A stretch of 64,000 bases of DNA, from assembly GCF_002574545.1 (NCBI RefSeq), contig NZ_NUGT01000020.1:1-64000 (forward strand). The letters run 5' to 3'. Below, in pieces: positions 1 through 64,000 of the stretch. A model generated the notes under the pieces. The model saw nothing but the letters and a program-made list of their open reading frames with translations. It did no database searches and was not told the origin of the DNA. The first letter of the stretch is position 1. The number at the start of each line of letters is the position of its first letter. A program made the position numbers and the translations under genes. Source of the stretch: Bacillus sp. AFS055030 (GTDB taxonomy: Bacteria; Bacillota; Bacilli; Bacillales; Bacillaceae_G).

Positions 1-180
1 GAATAAAAGAAGGGGAATTTATATAAAAATTAAATTTTCTAGTTCATCGAATCAATTTTATTAATATTTAATTTTAACATTTTAATATTTTTATTAATTT
101 TTATAAATAATCTTAAATTGGTGTTTGAAAAAATGAATTTTTAGTGTATGATAAGATTAAATATAAGAAAGGAGAATAGT

Positions 181-552
181 ATGTCGTATCCTTTACTCAC
201 TAATTGTCCTGTATGCAGCAAGTCACTTAAAATTACTAAGCTTCATTGTAAGCATTGTCAGACAACGATTGAAAATGAATTTGAGGTATCAAAATTAGCG
301 GCTTTAGGGCAAGAACAACTCCATTTTATTGAGATCTTTCTTAAATGCCGCGGAAATATCAAAGAGGTTGAAAAGGAACTAGGAATTTCTTATCCGACCG
401 TCAGGGGAAAATTAGATGAAATAATCTCTACCCTAGGATATTCCACTCAGAAGAAACCAGAAATAGATAAATCGAAAATTGTTACTTTATTGGAAAAAGG
501 CGAAATTACAGCCGAAAAAGCCATTCAATTATTAAAAGAGGGGGACTTTTAA
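181..552 (+). CDS. DUF2089 family protein, zinc-ribbon plus HTH
   Basis: Small cytosolic protein of the DUF2089 family (123 aa); its role is not established. Two Cys pairs, CPVC at residues 9-12 and CKHC at 23-26, look like a zinc ribbon. Residues about 55-80 resemble a helix-turn-helix, and the last 25 residues resemble the short helical SHOCT-like motif that also opens the next protein. An in-frame ATG lies at 148, but only the ATG at 181 follows a good ribosome binding site (AAAGGAG, about 170). It overlaps the next gene by one base (TAATG), so the two are probably translationally coupled and may act together, possibly as a DNA-binding regulator and its partner. Confidence 0.8.
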   Translation: MSYPLLTNCPVCSKSLKITKLHCKHCQTTIENEFEVSKLAALGQEQLHFIEIFLKCRGNIKEVEKELGISYPTVRGKLDEIISTLGYSTQKKPEIDKSKIVTLLEKGEITAEKAIQLLKEGDF

Positions 553-938
553 TGAAAGACGAGATTTCAAGAATCTTAACGCTTATGGAAGAAGGAAAGA
601 TTGATAAGGATAAAGCAAGTGAATTAATTAATATTTTACAAGATAAAAATCAGCCAGAACGCATAACACTAAAAAAAGAACCATATGGAAATAAAATATT
701 AAAGATTCGTGTCAACTCTGAAGTAGGAGATAATGTTAATGTTAATTTGCCAATTAATCTCGTGAAGGCAGTTTTAAAAGTAGGTACAAATATTGCTGAA
801 AAAATACCAGAAGCTGAAAAATATATAAAAGATATTAACGTTGATCTGTTAATTGAGGCAATCGAAAACGAAATGGTCGGACAAATCGTTGACATCACTT
901 CATCAAACGGCGATAAAGTTTTTGTTGTGATTGAGTAG
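552..938 (+). CDS. SHOCT-like/YvlB N-terminal-type protein
   Basis: Protein of 128 aa. Residues 1-30 form the acidic helical motif (EEGKID..KASELI) found at the N-terminus of YvlB-like proteins and at the end of the DUF2089 protein upstream. Residues about 48-128 form a separate domain of beta and helical segments ending in an acidic beta strand. That domain resembles the whole of the next protein, so the second and third genes look like paralogues. The start overlaps the upstream stop by one base. Function is unknown. In other Bacillaceae, DUF2089 genes often sit beside such SHOCT-like genes (family knowledge), and a regulatory or envelope-stress role is only a guess. Confidence 0.7.
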   Translation: MKDEISRILTLMEEGKIDKDKASELINILQDKNQPERITLKKEPYGNKILKIRVNSEVGDNVNVNLPINLVKAVLKVGTNIAEKIPEAEKYIKDINVDLLIEAIENEMVGQIVDITSSNGDKVFVVIE

Positions 939-941
939 ATT

Positions 942-1211
942 ATGTTAAAGGTCAAAGTGAAAATAGAAGGAAAACGATTTTCCATTCCTGTACCTTATGC
1001 CGTTTTAAATTTAGCTAGTTTGATCATCTCATCTAAATGGCTTAATCGTTTAATTAATAAAGCCATTAACAAAAATGGCAACAAATTCAATTTCCCTGAA
1101 ATAAATCGAAAAGATTTGAAGCCTTTACTTCACGGTCTTTCTAATAACAAGGGACTAATTCTTGTTGATACGAAATTAAAAGATGGAACAGAGGTAGTAG
1201 TAAAGCTATAA
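942..1211 (+). CDS. Hypothetical protein, paralogue of the preceding C-terminal domain
   Basis: An 89-aa protein with no recognised family. It starts four bases after the previous stop, so it belongs to the same operon. Its layout (Lys/Val-rich first strand, a Pro-flanked segment, a hydrophobic helix at about residues 20-40, then Asp-Gly-rich strands ending VVVKL) parallels residues 48-128 of the preceding protein. A hydrophobic stretch (LNLASLIIS) is too short and interrupted to be a sure membrane span. A strong terminator follows at 1294-1326, closing the three-gene operon. Confidence 0.6.
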   Translation: MLKVKVKIEGKRFSIPVPYAVLNLASLIISSKWLNRLINKAINKNGNKFNFPEINRKDLKPLLHGLSNNKGLILVDTKLKDGTEVVVKL

Positions 1212-1260
1212 AATTCATTCTATTAAACATTTAATTATATTTCACAAATTGTTTAAATAA

Positions 1261-1289
1261 GTAGTTTATAATAATATTATGTAAACTAC
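1261..1289. repeat. 29-bp imperfect palindrome
   Basis: GTAGTTTA (1261-1268) and TAAACTAC (1282-1289) are perfect inverted arms around an A/T-rich centre. The element lies between the DUF2089 operon and the recombinase gene, just before the terminator. It could be an operator, part of the terminator structure or a recombinase core site; the sequence does not decide. Confidence 0.4.
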
Positions 1290-1293
1290 TTGT

Positions 1294-1326
1294 AAAAAAC
1301 CCCATTTAAAAAAGTGGGGTTTTTTC
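1294..1326 (+). terminator. Intrinsic terminator, bidirectional
   Basis: AACCCCA/TGGGGTT stem with a T run on the + side and an A run on the other, so it can serve both the DUF2089 operon (+) and the convergent recombinase gene (-). Confidence 0.85.
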
Positions 1327-1329
1327 CGA

Positions 1330-2484
1330 TTAATAATCTTCATCATCCCAAACATTACTTGCATTTTGCGTTCGATTCATCATTTTTGCTAAATAAAGTT
1401 CAGTCGTTTGAATACTTTCATGCCCTAAACTTCTACTAACTTGATAAATGCTTGCACCTTTTTCAATTGAACGACAAGCATAATGATGTCGGAAGAAGTG
1501 AGGACTAATATTGTTCGTTCGATTATGATCTATTACAAAAGGTAACTCAGAATCTTTTATCATTTTAATGACAAAATTTGATAAATATTTAAACGAATAA
1601 TGTTTATTCAGTTTATTTGGAAAAAATGGAGTTGAATCGGTTTTAGAAATTTGATTTGATAAACCACGTCGACTCCTTAGTTTACATAAATCTACAAATA
1701 CATGATTTAATAATTTAACTTCTCGTTTTTTATTTCCTTTTCCAACAATTTCAAGCCAATAACCGTTTGAATCCTTAGTAACTTTACCCCAATTTGCCTC
1801 AGCAAGTTCTCGAATACGCATACCAGTTGTAGCTAATAACTTAATTAATGTTGTCTTTAAAATATTTCCACTATAAAAATTCAATAATGCTTTAACTTCA
1901 TTTTCTTCTAAATCGCGATTTGGTAAATCATCTTTTGTAATTTTCGCATTTAATATTCGAGTATATAAAGGTATTTGTACATAATGACTATCAAATAAAA
2001 ACTTAAAAAAGCTTTTTAGTATGACAAGTTTTCTTGAAAGAGTTGTAACACGATATTGTTGCTTGTTTGACCCGTACTCATAAGTAGTCAGCCATTGTTG
2101 ATATGAATCGATATGTCTTTGTTTTAAATTTTTGAAAAAAGAAGTTTCTATATAAGATTCTACATCCTGACGCAAAAATTCCTCACTCTTCATCAAGTAT
2201 CGAAAAAACTGCATTAATTCCCTTATGTATTCCATCTTTGTACTATCTTTTCGTTGTTTCGATTTTTGAATATCTTTTCTTTGATGGACAAAATAATAAA
2301 TCATATCTAAATCAGAAAACCCTTCATAGATCATCCGGTGATTTTTTTCATTTTCAAACTTTGTTTGTAGAAGGATCGGAAAATATGTTTCATCTATTAA
2401 ATACTCAATAATATTGGATTCATGAAGATTTTTAGTTGGTAAATGGATTGAATTTGCAATAATTAGATTTGGTTTTACTAACAT
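1330..2484 (-). CDS. Tyrosine recombinase/integrase
   Basis: Site-specific recombinase of the phage-integrase family (384 aa from this start). The N-terminal half contains a SAM-like core-binding domain, and the catalytic domain occupies about residues 190-380. The catalytic set is complete: Arg in GMRIREL, Lys in KGNKK, HFFRHH (His-x-x-Arg), His in LGHES and the Tyr nucleophile in TELYLAK. A GTG at 2493 is in frame, but the ATG at 2484 is preceded by GAGGTGA at the right spacing and is preferred. No phage or conjugative genes flank it; the only possible partner is the divergent excisionase-like gene at 2770. It is intact, but its target site is unknown. Confidence 0.9.
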   Translation of the reverse strand: MLVKPNLIIANSIHLPTKNLHESNIIEYLIDETYFPILLQTKFENEKNHRMIYEGFSDLDMIYYFVHQRKDIQKSKQRKDSTKMEYIRELMQFFRYLMKSEEFLRQDVESYIETSFFKNLKQRHIDSYQQWLTTYEYGSNKQQYRVTTLSRKLVILKSFFKFLFDSHYVQIPLYTRILNAKITKDDLPNRDLEENEVKALLNFYSGNILKTTLIKLLATTGMRIRELAEANWGKVTKDSNGYWLEIVGKGNKKREVKLLNHVFVDLCKLRSRRGLSNQISKTDSTPFFPNKLNKHYSFKYLSNFVIKMIKDSELPFVIDHNRTNNISPHFFRHHYACRSIEKGASIYQVSRSLGHESIQTTELYLAKMMNRTQNASNVWDDEDY

Positions 2485-2726
2485 ATTACTCACCTCATAA
2501 ACTATTATACATAAATCAAAGTATTTATAGTATAAATGCGTATACTTTTTTCAGTTAAATAATATCTATCTGTTTTTTATAAATTCTAATTTATAAAAAT
2601 TGAATTAGGTAGAAAAATACATCATTATTCTATCTTAAACAAATGTCGTAAAATTGATTATTTATAAATAAATGAATTTATTTTTATGTAGTTAATTACT
2701 TTCTAATAATTTGTTGGAAATATTTA

Positions 2727-2735
2727 TGATATAAT
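2727..2735 (+). promoter_or_regulatory. Extended -10 promoter element
   Basis: TGATATAAT, 35 bases upstream of the double-HTH gene; no good -35 box is visible, which fits an extended -10 promoter. Confidence 0.5.
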
Positions 2736-2769
2736 AAGTCTACAAAACAATGAAAAAGGAAGAATTTAA

Positions 2770-3771
2770 ATGTTAGAACAAGATCAAAAAACGAAAGAGA
2801 TTGTGACAACAAATGAGGCTGTAGAACTGTTAGGTGTATCAAAACAAACGATTTACAATTATGTTAAGACTGGGAAACTTAATCTTGTTTATGAGGATTG
2901 GCAAATCGATGGAACAATGAGGTTTTACCTAGATGATCTTAATCAGTTAAAATCTCAAACTGTAAAACCAGTCGGACTAACTGTACTTGAAACAGCTAAA
3001 TTATTAGGAGTATCAAAAGCAACAATCCATCAATATATAAAAAAAGGAAAAATCCGCGCAAGTAAAGTAAATTTTAAAGGTAGACTAACTGTATTTATTC
3101 CAGAAGAAGAAATTGAAAATCTAAAATTCTCAAATTCATCAAGAAAAAAATCTTTTTTTACAAAAGACTTAGAATTTTACTTATTTGGACTTTATGAAAT
3201 AGTAAACTCGAATGAAAAAGCTCGAATTATCGAGCTTAATGAAACCAATGAAATCGTAGCAAAAACAAATATGGGTGAACTTTTAAATAAAGAAGAACTT
3301 ACAAGCCGTGGTTTTAGAAAAGCTTATGAAATGAAAAAAGCCAGTCATAGTACGAAAAGAGGTATGATTTCTTTTCAATTTCCAATACCTCAGTCAATTA
3401 ATGCTCCGATTTTTGGTATTATCGATTCATTTTATAAACACATTGGACATCAAAATATGAATCTTTATATAAAGGGCAACTCAATTAAGGTAGAAATAAA
3501 ACCAATTAAACTACCATATCCTGATGCCCAAATTGAACAAGATTTTGAAATTTTACAAAACTGTTTAACTGATGGTAAGCTTTCTACTAGACCAGGTTTT
3601 ATAGTGTTTACGAGTAATCAAGAACAACTAACTATTTTTGTGAAAGATTCAATAAAAGAAAAGATTAAACAAATTGCACTAAATCATCATACCGGAATTG
3701 AGGATATTACTGAGAAGCTTTTGCTTATTGGATTAAAAGAATTTGAAAAAAACAACTCTTTTAATGACTAA
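2770..3771 (+). CDS. Double helix-turn-helix (excisionase-type) DNA-binding protein
   Basis: A 333-aa protein with two HTH_17/MerR-like domains in tandem. The first is at about residues 13-62 (AVELLGVSKQTIYNYVKTGK) and the second at 75-120 (AKLLGVSKATIHQYIKKGK). The remaining 210 residues match no family I recognise and end in a short helical segment with an Asp-Ile-Thr-Glu-Lys motif. Single HTH_17 domains are typical of excisionases and small regulators, so a double copy fused to a long C-terminal region is unusual. RBS AAAAGGAAG precedes the ATG. It is divergent from the tyrosine recombinase, 285 bp apart. A role in directing the recombinase is possible but is inference only. Confidence 0.75.
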   Translation: MLEQDQKTKEIVTTNEAVELLGVSKQTIYNYVKTGKLNLVYEDWQIDGTMRFYLDDLNQLKSQTVKPVGLTVLETAKLLGVSKATIHQYIKKGKIRASKVNFKGRLTVFIPEEEIENLKFSNSSRKKSFFTKDLEFYLFGLYEIVNSNEKARIIELNETNEIVAKTNMGELLNKEELTSRGFRKAYEMKKASHSTKRGMISFQFPIPQSINAPIFGIIDSFYKHIGHQNMNLYIKGNSIKVEIKPIKLPYPDAQIEQDFEILQNCLTDGKLSTRPGFIVFTSNQEQLTIFVKDSIKEKIKQIALNHHTGIEDITEKLLLIGLKEFEKNNSFND

Positions 3772-3884
3772 AATTATCCTACAATTTCCGACAATGAGAT
3801 GGGTACTTGTCTTAGAATTCAAATCTCGATGCGTCTATTAAACTAGTTTTGATAATTCTGAAAATAGTAAAAAGGGGAATGAAA

Positions 3885-4907
3885 ATGAAGTTTATCGATT
3901 TAAGAAGTGACACTGTAACAAATCCAACAGATGAAATGAGACAAGCCATGTTTTTAGCCGAAGTCGGTGATGATGTTTATGGGGATGATCCAACTGTACA
4001 AAAATTAGAATTTCTAGCTGCTTCCATGATTGGGAAAGAAGCTGCTTTATTTGTACCAAGTGGAACATTTGGTAACCAACTTGCATTGTTTACACATTGT
4101 AATCGTGGTAGTGAAGTTATTCTTGGGGAGGATTGTCATATATTCGAACATGAAGTTGGAGCTGCTTCAGTGATTGCCGGAGTTCACTTAAGAACATTAC
4201 AGACAACTCACGGCAAGATGGATCTTAATCGAATTAGACATTCGATCCGACCTGATGATATCCATTATCCTGAAACTTCATTGATTTGTTTAGAAAATGC
4301 CTATTCAAATGGATCTGTCGTTCATATCGATTATATGAAACAAGTATATAGTATAGCAAAGGATGCAAATATACCTGTACATTTAGATGGTGCAAGAATA
4401 TTTAACGCGGCTACTTATTTAAAAACGGATGTTAAAGAATTATCTCAATATAGTGACAGCGTGATGTTTTGTTTATCAAAAGGACTTTGTGCACCAGTAG
4501 GTTCAATACTTGCGGGTAGTAAAGAATTTATTGAAAAAGCGAAAAAGAAACGTAAATTATTAGGTGGAGGGTGGAGACAATCTGGATTTTTAGCAGCCGC
4601 TGGTATAATTGCATTAGAAAAAATGACAAAACGATTACATGAAGATCATGAAAATGCTCAATATTTAGCTAATAGATTAAGGGAAATCCCAGGAATTCAT
4701 GTTAATACGTCTCAACTTCATATCAATTTAGTATTCTTCCATATAACAGATATGAGAAGAAGTCCTGAAGAAATTGAACAAATTTTTAAAGAGAACGGAA
4801 TTATCATTTTTGCGCCTGATGAAGATGGCATGATGCGATTTGCTACACATTACTGGATTACGAAAAATGATATTGATAAAGTAATTGATGTGATGAAAAC
4901 AATATAA
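3885..4907 (+). CDS. ltaE: Low-specificity L-threonine aldolase
   Basis: PLP enzyme that cleaves L-threonine or L-allo-threonine to glycine and acetaldehyde (340 aa, normal for the family). Family features seen are the N-terminal DLRSDTVTNPT, the PSGTFGNQ turn, HLDGARIFNAA with the PLP-contacting Asp and Arg, and the Schiff-base Lys in CLSKGLCAPVGS. In-frame ATGs lie at 3849 and 3879, but the AAAAGGGG site at about 3870 is correctly spaced only for 3885. It is a single-gene unit closed by a terminator directly downstream. Confidence 0.93.
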   Translation: MKFIDLRSDTVTNPTDEMRQAMFLAEVGDDVYGDDPTVQKLEFLAASMIGKEAALFVPSGTFGNQLALFTHCNRGSEVILGEDCHIFEHEVGAASVIAGVHLRTLQTTHGKMDLNRIRHSIRPDDIHYPETSLICLENAYSNGSVVHIDYMKQVYSIAKDANIPVHLDGARIFNAATYLKTDVKELSQYSDSVMFCLSKGLCAPVGSILAGSKEFIEKAKKKRKLLGGGWRQSGFLAAAGIIALEKMTKRLHEDHENAQYLANRLREIPGIHVNTSQLHINLVFFHITDMRRSPEEIEQIFKENGIIIFAPDEDGMMRFATHYWITKNDIDKVIDVMKTI

Positions 4908-4922
4908 ATTTTGGGTAAGATT

Positions 4923-4952
4923 AAAAAAAAGAGGAATTTTCCTCTTTTTTTT
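4923..4952 (+). terminator. Intrinsic terminator after ltaE
   Basis: AAAGAGGA/TCCTCTTT stem-loop followed by a T run. Confidence 0.85.
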
Positions 4953-5066
4953 GGGGTCTATTTGCGTTAATGGTCAAATTTGTCCTCCATATAAACTGAG
5001 GTTCACAAAAATGGTTTGAAAAAGAAGCAACCTTGGGATTGTTCCTAAAGAATTACATAAATAATA

Positions 5067-5498
5067 TTACATCTCTTTAAAATACTTTAAACGGTAATAA
5101 CTGTTATATCCAAGGAAAAACATATATGCAATTACTAATAGTAACAACATTATTATATCTACACCCATCAAGGAAAATGCAAAAATTAAGGCTCCAAATA
5201 AAATAACCATCATGTCATATGCTTTTGCCTTTGCTTGATTAGCGATTGCCAAATTACGCTCATCTTTTTTGTCAATCTCTAGTTGCTTTGCTGCGACAGG
5301 ATTTTTCTTCATGACTAAACGGTTCAATATTTCTCCCATACTATGACCAAAAATACTACAGCCAAGCCCAACACAAATATAAGGCAACACTCGTAACAAA
5401 CCTTGTGGATTTCCAATTGTTTTGATGAAGTATATACCGCTTATTAGTAGTACTAAGGCTACTACGGCCAGATAATAAATCGAATTATTTTTTTTCAT
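5067..5498 (-). CDS. Four-helix membrane protein of unknown function
   Basis: A 143-aa protein with hydrophobic segments at about residues 8-27, 33-52, 92-110 and 113-133, and a charged cytosolic loop between the second and third (KKNPVAAKQLEIDKKDERN). Its start overlaps the stop of the upstream XRE regulator by four bases. Small XRE regulators are often paired with a downstream membrane protein of this kind in Bacilli. I do not recognise a biochemical function. Confidence 0.7.
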   Translation of the reverse strand: MKKNNSIYYLAVVALVLLISGIYFIKTIGNPQGLLRVLPYICVGLGCSIFGHSMGEILNRLVMKKNPVAAKQLEIDKKDERNLAIANQAKAKAYDMMVILFGALIFAFSLMGVDIIMLLLLVIAYMFFLGYNSYYRLKYFKEM

Positions 5499-5683
5499 AT
5501 ACTTTCATCCTCCTCATAAATAAAAATTTCTTCGATACTCATACCAAAAAAACGAGCAATCTTGAATGCTAAGAGAATAGATGGGTTATAACGCCCGTTT
5601 TCTAGTGAACCGATCGTTTGTCTTGACACTTCAAGAGCTGATGCTAATTCCTCTTGCTTGATTCCACGAAATTTACTGTTCAA
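5495..5683 (-). CDS. Small XRE-family regulator, N-terminus possibly damaged
   Basis: A 62-aa HTH protein with the conserved recognition segment SRQTIGSLENGRYNPS. Close family members carry about 6-8 more residues at the N-terminus, completing helix 1. Here the only available start is a TTG at 5683 that follows an in-frame TAG directly and has no ribosome binding site. A short alternative reading begins at an ATG about 16 bases upstream in another frame, which suggests a small frameshift at the 5' end. The gene is coupled to the membrane protein downstream. It is either expressed from a poor start or recently inactivated. Confidence 0.6.
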   Translation of the reverse strand: MNSKFRGIKQEELASALEVSRQTIGSLENGRYNPSILLAFKIARFFGMSIEEIFIYEEDESI

Positions 5684-5928
5684 CTAAAACTATTCATAAA
5701 TTTTATATGTAGTAGAAAATAATTTTAGGAGTCTGCTATGGAAATTTCTTTAATAAAACATTATTTTCACTAAATGCTAAATAGATTTTTTCTAAAGTAA
5801 GTAAAGTGCATTCGTTTTATAGAATAATCGCATTTATTAGTTTTAAATTTTAGAGGAGTTTTTACATATTTCAGAGAAAAAGTTAGTAATGGGAATACAT
5901 ACTAAAATTTATTATGGAGGATGAAAAA

Positions 5929-6408
5929 ATGGAAGAAGTAATTGAAAAAGCAATACAAGATATCTATCCCGATGATTTCGCTTGGTGTTATGGGTGTGGT
6001 CGATTAAATAAAGACGGTCATCATCTTCGAACTGGTTGGCAAGGTGATAAAACTGTTACGATCTTTACACCGGAATCAAAGTACATGGGAATTCCGGGTT
6101 TTATTTATGGTGGACTAATCGCTTCGTTAATTGATTGTCATGGGACAGGTTCTGCATCACTTGCTTTACACCGTAAAAATGGAAACGAAATAGGAGATGG
6201 CTCAGTACCCCCTAGATTTGTAACCGCTGCCCTAAATGTGGAATATCTTAAACCTACTCCACAAGATGTTCCACTAAAAGCGGTTGGTACTGTTGAAGAA
6301 ATCCATCCTAAAAAATGGAAGGTTCATACAGAATTATACGCAAATGATCTTCTTTGTGCACGTGGAGAGGTAGTTCTTGTTGTCATGCCTAGTACATTTT
6401 TAAAATAA
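5929..6408 (+). CDS. PaaI-type hotdog thioesterase
   Basis: Hotdog-fold protein of 159 aa, probably an acyl-CoA thioesterase. The diagnostic helix segment GFIYGGLIASLIDCHGTG is at about residues 63-80. Two Cys pairs near the N-terminus (CYGCG) are common in this subgroup. The ATG at 5914 lies before the GGAGG at 5916-5920, so the ATG at 5929, eight bases after it, is the better start. It is monocistronic, and its substrate cannot be told. Confidence 0.8.
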   Translation: MEEVIEKAIQDIYPDDFAWCYGCGRLNKDGHHLRTGWQGDKTVTIFTPESKYMGIPGFIYGGLIASLIDCHGTGSASLALHRKNGNEIGDGSVPPRFVTAALNVEYLKPTPQDVPLKAVGTVEEIHPKKWKVHTELYANDLLCARGEVVLVVMPSTFLK

Positions 6409-6533
6409 AACACTTAAACAAGTTCTTAGTAATAATCACATGCTTTATTAATGATAGTATCAAAACCAATCGGGTTACTGTTATTGGTACTACAGTATAT
6501 GAAGTATACCGAACTATATCAAGTATAGGAACG

Positions 6534-6563
6534 AAAAGAACCTTAATCATTAAGGTTCTTTTA
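6534..6563 (+). terminator. Intrinsic terminator after the thioesterase
   Basis: AAGAACCTTAA/TTAAGGTTCTT stem with a short loop and a T-rich tail. Confidence 0.8.
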
Positions 6564-6634
6564 TTAGTTTAGTGATAATTTCTCTATTAACATAGGAATC
6601 TGTTTACTTTTCCCCAAAACACTTTATTTGAAAT

Positions 6635-7387
6635 TCATATAGCATATTCATTTGCCACTATTCTTTCAAACAACAAGAAGTTTGTTTTCACTTCCATAAC
6701 AAATCCTGTATCGTGTTTTGTATCATCAAGTATGACATAAGATAAGAGGTGGAAATATCGGTGTATATCTACCCAGTTCATTCCGTGACTTTCTTTAATT
6801 GCTTCATATAGATTGGATGGACCATATAGATGGCCTTCTTTTGTTTCAAATTGATCATAATGGTTTTTTCTACGTTCAAAATCATAGACAATTTCATACG
6901 TTTCAACAGATAATTCCTCATCTTTGAATAGAACGTAATTGTTTAAACCTTCAGTTAAATAATTACTGAAAAAGGTACTTAGTTGAAGCAAATACCTTTC
7001 AAGAGATTTATATTCTTTATGTAAGGTGAACTCAACATCAATCATGTCCCCTTGGTCTTCGAATGTAAATGACAACGAACAAAACTCCTCATTAATAGAA
7101 ATCATGTTCTCTTCATTTAAACGACGAGCAATTGTTGATGCAAATGAATTTTCTACGCTACAGAAACGGATATAATGTGTTAATTGTCGATTGATAAATT
7201 CGAATATTGGTCCTAACTCTTTATATTGAGGAGAAAGGTGAAAAACGGTATCAAAAGCGACTTCAGGAGATACAAGTGCTTTCGTAGCCCTTATATCAAA
7301 AGTTACAACTTTTTCTTTTGAACCCTCATTTTTTTCTATTAGAGAATCAAAAAATATGGAAGTATCTTGTATTAATTTATTCATCAC
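6635..7387 (-). CDS. Hypothetical protein paired with an XRE regulator
   Basis: A 250-aa protein, rich in Glu and aromatic residues, with no signal peptide, membrane span or family I recognise. Start is GTG at 7387 or ATG at 7384, both after AAGGAG at 7396-7401. It begins two bases after the stop of the XRE gene upstream, so the two form one operon. Partner proteins of such regulators are often signal sensors, phage-derived or toxin-antitoxin-like; the sequence does not decide among these. Confidence 0.6.
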   Translation of the reverse strand: MMNKLIQDTSIFFDSLIEKNEGSKEKVVTFDIRATKALVSPEVAFDTVFHLSPQYKELGPIFEFINRQLTHYIRFCSVENSFASTIARRLNEENMISINEEFCSLSFTFEDQGDMIDVEFTLHKEYKSLERYLLQLSTFFSNYLTEGLNNYVLFKDEELSVETYEIVYDFERRKNHYDQFETKEGHLYGPSNLYEAIKESHGMNWVDIHRYFHLLSYVILDDTKHDTGFVMEVKTNFLLFERIVANEYAI

Positions 7388-7388
7388 A

Positions 7389-7820
7389 TCATGACTCCTT
7401 AAATTCTAGAATTTGTTTTAATAAGATTTGCATTTGCTCTAAATCATCAATTTCAGGATACCGTTTAATACGGTGTATTGTTTTAATGATATTAAGCATT
7501 TGAAACTGTTCTAATTTTGTTAGTTTTTTCCCATCTATTGAAATTAGTGGTGCGGTAAATAAATCGTCGATGGATATATTTCCTTCAAAAAGTTGAATGC
7601 TAGACTCACTTGGAAGTTCGATAACATCTGATAATTGAAATTCAAGGATATCTGTTAATTTCTTTAGAAGTTCGGAAGAAGGTTTTGAAGAACCGTTTTC
7701 TATTTTCGATAAATATCCTGGAGTTATGTCTAGATAACCTGAAAGTGTTCTCAACTTAATGTCCTTCTTCAATCTATTTTCTTTAATGAATGCTCCGATA
7801 TTGTTCACTTTATATTTCAT
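7389..7820 (-). CDS. XRE-family transcriptional regulator
   Basis: A 143-aa regulator. The HTH_3 domain is at residues 8-62 (LSGYLDITPGYLSKIENGSS is the recognition region), followed by an acidic helical C-terminal region of about 75 residues. RBS AGGTGATG precedes the ATG at 7820. A 47-bp concentric palindrome at 7856-7902 covers the likely promoter and is the obvious autoregulatory operator. The operon continues into the hypothetical gene at 6635-7387. Confidence 0.85.
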   Translation of the reverse strand: MKYKVNNIGAFIKENRLKKDIKLRTLSGYLDITPGYLSKIENGSSKPSSELLKKLTDILEFQLSDVIELPSESSIQLFEGNISIDDLFTAPLISIDGKKLTKLEQFQMLNIIKTIHRIKRYPEIDDLEQMQILLKQILEFKES

Positions 7821-7855
7821 TGCATCACCTCATTTTTGTATAACCAATGTATCAC

Positions 7856-7902
7856 ATTCGTTTCCTTTAGTAAACATTTGTTGTTTACCATAGGAAACGA
7901 AT
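7856..7902. promoter_or_regulatory. 47-bp concentric palindrome, probable XRE operator
   Basis: Outer arms ATTCGTTTCC (7856-7865) and GGAAACGAAT (7893-7902) and inner arms GTAAAC (7870-7875) and GTTTAC (7883-7888) share one centre at 7879. On the minus strand the inner arm supplies TTTACT, a possible -35, with TACATT 17 bases downstream, so a bound dimer or tetramer would block the promoter of the XRE gene. Confidence 0.7.
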
Positions 7903-8197
7903 TCTATAAATTACTGATATGGACGTAAAATTGTAAGGTTAAATGTTGAAAAAGAAGAGTTTCCATATGCGGCATTAACGAAGCTTTCTCCTTTGATCCT
8001 TAAATTGAAGATGTTTAGTATTCATTTATGAACAAAGAAAAATCCGTATGTGAAGTTGGTGAAATGAAGGAATTCACTGATGCAGACCATTTGAAAAAAA
8101 GTAATCAAATGGATTGATTGATCATCTAAATCTTTTTAAGTAAGGTTACTCTGATGTGTTAACCATTTGTAGTACACACTTTTCTTTTAGTAGAAAT

Positions 8198-8226
8198 TTG
8201 TATATTCATTTTTTATAGGCTATAAT
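8198..8226 (+). promoter_or_regulatory. Sigma-A promoter of a candidate small RNA
   Basis: TTGTAT (8198-8203), 17-bp spacer, perfect TATAAT (8221-8226). No open reading frame lies between it and the terminator at 8268-8297. Confidence 0.7.
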
Positions 8227-8232
8227 ACGTTA

Positions 8233-8297
8233 AACCATTTCTTTACCCGAGCTCCACGTTTGCACTTCCCCCTATTCTTAAATGAATAGGGGTTTTT
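8233..8297 (+). ncRNA. Candidate C-rich small RNA, about 65 nt
   Basis: A sigma-A promoter with perfect spacing (8198-8226) is followed only 40-odd bases later by a strong intrinsic terminator (CCCCTATTC/GAATAGGGG plus T5). The transcript would hold unpaired C-rich segments, ACCCGAGCTCC around 8245-8254 and TTCCCCC around 8267-8272. These resemble the Shine-Dalgarno-binding C-rich loops of regulatory RNAs such as RoxS/RsaE and FsrA in Firmicutes. It is not recognisably one of those by sequence. No start codon with a ribosome site lies inside it. Confidence 0.55.
8268..8297 (+). terminator. Intrinsic terminator of the candidate small RNA
   Basis: Nine-base-pair perfect stem (CCCCTATTC/GAATAGGGG) with a 6-base loop and a T run. 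Confidence 0.85.
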
Positions 8298-8308
8298 ATT
8301 TTGTAAAA

Positions 8309-8349
8309 TAAAAAAAGTCAGCTTCTAGAAATAGAATCCGACTTTTTTT
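8309..8349 (-). terminator. Intrinsic terminator of the cold-shock gene
   Basis: Reading the minus strand, AAAAAAAGTCGGATTC begins a long stem whose distal arm ends GACTTTTTT. The A/T runs on both sides make it bidirectional. Confidence 0.75.
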
Positions 8350-8352
8350 ATA

Positions 8353-8553
8353 TTATGCTTTTTGAACGTTAGTTGCTTGTGGTCCGCGTTGTCCTTGTTC
8401 TACATCAAAAGTAACTGCTTGACCTTCGTCTAATGATTTAAATCCTTCAGACTGAATTGCTGAAAAGTGAACAAATACATCATCACCATTTTCACGCTCG
8501 ATGAATCCAAAACCTTTTTCTGCATTGAACCATTTTACTTTACCATGTTCCAT
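8353..8553 (-). CDS. Cold-shock protein, CspA/CspB family
   Basis: A 66-aa single cold-shock domain that binds single-stranded RNA and DNA. Both RNA-binding motifs are present: RNP1 KGFGFI at residues 13-18 and RNP2 VFVHF at 26-30. Length and C-terminus ([10 protein letters not shown]) are standard for Bacillus Csp proteins. AGGAGG precedes the ATG. The 5' untranslated region reaches past 8590. Which of the several paralogues it is cannot be told. Confidence 0.95.
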
Positions 8554-8817
8554 ATTTTATTGCCTCCTTATGTGTTTAAACACATTTAATGTTATTACTA
8601 TAACAATTTAAAGGAAGATAATCAAATTGTCATACGAAAAAAATAGGACTTTCCACTTATTTAATTGGAAATTAAAGGATTTTCTTCAAATTTTATCGTT
8701 TTCCTTAGAAAATAGATGCGATCAACAATGAGTAATAAATGATTAGATAGACACCAGCCCTATATTTTCTTCATATGATACTGAGTAAAATTAAAAAGTA
8801 TGAAGAGAGTGATCAAT

Positions 8818-9195
8818 ATGTCAACTTGTCAAAAACTTGCCGATATGATTGGAGGAGTAGTTGTTCAAGCTACACCTGTATGTGTAATTATGCGTCTTCG
8901 TGATATTAATGCAACTATTTTAGGTCGTAGGACTCGTTCTCCATTAGCACTTCCATTTATGCTATCTTTTGAGGATAATGGTTTAAACCTTGGTGAATCA
9001 GTTGTCCGCCAGAAAGAAATTAACCCACTAATGACTGCTTTACGTAAAAGGGGAATTACAGTGACTGCAGTTCATAACCATTGGCTGTTTGATAAACCAA
9101 GATTGATGTATATGCATTGGGAAAATGTTAATTTAGATCCAGCTGAATTTACAAAAGTTAGTTTTGAAGCGGCAAAGGAAGCAGGTTTATTTTAA
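8818..9195 (+). CDS. LppY/LpqO-family (DUF1259) protein
   Basis: A 125-aa protein of the DUF1259 (LppY/LpqO) family. The signature is VTAVHNHWLF near residues 82-91 followed by PRLMYMHWENV, with two conserved His residues that suggest metal or ligand binding. Longer relatives carry two copies of this domain and a signal peptide; this is a single-domain cytosolic form. ATG at 8818 follows GAGAGTGATC; the in-frame ATG at 8800 lies inside that site. Function is unknown. The gene stands alone. Confidence 0.75.
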   Translation: MSTCQKLADMIGGVVVQATPVCVIMRLRDINATILGRRTRSPLALPFMLSFEDNGLNLGESVVRQKEINPLMTALRKRGITVTAVHNHWLFDKPRLMYMHWENVNLDPAEFTKVSFEAAKEAGLF

Positions 9196-9267
9196 AGATA
9201 CTTACTTGAAACAAAAGTGATTAAAATTATATAAAGTAAAAAAACAAATTATTGCAATCGAAAGAGC

Positions 9268-9304
9268 AATTGGACAAACCACTGTTCCGATTGCTTTTTT
9301 TAAT
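9268..9304 (+). terminator. Intrinsic terminator after the DUF1259 gene
   Basis: AGCAATTGGACA/TGTTCCGATTGCT imperfect stem followed by seven T residues. Confidence 0.7.
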
Positions 9305-9329
9305 TAGTTTTCTTTTTTCAAAAACTACT

Positions 9330-9517
9330 TTATGAAGTATGTTTAGGTAGTACTGCAAGCATTGGATGATATTCCGTAGTCATGATTCCAGCGATCTTTG
9401 CTGGATCTTCTTCGATCAGTTTTGGGAATTTTTCCTCATTTTCAACTTCAATTATTGAATCCAATGAGGTAAAGAAGGATTTCGAACTGGCCCAAATACT
9501 AGATTATTATCCGCCAT
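9330..9517 (-). pseudogene. YciI-like protein, truncated and frameshifted
   Basis: Reading the minus strand, an ATG at 9517 with GGAGG nine bases upstream opens MADNNLVFGPV and runs to a stop at about 9455. Shifting frame near 9478 continues into FFTSLDSIIEVENEE, EEDPAKIAGIM and HPMLAVLPKHTS, ending at 9330. The joined product resembles the C-terminal half of YciI-type ferredoxin-like proteins (GP..D..G then EDPA.KAG then HP). The first half of the domain is missing, so the gene is both truncated and frameshifted. A single sequencing error would not explain the missing N-terminus. Confidence 0.6.
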
Positions 9518-9648
9518 TCTAAATTTACCTCCAGTTATTCTAACGATTTAAACACCTAAATATTTCACAAATTAGGTTCGAATACACTTCAAAATTTAAG
9601 AAATGCAGTAGGATATACTCTTTTGTCTTTTTTATTAATAATTTTTAA

Positions 9649-9678
9649 TTGTACAATTCAACAAAAAAGTTTTATTAT
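9649..9678 (+). promoter_or_regulatory. Sigma-A promoter of the marR-ABC operon
   Basis: TTGTAC (9649-9654), 18-bp spacer, TATTAT (9673-9678). The start point would fall inside the first operator at 9681-9695. Confidence 0.5.
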
Positions 9679-9680
9679 TA

Positions 9681-9712
9681 GTTTACAATGTAAACAGTTT
9701 ATAAAATAAACT
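9681..9712. promoter_or_regulatory. Tandem MarR-type operators
   Basis: Two adjacent palindromes with the same half-sites: GTTTACAATGTAAAC (9681-9695) and GTTTATAAAATAAAC (9697-9711). They are 16 bp apart centre to centre, immediately upstream of the MarR gene. This spacing places two dimers on nearly the same face of the helix. Autoregulation by the MarR protein is the simple reading. Confidence 0.7.
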
Positions 9713-9730
9713 AATGTAAGGAGTGAGATG

Positions 9731-10189
9731 ATGCCAGATTTTCAAAATGCAATCGATTTAACAAATTCGTTTGTTTCTATTGCGCGTCAGCTTAAAAGAA
9801 TAAACTTACAAACCGCAACAAAACTTGGGATAACCTTCCAGCAGTTAATAATTCTAAATTCAATTCGAAATAATGAAGGTCTATCACAAAAAGAATTAAC
9901 TGAACGAATTAGTACTGCTAAAAGCAGAGTAAGTCTTAGTATTGATGAGTTGGAGAAGAAAAATTATGTAAAAAGAGAAACATCAACTATTGATCGCCGA
10001 GAAACACAATTATTTTTAACACCTGATGGGGAAGCTTTATGTCAACGGTATCGTGAAGAATCAGAAGCATATAAAAGTTTAGCAAATTCACTGGAACAAT
10101 TTTCACAGGATGAGCTTACTATACTTATAGACATGCAAAAAAAAATTTTAACTGATTTATTAAATGAACAAACGAATTGTTCGAAATAA
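9731..10189 (+). CDS. MarR-family transcriptional repressor
   Basis: A 152-aa winged-helix regulator: TFQQLIILNSI, the recognition helix region STAKSRVSLSIDELEKK and the wing with TIDRRET are all typical of MarR proteins. ATG at 9731 is seven bases from AAGGAG (9718-9723); an ATG at 9728 is too close to it. The gene is followed after 15 bases by an ABC exporter, the usual arrangement for a drug-responsive MarR repressor controlling efflux. Tandem operators lie just upstream. Confidence 0.9.
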   Translation: MPDFQNAIDLTNSFVSIARQLKRINLQTATKLGITFQQLIILNSIRNNEGLSQKELTERISTAKSRVSLSIDELEKKNYVKRETSTIDRRETQLFLTPDGEALCQRYREESEAYKSLANSLEQFSQDELTILIDMQKKILTDLLNEQTNCSK

Positions 10190-10204
10190 GGAGGACGTAT
10201 CATT

Positions 10205-12043
10205 ATGTCAGGATGGGGTGGTGGACCTCCAATGGGTCCCCATGGTTTTGGGCGGATGAAATTTGATGAAAACGCACAAAAACCAAATATTACAAAGGCA
10301 ATATTACTTAGAATTGGAAAATATTTTATTCCGTATTGGAAACAAACTTTACTTGTCGTGCTTATATTATTAATTACTTCAGTACTAGGCATTTTACCGC
10401 CGATCATCATTCAACATATTGTTGATACTGCATTACCAAACAAAGATTTAAGTCTTTTAATCTATCTCGTACTTGCCTCACTTAGTACGACGATTATTTC
10501 AGGGTTATTAGGTGTGTATCAAAATTATTTAAATGCATATGTTTCTCAAAAAATTATTTACGATATGAGAAACCAAATGTATCTTCATTTACAACAAATG
10601 CCACTCCAATTTTTTTCTAATGTAAAGCAAGGTGAAGTAATTACTCGAATGACGAGTGATATTTCAGGTGTTAAAGCTGTATTTGATAATACAATAGTGA
10701 ATTTCGCTAATAATCTATTCATCTTAATTTCAACTGCTACCACACTGTTAATAGTGAATTGGAGGCTTGGGATATTAGGGTTAATCATTGTACCATTATT
10801 TATTCTACCGACGCGTAAAATGGGTAATGTTCGTTGGAGTATTTCAAAACAAACACAGGAAAAGACAAGTGAGCAAAATCATATTATACAAGAAACATTA
10901 AATATTAGTGGTTATTTATTAATGAAGCTTTTTACAAAGGAACAAAGGGAATTTAAAAATTTTGATGACATTAATGTACAGGCTACTAATCTTAAAATAA
11001 AGGAATCGATGGCAGGGCGCTGGTTTATGATGATTCTATCAACCTTTACTAGCATCGGCCCAATGCTCATTTATTTATATGGTGGATATTTATATATTCA
11101 CGATCAGATTACAATTGGAGCGATTATTAGCTTTGTTGCATTACTTGGTCGTTTATACGGACCAGTTGGACAATTAACCAATCTTTATGTAAATATTACA
11201 AGTTCAATCGCTTTATTTGAACGTATTTTTGAATATTTCGATATGAAATTAACGATTAAAGATCGTGATGATGCTACCGAAATGAATGTTACTCATTTAG
11301 ATATTGAATTTAGCGATGTATCATTTTCATACCAGAAGGATAAAACAGCATTGCGAAATATTTCTTTTATTGCTCCATCTGGTACGATGACTGCATTAGT
11401 TGGTCCGAGTGGTGCTGGTAAAACAACAATCACTAATTTAATTCCTCGTTTGTATGATTTGACATCAGGCTCAATCAAAATTGGCGGTCGTGATATTAGA
11501 GAATTCACGCTAGAATCATTACGGTCTCATATTGGACTTGTTACACAGGATAGCTATTTATTTAATGGAACGATTAAAGAAAACTTATTATATGCAAGCC
11601 CGGATGCATCAGATGAAGAAATTATGAATGCTTGTAAGGCAGCATATATTCACGATTTCATAATGGGCTTACCAAAAGGTTATGAAACAATTGTTGGAAA
11701 TCGAGGAATCAAGCTTTCAGGAGGCGAAAAACAAAGAATTTCAATCGCTCGTGTATTATTGAAAAACCCTGAAATTATTATTCTTGATGAAGCAACTTCC
11801 TCGTTAGATACCTTATCTGAATTTTATATTCAAAGTGCAATACAAGGATTATTAAAAAATAAAACGTCCATAGTGATCGCACACCGACTTTCAACGATTA
11901 TGGCTGCCGATCATATCATTGTGTTAAAGGATGGGCAAATCGTTGAAGAAGGCAAAAATGAAGAGTTGTTAATGAAAAATGGATTATATAAAGAATTATA
12001 CAATAAACAATTTGGTAGAAAAGCAATCGCATCAATTGAATAA
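10205..12043 (+). CDS. ABC exporter, fused membrane and ATPase domains
   Basis: Half-transporter of the MsbA/BmrA type (612 aa), working as a homo- or heterodimer to export drugs or lipids. The N-terminal 16 residues are Gly/Pro rich (WGGGPPMGPHGFG). Six membrane helices follow to about residue 320, then the ATPase: Walker A GPSGAGKTT at about 402-410, signature LSGGEKQRISIARVL, Walker B IIILDEAT, H-loop IAHRLST. It is co-transcribed with the MarR repressor, so expression is probably induced by a substrate of the pump. The substrate is unknown. Confidence 0.93.
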   Translation: MSGWGGGPPMGPHGFGRMKFDENAQKPNITKAILLRIGKYFIPYWKQTLLVVLILLITSVLGILPPIIIQHIVDTALPNKDLSLLIYLVLASLSTTIISGLLGVYQNYLNAYVSQKIIYDMRNQMYLHLQQMPLQFFSNVKQGEVITRMTSDISGVKAVFDNTIVNFANNLFILISTATTLLIVNWRLGILGLIIVPLFILPTRKMGNVRWSISKQTQEKTSEQNHIIQETLNISGYLLMKLFTKEQREFKNFDDINVQATNLKIKESMAGRWFMMILSTFTSIGPMLIYLYGGYLYIHDQITIGAIISFVALLGRLYGPVGQLTNLYVNITSSIALFERIFEYFDMKLTIKDRDDATEMNVTHLDIEFSDVSFSYQKDKTALRNISFIAPSGTMTALVGPSGAGKTTITNLIPRLYDLTSGSIKIGGRDIREFTLESLRSHIGLVTQDSYLFNGTIKENLLYASPDASDEEIMNACKAAYIHDFIMGLPKGYETIVGNRGIKLSGGEKQRISIARVLLKNPEIIILDEATSSLDTLSEFYIQSAIQGLLKNKTSIVIAHRLSTIMAADHIIVLKDGQIVEEGKNEELLMKNGLYKELYNKQFGRKAIASIE

Positions 12044-12045
12044 AG

Positions 12046-12077
12046 AAAAAGCACAGAATTTAATCTGTGCTTTTTTT
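12046..12077 (+). terminator. Intrinsic terminator of the marR-ABC operon
   Basis: AAGCACAGA/TCTGTGCTT stem, six-base loop, T run. Confidence 0.88.
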
Positions 12078-12160
12078 CATTATGTATGTGTAAATTCATT
12101 AACCAATTTTTGACGTACTCTTCCTACTTTAATTATACCATAAAAAAATGGTCATTGTAG

Positions 12161-14836
<2,676 letters not shown>

Positions 14837-14852
14837 TTGTTGAAATGCAAAT

Positions 14853-14888
14853 GCCGTTTTCCTAATTTGGAAAGCGGCTTATTTTTAT
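14853..14888 (+). terminator. Intrinsic terminator of rph
   Basis: GCCGTTTTCC/GGAAAGCGGC stem-loop followed by a T-rich tail. Confidence 0.75.
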
Positions 14889-14965
14889 TGAAATAAATGA
14901 CAATTTTAGCCAATTAATGTTGTATAATATTCTAAAAAATAACAGATAGAGAGGAGACCATCATC

Positions 14966-15583
14966 ATGCTTTCATTTATATTAGTCGTATTAACATTATT
15001 TTTAATACCAGGACCCGCAGTACTTTTAACTTTATCCCAAACAATGAAAGGTGGGAAATGGAATGGCATCTTAACAGGCGTTGGGATTGCTGTCGGTGAT
15101 TTAATTCATACATGCGCATCTGTATTTGGATTATCGGCAATTTTAATGACTTCTTCTTTAGCATTTGAAATCGTTAAATATTTAGGAGCAGCTTATTTAT
15201 TTTATTTAGGAATCACTGCCATCATAAAAAAATCGAAAAACAGTAAAAAATCAACTGAACAAAAAGAAGTAAATAGTAAACTCTCCTTTCGTCAAGCAGT
15301 TCTGATCGAGGTATTAAACCCTAAAACTGCATTATTTTTCTTAGCACTTTTACCACAATTTGTACAACATAATGGGAACTCAGTAATCGTCCAACTTTTA
15401 ATGCTTGGTCTGACATTTGTATTACTTAGTATTTTGTATACAACTTTACTAGTGCTTTTATCAAGTGTAATCAAGAAAAAAATCTTTAGCAAAAAAACAA
15501 AAGGACCAAAATGGATGGGAAAAGCGATTGGCATCGTGTATATTGGGTTAGGTTTAAGAGTTGCTTTTCAAACACAATCATAA
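14966..15583 (+). CDS. LysE/RhtB-family amino-acid exporter
   Basis: A 205-aa membrane protein with six hydrophobic segments. The LysE family motif is at residues 10-28 (LFLIPGPAVLLTLSQTMKGG), and the mid-protein segment EVLNPKTALFFLALLPQFV is also diagnostic. Members export amino acids or related metabolites. GAGGAG precedes the ATG. It is a single-gene unit and its substrate is unassigned. Confidence 0.9.
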   Translation: MLSFILVVLTLFLIPGPAVLLTLSQTMKGGKWNGILTGVGIAVGDLIHTCASVFGLSAILMTSSLAFEIVKYLGAAYLFYLGITAIIKKSKNSKKSTEQKEVNSKLSFRQAVLIEVLNPKTALFFLALLPQFVQHNGNSVIVQLLMLGLTFVLLSILYTTLLVLLSSVIKKKIFSKKTKGPKWMGKAIGIVYIGLGLRVAFQTQS

Positions 15584-15604
15584 TCGTTTAATACGATTTA
15601 ATAA

Positions 15605-15653
15605 TAAAAAACAGGATGTCCCGAAATTATAAACAGGGGATCCTGTTTTTTAT
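15605..15653. terminator. Bidirectional intrinsic terminator
   Basis: AAAAAACAGGATGTCCC pairs with GGGGATCCTGTTTTTT. It separates the LysE gene (+) from the convergent CHY zinc-finger gene (-). Confidence 0.85.
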
Positions 15654-15690
15654 TTACGATCGTTAAAGAGGAAACGACTATAAAAACTAT

Positions 15691-15999
15691 TTACTCAAAA
15701 TACAAATGATAATGATTTTTGCATCCTGGATTAAAATCAGATTCACATTTAGGACATTTGTAGTTACAAGTCTGATATTCTTGAATTGTTAATTCCTCAT
15801 GACAGTTGCCACAAAGAATTGCATTTGTTTGCCATTCATCCTTGCTCCAGACTTTTGGTTCATGATTCGTACTTTCCTCATGGCAATAATAACATCCATA
15901 ATACGTATCACAGCATTTAAATTTAATGGCAATGATATCTCTTTCTGTATGGTAATGTTTACAACGTGTATGTAGATCAATTGAACCAATTACTTTCAT
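15691..15999 (-). CDS. CHY zinc-finger protein
   Basis: A 102-aa protein of the zf-CHY family. Cys/His ligands are spread through the chain: CKHYH at residues 13-17, CCDTYYGCYYCH at 29-40, CGNC near 63-66, and C.YKCPKCE near 78-85. Such proteins bind several zinc ions; the bacterial single-domain forms have no settled function. The upstream sequence carries GAGAGGTG before the ATG. It is a single gene. Confidence 0.85.
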   Translation of the reverse strand: MKVIGSIDLHTRCKHYHTERDIIAIKFKCCDTYYGCYYCHEESTNHEPKVWSKDEWQTNAILCGNCHEELTIQEYQTCNYKCPKCESDFNPGCKNHYHLYFE

Positions 16000-16046
16000 A
16001 TGTACACCTCTCGTTATACTACTTACTACTTTCTGACTTTTTAACC

Positions 16047-17147
16047 TTATTTTACGACTTCGAATAAGACAGCTAATCCGATTCCACCACCACTTCCAAT
16101 AGCAGCGACTACATAATTTGATTGTAAGTTTTTTCTTCTTTGTACTTCATAAAAAAGTCTCGTCACCATGATGCTCCCAGAAGCCCCATATGGATGACCA
16201 ATCGTTAGTGCACCACCACAACTGTTTAACTTAGAGGTAGGGATAGAAAGTTCCTTCGAACAGGCTAGTACTTTAGAAGAAAAAGCTTCGTTTATTTCAT
16301 ATAGTTCAATATCTGCTACTGTTAATTTGTTTCTACTTAATAAATCTTGAATTGCAGGGATCGGAGCCGCACCTGGATAATTAGGATGAACACCCGAAAC
16401 CTGACTGTCTACAAAGCGTAAAACCGGTTTTAAACCGTTTTTTATCGCTTCATTTTCCTCCATGATTAAAACAGCGGAGGCCCCGTCATGAATTCCACAA
16501 CTATTTGCAGCAGTGACTGTACCGTTCTTTTTAAATACAGGTTTTGCTCTTTTTAAAAGTTCTTCCATTTTCCTTTTTTTGAAAAACACTTCATCTTGAT
16601 CGACATCACCGACTGGAATAATTTCTTCATTGAAATATCCATTTTGATGAGATTCAAAGCTTCGTGTATAACTTAATAATGCATACTGATCTTGCGCTTC
16701 TTTTGTGATATCGTATTTTTTTGCTACATTTTCTGCAGCAATTCCCATATCTGGATCACCAATTTTGTCCGGTGCAAATCTCGCTCTAGCAGGAAATGGG
16801 GAGGTACTAGTACTTTCAACTCCTCCAGCAAGATAGCAATTTCCAGCACCGCCTTGAATGAAGTAACAAGCCATTCGGATCGCTTCTAATCCTGCACTAC
16901 ATTGACGATCAATTGTAATCCCTGGAACTGAAAGGGGAAGATCCGCTTCTAATGCAGAAACTCGAGCGATATTTCCACCTGGTCCTACAACATTGCCTAA
17001 AATGATGTCTTGAATTTTGTCTTCTAACCCACTTGCCAAAGCTTTTAGCAATGGGGCAGCAAGCTCATGTGGTTGAAAATCTCGTAATATTCCACCTTTT
17101 TTTCCAATAGGTGTTCGTTTCGCATTAACAATGACAGCTCTTTTAAT
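16047..17147 (-). CDS. yhfS: Thiolase-family protein YhfS, apparent ATT start
   Basis: Thiolase-fold enzyme (366 aa), third gene of the bioY-yhfT-yhfS operon. The first 32 residues (AVIVNAKRTPIGKKGG) are clearly thiolase, but that stretch has no ATG, GTG or TTG. The only in-frame codons able to start it are ATT at 17147, six bases after AGGTGA and overlapping the yhfT stop, or ATT at 17132. The nucleophile Cys83 (DRQCSAG) and the GHPYGASG His are present. The second catalytic Cys, normally C-x-G-G-G near the C-terminus, is Gly351 (AIGSGGGIG), so normal Claisen chemistry may be impaired. Starting at the TTG at 17051 would delete an essential strand. Confidence 0.85.
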   Translation of the reverse strand: MKRAVIVNAKRTPIGKKGGILRDFQPHELAAPLLKALASGLEDKIQDIILGNVVGPGGNIARVSALEADLPLSVPGITIDRQCSAGLEAIRMACYFIQGGAGNCYLAGGVESTSTSPFPARARFAPDKIGDPDMGIAAENVAKKYDITKEAQDQYALLSYTRSFESHQNGYFNEEIIPVGDVDQDEVFFKKRKMEELLKRAKPVFKKNGTVTAANSCGIHDGASAVLIMEENEAIKNGLKPVLRFVDSQVSGVHPNYPGAAPIPAIQDLLSRNKLTVADIELYEINEAFSSKVLACSKELSIPTSKLNSCGGALTIGHPYGASGSIMVTRLFYEVQRRKNLQSNYVVAAIGSGGGIGLAVLFEVVK

Positions 17148-18609
17148 TGTTCGTCACCTGCATTTCGATTTGTTTAATTAACTCTGCGCGTGCTATTTTT
17201 CCACTAGTCGTATACGGCATTTCATTTTGAAAAAACCATTTACGAGGTATTTTATAAGCTGATAAATGTGTTTTACAAAATCTTTTTAACTCAAACGAAT
17301 TCGATTTTCCTTTGATCACTGCCGCAACAATTTGACCCCAATACGGATTTGAAAGACCTACGACTGCAACTTCTTCTACATCAGGATGAAGAGCGATCAC
17401 CTTTTCGATTTCTTCGGGAAAAATACTAATACCTCCGTATAGAATCATGTTTTTTTCTCGTCCGTTAATTGTTAAAAAACCGGCTTCATCAATAAAGCCC
17501 ATATCATGAACAGTAGCCCAACCATCATCATCATGAATTGGGTGAATGGTTCTTTCATTTTCTTCAAAATACCCATTTATTAAATAGTTGCTTTTTACAT
17601 ATATTTTTCCAGTTTCATTCGGCTTAGCTAACTCTTGATCTGGTCGACGAATTTGTAACTCCACACCATAACATGGTTTTCCGACCGTTTTTGCCTTATG
17701 TACACCATCTTGATCAGACAAAACAGTAATGAAACTAAGTTCACTAGCTCCAAAAAATTCGTAGATCGTCATTGCAGGAAACAAATGACGAAATTCAATT
17801 TTGGATTTTTCAGTCCACTTTGCACCGGACGAAAGTATTTTTATCGCATGATGAACTTGAATACCTTCTTTTAATAATGCTTCAATCATTGTCGGAACAA
17901 CATAAACTGTCGTAATAGGCAAAGTATTGATTCGTGATAGTAAGTTTAAAGGAGAAAACTTTTCTAAAAGGATAACGGTTCCTCCTAAATATAATGTACT
18001 AATCGCACCATATAGAAAATGAGAATGGATTAAAGCTCCAGGTATAAGGATTTGATCCGTTTCATCTAAACCAAAGTCATAGCGATTGCAATCAAAGCTA
18101 GCAACCCATGAATTTTGAGAACGAATAAATGCTTTCGGGCTCCCGGTTGTACCAGAAGTAAATCCGACATAGAAAGGTAGGTTCTCAGTAATTTCTAATG
18201 AAGATAAAGAATCGAATTTATCAATTTCTAGTAAAATATCATCTAATACCTTTACATATGGATGAATCTTATGAATCTTTTTATACATTTCTTTTGTTGT
18301 AACAATGATAGAAGGATTCGAGAGTTTAATCCTTTTTTCCAAATCCGCTAGATTCCATTTCATATCATAAGGTACAGCGATCCATCCTGCTTTTGAAGCT
18401 CCTGCAAACATCTGCAAAAACGATATACCATTCGGTAAAAGAATACCAATTGTTTTCGAATTTGATTGATAAGATTGTAGCCAATTAGCCGTTTGATTAA
18501 TTAACTCATTCCATTTTTTGTAACTGATTTGTTGATTACTCGTATGGATCGCAATTTTATCAGGTGTCAATCTAGCGTTTTTCTGATAAGTTTCTGTAAT
18601 ATTTGCCAT
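17143..18609 (-). CDS. yhfT: Acyl-CoA synthetase (AMP-forming) YhfT
   Basis: A 488-aa member of the ANL superfamily that activates a carboxylic acid to an acyl-CoA through an acyl-AMP. Motifs in order: FTSGTTGSPKAF (P-loop) at about residues 150-161, EFFGASE (adenine-binding A5 region), the hinge at about 390 (INGREKNMILYGG) and the catalytic Lys near the C-terminus (TTSGKIAR). It lies between bioY and yhfS as in the Bacillus subtilis yhfU-yhfT-yhfS operon, and the BirA-type operator upstream ties it to biotin status. A pimelate or fatty-acid substrate is plausible but unproven. Confidence 0.88.
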   Translation of the reverse strand: MANITETYQKNARLTPDKIAIHTSNQQISYKKWNELINQTANWLQSYQSNSKTIGILLPNGISFLQMFAGASKAGWIAVPYDMKWNLADLEKRIKLSNPSIIVTTKEMYKKIHKIHPYVKVLDDILLEIDKFDSLSSLEITENLPFYVGFTSGTTGSPKAFIRSQNSWVASFDCNRYDFGLDETDQILIPGALIHSHFLYGAISTLYLGGTVILLEKFSPLNLLSRINTLPITTVYVVPTMIEALLKEGIQVHHAIKILSSGAKWTEKSKIEFRHLFPAMTIYEFFGASELSFITVLSDQDGVHKAKTVGKPCYGVELQIRRPDQELAKPNETGKIYVKSNYLINGYFEENERTIHPIHDDDGWATVHDMGFIDEAGFLTINGREKNMILYGGISIFPEEIEKVIALHPDVEEVAVVGLSNPYWGQIVAAVIKGKSNSFELKRFCKTHLSAYKIPRKWFFQNEMPYTTSGKIARAELIKQIEMQVTNN

Positions 18610-18624
18610 TTACAATCACCTCTA

Positions 18625-18652
18625 TAAAAAAGAGACACAACAAGAGTGTCTC
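18625..18652 (-). terminator. Intra-operon terminator between bioY and yhfT
   Basis: On the minus strand, GAGACAC, a seven-base loop and GTGTCTC are followed by TTTTTT. The ribosome binding site of yhfT (GAGGTGAT) comes directly after the T run. It would reduce readthrough so that bioY is made in excess over yhfTS. Confidence 0.8.
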
Positions 18653-18660
18653 ATCAGATT

Positions 18661-19239
18661 TTACATATTTTCTGTTGATTGATTTGAATAATTTTTTGCC
18701 AAAGTACTTGAAAACACAGTTTGCTGTCTTAGTTTGAAAACTAAAATTGAAGCAAGAATCGCTTTTAATACATCTCCTGGAATATACACTAAACTTAATT
18801 TAACCGCTGTTAGAACTGGAATTTGCATCATAAAAGCTTGAATTGGGATACCGATTAAATAGATTAATAGAATTCCAACAGTCAAGTTAATCCATAAGAC
18901 ATGTTTTAATTTTAATGTTTTAAAGCGTGATAATAAATACCCAATTACAAAAGCCGTAATAGGCCATGAAATTAAATAACCAACACTCGGTCCAGCAAAT
19001 ACACTAAAACCACCACGTCCACCAGATAAAAGTGGCATGCCAACTGCAACTAATAATAAAAAGATCGTTTGGCTTAATGCACCTAATCTAGCACCTAAAA
19101 CACCACCAGTAAGAAGAACGCCAAGAGTTTGTAATGTAATAGGAACCGGTGTAAAGGATAACATAATCGGAGGGACTTGTCCAAGAACAGCCATAACTGC
19201 TGCAAACATTGCTACAAATGTAATTTCTTTGATTTTCAT
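18661..19239 (-). CDS. bioY: BioY biotin transporter S-component
   Basis: Membrane protein of 192 aa with about six helices. It is the substrate-binding (S) component of a biotin ECF transporter. Diagnostic segments are VPITLQTLGVLLTGG at about residues 32-46 and the conserved GGRGGFSVFAGPSVGYL at about 72-88. The ECF ATPases and T component are not in this window. It is the first gene of the operon, and its promoter overlaps a BirA-type operator at 19299-19333. Confidence 0.92.
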   Translation of the reverse strand: MKIKEITFVAMFAAVMAVLGQVPPIMLSFTPVPITLQTLGVLLTGGVLGARLGALSQTIFLLLVAVGMPLLSGGRGGFSVFAGPSVGYLISWPITAFVIGYLLSRFKTLKLKHVLWINLTVGILLIYLIGIPIQAFMMQIPVLTAVKLSLVYIPGDVLKAILASILVFKLRQQTVFSSTLAKNYSNQSTENM

Positions 19240-19278
19240 TCTAATTCTCCTAATAACAATTTTCTGATAACTATACTC

Positions 19279-19307
19279 ATATTAATGAAACTTGAATTAT
19301 ATGTCAA
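19279..19307 (-). promoter_or_regulatory. Sigma-A promoter of bioY-yhfT-yhfS
   Basis: Minus strand: TTGACA (19307-19302), 17-bp spacer, TAATAT (19284-19279). The -35 lies inside the BirA-type operator. Confidence 0.75.
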
Positions 19308-19333
19308 CTAATTATTTTTTTTAGTTAACATAT
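19299..19333. promoter_or_regulatory. BirA (biotin repressor) operator
   Basis: ATATGTCAAC (19299-19308), 15-bp spacer, GTTAACATAT (19324-19333). The half-sites and spacing fit the Gram-positive BirA pattern (TGTnAAC, about 15 bp, GTTnACA). It overlaps the -35 of the bioY promoter, so biotin-loaded BirA should shut the operon off. Confidence 0.85.
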
Positions 19334-19520
19334 ACTATATTAAAATAGAAAACTAAAAGAAATGATCGAAATTAGGAGTAATTCGTAATAATCGTCGACA
19401 AGTTTTAATTTAATAAACGTCTTGAGGAGAGGAAAATAGACTGATTTCAAATTTAAAAGAATTATTATGCCTTGGAAGAAAAGCGAAGAGAGATTTTATC
19501 TAAAATTTTTCAAATTGAAA

Positions 19521-19570
19521 AGACAAAAAGACAGTAAGCTAGAAATAGCAAACTGTCTTATATTTTTTTT
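19521..19570. terminator. Bidirectional intrinsic terminator
   Basis: AGACAGTAAGCT/AGCAAACTGTCT stem with an AA/AA internal loop. T runs follow on both strands. It closes the DUF3900 gene (-). Confidence 0.75.
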
Positions 19571-19591
19571 AATTTTGAGTTTTTCGATTGT

Positions 19592-20668
19592 TTAATATCC
19601 TGGCTTATTACCTTTCTGACCAATTCGCTCAATGACATCATCCAACTCATCTGGTTTCAAAAACTCTATTGGAGAAAATCCTTTCTCAAATTGCAATGTA
19701 TCTGCTTCTAAAATAACGACATATCGACCGTTTACTTTCGCAATATGGAGATTATCGCCAAAATCTGCTAGTAATCCTTTTACAGAAAAGTGGTCCGCTT
19801 TAAATGATAATTCAATTTCTGGTGTATGTTCCACGATTTGTGCGGCTGCTTCGATTACTTCAGTAGGGGTAAAATGTTCTTGAATCTCACGCTTAGGACT
19901 AGCTGCCCAAACTTCCATTGCTGCATCGAATTGTTGTCTTTCAACACTTTCTTCTTCAAAAACATCTTCAATCTTGTCATAAACCATTTCCATGACTTGA
20001 GATTTTACAATTTCCGGCATTGATTCAGAATAGGAAACAAATTTTAAGAAATCTTCAAAATATCTTGCATGAGAAGCTTGATGGATTTTTAATTCACTCT
20101 CTGAGATCATCCCTAATTCTTCCATATAAGGGTATTGAATCGATTTCATATTTTTCGTTGTAATCGCCATTTCAACCGTTTTTATGAGAGTAGATTCATC
20201 TGAAATGGAAGCAACTTTTGGTTCAAAATCACACTTTAGGACAAATAAGAATGGATCATCAAAATATTTTCTTAGTTTCGCTTGAATAACTAGAAATGCT
20301 CCTCCGCGAACTGCACTTGTATCAATGTAATTAATGACTAACGTTTCATTTTCCGCTTTAAAATCTTCAATTGATTTAGCATTTCTTATTCGCTGGAATA
20401 AGTTATAATTTGGATTTGAGTCTAACGAGTGGCCTTCTTCGACGATAAAGTGACCTAATTTCGTAGGTACAGAATCAGATTTTGGATGTTTTTCAACTTT
20501 TCGATTTACAATTCTTTCAAGTTCACCTTCTAAAAACCCTTTTAATGCGCTTTCTTCAAACATTGATTCATCTAATGTTTGAAAATGTTTATACCGTTTA
20601 TCTGATTGTTCACCTTTACCTTCCACAGTAACAACATAAAACGATAAATATGTAATTTCAAAATCCAT
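19592..20668 (-). CDS. DUF3900 family protein
   Basis: A 358-aa cytosolic protein conserved in Bacillaceae under DUF3900. It opens MDFEITYLSFYVV and includes the acidic middle region and C-terminal EKGFSPIEFLKPDEL. I see no membrane span or signal. The HAKYF-like segment (HQASHARYFEDFLKF) and the overall layout faintly recall nucleoid-associated NdpA-type proteins; I would not assert that. It is monocistronic. Function is unknown. Confidence 0.65.
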   Translation of the reverse strand: MDFEITYLSFYVVTVEGKGEQSDKRYKHFQTLDESMFEESALKGFLEGELERIVNRKVEKHPKSDSVPTKLGHFIVEEGHSLDSNPNYNLFQRIRNAKSIEDFKAENETLVINYIDTSAVRGGAFLVIQAKLRKYFDDPFLFVLKCDFEPKVASISDESTLIKTVEMAITTKNMKSIQYPYMEELGMISESELKIHQASHARYFEDFLKFVSYSESMPEIVKSQVMEMVYDKIEDVFEEESVERQQFDAAMEVWAASPKREIQEHFTPTEVIEAAAQIVEHTPEIELSFKADHFSVKGLLADFGDNLHIAKVNGRYVVILEADTLQFEKGFSPIEFLKPDELDDVIERIGQKGNKPGY

Positions 20669-20873
20669 CCAATCACCTTTCTCTATGTTACTGTATTTAA
20701 GTATATGGATGAGGAATCGCTAAAGTCAATCATGAACTCAATAGATTTTGGACAAAATTTCCATAAAAACTATCATAAGATAGAGAAATTTTACAGTTAT
20801 AAGACAAATTCATTACACACTATGATAAAATGAAGATATAATTAATTGTGGAACCAATAAAATTAAAGTGCTT

Positions 20874-20901
20874 GGATGTGGTAAATTCACATCTTTTTTT
20901 A
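20874..20901 (+). terminator. Possible leader terminator upstream of the DMT exporter
   Basis: GATGTG, a seven-base loop, CACATC and T7. It stands about 105 bases before the exporter start with no gene before it, which suggests an attenuated leader or the end of a short RNA. Confidence 0.55.
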
Positions 20902-20903
20902 CG

Positions 20904-20958
20904 TTAATTGGGAGTAAGTTGGCAATAATGAAGTGATTACAACATAGTCGCCAATTAA
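20904..20958 (+). promoter_or_regulatory. Structured leader element upstream of the DMT exporter
   Basis: TTAATTGG (20904-20911) and CCAATTAA (20951-20958) are perfect 8-base arms enclosing a 39-base insert with a further GTAA/TTAC pairing. It lies between the leader terminator and the gene. I cannot match it to a known riboswitch class. Confidence 0.4.
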
Positions 20959-21006
20959 ACTTGTCAATCAACGAGTTTTCTTACATGCGTTTTATAGGGG
21001 CCAATT

Positions 21007-21939
21007 ATGTGGAGGGGGATGAAAGACCTGAGAATAGATAGAATAGCTACCATCTCATTAATTATCGTAACATTACTTTGGGGCACAACATTTGTAGTAG
21101 TCCAAAATGCGATTGCATACGTTGAACCGTTTGCTTTTAACGCATTTCGATTTATCCTCGCAACTTTAGTCCTTTTGCCATTTTTAGTGAAAAGAAAACA
21201 AAAAACTAAATTAACGGTAAAACAAATCGTTATTACTAGTGGTATTGGATTCATGTTGTTTTTAGGGTATTTACTTCAAACATTTGGATTAAAGTATACA
21301 GCTACATCAAAATCAGGTTTTATAACTGGTCTTTGTGTTGTATTAGTACCTGTTCTTTTATATTTAGTCTATAAAGAACGGTCAAGCTGGTCTACAGTAA
21401 TCGCCTGTTTAATTGCATTACTTGGACTAAGTTTCTTAACGTTAGGGGACTCATTTTCTGTCAATATTGGAGATGTCCTTACACTTTTTGGAGCGTTTGC
21501 ATTTGCATTCCATATTATTTTATCCGGAAAGTTTACGAAACAAATGGATCCACTCACCTTTACAACGATTCAACTAGCAACAGTTGGCATTAGTAGTTCG
21601 GTTTTCTCTTTCATTTTTGAAGATACATCCGTTTCATTTTCAAAAGAACTCTGGGTCAACCCGACATTCATTTTTGCGGTGATCGTAACTGCGGTATTCT
21701 GTACGAGTATTGCGTTTTGGGTTCAAATGTTTGCGCAACAACATATTTCTTCAACGAAAGCAGCATTAATTTTTATTTTTGAACCTGTTTTTGCTGCATT
21801 TACCGCAGTCATTTTTGCAAATGAAACATTATCGATCCAAACAATAATCGGTGGGACTTTTATTGTTGGTGGTATGCTGTTATCTGAAATACCTTTACCA
21901 AAGAAACGAACAAAAGAATTAAAAAATGAGGCTATATAG
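21007..21939 (+). CDS. DMT-superfamily (EamA) exporter
   Basis: A 310-aa membrane protein with ten predicted helices arranged as two EamA repeats. The first begins TLLWGTTFVVVQNAI, and the second ends with the conserved EPVFAAFTAVIFANETLS segment. Members export amino acids, nucleosides or drugs. The ATG at 21007 has AGGGG seven bases upstream, while the ATG at 21019 follows GGAGG too closely. A structured leader with a terminator precedes the gene, so ligand- or RNA-dependent control is possible. Confidence 0.88.
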   Translation: MWRGMKDLRIDRIATISLIIVTLLWGTTFVVVQNAIAYVEPFAFNAFRFILATLVLLPFLVKRKQKTKLTVKQIVITSGIGFMLFLGYLLQTFGLKYTATSKSGFITGLCVVLVPVLLYLVYKERSSWSTVIACLIALLGLSFLTLGDSFSVNIGDVLTLFGAFAFAFHIILSGKFTKQMDPLTFTTIQLATVGISSSVFSFIFEDTSVSFSKELWVNPTFIFAVIVTAVFCTSIAFWVQMFAQQHISSTKAALIFIFEPVFAAFTAVIFANETLSIQTIIGGTFIVGGMLLSEIPLPKKRTKELKNEAI

Positions 21940-21981
21940 TAAGAAATGTAAGAAATTTTTAAAAAATGGGTATACTACTTA

Positions 21982-22010
21982 TTGACAGTTAGAATTTGTT
22001 CACGTATTAT
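21982..22010 (+). promoter_or_regulatory. Sigma-A promoter of the T-box/proS unit
   Basis: Perfect TTGACA (21982-21987), 17-bp spacer, TATTAT (22005-22010). Confidence 0.85.
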
Positions 22011-22016
22011 AACTTT

Positions 22017-22258
22017 AAATTAATAGATGACTTAGAAAAGGAATAGTAAGTTTATTAGCTTTTAAGAGAGGGAATGGGTGGTGCAAATTCCTAAAGTGAA
22101 TAAACTGAACCAGCCTTGGAGTCTCTGTACCGAAATAATAGTAGGCTACAGCGGTTTTCCCGTTAAAGATGTTAAGAGATTATGTAGAGTTTTTACATAA
22201 TAAGTAGGGTGGTAACGCCATGAATGGTCCCTTTTGATTATTCATGGCGTTTTTTGTT
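22017..22258 (+). ncRNA. T-box leader RNA, proline-specific
   Basis: Leader that senses uncharged tRNA. Stem I begins with the AGTA motif at 22045-22048. The arms AGTTTATT (22049-22056) and AATAAACT (22099-22106) pair, and the sequence GAA-CCA at 22107-22112 places CCA, a proline codon, in the specifier position. The T-box core AGGGTGGTAACGCC is at 22206-22219; its TGGT would pair with the ACCA end of tRNA-Pro. The terminator stem CGCCATGAAT/ATTCATGGCG plus T6 ends at 22255. Confidence 0.9.
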
Positions 22259-22297
22259 TATCATTTTTGCTTATTTCGTATTTTCTATATAGTAATT

Positions 22298-22350
22298 AGG
22301 GTGGTAACGCCGAGAATGGTCCCTTTGTTGATTATTCTCGTGCGTTTTTT
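22298..22350 (+). ncRNA. Second, orphan T-box antiterminator/terminator module
   Basis: The T-box core AGGGTGGTAACGCC is repeated exactly at 22298-22311. It is followed by its own terminator, CGAGAAT/ATTCTCG extended by ACGC/GCGT, then a T run at 22345-22350. Only about 40 bases separate it from the first terminator, so it has no stem I or specifier of its own. Transcripts must pass two terminators before proS. Confidence 0.85.
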
Positions 22351-22381
22351 ATTTTCTAAAAAATGAATAGGAGTAGAGAAA

Positions 22382-23815
22382 ATGACGACAAAAAAATTTG
22401 TTGAAGCAATTACAGATATGGATGTTGATTTTGCACAATGGTACACAGATATCGTAAAAAAAGCAGAATTAGTCGATTACTCAAGTGTTAAAGGTTGTAT
22501 GATTTTAAGACCTTATGGTTATGCATTATGGGAAAATATCCAGAAAGAATTAGATTTTCAATTTAAGCAAACAGATCATGAAAATGTATATATGCCATTA
22601 TTTATCCCTAAATCTTTATTACAAAAAGAAGCGGATCATGTTGAAGGATTTGCACCAGAAGTTGCTTGGGTAACACATGGTGGTCATGATGAATTAGCTG
22701 AACCATTAGCAGTTCGTCCTACATCCGAAACACTATTTTGTGAACATTTTTCAAAAACAGTTGAAAGCTATAATGACCTACCAAAATTATATAATCAATG
22801 GTGCTCAGTTGTTCGTTGGGAAAAAACAACTAGACCGTTTTTAAGAACGACTGAATTCTTATGGCAAGAAGGACACACAGCACATGCAACCGCTGAAGAA
22901 GCACAAAAAGAAACAATTCAAATGCTAAATGTTTATGCTAATTTCTTAGAAGATTTCTTAGCAATACCTGTTATTAAAGGTCAAAAAACAGAAAAAGAAA
23001 AATTCGCAGGTGCGAAAGCTACTTATACAATTGAAAGCTTAATGCACGATGGGAAAGCATTACAAAGTGGTACTTCTCATAACTTTGGAGATGGATTTGC
23101 GAAAGCATTTGATATTCAATACACAGATAGAAACTCGAAAAGACAATATGTACACCAAACTTCTTGGGGTATGACAACAAGGGTAATCGGTGCATTAATT
23201 ATGGTTCACGGTGATAATAGCGGATTAGTCTTACCTCCAAAAGTTGCACCAACCCAAGTAATGGTTATTCCAATTGCTCAACATAAAGAAGGCGTGATTG
23301 AAAAGGCAACTGAATTAAAAACTCGTATTTCAAAAATTGCTCGAGTAAAAATTGATACGTCTGATAAAATGCCAGGCTGGAAGTTTAACGAATATGAAAT
23401 GAAAGGAATTCCAGTTCGTGTGGAAATTGGGCCAAAAGATATCGAAAAGAATCAAGCGGTTTTAGTAAGACGTGACACAAGAGAAAAAACAATCGTTTCT
23501 TTAGATGCTTTAGAAGAAAATATTACAAAATTACTTGAAGAAATCCAACAATCACTTTACGAAAAAGCATTAAACAATCGAACAGAAAAAACATTTAAAG
23601 CGACATCGATGGACGAGTTAAAACAAATCAGTGAAGAAAAACAAGGTTTTATTAAGGCAATGTGGTGTCAAGATCTAGCTTGTGAAGAACAAATTAAAGA
23701 AGAAGCCGGTTTAACATCAAGATGCATTCCATTTGAACAAGAACAAATTGCTGATACATGTGTATGCTGTGGAAAGAAAACGGATGTAATGGTTTATTGG
23801 GGTAAAGCTTACTAA
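22382..23815 (+). CDS. proS: Prolyl-tRNA synthetase, archaeal/eukaryal type
   Basis: Class II synthetase (477 aa) that charges tRNA-Pro. Its length and the C-terminal zinc-binding-type domain ending [18 protein letters not shown] mark it as the archaeal-type ProRS and not the 560-570 aa bacterial form with an editing insertion. Class II motif 2 is at about residue 140 ([15 protein letters not shown]) and motif 3 is near 265-280. Some Bacillus genomes carry both types. The tandem T-box upstream means expression rises when tRNA-Pro is uncharged. RBS AGGAG precedes the ATG. Confidence 0.95.
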
Positions 23816-23853
23816 TTTAAAATCAGTCTAAATAAAACGAAGAAGGTGAACGA

Positions 23854-24205
23854 ATGATGGCAGGTTCAAATTTTTTAGCATCTTTATATGTTAGAAGAAA
23901 AATTACGTAAACCAGAAATTCGCACCTCACAAACTGAACAAAAAAAAATTACTAGCAGATGAATTTTTTGAATTAGGGAGTTCAGTCAAGGTTTTATATA
24001 AGGATGATCAATTAGAAAATGGCATCGGAATTGTGAAAGTGACATTAAGTGATTTTGAAATACATCCATTATCAGACGAAATTAAATTAGTGACCTATCG
24101 AATCGTTCATGAAGTAAAAAACAACAATCCTTGCGTAGTTCAATATGGCAGTTTAAAGATGGTCAATGGAAAATATATTTTCACCAGGGCACACCAACAT
24201 CTTAG
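23854..24205 (+). pseudogene. DUF4440/SnoaL-like protein, three frameshifts
   Basis: Joining frames gives one coherent DUF4440-type protein. It starts at ATG 23854 or 23857 (FLASLY), shifts near 23891 into LEEKLRKPEIRTSQTEQKK, and shifts again at an A9 run near 23940-23948 into LLADEFFELGSSVKVLYK. It then runs through EIHPLSDEIKLVTYR, shifts near 24130 and ends LRSSIWQFKDGQW then HQGTPTS with stop at 24205. The final WKIYFHQGTPTS is typical of the family. Three separate disruptions argue for decay, not sequencing error, although the A run alone could be slippage. Confidence 0.7.
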
Positions 24206-24343
24206 GTAATAAGCAAAATGATCAAAAGGGCACGAATCCCTCGATTTGTGTTCTTTTGTTTTATAAATCATGTAATTTTCAATATCAAATCATTCACAAA
24301 CTTATGGTAAGATAATGTAAGAATAGTTACTAAGGAGAACAGA

Positions 24344-24574
24344 ATGTATTTAACAATTAAAGAAACAGCGGAATACTTAGATCTTGAAGAATCCTATATT
24401 AACCAATTGATTCAAGAACGAAAAATAAGAGCGGTCCATGATGGGGAACAATATTTAATTTATAAAGAACAATTTAATAATCATTTAGAACAAATGGAAA
24501 AAGTAAAAAAAATGATTGCTGATTATTATAACGAACCAATTCCTGAAGACCCAGATGTAAAAGATGAAGATTAA
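24344..24574 (+). CDS. Small excisionase-type HTH protein
   Basis: A 76-aa protein with one HTH_17 domain at residues 1-48 (LTIKETAEYLDLEESYINQL then IRAVHDGEQYLI) and an acidic tail (EDPDVKDED). AAGGAG precedes the ATG. Probably a small DNA-binding regulator. It has its own terminator and no linked recombinase. Its targets are unknown. Confidence 0.8.
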   Translation: MYLTIKETAEYLDLEESYINQLIQERKIRAVHDGEQYLIYKEQFNNHLEQMEKVKKMIADYYNEPIPEDPDVKDED

Positions 24575-24577
24575 CAT

Positions 24578-24635
24578 AAAATCAGATTGTAAGAGGTTGC
24601 TAAAGAAAGTTACTTCTTACAATCTGATTTTTTTA
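24578..24635 (+). terminator. Intrinsic terminator
   Basis: AAATCAGATTGTAAGA pairs with TTCTTACAATCTGATTT (15 bp) ahead of a T run. Confidence 0.88.
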
Positions 24636-24694
24636 ATTAGTTTACTAACACGAATAACTTAAGACAATAATGTGAGAAATTTATTCTGATACCA

Positions 24695-24946
24695 TTACCG
24701 TTTATTCAAATTCTCCTGCGCCATTCTAACTAATTCTTTCACCATATTTCCACCAATACGGCCACCAACTTTACCATTTTCATGAGACGTTAAATTGCCA
24801 TTATATCCTTTTTTCAAAGGAACGCCAACTTCCTCGGCAGCTTCGAACTTAGCATCTTCAGGATTAGATGTATGCATTACTTTCGCTTTTAAAGCATCAA
24901 GAGCTTTTCTAGATTCAGGAACTAAGATTTTATTTTTTCTACTCAA
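24695..24946 (-). CDS. Alpha/beta-type small acid-soluble spore protein
   Basis: DNA-binding protein of the spore core (83 aa) that saturates spore DNA. The central GPR-protease cleavage region is recognisable (KFEAAEEVGVPLKKGYNG), as is the C-terminal GGRIGGNMVKELVRMA. The start is TTG at 24946 after AGGAG. It is expected to be transcribed by sigma-G late in sporulation, but I could not confirm a sigma-G promoter. It is direct evidence that the host makes endospores. Confidence 0.93.
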   Translation of the reverse strand: MSRKNKILVPESRKALDALKAKVMHTSNPEDAKFEAAEEVGVPLKKGYNGNLTSHENGKVGGRIGGNMVKELVRMAQENLNKR

Positions 24947-25079
24947 TCGAACCCACTCCTTTTAGTTTTACGTTTCCCTTTTACTGATTTTTTTAATGAT
25001 GGAAATAATTGCTATAAAATAGGGAATGTTACATAATGTAGACATGCGTTGATTAATCGATCTAAAAGGAGAATTGATG

Positions 25080-25487
25080 ATGAAATCTTTTAATGTAACT
25101 TTTCACAAAGAAGATAATGTAGATAATATGTTAGTCCAAAAATTGAATGATGAGGAATACCATAAGTCTACTGAAGGTGGTACTAGACATTTATTTGAAA
25201 TCGATACGAATATAGGCTTTTTTGTATTTTTAGATTCAGAGGATAATGACGGAAATGTATCTCATTTAGTTCTTCAGTATAATGAAGAAGATGAAGAACC
25301 AGTTGCTTGCTATTCATTTGCGATGAAGGATTTTTATGAATTCATGGCTTTATATTTAAATGATCTAGAATTCGTTGATGAAACTTCTGAAGAAGAGGAA
25401 GTTGAGCTGGATGCTTCTAGTTCAATTCATCATTTAGTTCATTTATTATTCCATGTAATTGAAGAAGGCGAAGATTTAGAAGTATAA
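25080..25487 (+). CDS. Hypothetical acidic protein
   Basis: A 135-aa cytosolic protein with a very acidic C-terminal half (TSEEEEVELDAS near residue 110) followed by a His-rich helix (HHLVHLLFHVIEE). No family recognised. In-frame starts also exist at TTG 25074 and ATG 25077, but ATG 25080 has the best distance from AAGGAG (25067-25072). A terminator lies at 25613-25647. Confidence 0.6.
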   Translation: MKSFNVTFHKEDNVDNMLVQKLNDEEYHKSTEGGTRHLFEIDTNIGFFVFLDSEDNDGNVSHLVLQYNEEDEEPVACYSFAMKDFYEFMALYLNDLEFVDETSEEEEVELDASSSIHHLVHLLFHVIEEGEDLEV

Positions 25488-25612
25488 ATTACCAATTAAA
25501 TGTATATTCTTCCAATAAATACCGAGTTTATATATTTATAATTGGATATTTATGCAAAAAAATGGGAATCTCACTAATTTCTTTCGTTCTTAATTTAAGA
25601 CAAATCATTTCA

Positions 25613-25647
25613 AAAAAACTCTTGATATTTTTATCGAGAGTTTTTTT
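25613..25647 (+). terminator. Intrinsic terminator
   Basis: AAACTCTTGAT/ATCGAGAGTTT stem and T7. Confidence 0.8.
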
Positions 25648-25761
25648 ATTTTGAGATTCTACTCGATCAATCATAATTAACTTTTGATAGAGTAGAATTA
25701 ATACAAGGATATTATCAGATGAGCTTGTTTTTAAAAAAAAGTAGAATAGGAGTCGATCATA

Positions 25762-26667
25762 TTGAACTTGCCACAGTCAGTATTCATAAAAGAAATTGGA
25801 CCTCGTATTATTTTTCAATATGGATCACGATTATCTATTGACCAAAAATTACAATGGATTAACTACTTAATAGAAAGTGGATTAACTCACATCGAAGTAT
25901 CTACTTTAATGAATTATCCAAATAGACAACAGTTTAATGAAGCGACCGAGTTAGTATTGAAGCTAAAAAGAGATCATCACTTAACATATGGCGTATTAGT
26001 TGCGAATAAGAGAAGTTTAATGAGAGCATTTGTCGTTGATGCCGATGAAATTAACTTTTTTATCTCAACAAGTGAGTCATATAATGCGAAAGTTAAAAAT
26101 TGCTCCATTACTCAATCATTGAAAGATATAAAGGAAATGATAAGCGTAACGAAGGATTATGAAAAGAGAACCCGTGCATATATTACAACAGTATTTGGTT
26201 GTCACGATGAAAATGTAAATCATCAAAAAGCAATCGACTTGGCATCGCAATTATTAGATGATGGAGTGGATGAGATCTCATTTGTTGATACATTAGGCAA
26301 TGTAATGCCACTTCAAGTTAAGTTGTTTTTAGAAGATTTATTAATCAAAATACCTAAAGAGAATTGTTCGATGCAATTTTATAATACTTTTGGAAATGGC
26401 ATTTCTAACATTTATACATCACTTTCATATGGGATTTGTCGGTTTGAATCAGCAAACGGAGGGTTCGGAGGTTGTTTCCCATCTAATGAAAAACATAGCA
26501 TGATTGAAACGGAAGATTTAATATCATTTTTACATCGACTTGATATTCCAACTAATATTGATGAAGAAAAACTAGTAGAAGCTACAAACTATATTTCAAA
26601 CGAATTAAATGAAGAACCTACTAGTAAGTTATTTACAATATTATCATCCAAAAAGCATCTATTATGA
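25762..26667 (+). CDS. HMG-CoA-lyase-like DRE-TIM protein lacking metal ligands
   Basis: A 301-aa TIM-barrel protein of the HMG-CoA lyase/homocitrate synthase superfamily. The fold is clear (IKEIGPR at residues 9-15, FVDTLGN at 174-180, GGFGGC at 233-238, TEDL). Key residues are replaced: the Asp of the GPRDG motif is Ile16, and the HxHD metal motif is QFYN at 205-208. Only the lyase-loop Cys238 remains. It therefore cannot bind the divalent metal as usual and is probably not a lyase. Start is TTG at 25762, nine bases after AGGAG. It is intact over its full length, so a non-catalytic or changed role is more likely than decay. Confidence 0.8.
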   Translation: MNLPQSVFIKEIGPRIIFQYGSRLSIDQKLQWINYLIESGLTHIEVSTLMNYPNRQQFNEATELVLKLKRDHHLTYGVLVANKRSLMRAFVVDADEINFFISTSESYNAKVKNCSITQSLKDIKEMISVTKDYEKRTRAYITTVFGCHDENVNHQKAIDLASQLLDDGVDEISFVDTLGNVMPLQVKLFLEDLLIKIPKENCSMQFYNTFGNGISNIYTSLSYGICRFESANGGFGGCFPSNEKHSMIETEDLISFLHRLDIPTNIDEEKLVEATNYISNELNEEPTSKLFTILSSKKHLL

Positions 26668-26676
26668 TGCTTTTTT
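26648..26676 (+). terminator. Terminator overlapping the end of the DRE-TIM gene
   Basis: AAAAAGCATC/GATGCTTTTTT. The stem includes the last codons and the stop. Confidence 0.8.
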
Positions 26677-26755
26677 ATTTTGATTTAATAATTAGGACAA
26701 GAATTGAATTTTTGTTGCATATAATTTACTAATTTGAATGAAAGGAGAATTGATT

Positions 26756-27535
26756 ATGTCTAACATTGAAGCAATTATATTAGGCATCATTCAAGGGTTA
26801 ACTGAATTTCTCCCAATCAGTAGTACCGGTCACTTATATATTGGTAGACATTTATTCGGGTTAGATGAGGCAGGTCTATTACTAGATACGTTAATGCATA
26901 TCGGTACTTTATTAGCGGTGTTTGTTTTTTACAGTAAAGAATGGAAAAGTTTAATAAAAAAACCTTTTTCAAAATTAACTTTATTATTATTTGTAGGAAC
27001 ATTACCCGCTGTAGTTGTAGGTTTATTATTTAAAGATTTTTTTGATGAAATATCTGTTTCAGGTAAAACGATCGGGTGGGAGTTTATTTTTACTGGTATT
27101 ATTTTATTTATTGCAGATAAAAGGAGAAAAGGCAAAAAGACGATGGAGGACTTGACATGGGTTGATGCATTATTTATCGGCTCATTTCAAGCACTTGCTA
27201 TATTTCCAGCGGTCTCTCGTTCAGGATTAACGATCGCTGCAGCCTTATTTAAAGGAATGGAACGAAAAAGCGCTGCTTATTTTTCATTCTTATTATCTAC
27301 TCCGGCAATTTTAGGTGGAATCGTATTCCAAGGAAAAGATCTTCTTGGTGGAAACGCGGAGCAAATTGCTTTTTTCCCGCTATTTCTTGGAACATTAGCC
27401 GCAAGTCTATTCGGTTATTTAGCCATTAGTTGGATGATCAATTTATTAAAAAAACAATCGCTGAATATTTTTGGTTATTATGTCATTTTTTTAGGGGTTA
27501 GTATTGTACTTCTTCAGTATTTGAAGATATTTTAA
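26756..27535 (+). CDS. uppP: Undecaprenyl-diphosphatase UppP/BacA
   Basis: Membrane enzyme (259 aa) that dephosphorylates undecaprenyl pyrophosphate to recycle the lipid carrier of cell-wall synthesis. It also gives bacitracin tolerance. Both signature regions are present: GLTEFLPISSTGHL at residues 14-27 and FPAVSRSGLTIAAALFKG in the middle. About eight membrane helices. ATG at 26756 follows AAAGGAG; the in-frame ATG at 26738 lies upstream of that site. It is a single gene. Confidence 0.95.
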   Translation: MSNIEAIILGIIQGLTEFLPISSTGHLYIGRHLFGLDEAGLLLDTLMHIGTLLAVFVFYSKEWKSLIKKPFSKLTLLLFVGTLPAVVVGLLFKDFFDEISVSGKTIGWEFIFTGIILFIADKRRKGKKTMEDLTWVDALFIGSFQALAIFPAVSRSGLTIAAALFKGMERKSAAYFSFLLSTPAILGGIVFQGKDLLGGNAEQIAFFPLFLGTLAASLFGYLAISWMINLLKKQSLNIFGYYVIFLGVSIVLLQYLKIF

Positions 27536-27557
27536 TGTGAATCGAGAATATTAACAC

Positions 27558-27595
27558 ACAAAAAAGCACAGGTAGTAATAAACCTGCGCTTTTTG
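27558..27595. terminator. Bidirectional terminator between uppP and ypeB
   Basis: AAAAAGCACAGGT/ACCTGCGCTTTTT stem, usable from both convergent genes. Confidence 0.85.
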
Positions 27596-27602
27596 ACTTT
27601 CT

Positions 27603-28925
27603 TTAAAGTTTTTTAACTTTTTCTTCATCACCAGTCATTGCATTAATATAGACATCATATGTATCGTGATTATATGTGCCTAAAAATTCATAAGTGAGAA
27701 CTTCTTTATTAAAATCATTTAAGATGACAGCTAATCGTTCTTCTTCAACTTTAACATTTTTATTAAGCTTTCCTCTTGCTTGCTCAAGTGTCAGCTTAGG
27801 AGTAGGGACTTTACGTACATGGTTAGCTGTAATATAGTTTTTAGCATTAAATCCGATGATTTCCCCGTTATCTAATGCAACCTTTAATTGAATGGCTTCA
27901 GGATAGATACGCACGTTATCAATTGATTTAACCATTTGAAGTACGCCAATTGTATCGTATTGTGAACTATCATAGACTTCCATGTTCTTATAGTTTTTTG
28001 AATTTAAATATTTTAAACCTTTTTTCACTGCATCGTCTAAACTGATTTGCTGTTTTGCGATTGGTCTATTTGTCATAAAGAAGATAGGTAAGCCTGCAGT
28101 CTCAGTGATTTCCATATACGTATCAGCTGTTGGGTTTTTATGAGCCATTGAAACTGAGTAAAAAGGTTCAAATCGATCATTACCGCTTTTACTTCTAGTA
28201 ACTTGAATTTTCGTAACGTTTTTAAGCGGTACAATGTCTTGAGCAATTTTTTTAGCTTCATTTTGATTAATTTTTTTACCAGTTAGTTTCTTTAAGCCTT
28301 TAGATTCTTCTTGACCATTCGTAAACGTAGGACCAAAATCATTGTCTGTCGTTGCTTTTACTTGCTCAATATGTTTAAAACCATTCACGATACTATTGTC
28401 TCGAGGTGCTTTTCGTTCTTCGGCCATTTGACCAACATCCATCCAAGTTAAATTTTTATTCATGATGTTTGTTTGCACATTCCGTAGGCCATTTTGAATT
28501 TTTTCTGCTGTTGAATACATATTTCGTAATGAACTAAATTCCTTTGAAGTTAAAGGCTGTTTATCTAAATCTCGAACTGCTGTTTTGTAGCTAAAGTTTC
28601 CTACTCCAGTTAAAAAGGCCTGTGTTTTATCAAAAGGCACAAATTTTAGTGGAAGTTGTGCAATGTCAGATTTAGCTTGAATCGAAAGTCGCCATACATC
28701 TGCTAAAGCAGGGGAGAGAGACGTTCTAGAATTCATTGCTAAAGTCGTACCAATTTTATCGTGTAACAAATCAATATCATATGTTAATTCATTAAAAGCT
28801 CTCTGATAACTATTTTCCGCTTTTAAGTTCATTTCTTTCAGCTCACGTTGTTGCGAATATCCCCAATAACCAGTTCCGATTAGAGCGGCTGCTAAAGCAC
28901 CTGCAACAATCCAACTACCTTTCAT
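27603..28925 (-). CDS. ypeB: Spore germination protein YpeB
   Basis: A 440-aa spore protein required for incorporation and stability of the cortex-lytic enzyme SleB. It has an N-terminal membrane anchor at residues 5-22 (WIVAGALAAALIGTGYWGY), the YpeB N-terminal domain, then PepSY-type repeats in the C-terminal half (for example DDAVKKGLKYLNSKNYKN). GAGGTG precedes the ATG. The gene lies 18 bases after sleB, the conserved order in Bacillus. Confidence 0.95.
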   Translation of the reverse strand: MKGSWIVAGALAAALIGTGYWGYSQQRELKEMNLKAENSYQRAFNELTYDIDLLHDKIGTTLAMNSRTSLSPALADVWRLSIQAKSDIAQLPLKFVPFDKTQAFLTGVGNFSYKTAVRDLDKQPLTSKEFSSLRNMYSTAEKIQNGLRNVQTNIMNKNLTWMDVGQMAEERKAPRDNSIVNGFKHIEQVKATTDNDFGPTFTNGQEESKGLKKLTGKKINQNEAKKIAQDIVPLKNVTKIQVTRSKSGNDRFEPFYSVSMAHKNPTADTYMEITETAGLPIFFMTNRPIAKQQISLDDAVKKGLKYLNSKNYKNMEVYDSSQYDTIGVLQMVKSIDNVRIYPEAIQLKVALDNGEIIGFNAKNYITANHVRKVPTPKLTLEQARGKLNKNVKVEEERLAVILNDFNKEVLTYEFLGTYNHDTYDVYINAMTGDEEKVKKL

Positions 28926-28943
28926 AATTACACCTCACTACAA

Positions 28944-29771
28944 TTATTTGCAAAAAATATGTTCACCAATTGTAAGAATAATAGGGCGGCCACGAATCCA
29001 TTTATTTGTTGCTGTTTTAGGATTGTAATAATAAATACATCCTGTAGTTGGATCCCAGCCATTTATCGCATCAATTACTGCTTTTTTAGCCTGTTCATTA
29101 GGTGTTAAATTAATTTGACCGTCAGCCACAGCCGTAAAAGCACCTGGTTGATAAATAACACCAGCTATCGAATTCGGAAAAGATGCATTTGTTAAACGGT
29201 TTAAAATAACTGCAGCAACTGCAACTTGCCCAATATATGGTTCACCACGTGATTCTCCATAGACAGCATTAGCCATTAATTTAATATCGTTATCTGTATA
29301 ACCGTTAGGTGCGTTTACAATCGGTTTATTATTTGGTTTTGCATTCGAATTATTAGGTTTATTTGTATCCGGTTTAGCCGGCTTGTTGTTGGAACCGTTA
29401 TTATTTGAATTATTATTTGCTGTATTATTAGATGATTTACCTTTATAATTCTTAGTTGCTTTTGTTAACATTTCTTTTAATTTTGTTCCTGCGATCCCAT
29501 CAACCTTCATACCAAATTCCTTTTGAAAATTACGAAGAGCCCAGTATGTATTCCAACCAAAAACCCCATCAGCTTTATCATCGAGAAATCCTATAAAGAT
29601 AAGGCGTTCTTGAAGCTCTCTAACATCTTCGCCTGTGGACCCTCGACTAAGTACTTGACTACTAAAAGCATTAACTTCTTTTTTAGGTAAGTAACTATTT
29701 AAAGTAATCAGTGAAATACATAGTATGCATAAGATAATAAATGCAGTTTTAATGTGGAAATTTTTTTGCAA
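28944..29771 (-). CDS. sleB: Spore cortex-lytic enzyme SleB
   Basis: A 275-aa lytic transglycosylase that degrades muramic-lactam cortex during germination. An export signal occupies residues 8-30. A peptidoglycan-binding domain follows at about 42-108 (SRGSTGEDVRELQERL), then an Asn/Lys/Pro-rich linker at 112-155 and the hydrolase_2 catalytic domain (NAVYGESRGEPYIGQVAVAA, with the catalytic Glu). Start is TTG at 29771, seven bases after GGAGG. First gene of the sleB-ypeB operon, expected in the forespore. Confidence 0.95.
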   Translation of the reverse strand: MQKNFHIKTAFIILCILCISLITLNSYLPKKEVNAFSSQVLSRGSTGEDVRELQERLIFIGFLDDKADGVFGWNTYWALRNFQKEFGMKVDGIAGTKLKEMLTKATKNYKGKSSNNTANNNSNNNGSNNKPAKPDTNKPNNSNAKPNNKPIVNAPNGYTDNDIKLMANAVYGESRGEPYIGQVAVAAVILNRLTNASFPNSIAGVIYQPGAFTAVADGQINLTPNEQAKKAVIDAINGWDPTTGCIYYYNPKTATNKWIRGRPIILTIGEHIFCK

Positions 29772-29931
29772 AATAAATCCTCCTTAATCAAATACATATA
29801 GGATTACTATTTGTAAAAAATTTCTTTTTATTAGTAAAAAGCGTAAAAATTGATATTAATTGCAAAAACAAGAAACGGATAGTTCGAGTTGAGCGGTCGA
29901 ATAGTAAGGATAGAAGCAAAAAGGAGGTATT

Positions 29932-30270
29932 ATGAAAAAAACATACAGAGCCATTTTCATTTTCTCATTCTTATTTTGTATTTTTAGCAATTTAAACCAA
30001 GCGACTGCAGAACCAGTTTATGAGCCTCCATATGCTAAATGGGGGAAAATCGCAGTTGAAAAAACAATCCAAAGATACCCGCAGTCGGATGTAATCGATT
30101 ATTTACACATAGGAAGAGAACAAAAATCACCAACCGTCTCAATCGAAAAATTCAAGTTATGGTTAAGAAGGAAAGATGGAAGTAGGGAATTTGGGGTATT
30201 TGTAAATGTAGAATTTGAAACAAGAACAGAGAGATACTTAGGAATTAGCTACACAGAGACGGATCGTTAA
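29932..30270 (+). CDS. DUF3889 secreted protein (YqzG/YhdC-like)
   Basis: A 112-aa protein with a cleavable signal peptide (residues 1-26, ending ATAEP) and the DUF3889 domain: YAKWGKIAVEKTIQRYP and FKLWLRRKDGSREFGVFV. Bacillus subtilis has two such proteins, YqzG and YhdC, with no clear function. GGAGGT precedes the ATG. A terminator follows at once. Confidence 0.8.
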   Translation: MKKTYRAIFIFSFLFCIFSNLNQATAEPVYEPPYAKWGKIAVEKTIQRYPQSDVIDYLHIGREQKSPTVSIEKFKLWLRRKDGSREFGVFVNVEFETRTERYLGISYTETDR

Positions 30271-30908
<638 letters not shown>

Positions 30909-30922
30909 TTATTGATTCGAAG

Positions 30923-31453
30923 TTAAAATGTTGTTCCTCGATAAACGAATGCTAAATCCGATCCAGGATATTTTCCAGTATAGATTAATTGTGATCGATC
31001 TAAAACGCGTACCCCAGCATCTGTAATTGCAATAGCACCAATTTCTCCTATATTACATTCTAGTGCTTTAATACGATTTATTTCATTTCTAATTTCTTGA
31101 ATCATCAACTTGGCAAATCGTTTTCGATACTTGTGGCTTTGGTTTACGATAATATTTGCCAAATAGATGTATACAGTTTCCCCTTTTTTATATGGGATAA
31201 TATAGTCACATAATTTGTTTTCATCTAACTCATGAACTAACAGCGCTTCGAATGTTGATTTTTCTAACGGAAAAAAAGCAATAAATCCTTGAATTTCTTC
31301 ATTACTTTCAAGCACGCGGTATATCTCCTGATTTCGTTCCCATGCGGCAGTCGCAAACTCGTTAGTTACTAACCAATCAGTTGTATACTCACTAGCATCA
31401 AGTTCGATCAGTCTGTCGAAATCATGTTTAGTTGCAAATCGTATTTGCTCCAT
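30923..31453 (-). CDS. GNAT-family N-acetyltransferase
   Basis: A 176-aa protein with the GNAT fold: N-terminal beta-alpha (IRFATKHDFDRLIELD), central strand YIYLANIIVNQSHKYRKRFAKLMIQ with a degenerate acetyl-CoA loop (normally Q/RxxGxG/A), and the C-terminal ITDAGVRVLDRS. The weak pyrophosphate loop makes the assignment less sure than for typical GNATs. It is monocistronic and its substrate is unknown. Confidence 0.65.
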   Translation of the reverse strand: MEQIRFATKHDFDRLIELDASEYTTDWLVTNEFATAAWERNQEIYRVLESNEEIQGFIAFFPLEKSTFEALLVHELDENKLCDYIIPYKKGETVYIYLANIIVNQSHKYRKRFAKLMIQEIRNEINRIKALECNIGEIGAIAITDAGVRVLDRSQLIYTGKYPGSDLAFVYRGTTF

Positions 31454-31535
31454 CTACTTCATCCTTTGTTTATAGAAAAAATTTTGGTCTATTCTTATTA
31501 TACGATAAACCCCATTCACAAATCTTTCCCAAATC

Positions 31536-31568
31536 AAAAACAGCCTAGCTTAAATTAGGCTGTTTTTA
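31536..31568 (-). terminator. Intrinsic terminator of the M23 gene
   Basis: AAACAGCCTA/TAGGCTGTTT with T/A runs on both sides, just past the M23 stop. Confidence 0.85.
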
Positions 31569-31589
31569 TAGTTTGTCCTAGAAAGATGC

Positions 31590-32747
31590 TTAAAAGTTAA
31601 TATATTTTGCAGGATTAACGGCGTTTGATTTTGACTCATTCCATTGTCCTTTATGCAATTCAAAGTGAAGATGCTTACCAAAAGAATGTCCCGTATTTCC
31701 CATCGTTCCAATTTTTTGTCCTTTTGAAACAGTTTGTCCCGCTGAAACTTGATAATTTTGCATATGAGCATAAACAGATGTAAATACTTTTCCACTAATA
31801 TTATGTGTAATAAAAACAACATTACCATAACTAGATGAATGGTAAGCTCGAATGACAACCCCATTTGCTACTGAGACAATCGGTGTACTTCCACTTTTAG
31901 CAATATCTATTCCAAAATGCGTTTCATGATCAAATGATCGATAACCAAATCCTGAAGATACATACCCTTGTGCTGGTCGAGTAAAATTACCACTTGAAAT
32001 TGAAGCGAGTTTTATTGCTTTTTCTTGTTCTTTTAATAGATCTTCCTGTTCTTCTAAACTCAAAATATCCTGTTCCTTTTCATCTAAATCATCTTTCAGC
32101 TTACTTAAAATAGCATTCATTTGAGTTTCTTGACTAATAAGTGAGCGTTCTACGTTTTGAAGTTCTTTTTTATCTTTTTCCAATTTAGTTTGAGTTAACA
32201 GAAGTTCATTCTTTTTTACTTCAACTTTTTCAATATCGTTTTGTTGTTCTTTAACGATGTCTTGATCAGCATTCATAAATTTACTAATAGCGTTTAATCG
32301 TTGAATTAGATCACCAATACCTTTTGCATCAAAAATAACGTCTAAATATGAGTTATTTCCACCCGATTTTTGTATTGTAACCAAGCGATTATTGATGATT
32401 ACTTGACGTTGATTTAAACGTTTTTGATATTCTTCTATTTCAGCTTGTAATTCTTCTATTTCTTTTTGACCATTTATTAATTCTGCAACTTTTTGGCTTT
32501 TCTTGATTTTTGTATTCTCGATTGATGTGTTAATTATATCTAAAGAATTTAATAATAATTCTTTCTGATCATTTAATTGATCCATCTCATTTTTTGCTTT
32601 TTGTGCTTCTTCTCGAACTTTTACTCGTTTATCTTGAATACTCTTAATCTTAGAATTTGCTGTATTCTCTGCATGTACACCATTTGGAAGTATTGTAATT
32701 GATAAACCTGCAGCAACTAATATTAATTTATTTATAATTTGTTTCAT
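31590..32747 (-). CDS. Coiled-coil M23 peptidoglycan endopeptidase (EnvC/CwlO-like layout)
   Basis: A 385-aa secreted cell-wall hydrolase. Signal peptide at residues 1-26 (ends VHAEN). Two long coiled coils rich in Lys, Glu and Gln fill about 30-245. The C-terminal LytM/M23 domain is complete, with zinc ligands in HFGIDIA (His and Asp) and HLHFEL (both His). Coiled-coil hydrolases of this kind are usually controlled by FtsEX or by self-inhibition. AAGGAG precedes the ATG. A WalR-type box at 32830-32846 suggests control by the essential WalRK system, as for cwlO and lytE in Bacillus subtilis. Confidence 0.9.
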   Translation of the reverse strand: MKQIINKLILVAAGLSITILPNGVHAENTANSKIKSIQDKRVKVREEAQKAKNEMDQLNDQKELLLNSLDIINTSIENTKIKKSQKVAELINGQKEIEELQAEIEEYQKRLNQRQVIINNRLVTIQKSGGNNSYLDVIFDAKGIGDLIQRLNAISKFMNADQDIVKEQQNDIEKVEVKKNELLLTQTKLEKDKKELQNVERSLISQETQMNAILSKLKDDLDEKEQDILSLEEQEDLLKEQEKAIKLASISSGNFTRPAQGYVSSGFGYRSFDHETHFGIDIAKSGSTPIVSVANGVVIRAYHSSSYGNVVFITHNISGKVFTSVYAHMQNYQVSAGQTVSKGQKIGTMGNTGHSFGKHLHFELHKGQWNESKSNAVNPAKYINF

Positions 32748-32780
32748 TATTATCTCCTTAAGCTTGACATATACCTATCT

Positions 32781-32871
32781 ATGTTAACTTAGCAATGTAA
32801 CAGTTATATGCAAATTAGACTACACTCTTTTTACAAGTTTTTTACAGGCTCTTTGCAACACAATAAAAAAT
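32781..32871. repeat. 91-bp repeat, copy 1 (M23 gene upstream region)
   Basis: This segment occurs again at 42477-42567 in the same orientation with six mismatches (85 of 91 identical, no gaps). It contains the WalR-type box and the promoter region of the M23 gene. Confidence 0.9.
32830..32846 (-). promoter_or_regulatory. WalR (YycF) box
   Basis: On the minus strand, TGTAAA-AAACT-TGTAAA fits the WalR consensus TGTWAH-N5-TGTWAH exactly, about 85-100 bases upstream of the M23 start. Confidence 0.75.
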
Positions 32872-32894
32872 CTACACCATATTTTAAAAGAAAG

Positions 32895-32947
32895 TACAAA
32901 AAAGGATAGAAATAGCAGATATCTTATCTGTTTTTCTATCCTTCATT
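32895..32947 (-). terminator. Intrinsic terminator of the VOC gene
   Basis: Minus strand: GGATAGAAA, a self-paired CAGATA/TATCTG top, TTTCTATCC and TTTTTT. Confidence 0.8.
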
Positions 32948-32968
32948 TTTTGTCATTTATTGTTTTAA

Positions 32969-33781
32969 TTATTGAAAGTTCCAATAACCATCAAACATTT
33001 CAAAAAAGAGATTTTGATTTGTATCAGTAAGGTTCACTAAAAAAGGTGTCTCCCCTTTTTCTTTTAAAACCTTAGCAGCTGGACCATCTCCAATTGGTGT
33101 ACAAAATAATAAATTAGTTCCATTCAAATTTAATAGTCTACAACGAGCATTGATTTCATGATCTGTGTATTCATCACCTTTTTGAAGGCCAAATAATTCC
33201 TCCCAAATTTCTACTGTCTTATCCAAATTATTGACGACAAAACCAATACTATCCAGTTTTGGTAGACCTAATAAGCGAGAACCGATAATTCCTTGGTCTT
33301 TTAACTCCGAATACCTTTCTTCATCTGATTTTTCCCATTCTATAAAAAATGGTAACTTTACATTTTTCTCAGGGTATTCAGGGAATAATAATGACCATCT
33401 GATTATCTGTCCATCAGCACGAACTCTCTCGCCGTTCAGCGGTCCAAATACTGTGAGTCCTTCTTTTTTAAGTTTAGTTGCTAGTTCTTCAATATGATTT
33501 GTTCGGATTGCTACTGTCGCTGGACCTTCCCGACTTTCATTTGCAAGCTGTTCTACGATTTGCGTAACTAATCGATTTTCCTCATGATTTTTTGCTATTG
33601 ATAAATTTTCAATTCCTAAAAATTCAATATAACTTAAACCAAAATAAGTTAGCGTATTATATGTACCCCAAGATTCATGACGTCCACCCTTCACAACATG
33701 AATCCCTCTTTGTTTTAAAGGTAAAATTGTTTTCTCTGGTTTCTTAAAAAACCAAACAAGGTGATCGAAGAATAAATCCAT
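32969..33781 (-). CDS. VOC-superfamily (glyoxalase-like) protein
   Basis: A 270-aa protein with two glyoxalase-like halves. It opens DHLVWFFKKPEK with the first metal His, has GGRHESWGTYNTLTYFG at about 32-48 and a second module beginning about residue 165 (LDSIGFVVNNLDKTVEIWEELFG). This matches the Glyoxalase_3-type proteins of Bacilli, whose reactions are unassigned. AAAGGAG precedes the ATG. It is a single gene. Confidence 0.82.
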   Translation of the reverse strand: MDLFFDHLVWFFKKPEKTILPLKQRGIHVVKGGRHESWGTYNTLTYFGLSYIEFLGIENLSIAKNHEENRLVTQIVEQLANESREGPATVAIRTNHIEELATKLKKEGLTVFGPLNGERVRADGQIIRWSLLFPEYPEKNVKLPFFIEWEKSDEERYSELKDQGIIGSRLLGLPKLDSIGFVVNNLDKTVEIWEELFGLQKGDEYTDHEINARCRLLNLNGTNLLFCTPIGDGPAAKVLKEKGETPFLVNLTDTNQNLFFEMFDGYWNFQ

Positions 33782-34019
33782 TATCGTACTCCTTTCCCTT
33801 TATTTTCTAGTTTCATTAGTAGATTTCTGCCTGCATGATCCTCGTTTTCGTCAAATTTTTAATATGTTAATAATACTTCCGCTTATCTATTAATGTTATT
33901 AGATAAATAAATAAGAGTAAACATTTAAGTAAGTACTCCTATTCATCGTTGACTCAATCATTCTCATCTGTCTTCATTTTTAAAATTTTAGGGAAATTTA
34001 TATACAAAAATGACCAACA

Positions 34020-34053
34020 TAAAAAACTCCTCAACAAGGCAAGGAGTTTTTTC
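34020..34053 (-). terminator. Intrinsic terminator
   Basis: AAAAACTCCT, ten-base loop, AGGAGTTTTTT; minus strand reading after the gene at 34055. Confidence 0.8.
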
Positions 34054-34054
34054 T

Positions 34055-34525
34055 TCATTTATTTCGTTCTAGGAAATCTTTAACCCCTTCGAAATGATTT
34101 TTCATTTTTCCATCGATTTTCTCAAGGAGATAATGTCGGTCTTTTGGAAGTGGACTATCGATTGTATGCTGTGGATCAATCGTGGCCAAAAAATGTCCGG
34201 AACTGATCTTGATTGATGATAAGTTATGAATGTGTTGCCCATATTCATAATGCACCCAATCGATTGCATGGTAGAAGGCATTCCCAATGATCATGCCTGC
34301 TTGGTATAAGAAAAGTTTACTTGTTGGAACTAGTAGTCCTACTAAGCCTACACCTAGCCCTATAAGTATCACATTCTTTCCTATTTCTTTAACCGATTTA
34401 TCGAACAGCAATCTTGAATTAGTAAACGATTGTACAGTTTTCATTTCGCTTTGAAAGTGTTTGTGATGATTCTCAATCACCAATTTTTGATCATATGGAT
34501 AATACGTTGCAAATCGCTTCATCAT
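34055..34525 (-). CDS. Hypothetical protein with a membrane hairpin
   Basis: A 156-aa protein. One or two hydrophobic segments at about residues 50-80 (VILIGLGVGLVGLLV, then LYQAGMIIGNAFYHAI) separate a basic N-terminal part from a soluble C-terminal part (SSGHFLATIDPQHTIDSPLP). No family recognised. Start is ATG at 34525 or 34522 after AGAGAGGATG. A terminator follows directly. Confidence 0.6.
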   Translation of the reverse strand: MMKRFATYYPYDQKLVIENHHKHFQSEMKTVQSFTNSRLLFDKSVKEIGKNVILIGLGVGLVGLLVPTSKLFLYQAGMIIGNAFYHAIDWVHYEYGQHIHNLSSIKISSGHFLATIDPQHTIDSPLPKDRHYLLEKIDGKMKNHFEGVKDFLERNK

Positions 34526-34799
34526 CTGACATCCTCTCTTCCATATAACACTCTTCTTTCATCACATGTCCGTCTATTAAACGATATGAGACAACTGATA
34601 AAAGATGTACATTTTAGTATAAAAAGAACAATAAAAATTCTTCGCATACTAGATACTAACCTTTTAACCAGTTTGATGTAGTCTTCTTGTTCCATTGAAA
34701 ATCTAATTTTGAAGAAATTTTCACCGTAACTGATAAAAGGAGCTGAGTAGTTTCAGCTCCGAAATATGTAACAATGAGTAAAGCATAAATTTTAAAAAA

Positions 34800-36128
34800 T
34801 TATTGAATCCGAAATTCATTTAATAAAATTTCTTCTGTTTGTGGAACGGTTATGCCTAAGTGCCAGCATCCTAATCCAGCTATATTATATTCTTTTACTA
34901 AATGAAATTTTGCAAGTAAACTTCGAGGGTCTTCAAACCATACTTCATGCTGTATTCCTTTTTTATCTAGATAACGAAACGCTGGTGCTGATGCCTCTTG
35001 ATCATAGTAGACTTGACTTTCATATTTCTTATAAGTATTTATTGCGTTTTGTGTAGAATAGGCTTTCCCTGTTTGGATTGCACCATTTATTGGCCAATCA
35101 TATGCATATTGAGGTATTCCAAGTAATATTTTTGACCTTGGAACAACACTTACTGCATATTCTAAAGATTTTCTCACATTTCGGATTGGGGCTATAGGTC
35201 CAGATGTACTCCCTGCCCAATGCCAGTTATACGCCATGATAAACATCTTATCGACATATTTTCCAATTGTTTTATAATCATAAGCATTATAGTAACTTGG
35301 AATATTATCCCCATCTTTTGGAGGCATAGCGATTATTAGTTCCATTTTAGAACGATGCAACTTTACAGATAATTCTTTAATAAATTGATTAAGATCTACT
35401 CTATCCCCAGGTTTAACCATTTCTAAATCCAAATTGATTCCTTTAAGGTGATTTTGATCTAATAATGAATAAATATTTGAGATTAGTTTTTTACGTAAGG
35501 TTTTATGATGAATCAAATTATGAATAAGATTTGGATCAAAACCTTTATCGCTAATATTAGTAAAGGTGGCATAAGGTGTTATCCCTTTATTCCAAGCATG
35601 TTTAATCGCACCATTATCTTTTACTTTTATCAAATGCCCTTGTTTAGTTGGATGATATTCAAAAATAAAAATACTTGTTAACGTTTTTTTATAATGATCT
35701 AGCATCCAATTATTCGTTTTTTTATTTTGAGGAATAAAATAAGTGCCCGTCCAAATTTTCTTTGATGAAATTGTCGGAATGAACAATTTTTGCCCAGGAA
35801 TGATATTGTCATTTGATAGCTTATTTTTGGATTTCAATAACTTAACACTAATTGAATGTCTGTAAGCAATATCCCATAAAGCTTCATTATTTCTCACATA
35901 ATATGTTGACCCTGGAATGATCATTGCTTGACCGATTACTAATTTGTCATTTTTTTCAAGTCCATTTAATTGAGCAAAGGTTTTAACATTTAATTTGTAC
36001 TGATTGGAAATTTTATTTAAACTATCTCCGGGTTTAACCTCGTATATGACAATTGCAAAAGATGTACTGGCTGGAAGTAAGAATAAAAATAAACACGTAA
36101 ATACTATCATAAATAATCTCTTATGCAT
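34800..36128 (-). CDS. LysM-GH18 spore-type peptidoglycan hydrolase (SleL/YdhD-like)
   Basis: A 442-aa exported protein: signal peptide at residues 1-25, two LysM domains at about 28-72 (YEVKPGDSLNKISNQYKLN) and 76-119 (YYVRNNEALWDIAYRHSIS), then a glycoside hydrolase 18 domain to the end. The catalytic strand KGINLDLEMV carries the conserved Asp-x-Glu. This layout is that of SleL/YaaH and YdhD, N-acetylglucosaminidases that act on spore cortex fragments. AAGGTGGG precedes the ATG. Confidence 0.9.
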   Translation of the reverse strand: MHKRLFMIVFTCLFLFLLPASTSFAIVIYEVKPGDSLNKISNQYKLNVKTFAQLNGLEKNDKLVIGQAMIIPGSTYYVRNNEALWDIAYRHSISVKLLKSKNKLSNDNIIPGQKLFIPTISSKKIWTGTYFIPQNKKTNNWMLDHYKKTLTSIFIFEYHPTKQGHLIKVKDNGAIKHAWNKGITPYATFTNISDKGFDPNLIHNLIHHKTLRKKLISNIYSLLDQNHLKGINLDLEMVKPGDRVDLNQFIKELSVKLHRSKMELIIAMPPKDGDNIPSYYNAYDYKTIGKYVDKMFIMAYNWHWAGSTSGPIAPIRNVRKSLEYAVSVVPRSKILLGIPQYAYDWPINGAIQTGKAYSTQNAINTYKKYESQVYYDQEASAPAFRYLDKKGIQHEVWFEDPRSLLAKFHLVKEYNIAGLGCWHLGITVPQTEEILLNEFRIQ

Positions 36129-36364
36129 GTTTACCCACCTTGTTATTAGACTATTGGATACGTAGTAACTACTGTTTTTATCATTTGCTTAATATGAAAA
36201 TTTTACTTAAATGTATAAAAAATAGTAAAAGAATCTAAAAAGACGTCATTTCTACGTTAATAACTCCCATATAAACTTTTTCTCCTTTAGGTACACTTTT
36301 ACTTTACAAGTTTCTAAATAAATCCATGGACAAATTCTAATACTTATCCTAAGAGGTGATCTGA

Positions 36365-36535
36365 ATGAGTAAATGGAATGAACAAGCTGCTGCTAATAAT
36401 AATTTGCCATCTAGCACAATCCGTACATCTGAAGAACTGTTAGGTAAAAAGAGAGAGCATGAATTTTCAGAAGATCTTTCTGATGGCGGAGAAAGAAACC
36501 AAATGATTGAAATGCTAAACAAAAATCCTAAGTAA
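36365..36535 (+). CDS. Small hydrophilic protein, 56 aa
   Basis: Good ribosome site AAGAGGTGAT precedes ATG 36365. The 56-aa product is hydrophilic, with Asn/Ala repeats near the start (EQAAANNNLP) and an acidic middle (EFSEDLSDGGERN). The following hairpin at 36548-36588 supports an expressed gene. Small proteins of this composition are common in Bacillus spores, but I cannot assign a family. Confidence 0.65.
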   Translation: MSKWNEQAAANNNLPSSTIRTSEELLGKKREHEFSEDLSDGGERNQMIEMLNKNPK

Positions 36536-36547
36536 AAATAAGTAAGT

Positions 36548-36588
36548 AAAAAGAGCTAATCGAATACTTTAACGATTAGCTCTTTAAA
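36548..36588 (+). terminator. Probable terminator of the 56-aa gene
   Basis: AAGAGCTAATCG, loop, CGATTAGCTCTT (12 bp); the T tail is short. Confidence 0.65.
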
Positions 36589-36799
36589 TTGTTTAAAATT
36601 TGATTTTTAAAATCAGATTTAATGCTTAAAACCGTTGCACGAATATGAAAAAAATAAAGGTTACCGCTGAATCTACTAGTTAAATGAATTAATTCGATTA
36701 TTAGCAATCTGTAAATGAATTTAAAGTACTTTTTTATTAAGTTAATAATCTAGTTCCTACTTTTCTCTCATTAAAAGATACAATAAATAATGAATTGTC

Positions 36800-36827
36800 T
36801 TTACAATTTAGTTTCTTATGATATACT
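36800..36827 (+). promoter_or_regulatory. Sigma-A promoter of the FHA regulator gene
   Basis: TTTACA (36800-36805), 16-bp spacer ending in an extended TGA, TATACT (36822-36827). Confidence 0.55.
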
Positions 36828-36868
36828 CTTTTTTGTTTAACTAGATTAGTTTTCAAAGGAGTAACTTC

Positions 36869-37570
36869 ATGAGTATTCAAAACGTTTATCTTTCTATAAA
36901 GCAAGGAGAAACAGCCACAAACCAAAATAGAATTCCGATTTCCTATAATAAAACATTACTAGGCCGTACGTGGGGTAATGAATGCCCAGATATTCCTTTT
37001 ACAAGTCAGTATATTTCAAGAAAACATGCATTAATTAGTTTCGATAAAGAGAAAAATTACACAATCGTTGATCTCATGAGTAAACATGGAACACAAGTAA
37101 ACCATATTTCGATAGAGAAAAATAAACCTTATTTCCTTCGTGATGGTGATTGTATAAGTCTTGCAAGTGGTGCCGCTATTCTTATTTTTCATAATCTATC
37201 AGAGCAAAACCTTGGAGACACACTTGATATGCCATTAGTTTTCGATAAACAAATAAACGAATTTAATGGTTTAACGGTGAACGTAGTTAAGCGAGAAATT
37301 CTAATTGATGGCGTAAGAATCCATCTAACAAGTAAAGATACAGAGTTATTTTTGTTGTTATATCAAAGAGCCAATAGCGCAGTAAGCTATAACGAAATTA
37401 AAATAGGTGTTTGGCCTGAACGGATGACGAAAGATATTGAGCAGCCTGATGTGGGACGAGAAGAAATTAATACTCTTATCTATCGATTACGTAAGAAATT
37501 AGGAAAATACGGTCATAAAATTGTTTCCGTTCCACGGTATGGATATCTGTTTGATTTAGAGGATTTGTAA
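36869..37570 (+). CDS. FHA domain fused to an OmpR-type winged helix
   Basis: A 233-aa protein. Residues about 28-100 form a forkhead-associated phosphothreonine-binding domain: the Gly-Arg (LLGRTW) and SRKHALI motifs are present, while the usual NGT is HGT. Residues about 128-230 form a PhoB/OmpR-type DNA-binding winged helix (LTSKDTELFLLLYQRANSAV and the wing VPRYGYLFDL). No receiver domain is present. It reads as a one-component regulator in which Ser/Thr phosphorylation, and not a histidine kinase, would control DNA binding; no kinase lies nearby. AAAGGAG precedes the ATG. Confidence 0.88.
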   Translation: MSIQNVYLSIKQGETATNQNRIPISYNKTLLGRTWGNECPDIPFTSQYISRKHALISFDKEKNYTIVDLMSKHGTQVNHISIEKNKPYFLRDGDCISLASGAAILIFHNLSEQNLGDTLDMPLVFDKQINEFNGLTVNVVKREILIDGVRIHLTSKDTELFLLLYQRANSAVSYNEIKIGVWPERMTKDIEQPDVGREEINTLIYRLRKKLGKYGHKIVSVPRYGYLFDLEDL

Positions 37571-37575
37571 TGGAA

Positions 37576-37613
37576 AAAGAGTGTAGAATAGTTTAAAAAC
37601 ATTCCACACTCTT
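37576..37613 (+). terminator. Intrinsic terminator of the FHA regulator gene
   Basis: AAGAGTGTAGAAT/ATTCCACACTCTT stem-loop with a modest T tail. Confidence 0.75.
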
Positions 37614-37686
37614 CTTTAGCAAATAATTGTATTTCTTTTTTGGATAATAACAAACCAAATATACTTATTTTTCGATAAATGTCAGC

Positions 37687-37854
37687 TTATAATAAATTAG
37701 CTCTTACTTTTTTCTCTAAAATTGTTAATTCAATATAAATTGCAATAAAAGAACACAGTGATCCTACAAAAAGAAATATTGCGCATACATATACAGGTAA
37801 AATTAATAGAATATACCATACTATTGTTCCAATAATCATTAATAAATAAAACAT
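37687..37854 (-). CDS. Small two-helix membrane protein
   Basis: A 55-aa protein made almost wholly of two hydrophobic helices (about residues 3-20 and 22-42) followed by a basic tail (EKKVRANLL). ATG at 37854 follows AAAAAGGGTG at good spacing; an upstream in-frame start at 37881 is on the far side of that site. No family recognised. Confidence 0.55.
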   Translation of the reverse strand: MFYLLMIIGTIVWYILLILPVYVCAIFLFVGSLCSFIAIYIELTILEKKVRANLL

Positions 37855-37881
37855 TAAATTCACCCTTTTTACAGTAATCAA

Positions 37882-38187
37882 ATGAAATCAAAATCGTCTA
37901 AAACGAAATTATGTACTTATGTAAAGGTATTACTTCCCGCTTTTTTACTCAATATCATATTGATAACAAAACACTAACATTTTAAATTATTATCTCTTTC
38001 TCTAATGATTCGTTTCGTTATCTATGCAAAACAACACTTTTTTAGTAAAATAAAAAACCTGCTCCGCTTCAGGAACAGGTTTTTAGTTGTTAGCTTTTTT
38101 CCGAATAGATATTAGTTAAAAAATCAGATTTAATAGAAAAGACGCAACAAACAGCTTTGATTCCTTTCTAACGTTTTAAATTCTAAA
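37882..38187. other. Intergenic region
   Basis: No gene seen. It holds the terminator of the germination operon (38050-38086) and A/T-rich sequence. Confidence 0.6.
38050..38086 (-). terminator. Intrinsic terminator of the ger operon
   Basis: Minus strand: AAAAACCTGTTCCTG, loop, AGCAGGTTTTTT. Confidence 0.8.
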
Positions 38188-39297
38188 CTAATTACTCCCT
38201 AAATAATTAGTTTTTTTAAACGCTTGAAACACAAGAACCACCAAAAATAAAAATGGTATATAAAAATAAAGAAAACTAGAAGTGACGTATGTCATAAAAA
38301 TCGCGATACTCTCCGCACCCGTTTTACTGCTAACACTAATTACCATTAAATGAACAATTAGAATTGAAAACCATAAAGACTTCTTAGTTTTAAATTTAAA
38401 CGATTCTTTTAAAATTCGGAAAGCTCCCCACAATGCCATACAGCAAGGAGGAAGAATAACTAATAACCATAAAAATATAAATACATATTCAAATCTTTCG
38501 ATAAATGGATAGCGAATAATTTTTGAAATCATAAGTGTTGGCCAAGTTATATGTTTAAGCTGTCCGGCACTAAAATAAGCAAATGAAATGAATGTGATAA
38601 ATAAGTATAAAATGATTGTACACGCTTGTGAAAGATGTGCCCATTTTTGGGATTTTACATTATTTTTAATAAACGGAAAGTAAATAAGCAAAAATTCAGG
38701 TCCAGAGTACATCAGAATACAATTCTTTGCGGAAGCATAATAATCGCTTATACTATGATTAAATAGTGGTAATAAATTCGTCCAATATGTATATTTCAAT
38801 GGGAAATAAAATGTAAGCAATAAAAGAGATGGAATTAGTACTCCCCAAAAACAGATGCCTGTAATGACTCTAAATCCTCCAATAACCAAATAGGTGATGA
38901 CAAGAAGCATAATAAATGATAAGAGCCATATTGGAAAATATGGAAAAACCCAAGTAATAAGAACTGCTATATAGGAGCGAATGATTGTAGCTCCGACTAA
39001 AAGCATGTAAATATAAAAAAATATATTTAATACATTACCAATCCATTTCCCAAATAATTGTTGATGTAAAGACATAATATCTCCGTTATTAGATTTATTT
39101 AATAAGTAATACATTAACCAAATAATGATATGTATAGAGATACCAACTACTAAAACCGATAACCATGCATCTTGTTCGGCTCCTTTTATTATTTTACTTT
39201 GAAAACTCAACAAGCCTACACCTGTTTGGGTACTATTAAAAATAAATAATAAGAAAAAGGGAGATACTGTCAGACTTTCTTTTAATTGTTTACTCAT
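38188..39297 (-). CDS. GerAB-type spore germinant receptor permease subunit
   Basis: A 369-aa protein with ten hydrophobic helices of the endospore germination permease family (APC superfamily). It is the B subunit, which binds the germinant in the inner spore membrane. The opening (FLLFIFNSTQTGVGLLSFQSK) is typical. AAGGAG precedes the ATG. Last gene of the A-C-B operon at 38188-41915. The germinant is unknown. Confidence 0.92.
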   Translation of the reverse strand: MSKQLKESLTVSPFFLLFIFNSTQTGVGLLSFQSKIIKGAEQDAWLSVLVVGISIHIIIWLMYYLLNKSNNGDIMSLHQQLFGKWIGNVLNIFFYIYMLLVGATIIRSYIAVLITWVFPYFPIWLLSFIMLLVITYLVIGGFRVITGICFWGVLIPSLLLLTFYFPLKYTYWTNLLPLFNHSISDYYASAKNCILMYSGPEFLLIYFPFIKNNVKSQKWAHLSQACTIILYLFITFISFAYFSAGQLKHITWPTLMISKIIRYPFIERFEYVFIFLWLLVILPPCCMALWGAFRILKESFKFKTKKSLWFSILIVHLMVISVSSKTGAESIAIFMTYVTSSFLYFYIPFLFLVVLVFQAFKKTNYLGSN

Positions 39298-39316
39298 AGA
39301 CGATCTCCTTTACTTT

Positions 39317-40423
39317 TTATTGGCCAATTCCAGATTGGAATAATACTACTTTGACATTCACATCATATTCAATTGCTGGATACACCTTTTCATAAAACTC
39401 CTTTTCGTTCCATTTTCTTGAATGGACTCTTGCTAAATCACCTATACCTATAGGATCGACTTGACGTTCTTGGAAATGTAATAATAGTTTTTCAAAATCT
39501 TCTTCCATTTGTTTTTCCAATTGATTGTTTAAAAGTATATTATTTTTTCGTTTCATTAAATCTAACCAATCTGGATAATCCTTTACCATCCCTTTTAAAG
39601 TAATATCAAATTTCACTTTTGTTTTTCCTTTTTTTGTATTTATATATTTTTTTTCGTTCCCATTTAAAATCGATAATATTCCGGTATCAATTTTTTTCCC
39701 CTTCTGTATATTAAATTCGGTTTGTCCTCTAATTACTCTACCTCTTAATATTTTATAGAGTAAGCTTTCTTTTGGATCTAAAATAAAGTCAAGTTTGTCC
39801 TTCTTAAAAACAGCTAGACCATTTACTTCAATATTTCCCTTTTCATTTGTCTTAATAAAAGGTAAAGAAGCATCTCTACCCTCTCCGTAGTAATCAAATA
39901 AAAAACTATGTATAGTTGGAACCGGTACAAATTGAGTTTTAAAATTTTGTTCAATTAATTTATAGATATAGTTACTGTCTTTGTGGAGGTTTTTCTTTAA
40001 TAATTCTTCTACTGGTTCTTCTGAAACAGCTAATATTGCATTGCTTCCAATCAATGGATCCCTACAAACCGCTTTTATAAAATACGAAACCCCATTTTCA
40101 GCTAATTCTTTTCCAAAAATAAAAAGGTTCACCTTACCCATTTCAAGCGGTTTTGGGGATTGTTTATTTAATGCTTGTTTAATTAATAGAGATTTCTTAC
40201 CACTCCCCTGTAGCATAGAACTCCCTTTATTGTCTACTTCTGTAAAATCAGAGTAAAGTGCCGTTCCAACAAAATGATCTTCAACTTTGTCAAAACCGTA
40301 TACTGATATAATTTGCACTTCATTAATAATTTTTTGTGGAAGAGAGCAACCAGATAGCAATAACAAAAGTAGAAAAAATCCACTAAAAATATAAATATGT
40401 TTTCGGTTTTTCCTATTCTTCAT
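39317..40423 (-). CDS. GerAC-type germinant receptor lipoprotein
   Basis: Ger(x)C family lipoprotein (368 aa from ATG 40423). The signal and lipobox LLLLSGCS are at about residues 17-26, so Cys26 should be lipidated. The family opening SLPQKIINEVQIISVYGFD and the C-terminal Spore_GerAC domain are clear. An ATG at 40432 is in frame, but AAGGATGATC overlaps it and suits 40423. The 5' end overlaps the GerAA coding end. Confidence 0.9.
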   Translation of the reverse strand: MKNRKNRKHIYIFSGFFLLLLLLSGCSLPQKIINEVQIISVYGFDKVEDHFVGTALYSDFTEVDNKGSSMLQGSGKKSLLIKQALNKQSPKPLEMGKVNLFIFGKELAENGVSYFIKAVCRDPLIGSNAILAVSEEPVEELLKKNLHKDSNYIYKLIEQNFKTQFVPVPTIHSFLFDYYGEGRDASLPFIKTNEKGNIEVNGLAVFKKDKLDFILDPKESLLYKILRGRVIRGQTEFNIQKGKKIDTGILSILNGNEKKYINTKKGKTKVKFDITLKGMVKDYPDWLDLMKRKNNILLNNQLEKQMEEDFEKLLLHFQERQVDPIGIGDLARVHSRKWNEKEFYEKVYPAIEYDVNVKVVLFQSGIGQ

Positions 40424-41915
40424 GACGATCATCCTTATTTTTTTTAGGATTATATCTTTTTAGTGAAAGAGGTCTTAAAAAGCTACTGCGAGTCGTTGTA
40501 AATTGATAGGGTGACCGAATAAAAGTATCGCTAAAGCTTTTTATTCTAAATGGATACAAAGGTACCATATATGGATTTCCTAACGATTTAAGTTTTAATA
40601 AATGCCCTAAAATAAGTACAAATCCTATTATGATGCCAAAACCACCCATAAATGCTGCAAGTAAAATGAGTGGAAACCGCAAAAGTCGAATGGCATTTGA
40701 CATTTTAAATATAGGTGTAGTGAAAGAAGCAAGTGCAGATAGTGATACGATAATCAGTAAGATATTACTTGTTAATGCTGCTTGGACTGATGCCTGTCCG
40801 ATTACAATACCACCTACAATACCAAGTGTTTGTCCAATTTTTGTCGGTAATCGAGCTCCAGCTTCTCTTAATAATTCAATTGTAGTCTCTAAAAAAATAG
40901 CTTCCCACATTGGGGGAAATGGAACATGTGCCCTAGAACTAATTAATGGCTGCAATAAATCGTCAGGTAAAACTTCGTAATGAAATGTTAAAATTGCTAC
41001 ATAGATTGGTGTCGCAAACAAAGAGAAAATAACACTCATTATACGAATAATGCGAAAAAACGATCCTAATACCCAATTTAGAAAATAATCCTCTGGAGAA
41101 ATGAAAAAATCCAATATAGTGGTCGGTCCTGTAATAATGTATGGGGAACCATTCGATAAGATCGCAACTTGCCCGTTAATCATTGCATAGACAACCCGAT
41201 CAGTCCGTTCAGTAGATAAAAAAATAGGAAAAGGCGAATTTGAGTTATCTGAAATAAGTTGATCAATGATTGAATTATCAAAAATAACATCGAAGTCGAC
41301 GTTTTCCAAACGTTGACGAGCAGTTTCGATATATTCTGGATTCGTAATGCCATCTATATAGGCTATAACGACTTCTGTTTTAGACATTGAACCTACTTTG
41401 ATTTCCTCAAAAACTAACTCAGGTATAGGTAATTTTTTTCGAATTAGATGAAGATTAGTACTCAGGTCTTCAACAAATCCTACTTTTGGACCAATCACAC
41501 TAAATTCATTTTCTGTATCATTATTTTCGCGGTAACCAAGATTTGAATTTTCTACGTTTATCGCCAAAAAGCGCTTGAAATAGCTGAATTCAAGAATAAC
41601 ATATCCTTTTATTAATTTTTTTTCGAGATCTACTGGATCAGTTGTTACTTCAACATCCTCAAAAGGAATCAACTTTTTCACATCATTAATCGTACTAATT
41701 TTTTTATAATGCTCTTGTAATGCTGGGAGTAAAAGATTATTTATTTTATCTGAATCGACCATGCTTTTATAGTAACTAATGGTTAGATCCTGTTCTTCAG
41801 ATAATGAAAATTGATGAAAATCACTCGATTTAGCAGCTTGTTGAAATATGGATGTTATTGACTTTGTTTCTTTTTTTGTCTCCCCGCTATTCCGTTCATT
41901 AGATTGTAAACGCAT
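40413..41915 (-). CDS. GerAA-type germinant receptor subunit A
   Basis: A 500-aa subunit with a large soluble N-terminal domain (to about residue 265), then four to five membrane segments. Family markers: DGITNPEYIETARQRL and GSSFRIIRIMSVIF in the middle, the PFPPMWEAIFLETTIELLREAGARLP segment after the first helices, and the C-terminal PLYPFRIKSFSDTFIR. It is the first gene of a complete A-C-B receptor operon that triggers spore germination on binding a small-molecule germinant. Confidence 0.93.
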   Translation of the reverse strand: MRLQSNERNSGETKKETKSITSIFQQAAKSSDFHQFSLSEEQDLTISYYKSMVDSDKINNLLLPALQEHYKKISTINDVKKLIPFEDVEVTTDPVDLEKKLIKGYVILEFSYFKRFLAINVENSNLGYRENNDTENEFSVIGPKVGFVEDLSTNLHLIRKKLPIPELVFEEIKVGSMSKTEVVIAYIDGITNPEYIETARQRLENVDFDVIFDNSIIDQLISDNSNSPFPIFLSTERTDRVVYAMINGQVAILSNGSPYIITGPTTILDFFISPEDYFLNWVLGSFFRIIRIMSVIFSLFATPIYVAILTFHYEVLPDDLLQPLISSRAHVPFPPMWEAIFLETTIELLREAGARLPTKIGQTLGIVGGIVIGQASVQAALTSNILLIIVSLSALASFTTPIFKMSNAIRLLRFPLILLAAFMGGFGIIIGFVLILGHLLKLKSLGNPYMVPLYPFRIKSFSDTFIRSPYQFTTTRSSFLRPLSLKRYNPKKNKDDRHEE

Positions 41916-42183
41916 TTAGACCACCCAATAGATTGAATTATTTTGACTTTACGTTTGAGATCGTTATATAACTGAGGTTAATTATGTTTTTAAAGATATA
42001 AATAGAGTCTACCTAGAATTTCCATTTTATTCCCTACTTTATTTTTTCGTTCTTTCCAATTTATATTCAATAAAATGTATGCGATTTAGGTCATTTCTCC
42101 GATACTTTAAACGATTGAATTTGGATTGATCAGATCTAAAAGTCAAATTTTAGGATTTTTAGAAAATATCAGATGGCAAATAC

Positions 42184-42220
42184 AAAAAAATACAAGTCTA
42201 GCTCATAAAACTGACTTGTA
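42184..42220 (-). terminator. Intrinsic terminator
   Basis: Minus strand: TACAAGTC, 14-base loop, GACTTGTA, T7; stands just past the subtilase remnant. Confidence 0.8.
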
Positions 42221-42230
42221 CTAAAAAAAA

Positions 42231-42471
42231 TTATCGTTTTAAAATAATTTCTTCTAAATCTGTTGTTACTTTAAATCCATCCTTCGTTTTAACATCTGTA
42301 GAAATTAATTTCTTTTAACGCTACTGCTCCTGCTTGCTCGAGTGAAGACCCTTTTCTTGTGATGATAACCGGGGTATTAATGGCATTTTGAATTTGCATT
42401 AAACCAGATCCTTGAATTCTTGGAGAATAAGGTATTGTATTTTTCGTGTTAGGGTCCATAAATGGTTTTGA
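42231..42471 (-). pseudogene. Subtilase (S8) fragment, truncated and frameshifted
   Basis: Minus-strand translation from 42471 gives SKPFMDPNTKN, YSPRIQGSGLMQIQNAI, TPVIITRKGSS and AGAVALKEI, then a frameshift near 42310, then STDVKTKDGFKV to a stop at 42231. The SPRIQGSGLMQIQNAI segment followed by TPV is the junction after the catalytic domain in large cell-envelope subtilases. The catalytic part upstream is gone: the fragment begins abruptly within 6 bases of the second copy of the 91-bp repeat. Confidence 0.7.
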
Positions 42472-42476
42472 TAGAT

Positions 42477-42567
42477 ATGTTAACTTAGAAATGTAACAAT
42501 TCTATGCAAATTAGACTACGCTCTTTTTACAAGTTTTTTACAAGCTCTTTGCAACACGATAAAAAAT
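42477..42567. repeat. 91-bp repeat, copy 2
   Basis: Same sequence and orientation as 32781-32871 with six mismatches. It retains an intact WalR-type box (minus strand, 42526-42542), but no hydrolase gene follows it, only the subtilase remnant. Confidence 0.9.
42526..42542 (-). promoter_or_regulatory. WalR box in repeat copy 2
   Basis: Minus strand TGTAAA-AAACT-TGTAAA, identical to the box upstream of the M23 gene. Confidence 0.65.
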
Positions 42568-42652
42568 AATACAAAAAATTAAATAATACTGACTGAAAAA
42601 AGATAAAAGAATGTTTATAGAAATAGTATTTTGTTAGGAATTACTTTAATAT

Positions 42653-42681
42653 AAAAAACCTTGCTTTAATAAAAGCAAGGC
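42653..42681 (-). terminator. Intrinsic terminator of the catabolic operon
   Basis: Minus strand: GCCTTGCTTTTATTAAAGCAAGG stem followed by TTTTTT, downstream of nagB. Confidence 0.88.
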
Positions 42682-42813
42682 TCATTTGTAGTCGGTGTCT
42701 TAAAAATATAGTAAATATTTATATTTTCAAACTCAGCTGACCGAAAATTGCGATATTTTTCTACAATTATAATTATTAGTTTACAAAAACGATACTATTA
42801 GTAACTATCTTAA

Positions 42814-43581
42814 CTAATAGATAACACTCTTCTCTAACAAAGAAATTTCTTTAGTGTCTAATAAGCTAGATGCTTCTTTATCCAGAAGAACCATGATATT
42901 TGGATGCAATTGAAGAAAAGATCCAGGACACCAAGTTGAGATATTTCCTTGGAATGCTTCTTTGACAATTTCAGCTTTATCCTTCCCTAGCGCAATAAAC
43001 AGTATTTTCTTTGAACGCATTATATCCCTCACACCCATTGTAATAGCATAAGATGGGACATCTTCTACTTTTTCAAAGTCTTTAGAATTAGCCTGTTTGG
43101 TTTCATTCGTTAATTCCACCACATGAGTGCCACCAATAAGATGCTGATCCGGTTCGTTAAAACCAATATGTCCATTCGTTCCGATTCCGAGTATCTGCAG
43201 ATCTAATTGTCCTACTTGATTTAATAACTGATCATATCTACTAACTTCATCGTCCATATTAACCGCATTTCCATTAGGGATATGCAGATTATTTTCCTTT
43301 ACATCAATAGAGTTATATAGGTTTTTTTGCATAAATGAATAAAAGCTTTGATTGTGCTCTTTTGGAAGCCCAATATACTCATCCAAATTATACATGCTCA
43401 CTTGCTTAAACGAAACAACCCCTGATTGATGTTGCTTAATCAACTCTTCATAAAGTCCAATAGGTGTCCGTCCCGTTGCCATCCCCATTTTTAAATTAGG
43501 CTTTATGTTAATTTGTTGTAAAACGAAATATGCTGCATACTGATTTAATTGTTCAGCTGTTTCAAAAATTTTTATTTTCAT
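42814..43581 (-). CDS. nagB: Glucosamine-6-phosphate deaminase
   Basis: A 255-aa isomerase/deaminase converting glucosamine 6-phosphate to fructose 6-phosphate and ammonia. Family motifs: MATGRTPIGLYEEL at about 34-47, YNLDEYIGLP at 65-74 and GIGTNGHIGFNEP at about 132-144. It lacks the C-terminal extension of allosteric enterobacterial forms. Last gene of the catabolic locus; it overlaps the aldolase stop by four bases. Its presence suggests an amino sugar or amino-polyol intermediate, or relaxed substrate use. Confidence 0.93.
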   Translation of the reverse strand: MKIKIFETAEQLNQYAAYFVLQQINIKPNLKMGMATGRTPIGLYEELIKQHQSGVVSFKQVSMYNLDEYIGLPKEHNQSFYSFMQKNLYNSIDVKENNLHIPNGNAVNMDDEVSRYDQLLNQVGQLDLQILGIGTNGHIGFNEPDQHLIGGTHVVELTNETKQANSKDFEKVEDVPSYAITMGVRDIMRSKKILFIALGKDKAEIVKEAFQGNISTWCPGSFLQLHPNIMVLLDKEASSLLDTKEISLLEKSVIY

Positions 43582-44234
43582 AGTTTAATCAATTCTTTCT
43601 TTGCTTCTTGTACTTTTTGCACGAATTGTCTAGAGAGATCAGTTATAGTTTGAAAATCGTTCACTTTAGAACTTGAAGTTAATGATCCACCGATTCCAAC
43701 AGCAACTGCCCCTGAATTAATCCAATCAGATATATTTTCAAGACTGACACCACCAGTTGGCATGATTTTAGCCTGCGGAATTGGTCCTTTTATAGCTTTA
43801 ATCATATCAGTTCCTTGCACCTCACCCGGAAATAGTTTCATAATATCGACACCAAGTTCCATTGCTTGAACTACTTCTTTAATTGACATAACACCTGGTA
43901 ATGATGCTATTTGATAGCGATTACAAAGCTTGATTGTACTTTCATTTAAATAAGGAGATACAATAAAGGATGCGCCAGAAAGAATAGCTATGCGGGCAGT
44001 TTCTGAATCCATCACTGTACCTGCTCCTATAGCAATATCTTCATTTATATATCTATCAGCCAAATACTCTAATACTTTATGAGCTTTTGGGACGGTAAAT
44101 GTGATTTCTAAAGAATTGATTCCACCTTCTAAACATGCTTCTGAAATCCTAATAGCTTGCTCTTTACTATCAGCTCGAATAACAGGTACTACTCCGTTAT
44201 CACAGATGATTTTTGTTACTTGATCTTTATTCAT
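43578..44234 (-). CDS. KDPG/KHG-type 2-keto-3-deoxy aldolase
   Basis: Class I aldolase (218 aa) of the EDA family that cleaves 2-keto-3-deoxy acid phosphates to pyruvate and an aldehyde. Motifs: VPVIRADSKEQAI near the N-terminus, GINSLEITF (catalytic Glu), GAGTVMD and the Schiff-base Lys in DIMKLFPGE. It overlaps both neighbours (1 and 4 bases), so it is tightly coupled to the SerA-like and nagB genes. No sugar-acid dehydratase is encoded in the cluster, so its keto-deoxy substrate must arise in another way. Confidence 0.92.
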   Translation of the reverse strand: MNKDQVTKIICDNGVVPVIRADSKEQAIRISEACLEGGINSLEITFTVPKAHKVLEYLADRYINEDIAIGAGTVMDSETARIAILSGASFIVSPYLNESTIKLCNRYQIASLPGVMSIKEVVQAMELGVDIMKLFPGEVQGTDMIKAIKGPIPQAKIMPTGGVSLENISDWINSGAVAVGIGGSLTSSSKVNDFQTITDLSRQFVQKVQEAKKELIKL

Positions 44235-45178
44235 TAGTATGCTCCTTCCAGTTCCAAAGATTTAAGGAGATTCTGACTCGCATAAATTCCCATATTATCA
44301 ATGGCTTGAATCGTTGATGCTGCGCAATGAGAGCCAATCACGATATTATCTAATAATAATAGACCATGATTAATTGGTGGCTCCTGCTCAAATACATCGA
44401 TTCCTGCTCCCCAAATCAACTTGTTTTTTAAAGCATTTTCAAGTGCATCTTCGTTAATTAGTCCACCTCTCGCCGTATTAATGATAACAGCAGTAGGTTT
44501 CATCATTTGAAACTCTTCGTAGCTGATGATGTGACGGGTTTCATTATTTAAAGGTAGGTGCAAACTAATGAAATCTGCTTCTTGAAGAATATCGTTGACA
44601 CTTTCAACGTAGGTGATCCCATGTTCTTTAGCAAATTCCTCATCTCTTACAAGGTCATATGCTAATATTTTCATATCAAAACCTTTTGCTCTTTTAGCAA
44701 CACCTTTTCCAATATTGCCAGTTCCAATTAACCCTAAAGTTTTGCCATAGGCATCAACCGTTGTTATTTTAGACCAATCTTTCTGTCGACACTTATAATC
44801 GATTGTTGCCACTCTTCTAGCTACCGATAACATAAGTGACATCGTATAATCTGCTACTGCATTACTATTAGCACCAGCTGTAATGGATACTGAAATTTGA
44901 TGTTTATCAGCATAATCCAAATCAATGTTGTCTGTCCCGACACCGTATTTGGCAATTGCCTTTAGGTTTTTTGCTTCCATTAGAACCTCTTTATCTAACG
45001 GATCGACGCCAATTATAACACCATCTACGTCTTGGATAGCTTCTTTCATTTCAGCTTTCGTTAATATACGATTATATCGGTTTAACTGCACTTCATAACC
45101 TGCATTTTCAAGTAGTTGAATAGGTGTTGTACTGTGCTTTCCAAATGAACGAGGCGTTACTAAAACTTTTTTTTTCAT
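44234..45178 (-). CDS. D-2-hydroxyacid dehydrogenase (SerA-like)
   Basis: A 314-aa NAD-dependent dehydrogenase of the phosphoglycerate dehydrogenase family without the C-terminal ACT domain. Rossmann motif GTGNIGKGVAKRA at about 149-161. The catalytic Arg is in NTARGGLI, and the Glu and His follow (the latter in GSHCAAST). The short form and the cluster context suggest oxidation of a D-hydroxy acid derived from the imported substrate, and not serine synthesis. Confidence 0.88.
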   Translation of the reverse strand: MKKKVLVTPRSFGKHSTTPIQLLENAGYEVQLNRYNRILTKAEMKEAIQDVDGVIIGVDPLDKEVLMEAKNLKAIAKYGVGTDNIDLDYADKHQISVSITAGANSNAVADYTMSLMLSVARRVATIDYKCRQKDWSKITTVDAYGKTLGLIGTGNIGKGVAKRAKGFDMKILAYDLVRDEEFAKEHGITYVESVNDILQEADFISLHLPLNNETRHIISYEEFQMMKPTAVIINTARGGLINEDALENALKNKLIWGAGIDVFEQEPPINHGLLLLDNIVIGSHCAASTIQAIDNMGIYASQNLLKSLELEGAY

Positions 45179-45220
45179 ACTTCTCCCCCTTTTTTTAAAC
45201 TTAGTCTATTTTAATCATGG

Positions 45221-46168
45221 TTAATTAGCAGTCAATCGTAATTCCATGGCGATTTTCTCTAGATTTTCAAAATTCCCTTGAATATCTACATCGAATACTT
45301 CTGCAATAACTTGTGTCCAACCGTGTATAAAATAAATCCAGCCATCTTCAATATGTAAATTTTTATCTTCTTTTTGCTTTATCGCTTGATGCATAAAATC
45401 TAATGCCCCACGGTAATTCAATTCCCATACAAGACTATTTTGAGGGAAACTTGCTTTATCACTTAAAGGTGTACCAGGTCGATCTTTTCCTAATCCTGTT
45501 GCATTAATAATTAATGAATGGGGTGGCAAATTTTGTAACACATGATCATTATCTTCAGCTGTTGGGCATAAATGGTATTCAAATTGAACAGGTGTGTTAA
45601 TTTGACTCAATAATTTTTCGGCAGACTTTAAACGCGCTTCACTACGATTACTAATAATGATCTTTTTCGTTAAATTCGAACCATGTTTAACATCAGTTAA
45701 ATAAGAGCATATAGCGAGAGCACTACCGCCGGCACCCATAATAAATACCTCACCATTATGCTTCCAAAAATCTTTCGGTATGAAAGCTTCCATCGCTAAT
45801 CCACTGGAAATGGGATCTTTAGCGTGTCCGATCAGACATTCATTTCGTTTTGATATAGAAGAAATCTCATGAAACATTGTTGCATAATGATCTAAATCAT
45901 CGAAAGCAGCCGATGCGGCGTTATATAGATCAATCTTATGAGTAGTGACAAGAGCACCCATTGAAAGTGGGTCATTTTTGATAAAATCTATACATTTTTG
46001 ATAGACACTATCTTCCGCGTGAATTTCTATATCAATTCCTTTGATAACAGCTTCATTAATCCCTAACTCTTGAGCCCACAAAGGAAAAAGATTCATTATA
46101 GAAGATTGAGTTGTAGTTACACCGATAAAATACATGGTTGGTTGTTGTGCGCTTTCTGGTAAAATCAT
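45221..46168 (-). CDS. Shikimate-dehydrogenase-like oxidoreductase
   Basis: AroE-family protein of 315 aa, longer than the usual 270-290. The N-terminal substrate domain has GALVTTHKIDLYNAA (the conserved Lys). The NAD(P) domain has GAGGSALAICSYL at about 148-160, and NATGLGKDRPGTPLS is typical. Clustered AroE paralogues act on substrates other than shikimate, so a sugar-derived substrate is likely here. ATG 46168 is eight bases from AGGTGA; a TTG at 46171 is also in frame. Confidence 0.8.
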   Translation of the reverse strand: MILPESAQQPTMYFIGVTTTQSSIMNLFPLWAQELGINEAVIKGIDIEIHAEDSVYQKCIDFIKNDPLSMGALVTTHKIDLYNAASAAFDDLDHYATMFHEISSISKRNECLIGHAKDPISSGLAMEAFIPKDFWKHNGEVFIMGAGGSALAICSYLTDVKHGSNLTKKIIISNRSEARLKSAEKLLSQINTPVQFEYHLCPTAEDNDHVLQNLPPHSLIINATGLGKDRPGTPLSDKASFPQNSLVWELNYRGALDFMHQAIKQKEDKNLHIEDGWIYFIHGWTQVIAEVFDVDIQGNFENLEKIAMELRLTAN

Positions 46169-46171
46169 CAA

Positions 46172-47137
46172 TCACATCACCTTTTTATTATTTTTTTTTG
46201 AGAATGCTTCAGCCGGATTATTAACAGTTATTTGGCGAATACTTTCATTACTCAGTCCGGTTTTTCTTAACAAAGGAATAAAACTCTCTTGAATGTAATC
46301 AAGTCCAATCTGACCGCCGTAACTTTTCAAACGTGCTCTCGTTGTATCTAGCCCAATCAAAATTTGACTGATGAATCTTGACTCCTCCATCAATAATAGT
46401 AGCTCTGCTTCTTCTTCGTCATTATGATATTTAAAACGGCCAATCGTATCATATTCCAAATAGATACCCATTTCCGCCAGTTCTTTATGAAGATTTAACT
46501 CATCAAGCGTCCGATCCATGTGACAAATAATTAAGCAATGCGGAGGAACACCTTGTTTCATAAAAAATTGAGATATTTCCATCCCTTGCCTTGTACTTTC
46601 TACGTGACACATAATAGGAAATCCAGTTTCCAGGCAGGCACGAGCAGCAGCCATGAACCATTTTTTTTCGTGATCGGCTCTGCGTTCTTCATCATATGCT
46701 ATTTTAATATTTCCAGCTTTCAGACTAATAGTTTCGGAGGGAATAGCATGATCTGTGTTCACAAACATTCCCACAGTTAACTCTCTTATAAAAATCTGGC
46801 TTAATTGATCCTCTGTATAATAATGAATCCAATGATTTTTATCATAAAAGCTCATTTTATGAAAACCTGTCGATGCTACGATATTTATTCCAGATTCTTT
46901 TGAAGCAGCTGCCAAGTAATTTTCCATTCTCCCGCATCCAAGTGGTTGTGCATCAATTAACGCCTGCCCGCCAACACTTTTAAAAAGTTTCAATTCACGA
47001 ATTGATAGGTCATAATCATCAATGCGTAATACAGGATTAACGGTGGCAGGATGTCCATCAGCCAAAAATATATGTTCATGGCTGTGACAGAATCCGAATT
47101 CTTCTTTTGAAACCGGTCCTAAAATTGTCTGAATCAC
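46172..47137 (-). CDS. Phosphotriesterase-family protein (probable sugar-phosphate lactonase)
   Basis: Amidohydrolase-superfamily protein of 321 aa, COG1735 type. Metal ligands: HEH near residue 20 (CHSHEHIFLAD), His in MCHVES, His in ICHMD and Asp in IGLDTTR. Members with this layout in Listeria and Bacillus hydrolyse phosphorylated sugar lactones (established for Lmo2620 and Bh0225). Start is GTG at 47137, six bases after AAGGA; a TTG at 47155 lies upstream of that site. Its place in the operon fits hydrolysis of a lactone made by one of the dehydrogenases. Confidence 0.85.
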   Translation of the reverse strand: MIQTILGPVSKEEFGFCHSHEHIFLADGHPATVNPVLRIDDYDLSIRELKLFKSVGGQALIDAQPLGCGRMENYLAAASKESGINIVASTGFHKMSFYDKNHWIHYYTEDQLSQIFIRELTVGMFVNTDHAIPSETISLKAGNIKIAYDEERRADHEKKWFMAAARACLETGFPIMCHVESTRQGMEISQFFMKQGVPPHCLIICHMDRTLDELNLHKELAEMGIYLEYDTIGRFKYHNDEEEAELLLLMEESRFISQILIGLDTTRARLKSYGGQIGLDYIQESFIPLLRKTGLSNESIRQITVNNPAEAFSKKNNKKVM

Positions 47138-47180
47138 AAAAGTTCCTTCCTCCAATTCCTAGTTTTGGCACAGTATTATA

Positions 47181-47858
47181 TTAATTGGATTCAATTTGCT
47201 TTATAGCTTCTTCGATTTCAGAAAATGTATATGCTTTATAATCAGCTTTTGACAATTCATTTCCTTGGTCCATTCCAAAAACGCATCCAATTGTTTGAAT
47301 CTGATTATTTTTTCCAGCCTCCATATCCGAAGAGCGATCACCAATCATAATATATCTCTCAAATGGATGTTCATTTTTGATGATTTTAACTAAATCCACT
47401 TTAGAGTTTGTCCTCTGTTTACCAGCACAATAAATTTCTTTAAATAAGGGAGTTAAATTATAAAGTTCAATTGCATGAGTGACATAGGTTTCACTTCCAT
47501 TGCTTGCAACAAATAAGTTATATCCTTTTCTTTTAAGATTGTTCAATGTTTCTTCAACTTTTGGAAAGAGCGAGCCAAATTCACTCATCATCTTAAGTTC
47601 ATTTTGTTCTAGGATATCTGATGCAAGTTTTATAACATTACTCGAAGCTTCAGGAAGTAAGTTCTTAAATATATCTTTAACTGTACGCATCCCGATATTT
47701 TCTATTATTCTACTGTCAGGTATTTCTACAGTAGGATAAAGAGAATTAGCTATTAACGTTTGAATGGTTTTTTGAAAAGTTTTAATAGATAATGCTGCAC
47801 TATTAAACAGTGTTCCATCTAAATCAAAAAGCAACGCAGAATTCTTCATACTTATCAT
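47181..47858 (-). CDS. HAD-family phosphatase
   Basis: A 225-aa haloacid-dehalogenase-type hydrolase. Motif I LLFDLDGTLFNS at residues 9-20, motif II VASNGSE, the motif III Lys in the KQRTNSKVDL region, and motif IV MIGDRSSDMEAG. A helical cap lies between motifs I and II. It is close to the phosphoglycolate phosphatase group. In the operon it would remove phosphate from an intermediate or a dead-end product. Confidence 0.88.
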   Translation of the reverse strand: MISMKNSALLFDLDGTLFNSAALSIKTFQKTIQTLIANSLYPTVEIPDSRIIENIGMRTVKDIFKNLLPEASSNVIKLASDILEQNELKMMSEFGSLFPKVEETLNNLKRKGYNLFVASNGSETYVTHAIELYNLTPLFKEIYCAGKQRTNSKVDLVKIIKNEHPFERYIMIGDRSSDMEAGKNNQIQTIGCVFGMDQGNELSKADYKAYTFSEIEEAIKQIESN

Positions 47859-47868
47859 GATCTCTTAC

Positions 47869-48441
47869 TTAATCATTTTTCCATTTAGGATTGTCAATGA
47901 TGACAGGTTTCCCATTTTCATCTATGATTAGCTTACGAAAGCCCTTTGTTTCAATTGTTCCATAGTCGTGACCTGCATCTGCTCGGAAAACAAAAAATGT
48001 AACCAATGGTTCGGTTCCTACATTGATACTACGATGAGCATAACGGCCTGGAACATATACTGCACGACCAGGTGTCAATTCTTCTGCAACACTTTCTCCT
48101 TCTGGATTTTCCATTAACATATAGCCATTTCCACTCAAGCAATAATAGACTTCTGCTGTATCAAGAATGGTATGAAAATGCCCTTTTGTCATATAGTATT
48201 CATTTCCTACTTTTCCAGGGTATACAATACTTGTTCCGAAAAGTAAATCACCCTCTTTTTCAGGTAAGCTTAATTCATAAAACTCATACGCCAATACATC
48301 TTCTTTTGCCAACATGTTCTCCAACTCATCATTGTCAGAAAACATTCCTTTCATATTAGACAAATATCGCTTCGTTGTACTCTTTTCGTCAGATATACCA
48401 TTAATCAGATCAAAATACATAGAAAATGGTGTTGAATTCAT
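47869..48441 (-). CDS. Cupin-type phosphoglucose isomerase family protein
   Basis: A 190-aa protein of the archaeal-type (cupin) glucose-6-phosphate isomerase family. Metal ligands are visible in KGHFHTILDTAEVYYCLSG (His, His, Glu) and in PGRYAHRSIN (His). This family is unrelated to normal Bacillus Pgi and in Bacteria is usually found in sugar catabolic operons. It probably interconverts an aldose and ketose phosphate in this pathway. AAGGGG precedes the ATG. Confidence 0.85.
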   Translation of the reverse strand: MNSTPFSMYFDLINGISDEKSTTKRYLSNMKGMFSDNDELENMLAKEDVLAYEFYELSLPEKEGDLLFGTSIVYPGKVGNEYYMTKGHFHTILDTAEVYYCLSGNGYMLMENPEGESVAEELTPGRAVYVPGRYAHRSINVGTEPLVTFFVFRADAGHDYGTIETKGFRKLIIDENGKPVIIDNPKWKND

Positions 48442-48466
48442 TATAAAAACCCCTTCTCATTTATGA

Positions 48467-49519
48467 TTAGTTAGTTTCGAATAATACTTTAGTAAATGGA
48501 TATTTACGATTTATTAAATCTTTGAAAACAGTCGGTGCTTCTGATAAATTAAATACATGTGTAATCATAGGCTTCATTTTTAAGAGACCTGCTTTATAAT
48601 AATCCACGGTTGCATTCCACTCCACACCAGGAAATGGAGCACTATATGAATTCCATGATCCATGAAGAGATAATTCATTACGAACAATACATTCAAAGCT
48701 TTTAGGTGGCAGTACAACATCATGATGAGCGGTACCCAGGAACAGTACACGTCCTTTTTTTCGGGCAATTCTTAAAGATTGTTCCTGTGTTTGAGCCACA
48801 CCAGCCGTTTCAATTACAACGTGTGCTCCTTTTTCATCCGTAAGTCGTTTAATATTAGAAACAGTGTCATTTGACGCCAGCACGACTTGATCTGCACCAA
48901 GGGATTTCGCTAACTCTAATTTTTCTTCTGAAATATCTACAGCAATTACAGTAGTCGCCCCCATAATTCTTGCAAACTGTAAAGCAAATAATCCTAATGG
49001 CCCACAGCCTAATATAACAACGGTATCTCCAACGTTTATTCCGACAATTTTCATACCATGCAAAGTCACTGCTGCTGGCTCAATCATAGCTCCTTCATGA
49101 AAAGTCATCCCTTCTGAAAGAATAACCATATTTTGTTCAGGGACCTTCACATACTCTGCAAATCCTCCGTCTGTTCTTGAACCAAGAAAATTGTAGTCTT
49201 CACATAAACCATAGTCACCCTGTTCACAATATTCGCATTTCAGACACGGATGCATAGGTGAAACTGCGACACGATCTCCTGTTTTTACCTTCGTTACATC
49301 TGGTCCAACCGCTACCACTTCTCCAGAAAATTCATGTCCAGGAATTGTTGGGAAATGATAAGTCCCTGTTTTCATCACGCGCCCTAAATCTGATCCACAA
49401 ACACCGGCAACTTTTACATTTACAAGTACTTCACTTCCATGAATTTCGGGAATTTCTGTTTGTTCATACCGAAGATCCGCTGGAGCATACAAGACTGCTG
49501 CATTCATACTTTTTTTCAT
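48467..49519 (-). CDS. Zinc polyol-phosphate dehydrogenase, GatD-like
   Basis: A 350-aa medium-chain zinc dehydrogenase. Catalytic zinc ligands are in GVCGSD and GHEFSGEV. The structural zinc Cys4 loop is CLKCEYCEQGDYGLC at about 94-108. The Rossmann loop is ILGCGPLGLFALQFA. The segment FLGSRTDGGFAEY and the ELSLHGSWNSYSAPFPG region match galactitol-1-phosphate 5-dehydrogenases best. It probably oxidises a polyol phosphate to a ketose phosphate. Confidence 0.87.
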   Translation of the reverse strand: MKKSMNAAVLYAPADLRYEQTEIPEIHGSEVLVNVKVAGVCGSDLGRVMKTGTYHFPTIPGHEFSGEVVAVGPDVTKVKTGDRVAVSPMHPCLKCEYCEQGDYGLCEDYNFLGSRTDGGFAEYVKVPEQNMVILSEGMTFHEGAMIEPAAVTLHGMKIVGINVGDTVVILGCGPLGLFALQFARIMGATTVIAVDISEEKLELAKSLGADQVVLASNDTVSNIKRLTDEKGAHVVIETAGVAQTQEQSLRIARKKGRVLFLGTAHHDVVLPPKSFECIVRNELSLHGSWNSYSAPFPGVEWNATVDYYKAGLLKMKPMITHVFNLSEAPTVFKDLINRKYPFTKVLFETN

Positions 49520-49561
49520 CTCAAATCTCCTTATTATTTAAAAAATTAATAATATAGTTAG

Positions 49562-50599
49562 TTAAGAATTAACTATTACAGTTTTCATACCCTCACCACT
49601 TAAAGCATGATTAAATGCTACTAATGTCTGATCCAGAGAGTATGTTGCAGAAATAAGAGGCATTAAATTAATATGCCTATCCGATAGTAGTTTAATAGAT
49701 TGATAGAAATCATCGATAGTTGAACCTGTTGTTCCTGTTACAATCATTTCTTTGTAATGTATTAGATTAGTATCCAATTGAACCATTTCTTTCCCTTTTG
49801 GTAATCCACCAAATAAAGAGATACGACCTCTATATCCAGATAATTCTAAAGCTTGTGTCTGTACTTCCGGTGAAGAGACTGCAGTAATGACTACGTCTAC
49901 TCCATTTCCATTCGTAAGGTCCATAATAGCTTCTTTCAAGTCCACTTTTTTAGAATTAATAATGACATCTGCTCCATGTTTCTTTATCTCTTCTAATCTA
50001 GCATCTCGCGTTCCAGCTACAATGACACGAGCCCCTGCAAGTTTATTTAGCATAACGTGCATTGCTCCAATAGGACCTGGACCAATGACAAGAACTGTAT
50101 CACCAGGTTTCGTATCGTGTGCTGAATAAGCTCGATATGCACAAGAAAAAGGTTCAATCAATGCAGCTTCTTCAAAACTGATGTGATCGGGGATTGATAC
50201 GACGTTTCCAATTGCTTTTGCTGGTACCTTCATGTATTCAGCAAACCCACCATCCATGCTAATCCCGAATGCTTCATATTGAGGACATAGTTGGTTAAAA
50301 CCTTGTAAACACATATGACATTGTCCGCACCCTACGTTAGGAGCTACTGTGACACGATCACCAACTTTTAATTTTGAAACGTTTTTTCCAACCGCATACA
50401 CTTCACCGGAAAGTTCATGGCCTAATACTCGCTCTGTATTTGTAGGAATTTTAAAATGTCCATTTTTGAAAATACGTTTGTCTGTTCCACAAATTGAGCT
50501 TGCTTTAATTTTAATAAGAAGTTCATTATCATTGATTTCTGGTTTGGAAAGTTCTCTCAATTGTAGTTCTGCTACACCTTTAAAAAGTGCTGCTTTCAT
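49562..50599 (-). CDS. Zinc-dependent polyol/sugar dehydrogenase
   Basis: A 345-aa medium-chain zinc dehydrogenase, a diverged paralogue of the neighbour downstream. Zinc residues are in SSICGTDKR and GHELSGEV, and the Cys4 loop is CGQCHMCLQGFNQLC. The NAD loop is VIGPGPIGAMHVML. It resembles the sorbitol/threonine dehydrogenase group. Its promoter carries the paired A/T palindromes (50641-50682), and it begins the long downstream transcript that runs to nagB. Confidence 0.87.
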   Translation of the reverse strand: MKAALFKGVAELQLRELSKPEINDNELLIKIKASSICGTDKRIFKNGHFKIPTNTERVLGHELSGEVYAVGKNVSKLKVGDRVTVAPNVGCGQCHMCLQGFNQLCPQYEAFGISMDGGFAEYMKVPAKAIGNVVSIPDHISFEEAALIEPFSCAYRAYSAHDTKPGDTVLVIGPGPIGAMHVMLNKLAGARVIVAGTRDARLEEIKKHGADVIINSKKVDLKEAIMDLTNGNGVDVVITAVSSPEVQTQALELSGYRGRISLFGGLPKGKEMVQLDTNLIHYKEMIVTGTTGSTIDDFYQSIKLLSDRHINLMPLISATYSLDQTLVAFNHALSGEGMKTVIVNS

Positions 50600-50636
50600 T
50601 ACATATCATCCACTTTCTATAATTTTTATTAACTTT

Positions 50637-50682
50637 ATTGTAAAATTTTATATTTTTATTGTCAATAAAAATAAAATTTTAT
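50637..50682 (-). promoter_or_regulatory. Promoter with paired A/T palindromes, dehydrogenase to nagB operon
   Basis: Minus strand: TTGACA (50665-50660), 17-bp spacer, TACAAT (50642-50637). ATAAAATTTTAT (50671-50682) sits just upstream of the -35, and TAAAATTTTA (50641-50650) sits against the -10, 31 bp centre to centre. The same pair occurs at 58251-58292. Confidence 0.7.
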
Positions 50683-50747
50683 TTTTTTTGAGAGTTAAGA
50701 TAACCTTCCTTACTAGAAGGAAGGATAGAATCTTTTTAACTTTTATC

Positions 50748-51653
50748 TTATCTTTCACGGGATACTTTTAACATGTTATAAGTATCCTCATAGTGATTAA
50801 GTGTTTCATCAAAATGTTTTGCTGCAAAACAAGCGTACAATGTATCTACCACTATAATCTGTGCAGTTTTAGACGTAACTGCCTCCCAGTCTAAAGCTGA
50901 CACTTCGTTTGATGACTTAGTTGAAGTAAATAAGACCTCGTCAGAATACTTATTAATAGGAGCATCTTCAAACGAAGTAATACCAATTGTAAAAGCACCT
51001 TTAGACTGCGCTAATTTTAACGATTCAATAACAGGTTTAGATCTACCTGAATTACTAATTCCTATAACGACAGTTTCGGGAGTAGCGATTGCAGAAGTCA
51101 TCAATTGGATACTATAATCATTTAGTAGTGTGCTCGGTTTTCCTGCACGTGTGAACCGCATAACACCGTTTAACCCTGCTACACTTGAGGAGCCCATACA
51201 ACTAAACATTAAAATTTTTGCATTTTCGATAGCTTTTACAGCACGATCTAAAGCTTCCGCATTTAATAACTTTCTTGTTTCAGACAAAGTCTGGGTATGT
51301 CTATAAATAACTTTATCTAAAATCCTATCGATAGAGTCATCCCTACTAATGTCTTCGTACACATATTTTTCTTCTTCTTTTTCATCTTTTTTATCACTAT
51401 AAGTTAATGTTTCAGCAATTAAAATTTTCAGTTCTCTAAAACTATTTAATCCTAATTCTCGTACAAAACGTGTAATCGTTGATTCAGAGACATCACAAGC
51501 CATAGACATATCTTTAATCGTAGTATTTTTTGATACTTGTGGATTCTCTATAATATAATTAGCTACTCTACGCAAAGCTGGGTTTAAATAAGACATTTTT
51601 TGGTATATTAGCTTGAATACATCCTGATATTCAAACTCATTTGTAGATTTCAT
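50748..51653 (-). CDS. MurR/RpiR-family transcriptional regulator
   Basis: A 301-aa regulator: N-terminal HTH_6 domain (residues 1-80, with SESTITRFVRELGLNSFRELK as recognition region) and a C-terminal SIS sugar-phosphate-binding domain (about 125-260, ILMFSCMGSSSVAGLNG and GISNSGRSKPVIE). Proteins of this family sense phosphosugars and control the operons they sit in. It lies in the middle of the cluster, so it is the prime candidate for binding the recurring A/T palindromes. Confidence 0.92.
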   Translation of the reverse strand: MKSTNEFEYQDVFKLIYQKMSYLNPALRRVANYIIENPQVSKNTTIKDMSMACDVSESTITRFVRELGLNSFRELKILIAETLTYSDKKDEKEEEKYVYEDISRDDSIDRILDKVIYRHTQTLSETRKLLNAEALDRAVKAIENAKILMFSCMGSSSVAGLNGVMRFTRAGKPSTLLNDYSIQLMTSAIATPETVVIGISNSGRSKPVIESLKLAQSKGAFTIGITSFEDAPINKYSDEVLFTSTKSSNEVSALDWEAVTSKTAQIIVVDTLYACFAAKHFDETLNHYEDTYNMLKVSRER

Positions 51654-51695
51654 CTATTTCTCTCCTTACTCTTTCTCATAGTTATTTTTAATAAG

Positions 51696-51766
51696 ATTAT
51701 ACCGAGATAAAAATGAGAAAGAAAGGAATATTAATGCTGGGTGAATTAAGGGAATAAAATTTTATT
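51696..51766 (-). promoter_or_regulatory. Promoter region and A/T palindrome of the RpiR gene
   Basis: TATAAT on the minus strand (51701-51696) with TTTCTT 17 bp upstream, and AATAAAATTTTATT at 51753-51766 about 30 bp further up. Suggests autoregulation. Confidence 0.5.
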
Positions 51767-51811
51767 TTATAATGCGCCTTCATTTATTCAGTATCATGTC
51801 ATTTTTTCGTT

Positions 51812-53311
51812 CTAGTGTTCTTCCCAAATTAAAGCTCTTTCAACAGCTTTCTTCCACCCTGCATATAATTTTGTTCTATTCTCTTCATCCATATCAGGAT
51901 TGAATTGTTTATCTAATTTAAAGGAATGCACTAATTCTTCTTCATTTTTCCAATATCCAGTTGCTAAACCAGCTAAAAATGCAGCTCCTCTTGCTGTTGA
52001 TTCTACGACTTGTGGTCTTAATACAGGAACATTTAACAAATCAGATTGGAATTTCATGAGAAAATTGTTTCTGCATGCTCCTCCATCCACTTTTAATTCT
52101 GTATTCACAATGCCTGAATCTTCTTCCATACACTCAATAACATCACGAATTTGATACGCAATGGATTCTAGCGTTGCACGAATAATGTGATTTCGATTAG
52201 CTCCCCTTGTGAGACCCAATATTGCTCCTCTTGCATATTGATCCCAATATGGAGCGGATAAGCCTACAAACGCCGGTACAACATACACTCCGTTTGTATT
52301 TTCTACTTTTTGAGCAAAATACTCTGTATCCTCACTATGTTGAATTAACTTCAGTTCGTCCCTCAGCCATTGAACAGATGCTCCTACTACATATAGAAGA
52401 CCTTCTAAAGCGTATTCAACTTTCCCATTTAATCCCCAAGCAATAGTCGTCAAGAGCCCCTTATCTGATGAAATAACATTTTTTCCTGTATTCATTAATA
52501 ATGAGCCACCGGTTCCATATGTAGCTTTAGTCATTCCTTCATTGAAACAAGTTTGCCCAAATAAAGCGGCTTGTTGGTCACCAATAGCTGCGGCAATAGG
52601 GATTGAGGCACCAAAAAATAAACTCTTATCTGTTTCCCCATAGATTTCACTTGATGGCGTTACAGAAGGTAAAATATGTTTAGGGATATCGAGTTCTTCA
52701 AGTAATTTATCATCCCACTTGAGACTACGAATATTAAATAACATTGTTCTAGAAGCATTGGAATAATCTGTAACATGCACTTTTCCACCACTTAAGTTCC
52801 AAATCAACCATGTATCTATTGTGCCAAAGAGAAGTTCACTATTTTCAGCTTTTTCTCTTGCACCTTCTACATTATCAAGAATCCATTTTATTTTTGTAGC
52901 AGAGAAATATGCATCGATAATTAAACCTGTATTTTCTTTTACATATGTACCCCAGCCTTTAGAAATCATTTCATCACAAATATTTGCCGTTCTATGATCT
53001 TGCCAAACAATTGCATTCATTATTGGCTTTCCTGTATTTTTATCCCATACCACAGTAGTCTCGCGCTGATTCGTTACGCCAATAGCTTGAATATCTTCGG
53101 GCCAGATTCCTGCCTTTTCTATCGCTTCGTTCGCTGTTTTGATTTGTGCATTCCATATATCCATTGGGTTATGTTCAACCCAACCTGGCTTTGGATAGAT
53201 TTGTGGAAACTCTTGAAAAGCCGTAGTTACAACATTTCCTTCATGATCAAAGATAATTGTTCTAGCGCTGGTTGTCCCACAATCAAAAGACATAATATAT
53301 TTGCTGGACAT
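51812..53311 (-). CDS. glpK: Glycerol kinase-type FGGY kinase
   Basis: A 499-aa carbohydrate kinase, close to GlpK in length and sequence. FGGY signatures: [15 protein letters not shown] (phosphate 1 loop), [20 protein letters not shown], and the C-terminal [22 protein letters not shown] 53311 follows GGGGAGGAG; the in-frame start at 53362 lies upstream of it. No glpF or glpD is linked, so the substrate here may be glycerol or a longer polyol. A cre-like site lies upstream. Confidence 0.85.
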
Positions 53312-53361
53312 TAGAATTCTCCTCCCCTCCAAGTCAAAAACTAATTCAGAACTCTTTTTCA

Positions 53362-53380
53362 ATTATAAACTAAAATTTTA
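53362..53380 (-). promoter_or_regulatory. -10 box and A/T palindrome upstream of glpK
   Basis: TATAAT (minus, 53367-53362) with TAAAATTTTA (53371-53380) directly upstream, as in the other promoters of the cluster. No good -35 is visible. Confidence 0.45.
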
Positions 53381-53395
53381 AATATAAGTTGATAA

Positions 53396-53409
53396 TGTAC
53401 GCGTTTTCA
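53396..53409 (-). promoter_or_regulatory. Probable CcpA cre site upstream of glpK
   Basis: TGAAAACGCGTACA differs from the cre consensus TGWNANCGNTNWCA at one position. It lies about 30 bases upstream of the -10, so catabolite repression is likely. Confidence 0.6.
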
Positions 53410-53426
53410 TATTAATAAATGATAAA

Positions 53427-53453
53427 GGAGACCAAAGTCTCCTCCTTTAATCA
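53427..53453 (-). terminator. Weak terminator after the SDR gene
   Basis: Minus strand: GGAGACTTTGGTCTCC stem followed by a T-rich but interrupted tail. Confidence 0.5.
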
Positions 53454-54272
53454 TTAAACTTCCATTCCATATCGATGTGCTTTATGTGTTGGATAGAATG
53501 CCATATGTGGAATGGTTACATCTGGAGTTCTAGTTGCTACAAACAGACTAACTTCAGCTACATTTTCAACATCAATACAATGTGCATAAATTCCTTCCCT
53601 TTTTTCATTCTCATCTAGCCATCCTTCAGTATAGGCTGGAAGATTTCCATCATAAAGACCTTTATCAATAATTTCTGTCATTGGAGTTTTAACATGTGAT
53701 GGATTAATAACTGTTACACCAATATTTTTATCTTTTCCTTCAAGTAGTATATTTTTACTAAATCCCATCATACCATGCTTTGAAGCTCGATATGGACTAT
53801 GACCTGGTCCAGATGCTACACGTGCAGATGAAGAGCCCATATTAAGGATACGACCTCCACTTTCCTGCTTTTCCATATAACGAAACGCTTCTCTACAGCA
53901 TAGAAATACACCAGTTAAATTTGGCCCGATCGTTTTATTCCATTCTTCTAATGTTACCTCACTTACTGGTGGAGCAAGTGAATCACGTCCTGCACTATTT
54001 ACTAAAAGGTCAATTTTTCCCCATTTCTCGTAAGCTTGTTTAAAAAAGTTTATAACTTCTTGTTCCTGTGTTACATCTGCTTTAACTCCAATACACTCAT
54101 TTATTTCATTTACTTCAGCAGTTATTCGTTCAAGCCGTTTCTCATCTACATCAACAAGCATTACTTTACATTCATTTGCAGCAAAAATTCTTGCAACTGC
54201 TTCTCCAATTCCAGAAGCTCCTCCCGTTATAATTGCTACTTTACCTTTTAACTGTGTGCCTTTAGGATACAT
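53454..54272 (-). CDS. Short-chain dehydrogenase/reductase
   Basis: Classical SDR of 272 aa: nucleotide loop TGGASGIGEAVARIF at about 18-32, Asp of LVDVDEKR pointing to NAD use, NSAGRD (usually NNAG), catalytic Ser in NMGSSSARVA and Tyr-x3-Lys in YRASK. GTG at 54287 is in frame, but ATG 54272 follows GTGAGG correctly. It has its own promoter with repeated A/T palindromes. Probably oxidises or reduces the imported sugar or polyol. Confidence 0.87.
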   Translation of the reverse strand: MYPKGTQLKGKVAIITGGASGIGEAVARIFAANECKVMLVDVDEKRLERITAEVNEINECIGVKADVTQEQEVINFFKQAYEKWGKIDLLVNSAGRDSLAPPVSEVTLEEWNKTIGPNLTGVFLCCREAFRYMEKQESGGRILNMGSSSARVASGPGHSPYRASKHGMMGFSKNILLEGKDKNIGVTVINPSHVKTPMTEIIDKGLYDGNLPAYTEGWLDENEKREGIYAHCIDVENVAEVSLFVATRTPDVTIPHMAFYPTHKAHRYGMEV

Positions 54273-54296
54273 AAATTTTAACCTCACTTTAATTTT

Positions 54297-54368
54297 ATAA
54301 AATTTTATTTTATTACCTAATTATAGTATAAAATATTATTTTATTTAGTCAATATAAAATATTATTTT
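54297..54368 (-). promoter_or_regulatory. Promoter with three A/T palindromes, SDR gene
   Basis: Minus strand: TTGACT (54352-54347), 16-bp spacer, TATACT (54330-54325). AAAATATTATTTT occurs at 54356-54368 and again at 54330-54342, a 26-bp period around the -35. ATAAAATTTTAT lies at 54297-54308 downstream of the -10. Confidence 0.65.
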
Positions 54369-54414
54369 ATTTTAATTTATCTATCTTTTCGAATACGCAA
54401 ACAAAAATCTATAT

Positions 54415-55392
54415 TTAGAACTCTTTCCCTCTCAATCGATCAAGTAGTACTGCAATAATAATCACTGTCCCTTTAACAATTAATTGCCAATAATAATCAA
54501 CATTCATTAATGTTAATCCGTTTGTGATGATACCCATAATTAATACACCTACAATAGTCGATTGAATTCTACCTTTTCCTCCTGTGAAGCTTGTTCCGCC
54601 CAGAATTACTGCTGCAATTGCATCCAATTCATACATGTTACCTGCTGTAGGTTGTCCTGAATACACTCTTCCTGCTAAAACAACCCCTCCCAAACCAGCG
54701 AGCAAACCACTTATTGAATAAACATTAATCAGAGACTTTTCAACTTTTATTCCAGCTAAATGAGCTGCTTCTTCATTTCCACCAATCGCATAAATATGGC
54801 GCCCAAACATTGTATACTTTAAGATAAAAGCCATTATCAGATAAACTACTAGAGTAATATAAATGGGAGTAGGAATACCTAAGATTTTCCCTCCGCCAAT
54901 AAACTTAAAATGTTCTGAAGCCAAAACAATAGGATATCCACCACTGATAACATATGCTAATCCTCGTACATAAGTCATACTCCCCAACGTGACAATAAAA
55001 GGGGGTAACTTTGTTTTTGCAATGAAAAAACCATTTATGAATCCAACAAGGTAACCAACTACTATACCTAAAATCATAGATAGAAATGGATTTATACCAG
55101 ATGAAGAAGCCATCACTGATATGACACCCGACAAAGCAACTGTTGAACCAACTGACAAATCAATTCCACCTGTTAAAATAACGATCGTCATTCCAGCTGC
55201 TAGAATTGCAATAATAGAAACTTGTTTTAATACATTTAAAATATTTTCTGCTTCTAAAAAATTAGGAGCCGTAAAAGTAAGTAGTAGGCATAATATGAAT
55301 AAAACAAAAACCATGCCTAATCGATTCCATAGGATAGATGAAGCTCTCTTTAAATTACCTGACTGCGAGCGTGTCTGTACATTTGCATTCAT
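54415..55392 (-). CDS. Ribose/monosaccharide-type ABC permease (RbsC-like)
   Basis: A 325-aa membrane protein of the RbsC/AraH family with eight to ten helices. Family markers: LTGGIDLSVGSTVALSGV at about 75-92, the GRHIYAIGGNEEAAHLAGI coupling loop at about 205-223, and AVILGGTSFTGGKG near 265-278. It overlaps the ATPase gene by four bases. It forms the channel of the importer encoded at 54415-58021. Confidence 0.93.
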   Translation of the reverse strand: MNANVQTRSQSGNLKRASSILWNRLGMVFVLFILCLLLTFTAPNFLEAENILNVLKQVSIIAILAAGMTIVILTGGIDLSVGSTVALSGVISVMASSSGINPFLSMILGIVVGYLVGFINGFFIAKTKLPPFIVTLGSMTYVRGLAYVISGGYPIVLASEHFKFIGGGKILGIPTPIYITLVVYLIMAFILKYTMFGRHIYAIGGNEEAAHLAGIKVEKSLINVYSISGLLAGLGGVVLAGRVYSGQPTAGNMYELDAIAAVILGGTSFTGGKGRIQSTIVGVLIMGIITNGLTLMNVDYYWQLIVKGTVIIIAVLLDRLRGKEF

Positions 55393-56957
55393 AATTTTGT
55401 TTCCCCCCCAGTAGCCAAATACATAATTTGTTCTTGTGTCATTTCTTTTCTTAACAATTCACCTTTTAATTTCCCTTCACTCATAACTAGAACCCTATCA
55501 CACATTCCTATTACTTCAGGTAGTTCAGATGATATCATTAATACAGCCAATCCTCTCTCTGCTAATTCTGATATAATTTTATGAATTTCAGTTTTTGCAC
55601 CAATATCTACACCTCTTGTAGGTTCATCTAGCAACAACACTTTAGGAGAAAGAGATAACCATCGGGCAATAATTGCTTTCTGCTGATTCCCCCCACTTAA
55701 GTTAACTACCTTTTGATCCGGAGATGAAGTTTTAATATTAAATTCGTCGATGAACCTTTTTGCACTTGCATCAATTTGTTTCCAATTCAGTACACTTAGA
55801 CGACGATGTTTACTGAGTTCTGTTATTGTGATATTTTCTTTTACAGACATTGACAAAAACAAAGCTTGATCTTTTCGACTCTCAGGTACATGTGCAATGC
55901 AATTTTTAATCGCATCGATTGGAGAAGCAATGTCAACATTTTGACCATTCGTATAAATTTCTCCATTCGTTATCTTCGAAGCTCCAAAAATTAGTTTCAT
56001 TAATTCAGTTCTTCCTGAACCAACTAATCCGGCCAATCCTACAATTTCCCCTGGATAAATTTTAAAAGAGACATCCTTTACAATTGTGTTATCTGAGACA
56101 TTTTTTAATTCAAGAGCAGGCAGTGTTTCATTAGAAAAACAATTAATAGAATCCGAAGATATGATTCTATTAAATAAGTTTTTCATTTCTCTTCCAACCA
56201 TGTTTTTGACAAGTTCATGAGGAGTCGTTTTTTCAATGAGATCACTTATGATCGATTCACCATCTCGTAATACTGTAAATCTATCACAAATCTCAAAAAT
56301 TTCTTCCATTCTATGTGATATATAAACGATTGCTACCCCTTGCTTTTTCAGATTATGAATGATCTGGAATAAGGAGAAAATTTCTTTATCTGTTAATGAA
56401 GCAGTTGGTTCATCTAAGATAAGAACTTTTGCTTTAAATGCTAAAGCTCTGGCAATTTCAACCATTTGCTGTTGTGCAATACTTAAACTAGATACTAAAG
56501 CTTTAGCATGGAGGTTAAATCCTAACTTATTCAATAATTCTTGGGCATGTTGATGTACCTTATCCCATTTGACGAATCCAAATCGATTTTTAGGGTAATT
56601 AGTGCCCATTAAAATATTTTCACTAATCGTTAAGTTTGGAGAAACTGTTAATTCTTGATGTACAACACTGATTCCATTTTCTCTTGCATCTATTGGATCC
56701 ATCCAACATACCTTTTTCCCATTTAAATAAATATGTCCTTTGTCTTTATCAGGGATATGAATACCTGCTAGTATTTTTATTAAGGTAGACTTTCCTGCAC
56801 CATTTTCACCCATTAATGCGTGGACTTCTCCAGGATAAAGTTCTAAATTCACATTTTTTAATACCGTTGTACCTGAAAAGGTCTTACTTATATTGCTGAT
56901 TTTTAAAACTGGTTCACTATTTAGAGTATTCAATCTATTTTTTTCTTTTACAAGCAT
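55389..56957 (-). CDS. Ribose/monosaccharide-type ABC ATPase (RbsA-like)
   Basis: A 522-aa tandem ATPase. First domain: Walker A GENGAGKST, signature LSIAQQQMVEIARA. Second domain: degenerate Walker A GLVGSGRTE, signature LSGGNQQKAIIARWL. This asymmetry is normal for RbsA/MglA/XylG. ATG 56957 is eight bases after GGTGA; a GTG at 56969 also exists. It powers import with the RbsC-like and RbsB-like proteins on either side. Confidence 0.93.
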   Translation of the reverse strand: MLVKEKNRLNTLNSEPVLKISNISKTFSGTTVLKNVNLELYPGEVHALMGENGAGKSTLIKILAGIHIPDKDKGHIYLNGKKVCWMDPIDARENGISVVHQELTVSPNLTISENILMGTNYPKNRFGFVKWDKVHQHAQELLNKLGFNLHAKALVSSLSIAQQQMVEIARALAFKAKVLILDEPTASLTDKEIFSLFQIIHNLKKQGVAIVYISHRMEEIFEICDRFTVLRDGESIISDLIEKTTPHELVKNMVGREMKNLFNRIISSDSINCFSNETLPALELKNVSDNTIVKDVSFKIYPGEIVGLAGLVGSGRTELMKLIFGASKITNGEIYTNGQNVDIASPIDAIKNCIAHVPESRKDQALFLSMSVKENITITELSKHRRLSVLNWKQIDASAKRFIDEFNIKTSSPDQKVVNLSGGNQQKAIIARWLSLSPKVLLLDEPTRGVDIGAKTEIHKIISELAERGLAVLMISSELPEVIGMCDRVLVMSEGKLKGELLRKEMTQEQIMYLATGGETKL

Positions 56958-57070
56958 TTCTTGTCTCACCCCTCTTATGTATTTTTGAGAAAGAATGGCT
57001 GAAACCTAAATTGGATTCACATTCACAATTAGCCTATTTAATATTGAATACAAACTAATTTTTTTAAATA

Positions 57071-58021
57071 CTACCAACCTTTATAGGAAGGTGAATTTTC
57101 TTGAGTAACTATTTTCACAGGTACTTTTGCAACCTTTTCTACCTTTTCACCTTTGATTGCCTTCATTCCAATTTCTACAGCCTGTTTAGCCATATCTCTT
57201 GGTGATTGAGCAACTGTAGCATTAATCGAACTTCCTTCTTTTTTCATTGCCTTGATTGCTTCAGGAGCCCCGTCTACAGATACGATAAAGAAATCATCTA
57301 AACGATTAGCTTGTGATTGAGCAATTTCCACACCAATTGCTTCTGGATCATTAATAGTAAAAACAGCATTGATAGATCCTTTAGGATTAGCTTGTAGGAT
57401 ACTTTCCATTACTGATAATGATTTTTCGCGATTCGCTTCACCATTTTGTTTTGCAATTACTTTAATATTAGAATTTTTAAGTGCAGCTTCAAAACCTTTA
57501 ATACGATCTGTCACTGCTTGAATAGGAGGTCCATCAACAATGACAATATTACCTTTTCCGCCTAGTTCTTTAACAATATATTCTCCTGCTATTTTACCTG
57601 CTTGGTAATTGTCGGATGTGATAGTGGAAGTAACTCCACCTTCAGCATCAGTATCAATTGCTACTATTGGTATACCAGCATCCTTTGCTTGTTGAACTCC
57701 GGCAGCAATCCCTTTTGAATCCGCTGCTACAATAACAATTAAATCTACTCTTTTAGTAATAAAACTTTCAATTTGTGCAAGTTGTTTGGTTAAATCATAT
57801 TCGGCACTTTCTACAATTACCTTCGCACCCATATTTTTACCAGCTTCTTTAAACCCTTCTGCTACAGCTACATGATATGGATTATTCAACGGCCCAGCTG
57901 ACAGTGCAATAGTTAGCTTATCCTTCTTACTTGAGGAAGAACTAGCACTATTACAAGCACTCATTAAACTGATTGAAATGATTAAGATTAAGCCAACAAA
58001 AGAATGAATATATTTTTTCAA
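57071..58021 (-). CDS. Sugar-binding lipoprotein (RbsB-like)
   Basis: A 316-aa substrate-binding protein of the periplasmic-binding type I fold. The lipobox LMSAC is at residues 19-23, followed by a Ser-rich spacer. Binding-fold segments include LSAGPLNNPYHVAVAEGF and IPIVAIDTDAEGG. Start is TTG at 58021, eight bases after AGGAGG. It is the first long gene of the ABC operon. Its 5' leader is about 220 bases and contains a strong-SD short reading frame at 58061-58123. Confidence 0.92.
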   Translation of the reverse strand: MKKYIHSFVGLILIISISLMSACNSASSSSSKKDKLTIALSAGPLNNPYHVAVAEGFKEAGKNMGAKVIVESAEYDLTKQLAQIESFITKRVDLIVIVAADSKGIAAGVQQAKDAGIPIVAIDTDAEGGVTSTITSDNYQAGKIAGEYIVKELGGKGNIVIVDGPPIQAVTDRIKGFEAALKNSNIKVIAKQNGEANREKSLSVMESILQANPKGSINAVFTINDPEAIGVEIAQSQANRLDDFFIVSVDGAPEAIKAMKKEGSSINATVAQSPRDMAKQAVEIGMKAIKGEKVEKVAKVPVKIVTQENSPSYKGW

Positions 58022-58060
58022 ATTATTTACCTCCTATCATTTTGTAAGTTTCTTTTTACT

Positions 58061-58123
58061 CTAATAAATTTGAGGATATATATTGCTAATTGAAAATGCA
58101 TAGCAAATAATCAATTTACTCAT
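58061..58123 (-). CDS. Short upstream reading frame in the ABC operon leader
   Basis: A 20-codon frame, ATG at 58123 to TAG at 58061, with a near-perfect ribosome site (AAGGAGGAG, five to seven bases from the ATG). The product is hydrophobic (MSKLIICYAFSISNIY). It ends 39 bases before the TTG start of the binding protein, which has its own AGGAGG. It could be a leader peptide, a small membrane peptide or a translation-coupling device. Confidence 0.5.
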   Translation of the reverse strand: MSKLIICYAFSISNIYPQIY

Positions 58124-58158
58124 AAACTCCTCCTTTTTAAGTTCACATAATAATTAAT

Positions 58159-58172
58159 AGAATACGCTTTCA
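58159..58172 (-). promoter_or_regulatory. Possible cre-like site
   Basis: TGAAAGCGTATTCT has a perfect left half of the CcpA site and a poor right half. It lies in the leader, about 70 bases downstream of the promoter. Confidence 0.35.
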
Positions 58173-58246
58173 TTTATGAATAAGAAACTAATTCTTCATA
58201 TCCATCATCCTTTCTAAAATAATAATAAAAACGTAATATATATAAT

Positions 58247-58292
58247 ATTATAAAATTTTAAAATATTTAGTCAATATAAAATAAAATTTTAT
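58247..58292 (-). promoter_or_regulatory. Promoter with paired A/T palindromes, ABC operon
   Basis: Minus strand: TTGACT (58274-58269), 16-bp spacer, TATAAT (58252-58247). ATAAAATTTTAT (58281-58292) lies upstream of the -35 and TAAAATTTTA (58251-58260) lies against the -10, 31 bp apart as at 50641-50682. Confidence 0.72.
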
Positions 58293-58348
58293 TTTTATGG
58301 ATATTAATAAAATAAAAAATAAAAGCTAACAAAATTGTTAGTTTCAGA

Positions 58349-58388
58349 CTGAAGACAAACTCGGCAAAAATCGAGTTTGCCTTCAGTC
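58349..58388. repeat. Inverted repeat beside the transposase remnant
   Basis: GACTGAAGACAAACTCG and CGAGTTTGCCTTCAGTC form a long hairpin with one mismatch. Probably the former IS end or the terminator of a neighbour. Confidence 0.6.
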
Positions 58389-58427
58389 ATTTTTGTTTAA
58401 ATATAAAATTAGCAAAATTTTCTTGAG

Positions 58428-58715
58428 GTGAAATATATACTTTCAAAACATCATTCAAGTCAAAGAAATCAATTAGAAATGATCACACTTGACCAACTTG
58501 TACCTGAGAATCATTTAGTACGTAAAATAGAAGCATCAATCGATTTTTCTTTTATTTATGATTTAATTATTATTCTAGGAGAATACAGCTCCCCCCTCCG
58601 TGCAAACGTCTCCTTTTATGGTTATGTTGAAGAGATTAGAGTGAAAATAAGGCTCATTACAATTGCAAATGGAGAACATCTTTTTGATAAGAATTCCAAA
58701 CATCTAATCGTTTAA
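58428..58715 (+). pseudogene. IS1182-type transposase remnant
   Basis: About 95 codons are left. The first part, LEMITLDQLVPENHLVRKIEA then IDFSFIYDLI, is the conserved N-terminus of IS1182/IS5-group transposases. After about residue 45 the frame no longer matches the family and the DDE catalytic core is absent. It marks an old insertion at the upstream edge of the catabolic locus. Confidence 0.75.
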
Positions 58716-58797
58716 GATTTTTTAAAACAGATGATTAAATTACTCCAAACAATAAGTATGAAAATATAGTGAAATTTAAAGCCTAAATGGTTCAAAA

Positions 58798-58850
58798 AAT
58801 AAAGAATGTCTCCTTGTCAAAAAACTGACAACAAGACATCCCTTTTCTTT
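58798..58850 (-). terminator. Intrinsic terminator of the L,D-transpeptidase gene
   Basis: Minus strand: ATGTCTTGTTGTCAG pairs with CTGACAAGGAGACAT-like sequence, then TTTATTTTTT. Confidence 0.65.
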
Positions 58851-58851
58851 A

Positions 58852-60204
58852 TTATGCGATTGAAATTCCATAAGAGCGGGCAATTATCCCATTCGAATTT
58901 GAAGTATTAGCAATAATGACAGTTGTACCTATGTTTACTTGCTCAAAAAGCCATTGGATTTCACTATTGTGCATTCGAACACAGCCTGAACTAACTGATT
59001 GCCCTACAGAACTTTCTTTATTGTTTCCGTGGATACCATAAGCAGCACCAACGCTTAATCCTAGCCAGCGGTTACCAAGTGGATTCCTAGGATCGCCTCC
59101 AGGAATATTCCCCTTGTACCATGGGCGGTTCTTAACTTTGTTTGAAATGACAAATTTTCCAGTAGGTGTTGGTGTTGATGACTTACCTGTTGCAACAGTA
59201 AAAGCTTTAACAAGTATACCATTGCGATAATAATTAAGTTTATTCGTCTTTGTATTAATAATTATCAATTGGCCAGTAGATAGTTTTGTGCTGTTTTGAG
59301 CTGTACTTTCCACTGCTGAAATAGAATGTGAAACACGCAATGTATATGGTTTACTTTGATTATTACTTCGATCCAAAACGATAACTTTAAGGATTGAATT
59401 CGCTTTTTGTTTAGCAATTTTTACAGTGAACTTTCTGTTTGAGCTAACAGTACTTTTTCCGATTAGATTTCCGTTCATATATACATTTACTGTTGTGAAA
59501 GGCTCAGATACTCCAGTAATATTCTGTGAACGATCATTGATAGAAGAAATAGAATGGATAGAAGGTGCAATCGTATCTTTTACACTAACCGTAGTAGGTT
59601 TACTTTTTACTCCTTCACTAACCCCGATAATGCTTATATTAGTAAATTCTGTCAATGGTTTAATAGGATCAGTAAATTCACCTTTTTCATTTGTTTTCAC
59701 GGAATTTATAAATTTTGAATCGATATAAACTTCAACCTGACTATTTGAAAGAAATAACCCTTTAATAGTTGTTGATTGATTTGTTACTTGGTCAATAGTT
59801 GGAGTCGGTAAATCTAAAATAGTGAAATTGATTTCTTTATAGTTTACTAAATTTCGATCATTAAATTTAATCGAATCAAGACTATATTCCCCTTTTGTAA
59901 ATGAACTCGTAATCTTCATTTTTCCAGAAAAAGAGTTTTTAGAAGTTTTTATTAGAGAAATATCTTTTTGATTCGTACCATTTGAAAATGTTAACGAAAC
60001 TTGTTCAGCATTTTTTTTCGTTTTTAATAAAATCTCAATTGTCTGACCATAAGTAGCCTTTGTCGTGTTTAAGTTCATTTGTTCGATATGATTAGAGAAC
60101 TCATTATTGTAAAAATGAAACTTAAATGTAGTAGCATTCGCTTTTGGAATGAGGAAAAGGATCAATAAAATTCCCAAAAGTATCCATATAATCTTATTAG
60201 ACAT
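58852..60204 (-). CDS. L,D-transpeptidase with Ig-like domains
   Basis: A 450-aa exported protein. An N-terminal signal or anchor is at residues 5-24. Two to three Ig-like domains follow (about 30-270, typical turn EPFTTVNVYMNGNLIG), then a YkuD catalytic domain with HGNNKES and the nucleophile in SSGCVRMHN. It forms or remodels peptidoglycan cross-links, possibly in the spore coat or cortex. ATG 60204 follows AAAGGAG; an in-frame ATG at 60258 lies upstream of that site. Confidence 0.88.
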   Translation of the reverse strand: MSNKIIWILLGILLILFLIPKANATTFKFHFYNNEFSNHIEQMNLNTTKATYGQTIEILLKTKKNAEQVSLTFSNGTNQKDISLIKTSKNSFSGKMKITSSFTKGEYSLDSIKFNDRNLVNYKEINFTILDLPTPTIDQVTNQSTTIKGLFLSNSQVEVYIDSKFINSVKTNEKGEFTDPIKPLTEFTNISIIGVSEGVKSKPTTVSVKDTIAPSIHSISSINDRSQNITGVSEPFTTVNVYMNGNLIGKSTVSSNRKFTVKIAKQKANSILKVIVLDRSNNQSKPYTLRVSHSISAVESTAQNSTKLSTGQLIIINTKTNKLNYYRNGILVKAFTVATGKSSTPTPTGKFVISNKVKNRPWYKGNIPGGDPRNPLGNRWLGLSVGAAYGIHGNNKESSVGQSVSSGCVRMHNSEIQWLFEQVNIGTTVIIANTSNSNGIIARSYGISIA

Positions 60205-60434
60205 CGGCTCGCTCCTTTTATCTATTAAATTACTTAACAAGAAGGCTTGAAGATTCAAAATTCATTTTTTGTTAAGTATGAATAACGTTACATTTTTGCA
60301 ATTGCTATTTTTCATGTATCACACTCCTGAAAACTTATATCTGTATCATAGATTTTAAATGTAACAATTTTTGTCATAGGATGTTTCAAAATTGTAAACA
60401 TTTCAATTCGATTATTGGCCAAGTTAAATGCAAT

Positions 60435-60467
60435 AAAAAAGCCAAGAAAAAATTCTTGGCTTTTTTA
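60435..60467. terminator. Bidirectional intrinsic terminator
   Basis: AAAAAAGCCAAGAA/TTCTTGGCTTTTTT, symmetrical, upstream of the L,D-transpeptidase and downstream of the 41-aa gene. Confidence 0.85.
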
Positions 60468-60528
60468 TTGAACTATTCTTTTTGGGGGGCTATGTAAAAA
60501 AGAAAACAGTAATAGAAGTTTTCTTTTA

Positions 60529-60654
60529 TTACAAGTAACTTACGATAAATGGTATTGTGATGACTGTTATTAACATTAAAATCCAATTATGTTTTTTAAG
60601 GTTCTCTTCAAATTTTTGCATTTCATCTGCTGAAATTGGTTGAATGGGCTTCAA
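60529..60654 (-). CDS. Small single-span membrane protein, 41 aa
   Basis: TTG start at 60654 after AAGAAGGTGGG. A short amphipathic N-terminal half (SADEMQKFEENLKKH) is followed by one membrane helix (WILMLITVITIPFIVSYL) that ends the protein. A bidirectional terminator follows at 60435-60467. No family recognised; the layout recalls small spore or regulatory membrane proteins. Confidence 0.6.
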   Translation of the reverse strand: MKPIQPISADEMQKFEENLKKHNWILMLITVITIPFIVSYL

Positions 60655-60892
60655 TTAATCCCACCTTCTTTCTGTTTAAGTAAAATTTAAGGATAAGGTG
60701 ATTATAATCTATTGATGTGAACTTAATGTGAACTTGTTTTAATTTTTTAAATTAAATATCAATCTTTTAGTTATGATCTAAAAACTCAAATTAAACCAGT
60801 ATTTAATCATAATACTCATTATGTGTTTGTTACACAAAAATTCAAAATAATAAGATGCTTTAATCTCACTGTTTTTGAGATATATGCTTTAA

Positions 60893-61348
60893 TTAATTCA
60901 ATATTTTAAGTAAGGTTATGATCACACCTATATGTTCAGATACATGCGATATGTTATAAACTAATAATTCCCCAATTGTATTTGCATTTAAGAAATTTTC
61001 TTCTACATGTTTATTAAGTTGACCATTTAAAATATCGTAAATAGAATCAATCTGTCCCTTTAATTGCTCAATTAGTACATTCCATTCAGGTGGTTCATCG
61101 TTCCATTCAATTGGTTTTGTACCGTATGAAAAAAATGTTTGATAACTATCTGGTAACATTCTTTTGTTACCAGATAATCCAAGAACAAAGTAATCTGTAG
61201 AATAAAGAATATGACCGAATTGCCAATGAATATTATTTTTAAATCCTTCAGGTATCACATCTCTTTGGTTTTCAGGACACTTTTTTAATAAGTCCAACAA
61301 TTTTTTATACTTTTTACTTAATAATTGAAAAACAAATGTTTCATTCAT
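60893..61348 (-). CDS. DinB-family protein
   Basis: A 151-aa four-helix-bundle protein of the DinB/YfiT type. Conserved His residues that could bind a metal appear in NIHWQFGHILYS at about 41-52 and near the end (VYNISHVSEHIGVI). Some relatives are thiol transferases (bacillithiol S-transferases), so detoxification is plausible. It is a single gene. Confidence 0.8.
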   Translation of the reverse strand: MNETFVFQLLSKKYKKLLDLLKKCPENQRDVIPEGFKNNIHWQFGHILYSTDYFVLGLSGNKRMLPDSYQTFFSYGTKPIEWNDEPPEWNVLIEQLKGQIDSIYDILNGQLNKHVEENFLNANTIGELLVYNISHVSEHIGVIITLLKILN

Positions 61349-61409
61349 TTTTGGATCTCCTAATTTTTATCATTTTATTTACAAAATCCTTTTCTACTAA
61401 TAAATTCTA

Positions 61410-61446
61410 AAAGAAGAGGCCATGACTTTTGTCATAACCTCTTCTA
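61410..61446 (-). terminator. Terminator overlapping the amine oxidase stop
   Basis: Minus strand: AGAAGAGGTTATGAC pairs with GTCATGGCCTCTTCT, followed by TTTTAG. Confidence 0.75.
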
Positions 61447-62898
61447 ATCATTAACTTCCATGGCTACCCGTATACCAGATTCAATTGCCCCTTCCATCCA
61501 ACCAGGTACAGATGATGTATGCTCTCCAGCAAAATGTACTTTTCCTTCCGGCGTTGCAAGGTAGGGACCAAGCTCCTTCAATTGATCCGGTTTTAACATA
61601 GAAACAGCCCCCGCTGCAAAAGGGTCAAGTGTCCAACTATAAGGAAAACCGGTAATAAATTCAGAATACACCTGATTACCAAATAAAAATGAGAGATCCT
61701 TTAATGCTAATTGAATTTGCTCATTTTCAGATAGACTGTCCCAATACAATGCATCATCTTCCCAAGTATAACTTGCAACAATAGTACCAGGTCCATCAGT
61801 ACCTAGTCCACTACTAGGATAATATGAAAATCTTATTGGGAGGTCTGTAATTGACATTCCACCATAAATACCATCCTTTTCCCAAAATCTTGTTTTAAAT
61901 TGCAAACCAATCTTAGTTGCAGCCATATAGTGAATTGTTCGAATCGCTCTCCATTTGTTATAAGAAAAAGAATGATATGGTACAACATCAACAAAATTTA
62001 ACACAGAGAACGGGACGGTAAGAATAGCTAGATCAGAAGAAGTTTGAAATGATTCATTACTTTTTATATTTAATGTATGAATAACTATCTGTTCATGATT
62101 TTGAACCAATTTTGTCATCTTTTGCCCATAATAAATATTATTCTTTAATTGTGATAGAAACGACTTTGGTAACTGATCATTACCACCTGTAATTTCATAA
62201 AATGTAGGATTAGTAAAAAATATCATAAATTCTCTAAACACTGCTGTAAATGCCAATTCTGGAAAACCTCTTGTTCCAACATTTGTTTTTATTGATTCCA
62301 CAGCACCTTGGGACAATGAAACACCGATTGGATTATATTTCAAAAATTGATCCATCGAATAATGATCAAATTGTTTCACTATATTTCCCCAATTCACTTC
62401 AGGGTTTTGATTAATATATTCGATTATCGGATTAATAACTAAATTTAATAATTGATCAGAATTAAGACCACTTTCAGATGCTACAACCGGAAAATTTAAT
62501 ATTTCCGGATTTTTGTCATATTTTTCTTTTGTTGTCTTAACGCCATTCACATAAAATAAATCATTTGAAGTAGTATTGATAAATTTATTTATCGGCAAAT
62601 TAAATTTTTTAATATATTCCATTACAAGCTTATGAGTCTCTGGTATACGCATTGCGCCATAATCCAAGTATTGATCATTTACAAATGCACAACGTTCAGT
62701 ATATACTCTCCCGCCTACACGATTATTAGCTTCTAGTAGGATGACTTGATGACCTGAATCCATTAGTAATGAAGCAGCCACTAACCCAGCCAAACCTGCA
62801 CCGACGATTGTTATTCGTTTTGGATTTGTTGATTTAGGCAATCCATTACGTATGATAAATAACATTTGATCTTTAGAAGGATTATTGGCTAATCTCAT
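61444..62898 (-). CDS. Flavin monoamine/L-amino acid oxidase
   Basis: FAD-dependent amine oxidase (484 aa). The dinucleotide loop VGAGLAGLVAASLL is at about 32-45, followed by VILLEANNRVGGRV. The C-terminal FAD motif is VHFAGEHTSSVPGWMEGAIESG. It oxidises an amine or amino acid to the imine with release of hydrogen peroxide and ammonia. ATG 62898 follows AGAGTGAT; another ATG lies at 62916. No linked transporter indicates the substrate. Confidence 0.88.
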   Translation of the reverse strand: MRLANNPSKDQMLFIIRNGLPKSTNPKRITIVGAGLAGLVAASLLMDSGHQVILLEANNRVGGRVYTERCAFVNDQYLDYGAMRIPETHKLVMEYIKKFNLPINKFINTTSNDLFYVNGVKTTKEKYDKNPEILNFPVVASESGLNSDQLLNLVINPIIEYINQNPEVNWGNIVKQFDHYSMDQFLKYNPIGVSLSQGAVESIKTNVGTRGFPELAFTAVFREFMIFFTNPTFYEITGGNDQLPKSFLSQLKNNIYYGQKMTKLVQNHEQIVIHTLNIKSNESFQTSSDLAILTVPFSVLNFVDVVPYHSFSYNKWRAIRTIHYMAATKIGLQFKTRFWEKDGIYGGMSITDLPIRFSYYPSSGLGTDGPGTIVASYTWEDDALYWDSLSENEQIQLALKDLSFLFGNQVYSEFITGFPYSWTLDPFAAGAVSMLKPDQLKELGPYLATPEGKVHFAGEHTSSVPGWMEGAIESGIRVAMEVND

Positions 62899-63050
62899 TT
62901 TTATCACTCTTTCCATGATTTTTGTTCGTAGAAATTTTATTCTTAATTAAGCAAATTTAGAATTATTTATCATACAAATGGAGTGAGTGTTCTAATAATA
63001 TTACGATTATTAATTTACAAGGATTATTATAGGTTACTTTTTCGTGTCAC

Positions 63051-63074
63051 CCTCCAAATATTTTGGATTTTTTT
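63051..63074 (+). terminator. Weak terminator-like hairpin
   Basis: TCCAAA-TAT-TTTGGA followed by TTTTTTTA in the gap between the amine oxidase and TetR genes; no + strand gene precedes it. Confidence 0.3.
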
Positions 63075-63132
63075 ATTTACGTAAATTCTTTCTTAAACTT
63101 AGATATCTTACCTACTATTGTTAGAAAGTACT

Positions 63133-63711
63133 CTATTTTAAACTATTTGATAGATGAGCTTGGATGAGAGTCATTGCCGCGTTTAAAAAGTTTTCACTAC
63201 CTACTTCTGGTTTATGAATACGAGTTTCTACATAAGCCCCGCTATACAACATTTCTATTTGCGAAGCCAAAGATTCAGGATTTTTCACTCCAGAGTCTCG
63301 CGCAATTTGTGCAATTAATCCTTCATGATGCTTACGACATTTCAAAGCCGCTTGATGATTCAGGTGTATAGCATCTGGAAACTCAAGCAATGTATTTGTA
63401 TATGCACATCCACGAAAATCTTGTTTGAGGATAACTTCTGAAAGTCTTTTAATTAATTCATTCAACTGTTTAATTGGTTCATTTGGGTACAGACTTTTAA
63501 TTTCATCTATTCTAGCTAGATTTCGACTATGTCGAAGTTCTAAAAAAGCAATAACTAGATCATCCTTCGTCGCGAAATTTCGGTAAAAACTTGATTTTGC
63601 AACTCCTGATTCGGCAATTATACGATCTATACCTACAGCACGTATTCCTTCAGAATAAAATAATTCAGAAGCTACTCGTAAAATACGTTCCTTTGCAGTT
63701 TCTTTTGTCAT
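63133..63711 (-). CDS. TetR/AcrR-family regulator
   Basis: A 192-aa repressor. The HTH is at residues 8-55 (RILRVASELFYSEGIRAVGI, then VAKSSFYRNFATKDDL), followed by a helical ligand-binding domain with Cys in DFRGCAYTNTLLEF. It is divergent from the gene starting at 63975, with two palindromes in between, the standard layout for a TetR repressor controlling a neighbouring efflux or oxidoreductase gene. Confidence 0.9.
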   Translation of the reverse strand: MTKETAKERILRVASELFYSEGIRAVGIDRIIAESGVAKSSFYRNFATKDDLVIAFLELRHSRNLARIDEIKSLYPNEPIKQLNELIKRLSEVILKQDFRGCAYTNTLLEFPDAIHLNHQAALKCRKHHEGLIAQIARDSGVKNPESLASQIEMLYSGAYVETRIHKPEVGSENFLNAAMTLIQAHLSNSLK

Positions 63712-63747
63712 TATAGTAACCTCTTTCTATTATAATAAAAAACTTCA

Positions 63748-63776
63748 TTGACAAGAGACAGAACTGTCTGTATCAT
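63748..63776 (+). promoter_or_regulatory. Sigma-A promoter of the divergent gene
   Basis: TTGACA (63748-63753), 17-bp spacer, TATCAT (63771-63776). The first TetR palindrome fills the spacer. Confidence 0.75.
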
Positions 63777-63803
63777 GTGGATGTACACGGTACAGACCTG
63801 TCT
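63756..63803. promoter_or_regulatory. Two TetR-type operators
   Basis: AGACAGAACTGTCT (63756-63769) and GTACAGACCTGTCT (63790-63803) share the pattern ACAG-N2-CTGTCT and are 34 bp apart. The first blocks the promoter spacer and the second covers the transcript start. Confidence 0.75.
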
Positions 63804-63974
63804 CCCTCATTTTAATGAAAGGTACGACAGTTGTCAATTATCTAACAAGAGTTGAAGAGGTGATCACATATATTTCAAAATTTTTTGTACGTAAATGGAT
63901 TATAAAAAGAATTTCAAATGAAGAATAATCAATAGATAAATGACTTATTTCGTTAATTAAAAAGGAGAAATATT

Positions 63975-64000
63975 ATGAAAAAAATGCTTTGGATTGTGTT
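63975..64000 (+). CDS. Start of a gene cut by the window edge
   Basis: ATG at 63975 with AAAAGGAG ten bases upstream. The first residues are MKKMLWIV-like, basic then hydrophobic, so the product is probably membrane-bound or exported. It is under the TetR-type operators and has a leader of about 190 bases. Confidence 0.6.

Follow-up and report, generated by a model that had tools for sequence, protein, structure and literature searches.

In the catabolism of erythritol and of galactitol, a kinase or the transport step yields a polyol phosphate, which a dehydrogenase then converts into a ketose phosphate. To our knowledge, neither route includes a series of AroE, lactonase, SerA and aldolase proteins. 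The Entner-Doudoroff pathway goes through an aldose phosphate, a lactone, an aldonate phosphate and a 2-keto acid and uses an aldolase of the KDPG family; these aldolases normally cleave 2-keto-3-deoxy acids and we know of no member of the family for which a 3-hydroxy substrate is established. The route proposed here would resemble the erythritol and galactitol routes in its entry from polyol phosphate to ketose phosphate, and would share with the Entner-Doudoroff pathway the series of intermediates and an aldolase of the KDPG family. However, the locus differs from the latter in that it is devoid of dehydratase and carries a cupin isomerase, AroE-fold and SerA-like dehydrogenases, and lactonases of other folds. 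An earlier note on this DNA knew of no described pathway using all these families and no description of a characterised operon or pathway with this gene set was found in the open-access literature. The enzyme families are known and the pathway is apparently new.

Gene content of the locus

The window (the whole stretch of 64,000 nucleotides from Bacillus sp. AFS055030 that was analysed) contains 15 uninterrupted and intact ORFs that run on the minus strand from 58021 down to 42814, with -4 to 158 bases between neighbours (Table 1). The ORF list and the family models bear out the inventory of families given in the earlier note, and its reading of the locus as catabolic for a polyol or an unusual sugar is supported. 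As it had also pointed out, none of the 15 genes encodes a dehydratase, Edd-like enzymes included. The genome carries a single IlvD/EDD homologue (556 aa), located outside the locus, and a search of the genome found no second KDPG-type aldolase.

The best PDB sequence match of the binding lipoprotein is the sugar-binding transport protein 4rwe (228 bits). The SDR is 72-73% identical to the copies carried by Shinella and Ensifer plasmids and 77% identical to that of a Paenibacillus locus (L084). The GatD-like enzyme is proposed to be a polyol-phosphate dehydrogenase. The GlpK-type ORF as listed opens at 53362, about 17 codons early compared with GlpK, and its probable start is 53311. Its family assignment holds, but the enzyme is a pocket variant: the glycerol pocket reads CFMLM in both E. 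coli GlpK and the ordinary GlpK encoded elsewhere in this genome, GGSLLM in the locus kinase and in L084, and GGTLLM in Shinella and Ensifer. The lost Phe is presumably F270 of E. coli GlpK. A further ORF (58428-58715) looks like a transposase end, yet has no Pfam match.

Table 1. Genes and putative regulatory sites of the locus (scores in bits, with model cut-offs)
Feature	Position	Strand	Remarks
Palindromic operator-like site	58276..58297		before binding-protein gene; TTGACT-16-TATAAT follows (58274-58247)
Substrate-binding lipoprotein, ribose-binding type	57071..58021	-	RbsB model 175.5, cut-off 337
Sugar ABC ATPase	55389..56969	-	xylose-type model 568, cut-off 699
Sugar ABC permease	54415..55392	-	RbsC-type model 297.9, cut-off 398
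Three operator-like sites	54297..54370		before SDR gene, beside TTGACT-16-TATACT (54352-54325)
Short-chain dehydrogenase (SDR)	53454..54287	-	PF00106
Weak operator-like site, 2 mismatches	53365..53381		before kinase gene
GlpK-type kinase, altered glycerol pocket	51812..53311	-	GlpK model 825, cut-off 498
Exact operator-like site	51754..51770		before rpiR gene
MurR/RpiR-family regulator	50748..51653	-	PF01418 and PF01380
Operator-like site, 1 mismatch	50666..50687		before Tdh-like gene; TTGACA-17-TACAAT follows (50665-50637)
Tdh-like zinc dehydrogenase	49562..50599	-	242, cut-off 458
GatD-like zinc dehydrogenase	48467..49519	-	PRK10309 galactitol-1-P 5-dehydrogenase model 304.7, cut-off 550
Cupin-type phosphoglucose isomerase-like	47869..48441	-	PF06560, 110
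HAD phosphatase	47181..47858	-	PF13419
PTE/COG1735 lactonase	46172..47155	-	best model NF045706 phospho-furanose lactonase, 142.9, cut-off 630
AroE-fold dehydrogenase	45221..46171	-	best NCBIfam model 51.4, cut-off 413
SerA-like 2-hydroxyacid dehydrogenase	44234..45178	-	PF02826
KDPG-type class I aldolase (Eda)	43578..44234	-	PRK06552 286.5, cut-off 238
NagB-type glucosamine-6-phosphate deaminase family	42814..43581	-	TIGR00502 274.7, cut-off 236.9
Terminator-like hairpin	42656..42683	-	after NagB

A shared operator-like motif

An operator-like palindrome occupies five intergenic stretches of the locus, the 4.39 Mb genome has five exact copies and every one of them falls within the locus, and the same palindrome precedes the corresponding genes of L084; the 15 genes therefore look like one regulated unit. 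As the motif was first picked in this locus and then counted, there is some circularity in its counts for the window and the genome, and L084 provides the independent case. With at most one mismatch, 16 sites are found in the genome, 8 of them in the locus; those outside the locus carry no meaning, since the reversed control already gives 11. The Shinella locus has no match to the motif. Terminator-like hairpins are at chance level in the region (8 observed, 7.5 expected) and promoter-like sites are fewer than in shuffled sequence (55 vs 74.3), only those beside the palindrome or closing the gene run being used here. CcpA-like sites (25 vs 18.6 expected, a number reached by 13 of 100 shuffles) were rejected as a signal. 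Judging from both the conserved neighbourhoods described below and the shared motif, the grouping of the genes is beyond chance.

A core conserved across genomes

The comparison of neighbourhoods proposed in the earlier note reveals a core of five genes, encoding the AroE-like dehydrogenase, the cupin isomerase, the COG1735 lactonase (PTE), the SerA-like dehydrogenase and the KDPG-type aldolase. Among 80 loci with an AroE-like protein, tblastn finds the cupin in 74, the SerA-like enzyme in 64, PTE in 50, Eda in 44 and the complete core in 37. The enzyme set, unusual in its families as first described, is thus not a one-off, the core also recurring on proteobacterial plasmids with another lactonase. 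These counts replace ORF-based ones (77 loci), which overlooked genes beneath longer ORFs. All core partners lie on the AroE strand and none on the opposite one, and the AroE-like and cupin genes are directly adjacent 57 times. Eda is absent from 36 loci and PTE from 30, absence meaning absence from the DNA available, as some contigs are short. Only the cupin and AroE are present in seven loci, most of which bear the name Atribacteria or Caldatribacterium, whereas one sampled genome (L120) has only AroE and PTE, and two planctomycete loci have AroE alone. No fusion between core genes was found, nor any phage carrying the AroE-like gene. Two rhizobial plasmids (Shinella, Ensifer) hold most of the entire gene set.

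A co-occurrence figure of 4.9e-9 was set aside, as it includes the genome of the window and two genomes of one genus. Upstream neighbours in other loci (fucose isomerase, psicose epimerase, levoglucosan dehydrogenase-like) did not name the substrate of this one.

Different folds fill the lactonase slot. Each of the 15 plasmid loci from proteobacteria carries a metallo-beta-lactamase-fold hydrolase and none carries PTE, whereas genome-contig loci carry PTE (50/80) and never the metallo-beta-lactamase (0/80). An SMP-30-like gene is found in 14 of 77 loci, and 24 of the 77 carry neither it nor PTE. The metallo-beta-lactamase-fold hydrolase thus takes the place of PTE on proteobacterial plasmids, and the lactonase type differs between lineages.

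Enzymes of the core

The enzymes of the core appear to be small, soluble proteins. The best family of the PTE-type protein is that of the COG1735 phospho-furanose lactonases, although it scores far under the NF045706 cut-off. Its best PDB matches are 3msr and 3pnz, which we take to be enzymes acting on phosphorylated sugar lactones and with which it shares GF[HN]K and KY patches missing in 1bf6 and 3f4c. Residues H26, H28, K151, H184, H212 and D270, presumably the metal site of the PTE family, are invariant in 18 sequences. The locus enzyme is therefore proposed to be a sugar-lactone-phosphate hydrolase and, given the activity of its closest relatives, its lactone probably carries a phosphate.

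The AroE-like protein has no Pfam match at E<=0.001 and reaches 37.4 bits with the TIGR00507 aroE model (cut-off 200.2), vs 274.2 for the real AroE of the genome. It has the shikimate dehydrogenase fold and the catalytic Lys and Asp. However, Ser104 and Lys118 stand where shikimate dehydrogenase has an Asn and a Thr in its substrate region, which argues against activity on shikimate. The enzyme is a candidate aldose-phosphate 1-dehydrogenase, i.e. for the lactone-making step. The earlier note had included lactone hydrolysis, which is retained, but no enzyme making the lactone. Another sugar enzyme of this fold, 5-ketofructose reductase (7cok, 7col), is just 17-18% identical to the AroE-like model and, according to its description (PMC7954740), acts on the free diketone 5-ketofructose in the reducing direction.

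The cupin aligns with 1j3p over its full length (about 210 bits) and is proposed to be a ketose-phosphate/aldose-phosphate isomerase. It shares the metal ligands of the cupin-type phosphoglucose isomerase of Thermococcales, given as H88, H90, E97 and H136 after PMC6627849; these are invariant in 68 homologues and most active-site residues are retained. In contrast, position 152, a proton-transfer Tyr of PfPGI according to the same source, is Phe in 59 of the 68, and the cupin occurs in bacteria within catabolic loci, so that it probably handles another sugar phosphate than the Thermococcales enzyme. Arg153, conserved in only 47 of 68, was abandoned as an indication that the substrate is acidic. 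Conservation is at least 95% for R237, E266 and H284 of the SerA-like enzyme (62 homologues) and for the Schiff-base Lys K133 of Eda (39 homologues).

Proposed pathway and alternatives

Our main reading, to which we give a probability of roughly 0.4, is that the genes form a single regulon by which a polyol or a rare ketose is taken up and oxidatively degraded without a dehydratase. Gene content, core conservation, lactonase switch, kinase pocket change and shared motif are read directly from the sequence; the reactions are those expected of the enzyme families. The ABC transporter would import the substrate, which the SDR and the Tdh-like enzyme may interconvert if needed. The GlpK variant would phosphorylate a terminal carbon. 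From the resulting polyol phosphate the GatD-like enzyme would make a ketose phosphate by oxidation, a pool that NagB may also supply from a 2-amino-sugar phosphate. The cupin would then give the aldose phosphate, the AroE-like dehydrogenase, probably NADP-linked, the lactone phosphate, and the lactonase the aldonate phosphate. The SerA-like enzyme would oxidise C2 of the latter, and cleavage of the 2-keto-aldonate phosphate by the KDPG-type aldolase would yield hydroxypyruvate together with an aldehyde phosphate (glyceraldehyde-3-P if the substrate is C6, glycolaldehyde-P if it is C5). RpiR would govern several promoters. The order of the earlier note, from import through kinase, GatD-like oxidation, isomerisation, lactone hydrolysis and further oxidation to aldol cleavage, is supported, but the product would be hydroxypyruvate rather than pyruvate if the 2-keto acid is non-deoxy. 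The lactone step is the best-supported part, and the substrate, the positions of AroE and SerA and the products are the least certain. The Tyr152 change, the usual 3-deoxy substrates of KDPG aldolases, the loci without Eda or PTE, those reduced to one or two core genes, the lack of fusions between core genes, the motif missing in Shinella and NagB, which has no firm place, count against the route.

The same route might run with other roles, a zinc dehydrogenase or the SDR forming the lactone, the AroE-like enzyme acting on a secondary hydroxyl like 5-ketofructose reductase, and the SerA-like one reducing hydroxypyruvate to D-glycerate. This seems rather unlikely, as the zinc dehydrogenases vary by locus whereas AroE, cupin and SerA-like enzyme remain together, and a constant step is more plausibly the work of a constant enzyme. 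An Entner-Doudoroff-like end, where a dehydratase from elsewhere would give a 2-keto-3-deoxy acid that Eda converts to pyruvate, would fit the IlvD/EDD homologue and an Eda that passes the gram-positive KHG/KDPG aldolase model and retains its Schiff-base Lys. It is nevertheless improbable: it leaves two dehydrogenases surplus, no dehydratase cluster recurs across the 80 loci, and the sole homologue may be required as IlvD.

Slightly less credit goes to an amino-sugar route, in which NagB would be central and deaminate a 2-amino-2-deoxy hexose phosphate, the core then handling the ketose phosphate. NagB does belong to the same gene run and exceeds its model cut-off, and 13 of 77 loci have a NagB with at least 35% identity (in 11 of them on the strand of AroE). 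However, the other 64 have no NagB of that identity, and the stretches examined in Shinella and Ensifer did not reveal any; furthermore, the polyol-type kinase and the GatD-like enzyme would be unexpected. A plain ribose or glycerol operon beside unrelated genes is very improbable. Although the binding protein is closest to RbsB models and the kinase is above the GlpK cut-off, neither the binding protein nor the permease reaches its Rbs cut-off, the genome has a normal GlpK and the locus kinase differs from it at the glycerol pocket, and the motif and cross-phylum conservation tie the genes together.

A broader form of the main reading, in which phyla would share a route that erases stereochemistry, turning any incoming ketose or polyol, with no dehydration step, into a 2-keto-aldonate phosphate before a KDPG-family aldolase cuts this to hydroxypyruvate and a phosphorylated aldehyde, is doubtful. 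If true, C2, C3 and C4 would lose their configuration and one fixed core could serve many rare sugars, which would account for variable importers, kinases and first dehydrogenases beside a constant core. The AroE-fold enzyme would act as a dehydrogenase of sugar phosphates, which would be a function new to this fold. If the main reading is right, Bacillota and proteobacterial plasmids (soil, rhizosphere, gut) have an oxidative sugar-phosphate pathway for which no described biochemistry was found. In the eight annotated plasmid records examined, its marker, the AroE-like enzyme, is labelled shikimate dehydrogenase, a label that misleads attempts to reconstruct sugar pathways and aromatic pathways alike.

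Gene run and surroundings of the locus

The window opens contig C21, and the genome measures 4.39 Mb. All 15 ORFs of the catabolic locus are intact, and NCBIfam and Pfam concur with the families that the earlier note had assigned to them. Intergenic gaps of 127-158 bases lie ahead of the SDR, kinase, RpiR and Tdh-like genes, and the longest gene run comprises the Tdh, GatD, cupin, HAD, PTE (COG1735 lactonase), AroE, SerA, Eda (KDPG-type aldolase) and NagB genes. As a germination receptor operon is found just downstream, the host is presumably a spore former.

Features of the locus and of its surroundings
Feature	Position	Strand	Remarks
Locus, 15 ORFs	58021-42814	minus	
Hairpin	42683-42656		3' of NagB, after the longest run
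GerA-type/spore permease/GerAC-type operon (germination receptor)	38188-41915		just downstream of the locus
Inverted repeat	58347-58388		upstream of the binding-protein gene; 17-base arms, 94% complementary, 8-base loop
Short ORF	58428-58715	plus	adjoins the locus; suggestive of a transposase end; without Pfam match
L,D-transpeptidase (YkuD) with Ig domain, DinB-like protein, flavin amine oxidase	58852-62916		upstream

A conserved core in genome contigs

A scan of genome contigs with the AroE-like protein gave 140 relatives, of which the best 80 were retained. The earlier note had proposed to compare the neighbourhoods of the AroE-like, COG1735 and cupin genes, and these do recur together: among the best 80 of 140 loci, tblastn detected the cupin gene in 74, the SerA-like gene in 64, PTE in 50, Eda in 44 and all five core genes in 37, these counts ignoring kinship and including loci that end at contig ends. 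In none of the 80 did the best match of any of the four partners lie on the strand opposite to AroE. An earlier count on called ORFs from 77 loci had given 69, 60, 47 and 39, respectively, and 34 loci with all five. The AroE and cupin genes are directly adjacent 57 times, and no fusion between core genes was found among the related loci.

Judged by name, the 37 five-gene loci belong to Bacillota. Among the best 80 of 140, the core consists of just AroE and cupin in seven loci, most of which bear the names Atribacteria or Caldatribacterium, and of AroE alone in two from planctomycetes. Loci differ in their importers, kinases, first dehydrogenases and regulators. In a sample of 398 genomes of the phylum, the AroE-like gene occurs in four (including the window's own genome and two from one genus) and the PTE type in five, the two genes being adjacent in all four AroE-like genomes. 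In one locus of this sample (L120), no core gene was found beyond these two; two class-sample genomes (L121, L122) each have all five.

Some core loci carry other genes. In L040 (1053-4322), a glycyl radical enzyme, which scores 390 bits against the PFL/glycerol dehydratase family (cut-off 678), and its apparent activase adjoin the Tdh- and GatD-like genes. Three loci without Eda (L022:12600-17123, L118 and L119) have a hexulose-6-phosphate synthase gene, and isomerase, RbsK-like and DeoC-like genes apparently follow their core. L045 encodes a relative of levoglucosan dehydrogenase (18934-20109; 410 bits, cut-off 650). A family of about 440 residues, present in eight loci (L012:2269-3591 and seven related loci), has no Pfam match and no NCBIfam match at E<=1e-20.

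The lactonase and its replacement

All 15 plasmids found by tblastn to carry an AroE relative are proteobacterial. Their regions encode the cupin (15/15), a SerA-like protein (14/15), Eda (10/15) and, in every case, a metallo-beta-lactamase-fold hydrolase, and PTE was found in 0/15; the four hydrolases scanned match Lactamase_B_2 and B_3. This hydrolase was found in none of the best 80 of 140 genome-contig loci. Fourteen of 77 loci carry an SMP-30-like gene, and six of these lack PTE; 24 of 77 have neither. The filling of one slot by different folds suggests a single shared reaction, lactone hydrolysis.

Among solved structures, PTE is closest to 3pnz and 3msr, which act on phosphorylated sugar lactones. 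PTE shares with them the patches GF[HN]K and KY, which are absent from 1bf6 and 3f4c, and its metal residues do not vary across 18 sequences. Within the route proposed below, the lactone step stands on the firmest ground. A distant PTE relative (33%) lies in L117 (3171-8557), in what looks like an ascorbate-type PTS operon.

Counterpart loci

No description of the gene set or of its single enzymes was found in the open-access literature, most subscription papers being outside the scope of this search. The SDR search led to two plasmids, from Shinella zoogloeoides and Ensifer adhaerens. The Shinella locus encodes relatives of the SDR (73% identity), cupin (63%), GlpK-type kinase (61%), AroE-like (49%), GatD-like (49%), Tdh-like (44%), RpiR (40%), SerA-like (31%) and Eda (30%) proteins and, by annotation, a metallo-hydrolase, an HAD phosphatase and an ABC importer; the Ensifer plasmid carries genes matching this set. 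Neither PTE nor NagB was found in these two plasmid loci. Most of the gene set is present in another phylum. A Paenibacillus locus, L084, shares with the window the SDR (77%), GlpK-type (73%), GatD-like (69%) and Tdh-like (58%) proteins, as well as RpiR, AroE and cupin; its 21 kb yielded no match to SerA, PTE or Eda.

Active sites and proposed route

The genome has a second GlpK, of ordinary type and 60% identical to the locus kinase. The CFMLM of this ordinary GlpK and of E. coli GlpK is replaced by GGSLLM in the window and L084 kinases and by GGTLLM in those of Shinella and Ensifer. The missing Phe (F270) is a glycerol contact; judging from this loss, the kinase probably acts on a molecule longer than glycerol. 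It retains the NQRE, VWQ, YFS and GDQQ motifs. The Arg/Glu/His of SerA and the Lys of Eda are at least 95% conserved. The cupin metal ligands, assigned from PMC6627849, are invariant in 68 homologues, and Tyr152 is replaced by Phe in 59 of them.

The five core enzymes would catalyse five consecutive reactions, from ketose-P to aldose-P, lactone-P, aldonate-P and 2-keto-aldonate-P, followed by cleavage, and the variable upstream genes may feed various polyols or ketoses into ketose-P. As this route includes no dehydration, one aldolase product would be hydroxypyruvate. The placing of AroE and SerA in this series is inferred, as are the substrate, the products and the functions of SDR, Tdh-like, HAD and NagB. 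The genome encodes one IlvD/EDD homologue and two glycerate kinases, and no second KDPG-type aldolase was found in it.

Operator-like palindrome and probable regulation

The palindrome ATAAAATWTTATTTTAT gives 14 match rows in the 64 kb window (both strands, at most 2 mismatches), for 1.44 expected and with 0/100 shuffles reaching 14. All are confined to five intergenic stretches of the locus, which precede the genes for the binding protein, the SDR, RpiR, the Tdh-like enzyme and, with a weak site, the kinase. The five exact copies of the genome all lie within the locus; with one mismatch, 16 rows are found genome-wide, eight of them in the locus (reversed control, 11). Ahead of the binding protein, SDR and Tdh-like genes, a copy immediately precedes TTGACT/TTGACA, with a -10-like box 16-17 bases further.

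In L084, whose RpiR is 59% identical to that of the window, the motif gives six rows (at most 3 mismatches) vs 0.36 expected, and 0/100 shuffles reach six; there is an exact site between RpiR and Tdh-like and a one-mismatch site before SDR. The Shinella locus, with an RpiR of 40% identity, lacks the motif. Binding of the local RpiR likely explains the motif, and the locus looks like one regulated unit.

Distribution and probable acquisition by transfer

The AroE-like gene was absent from 12 same-genus and six other family genomes, except for one weak match (29%, E 3.4e-4) taken for an ordinary AroE. Three of 398 class genomes have it, the window's own among them; the SDR occurs in 1 of 397 genomes of the order, which is the window's own. 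The locus was likely gained by transfer; its GC content per 2 kb is 0.32-0.37, and that of the flanks 0.29-0.33.
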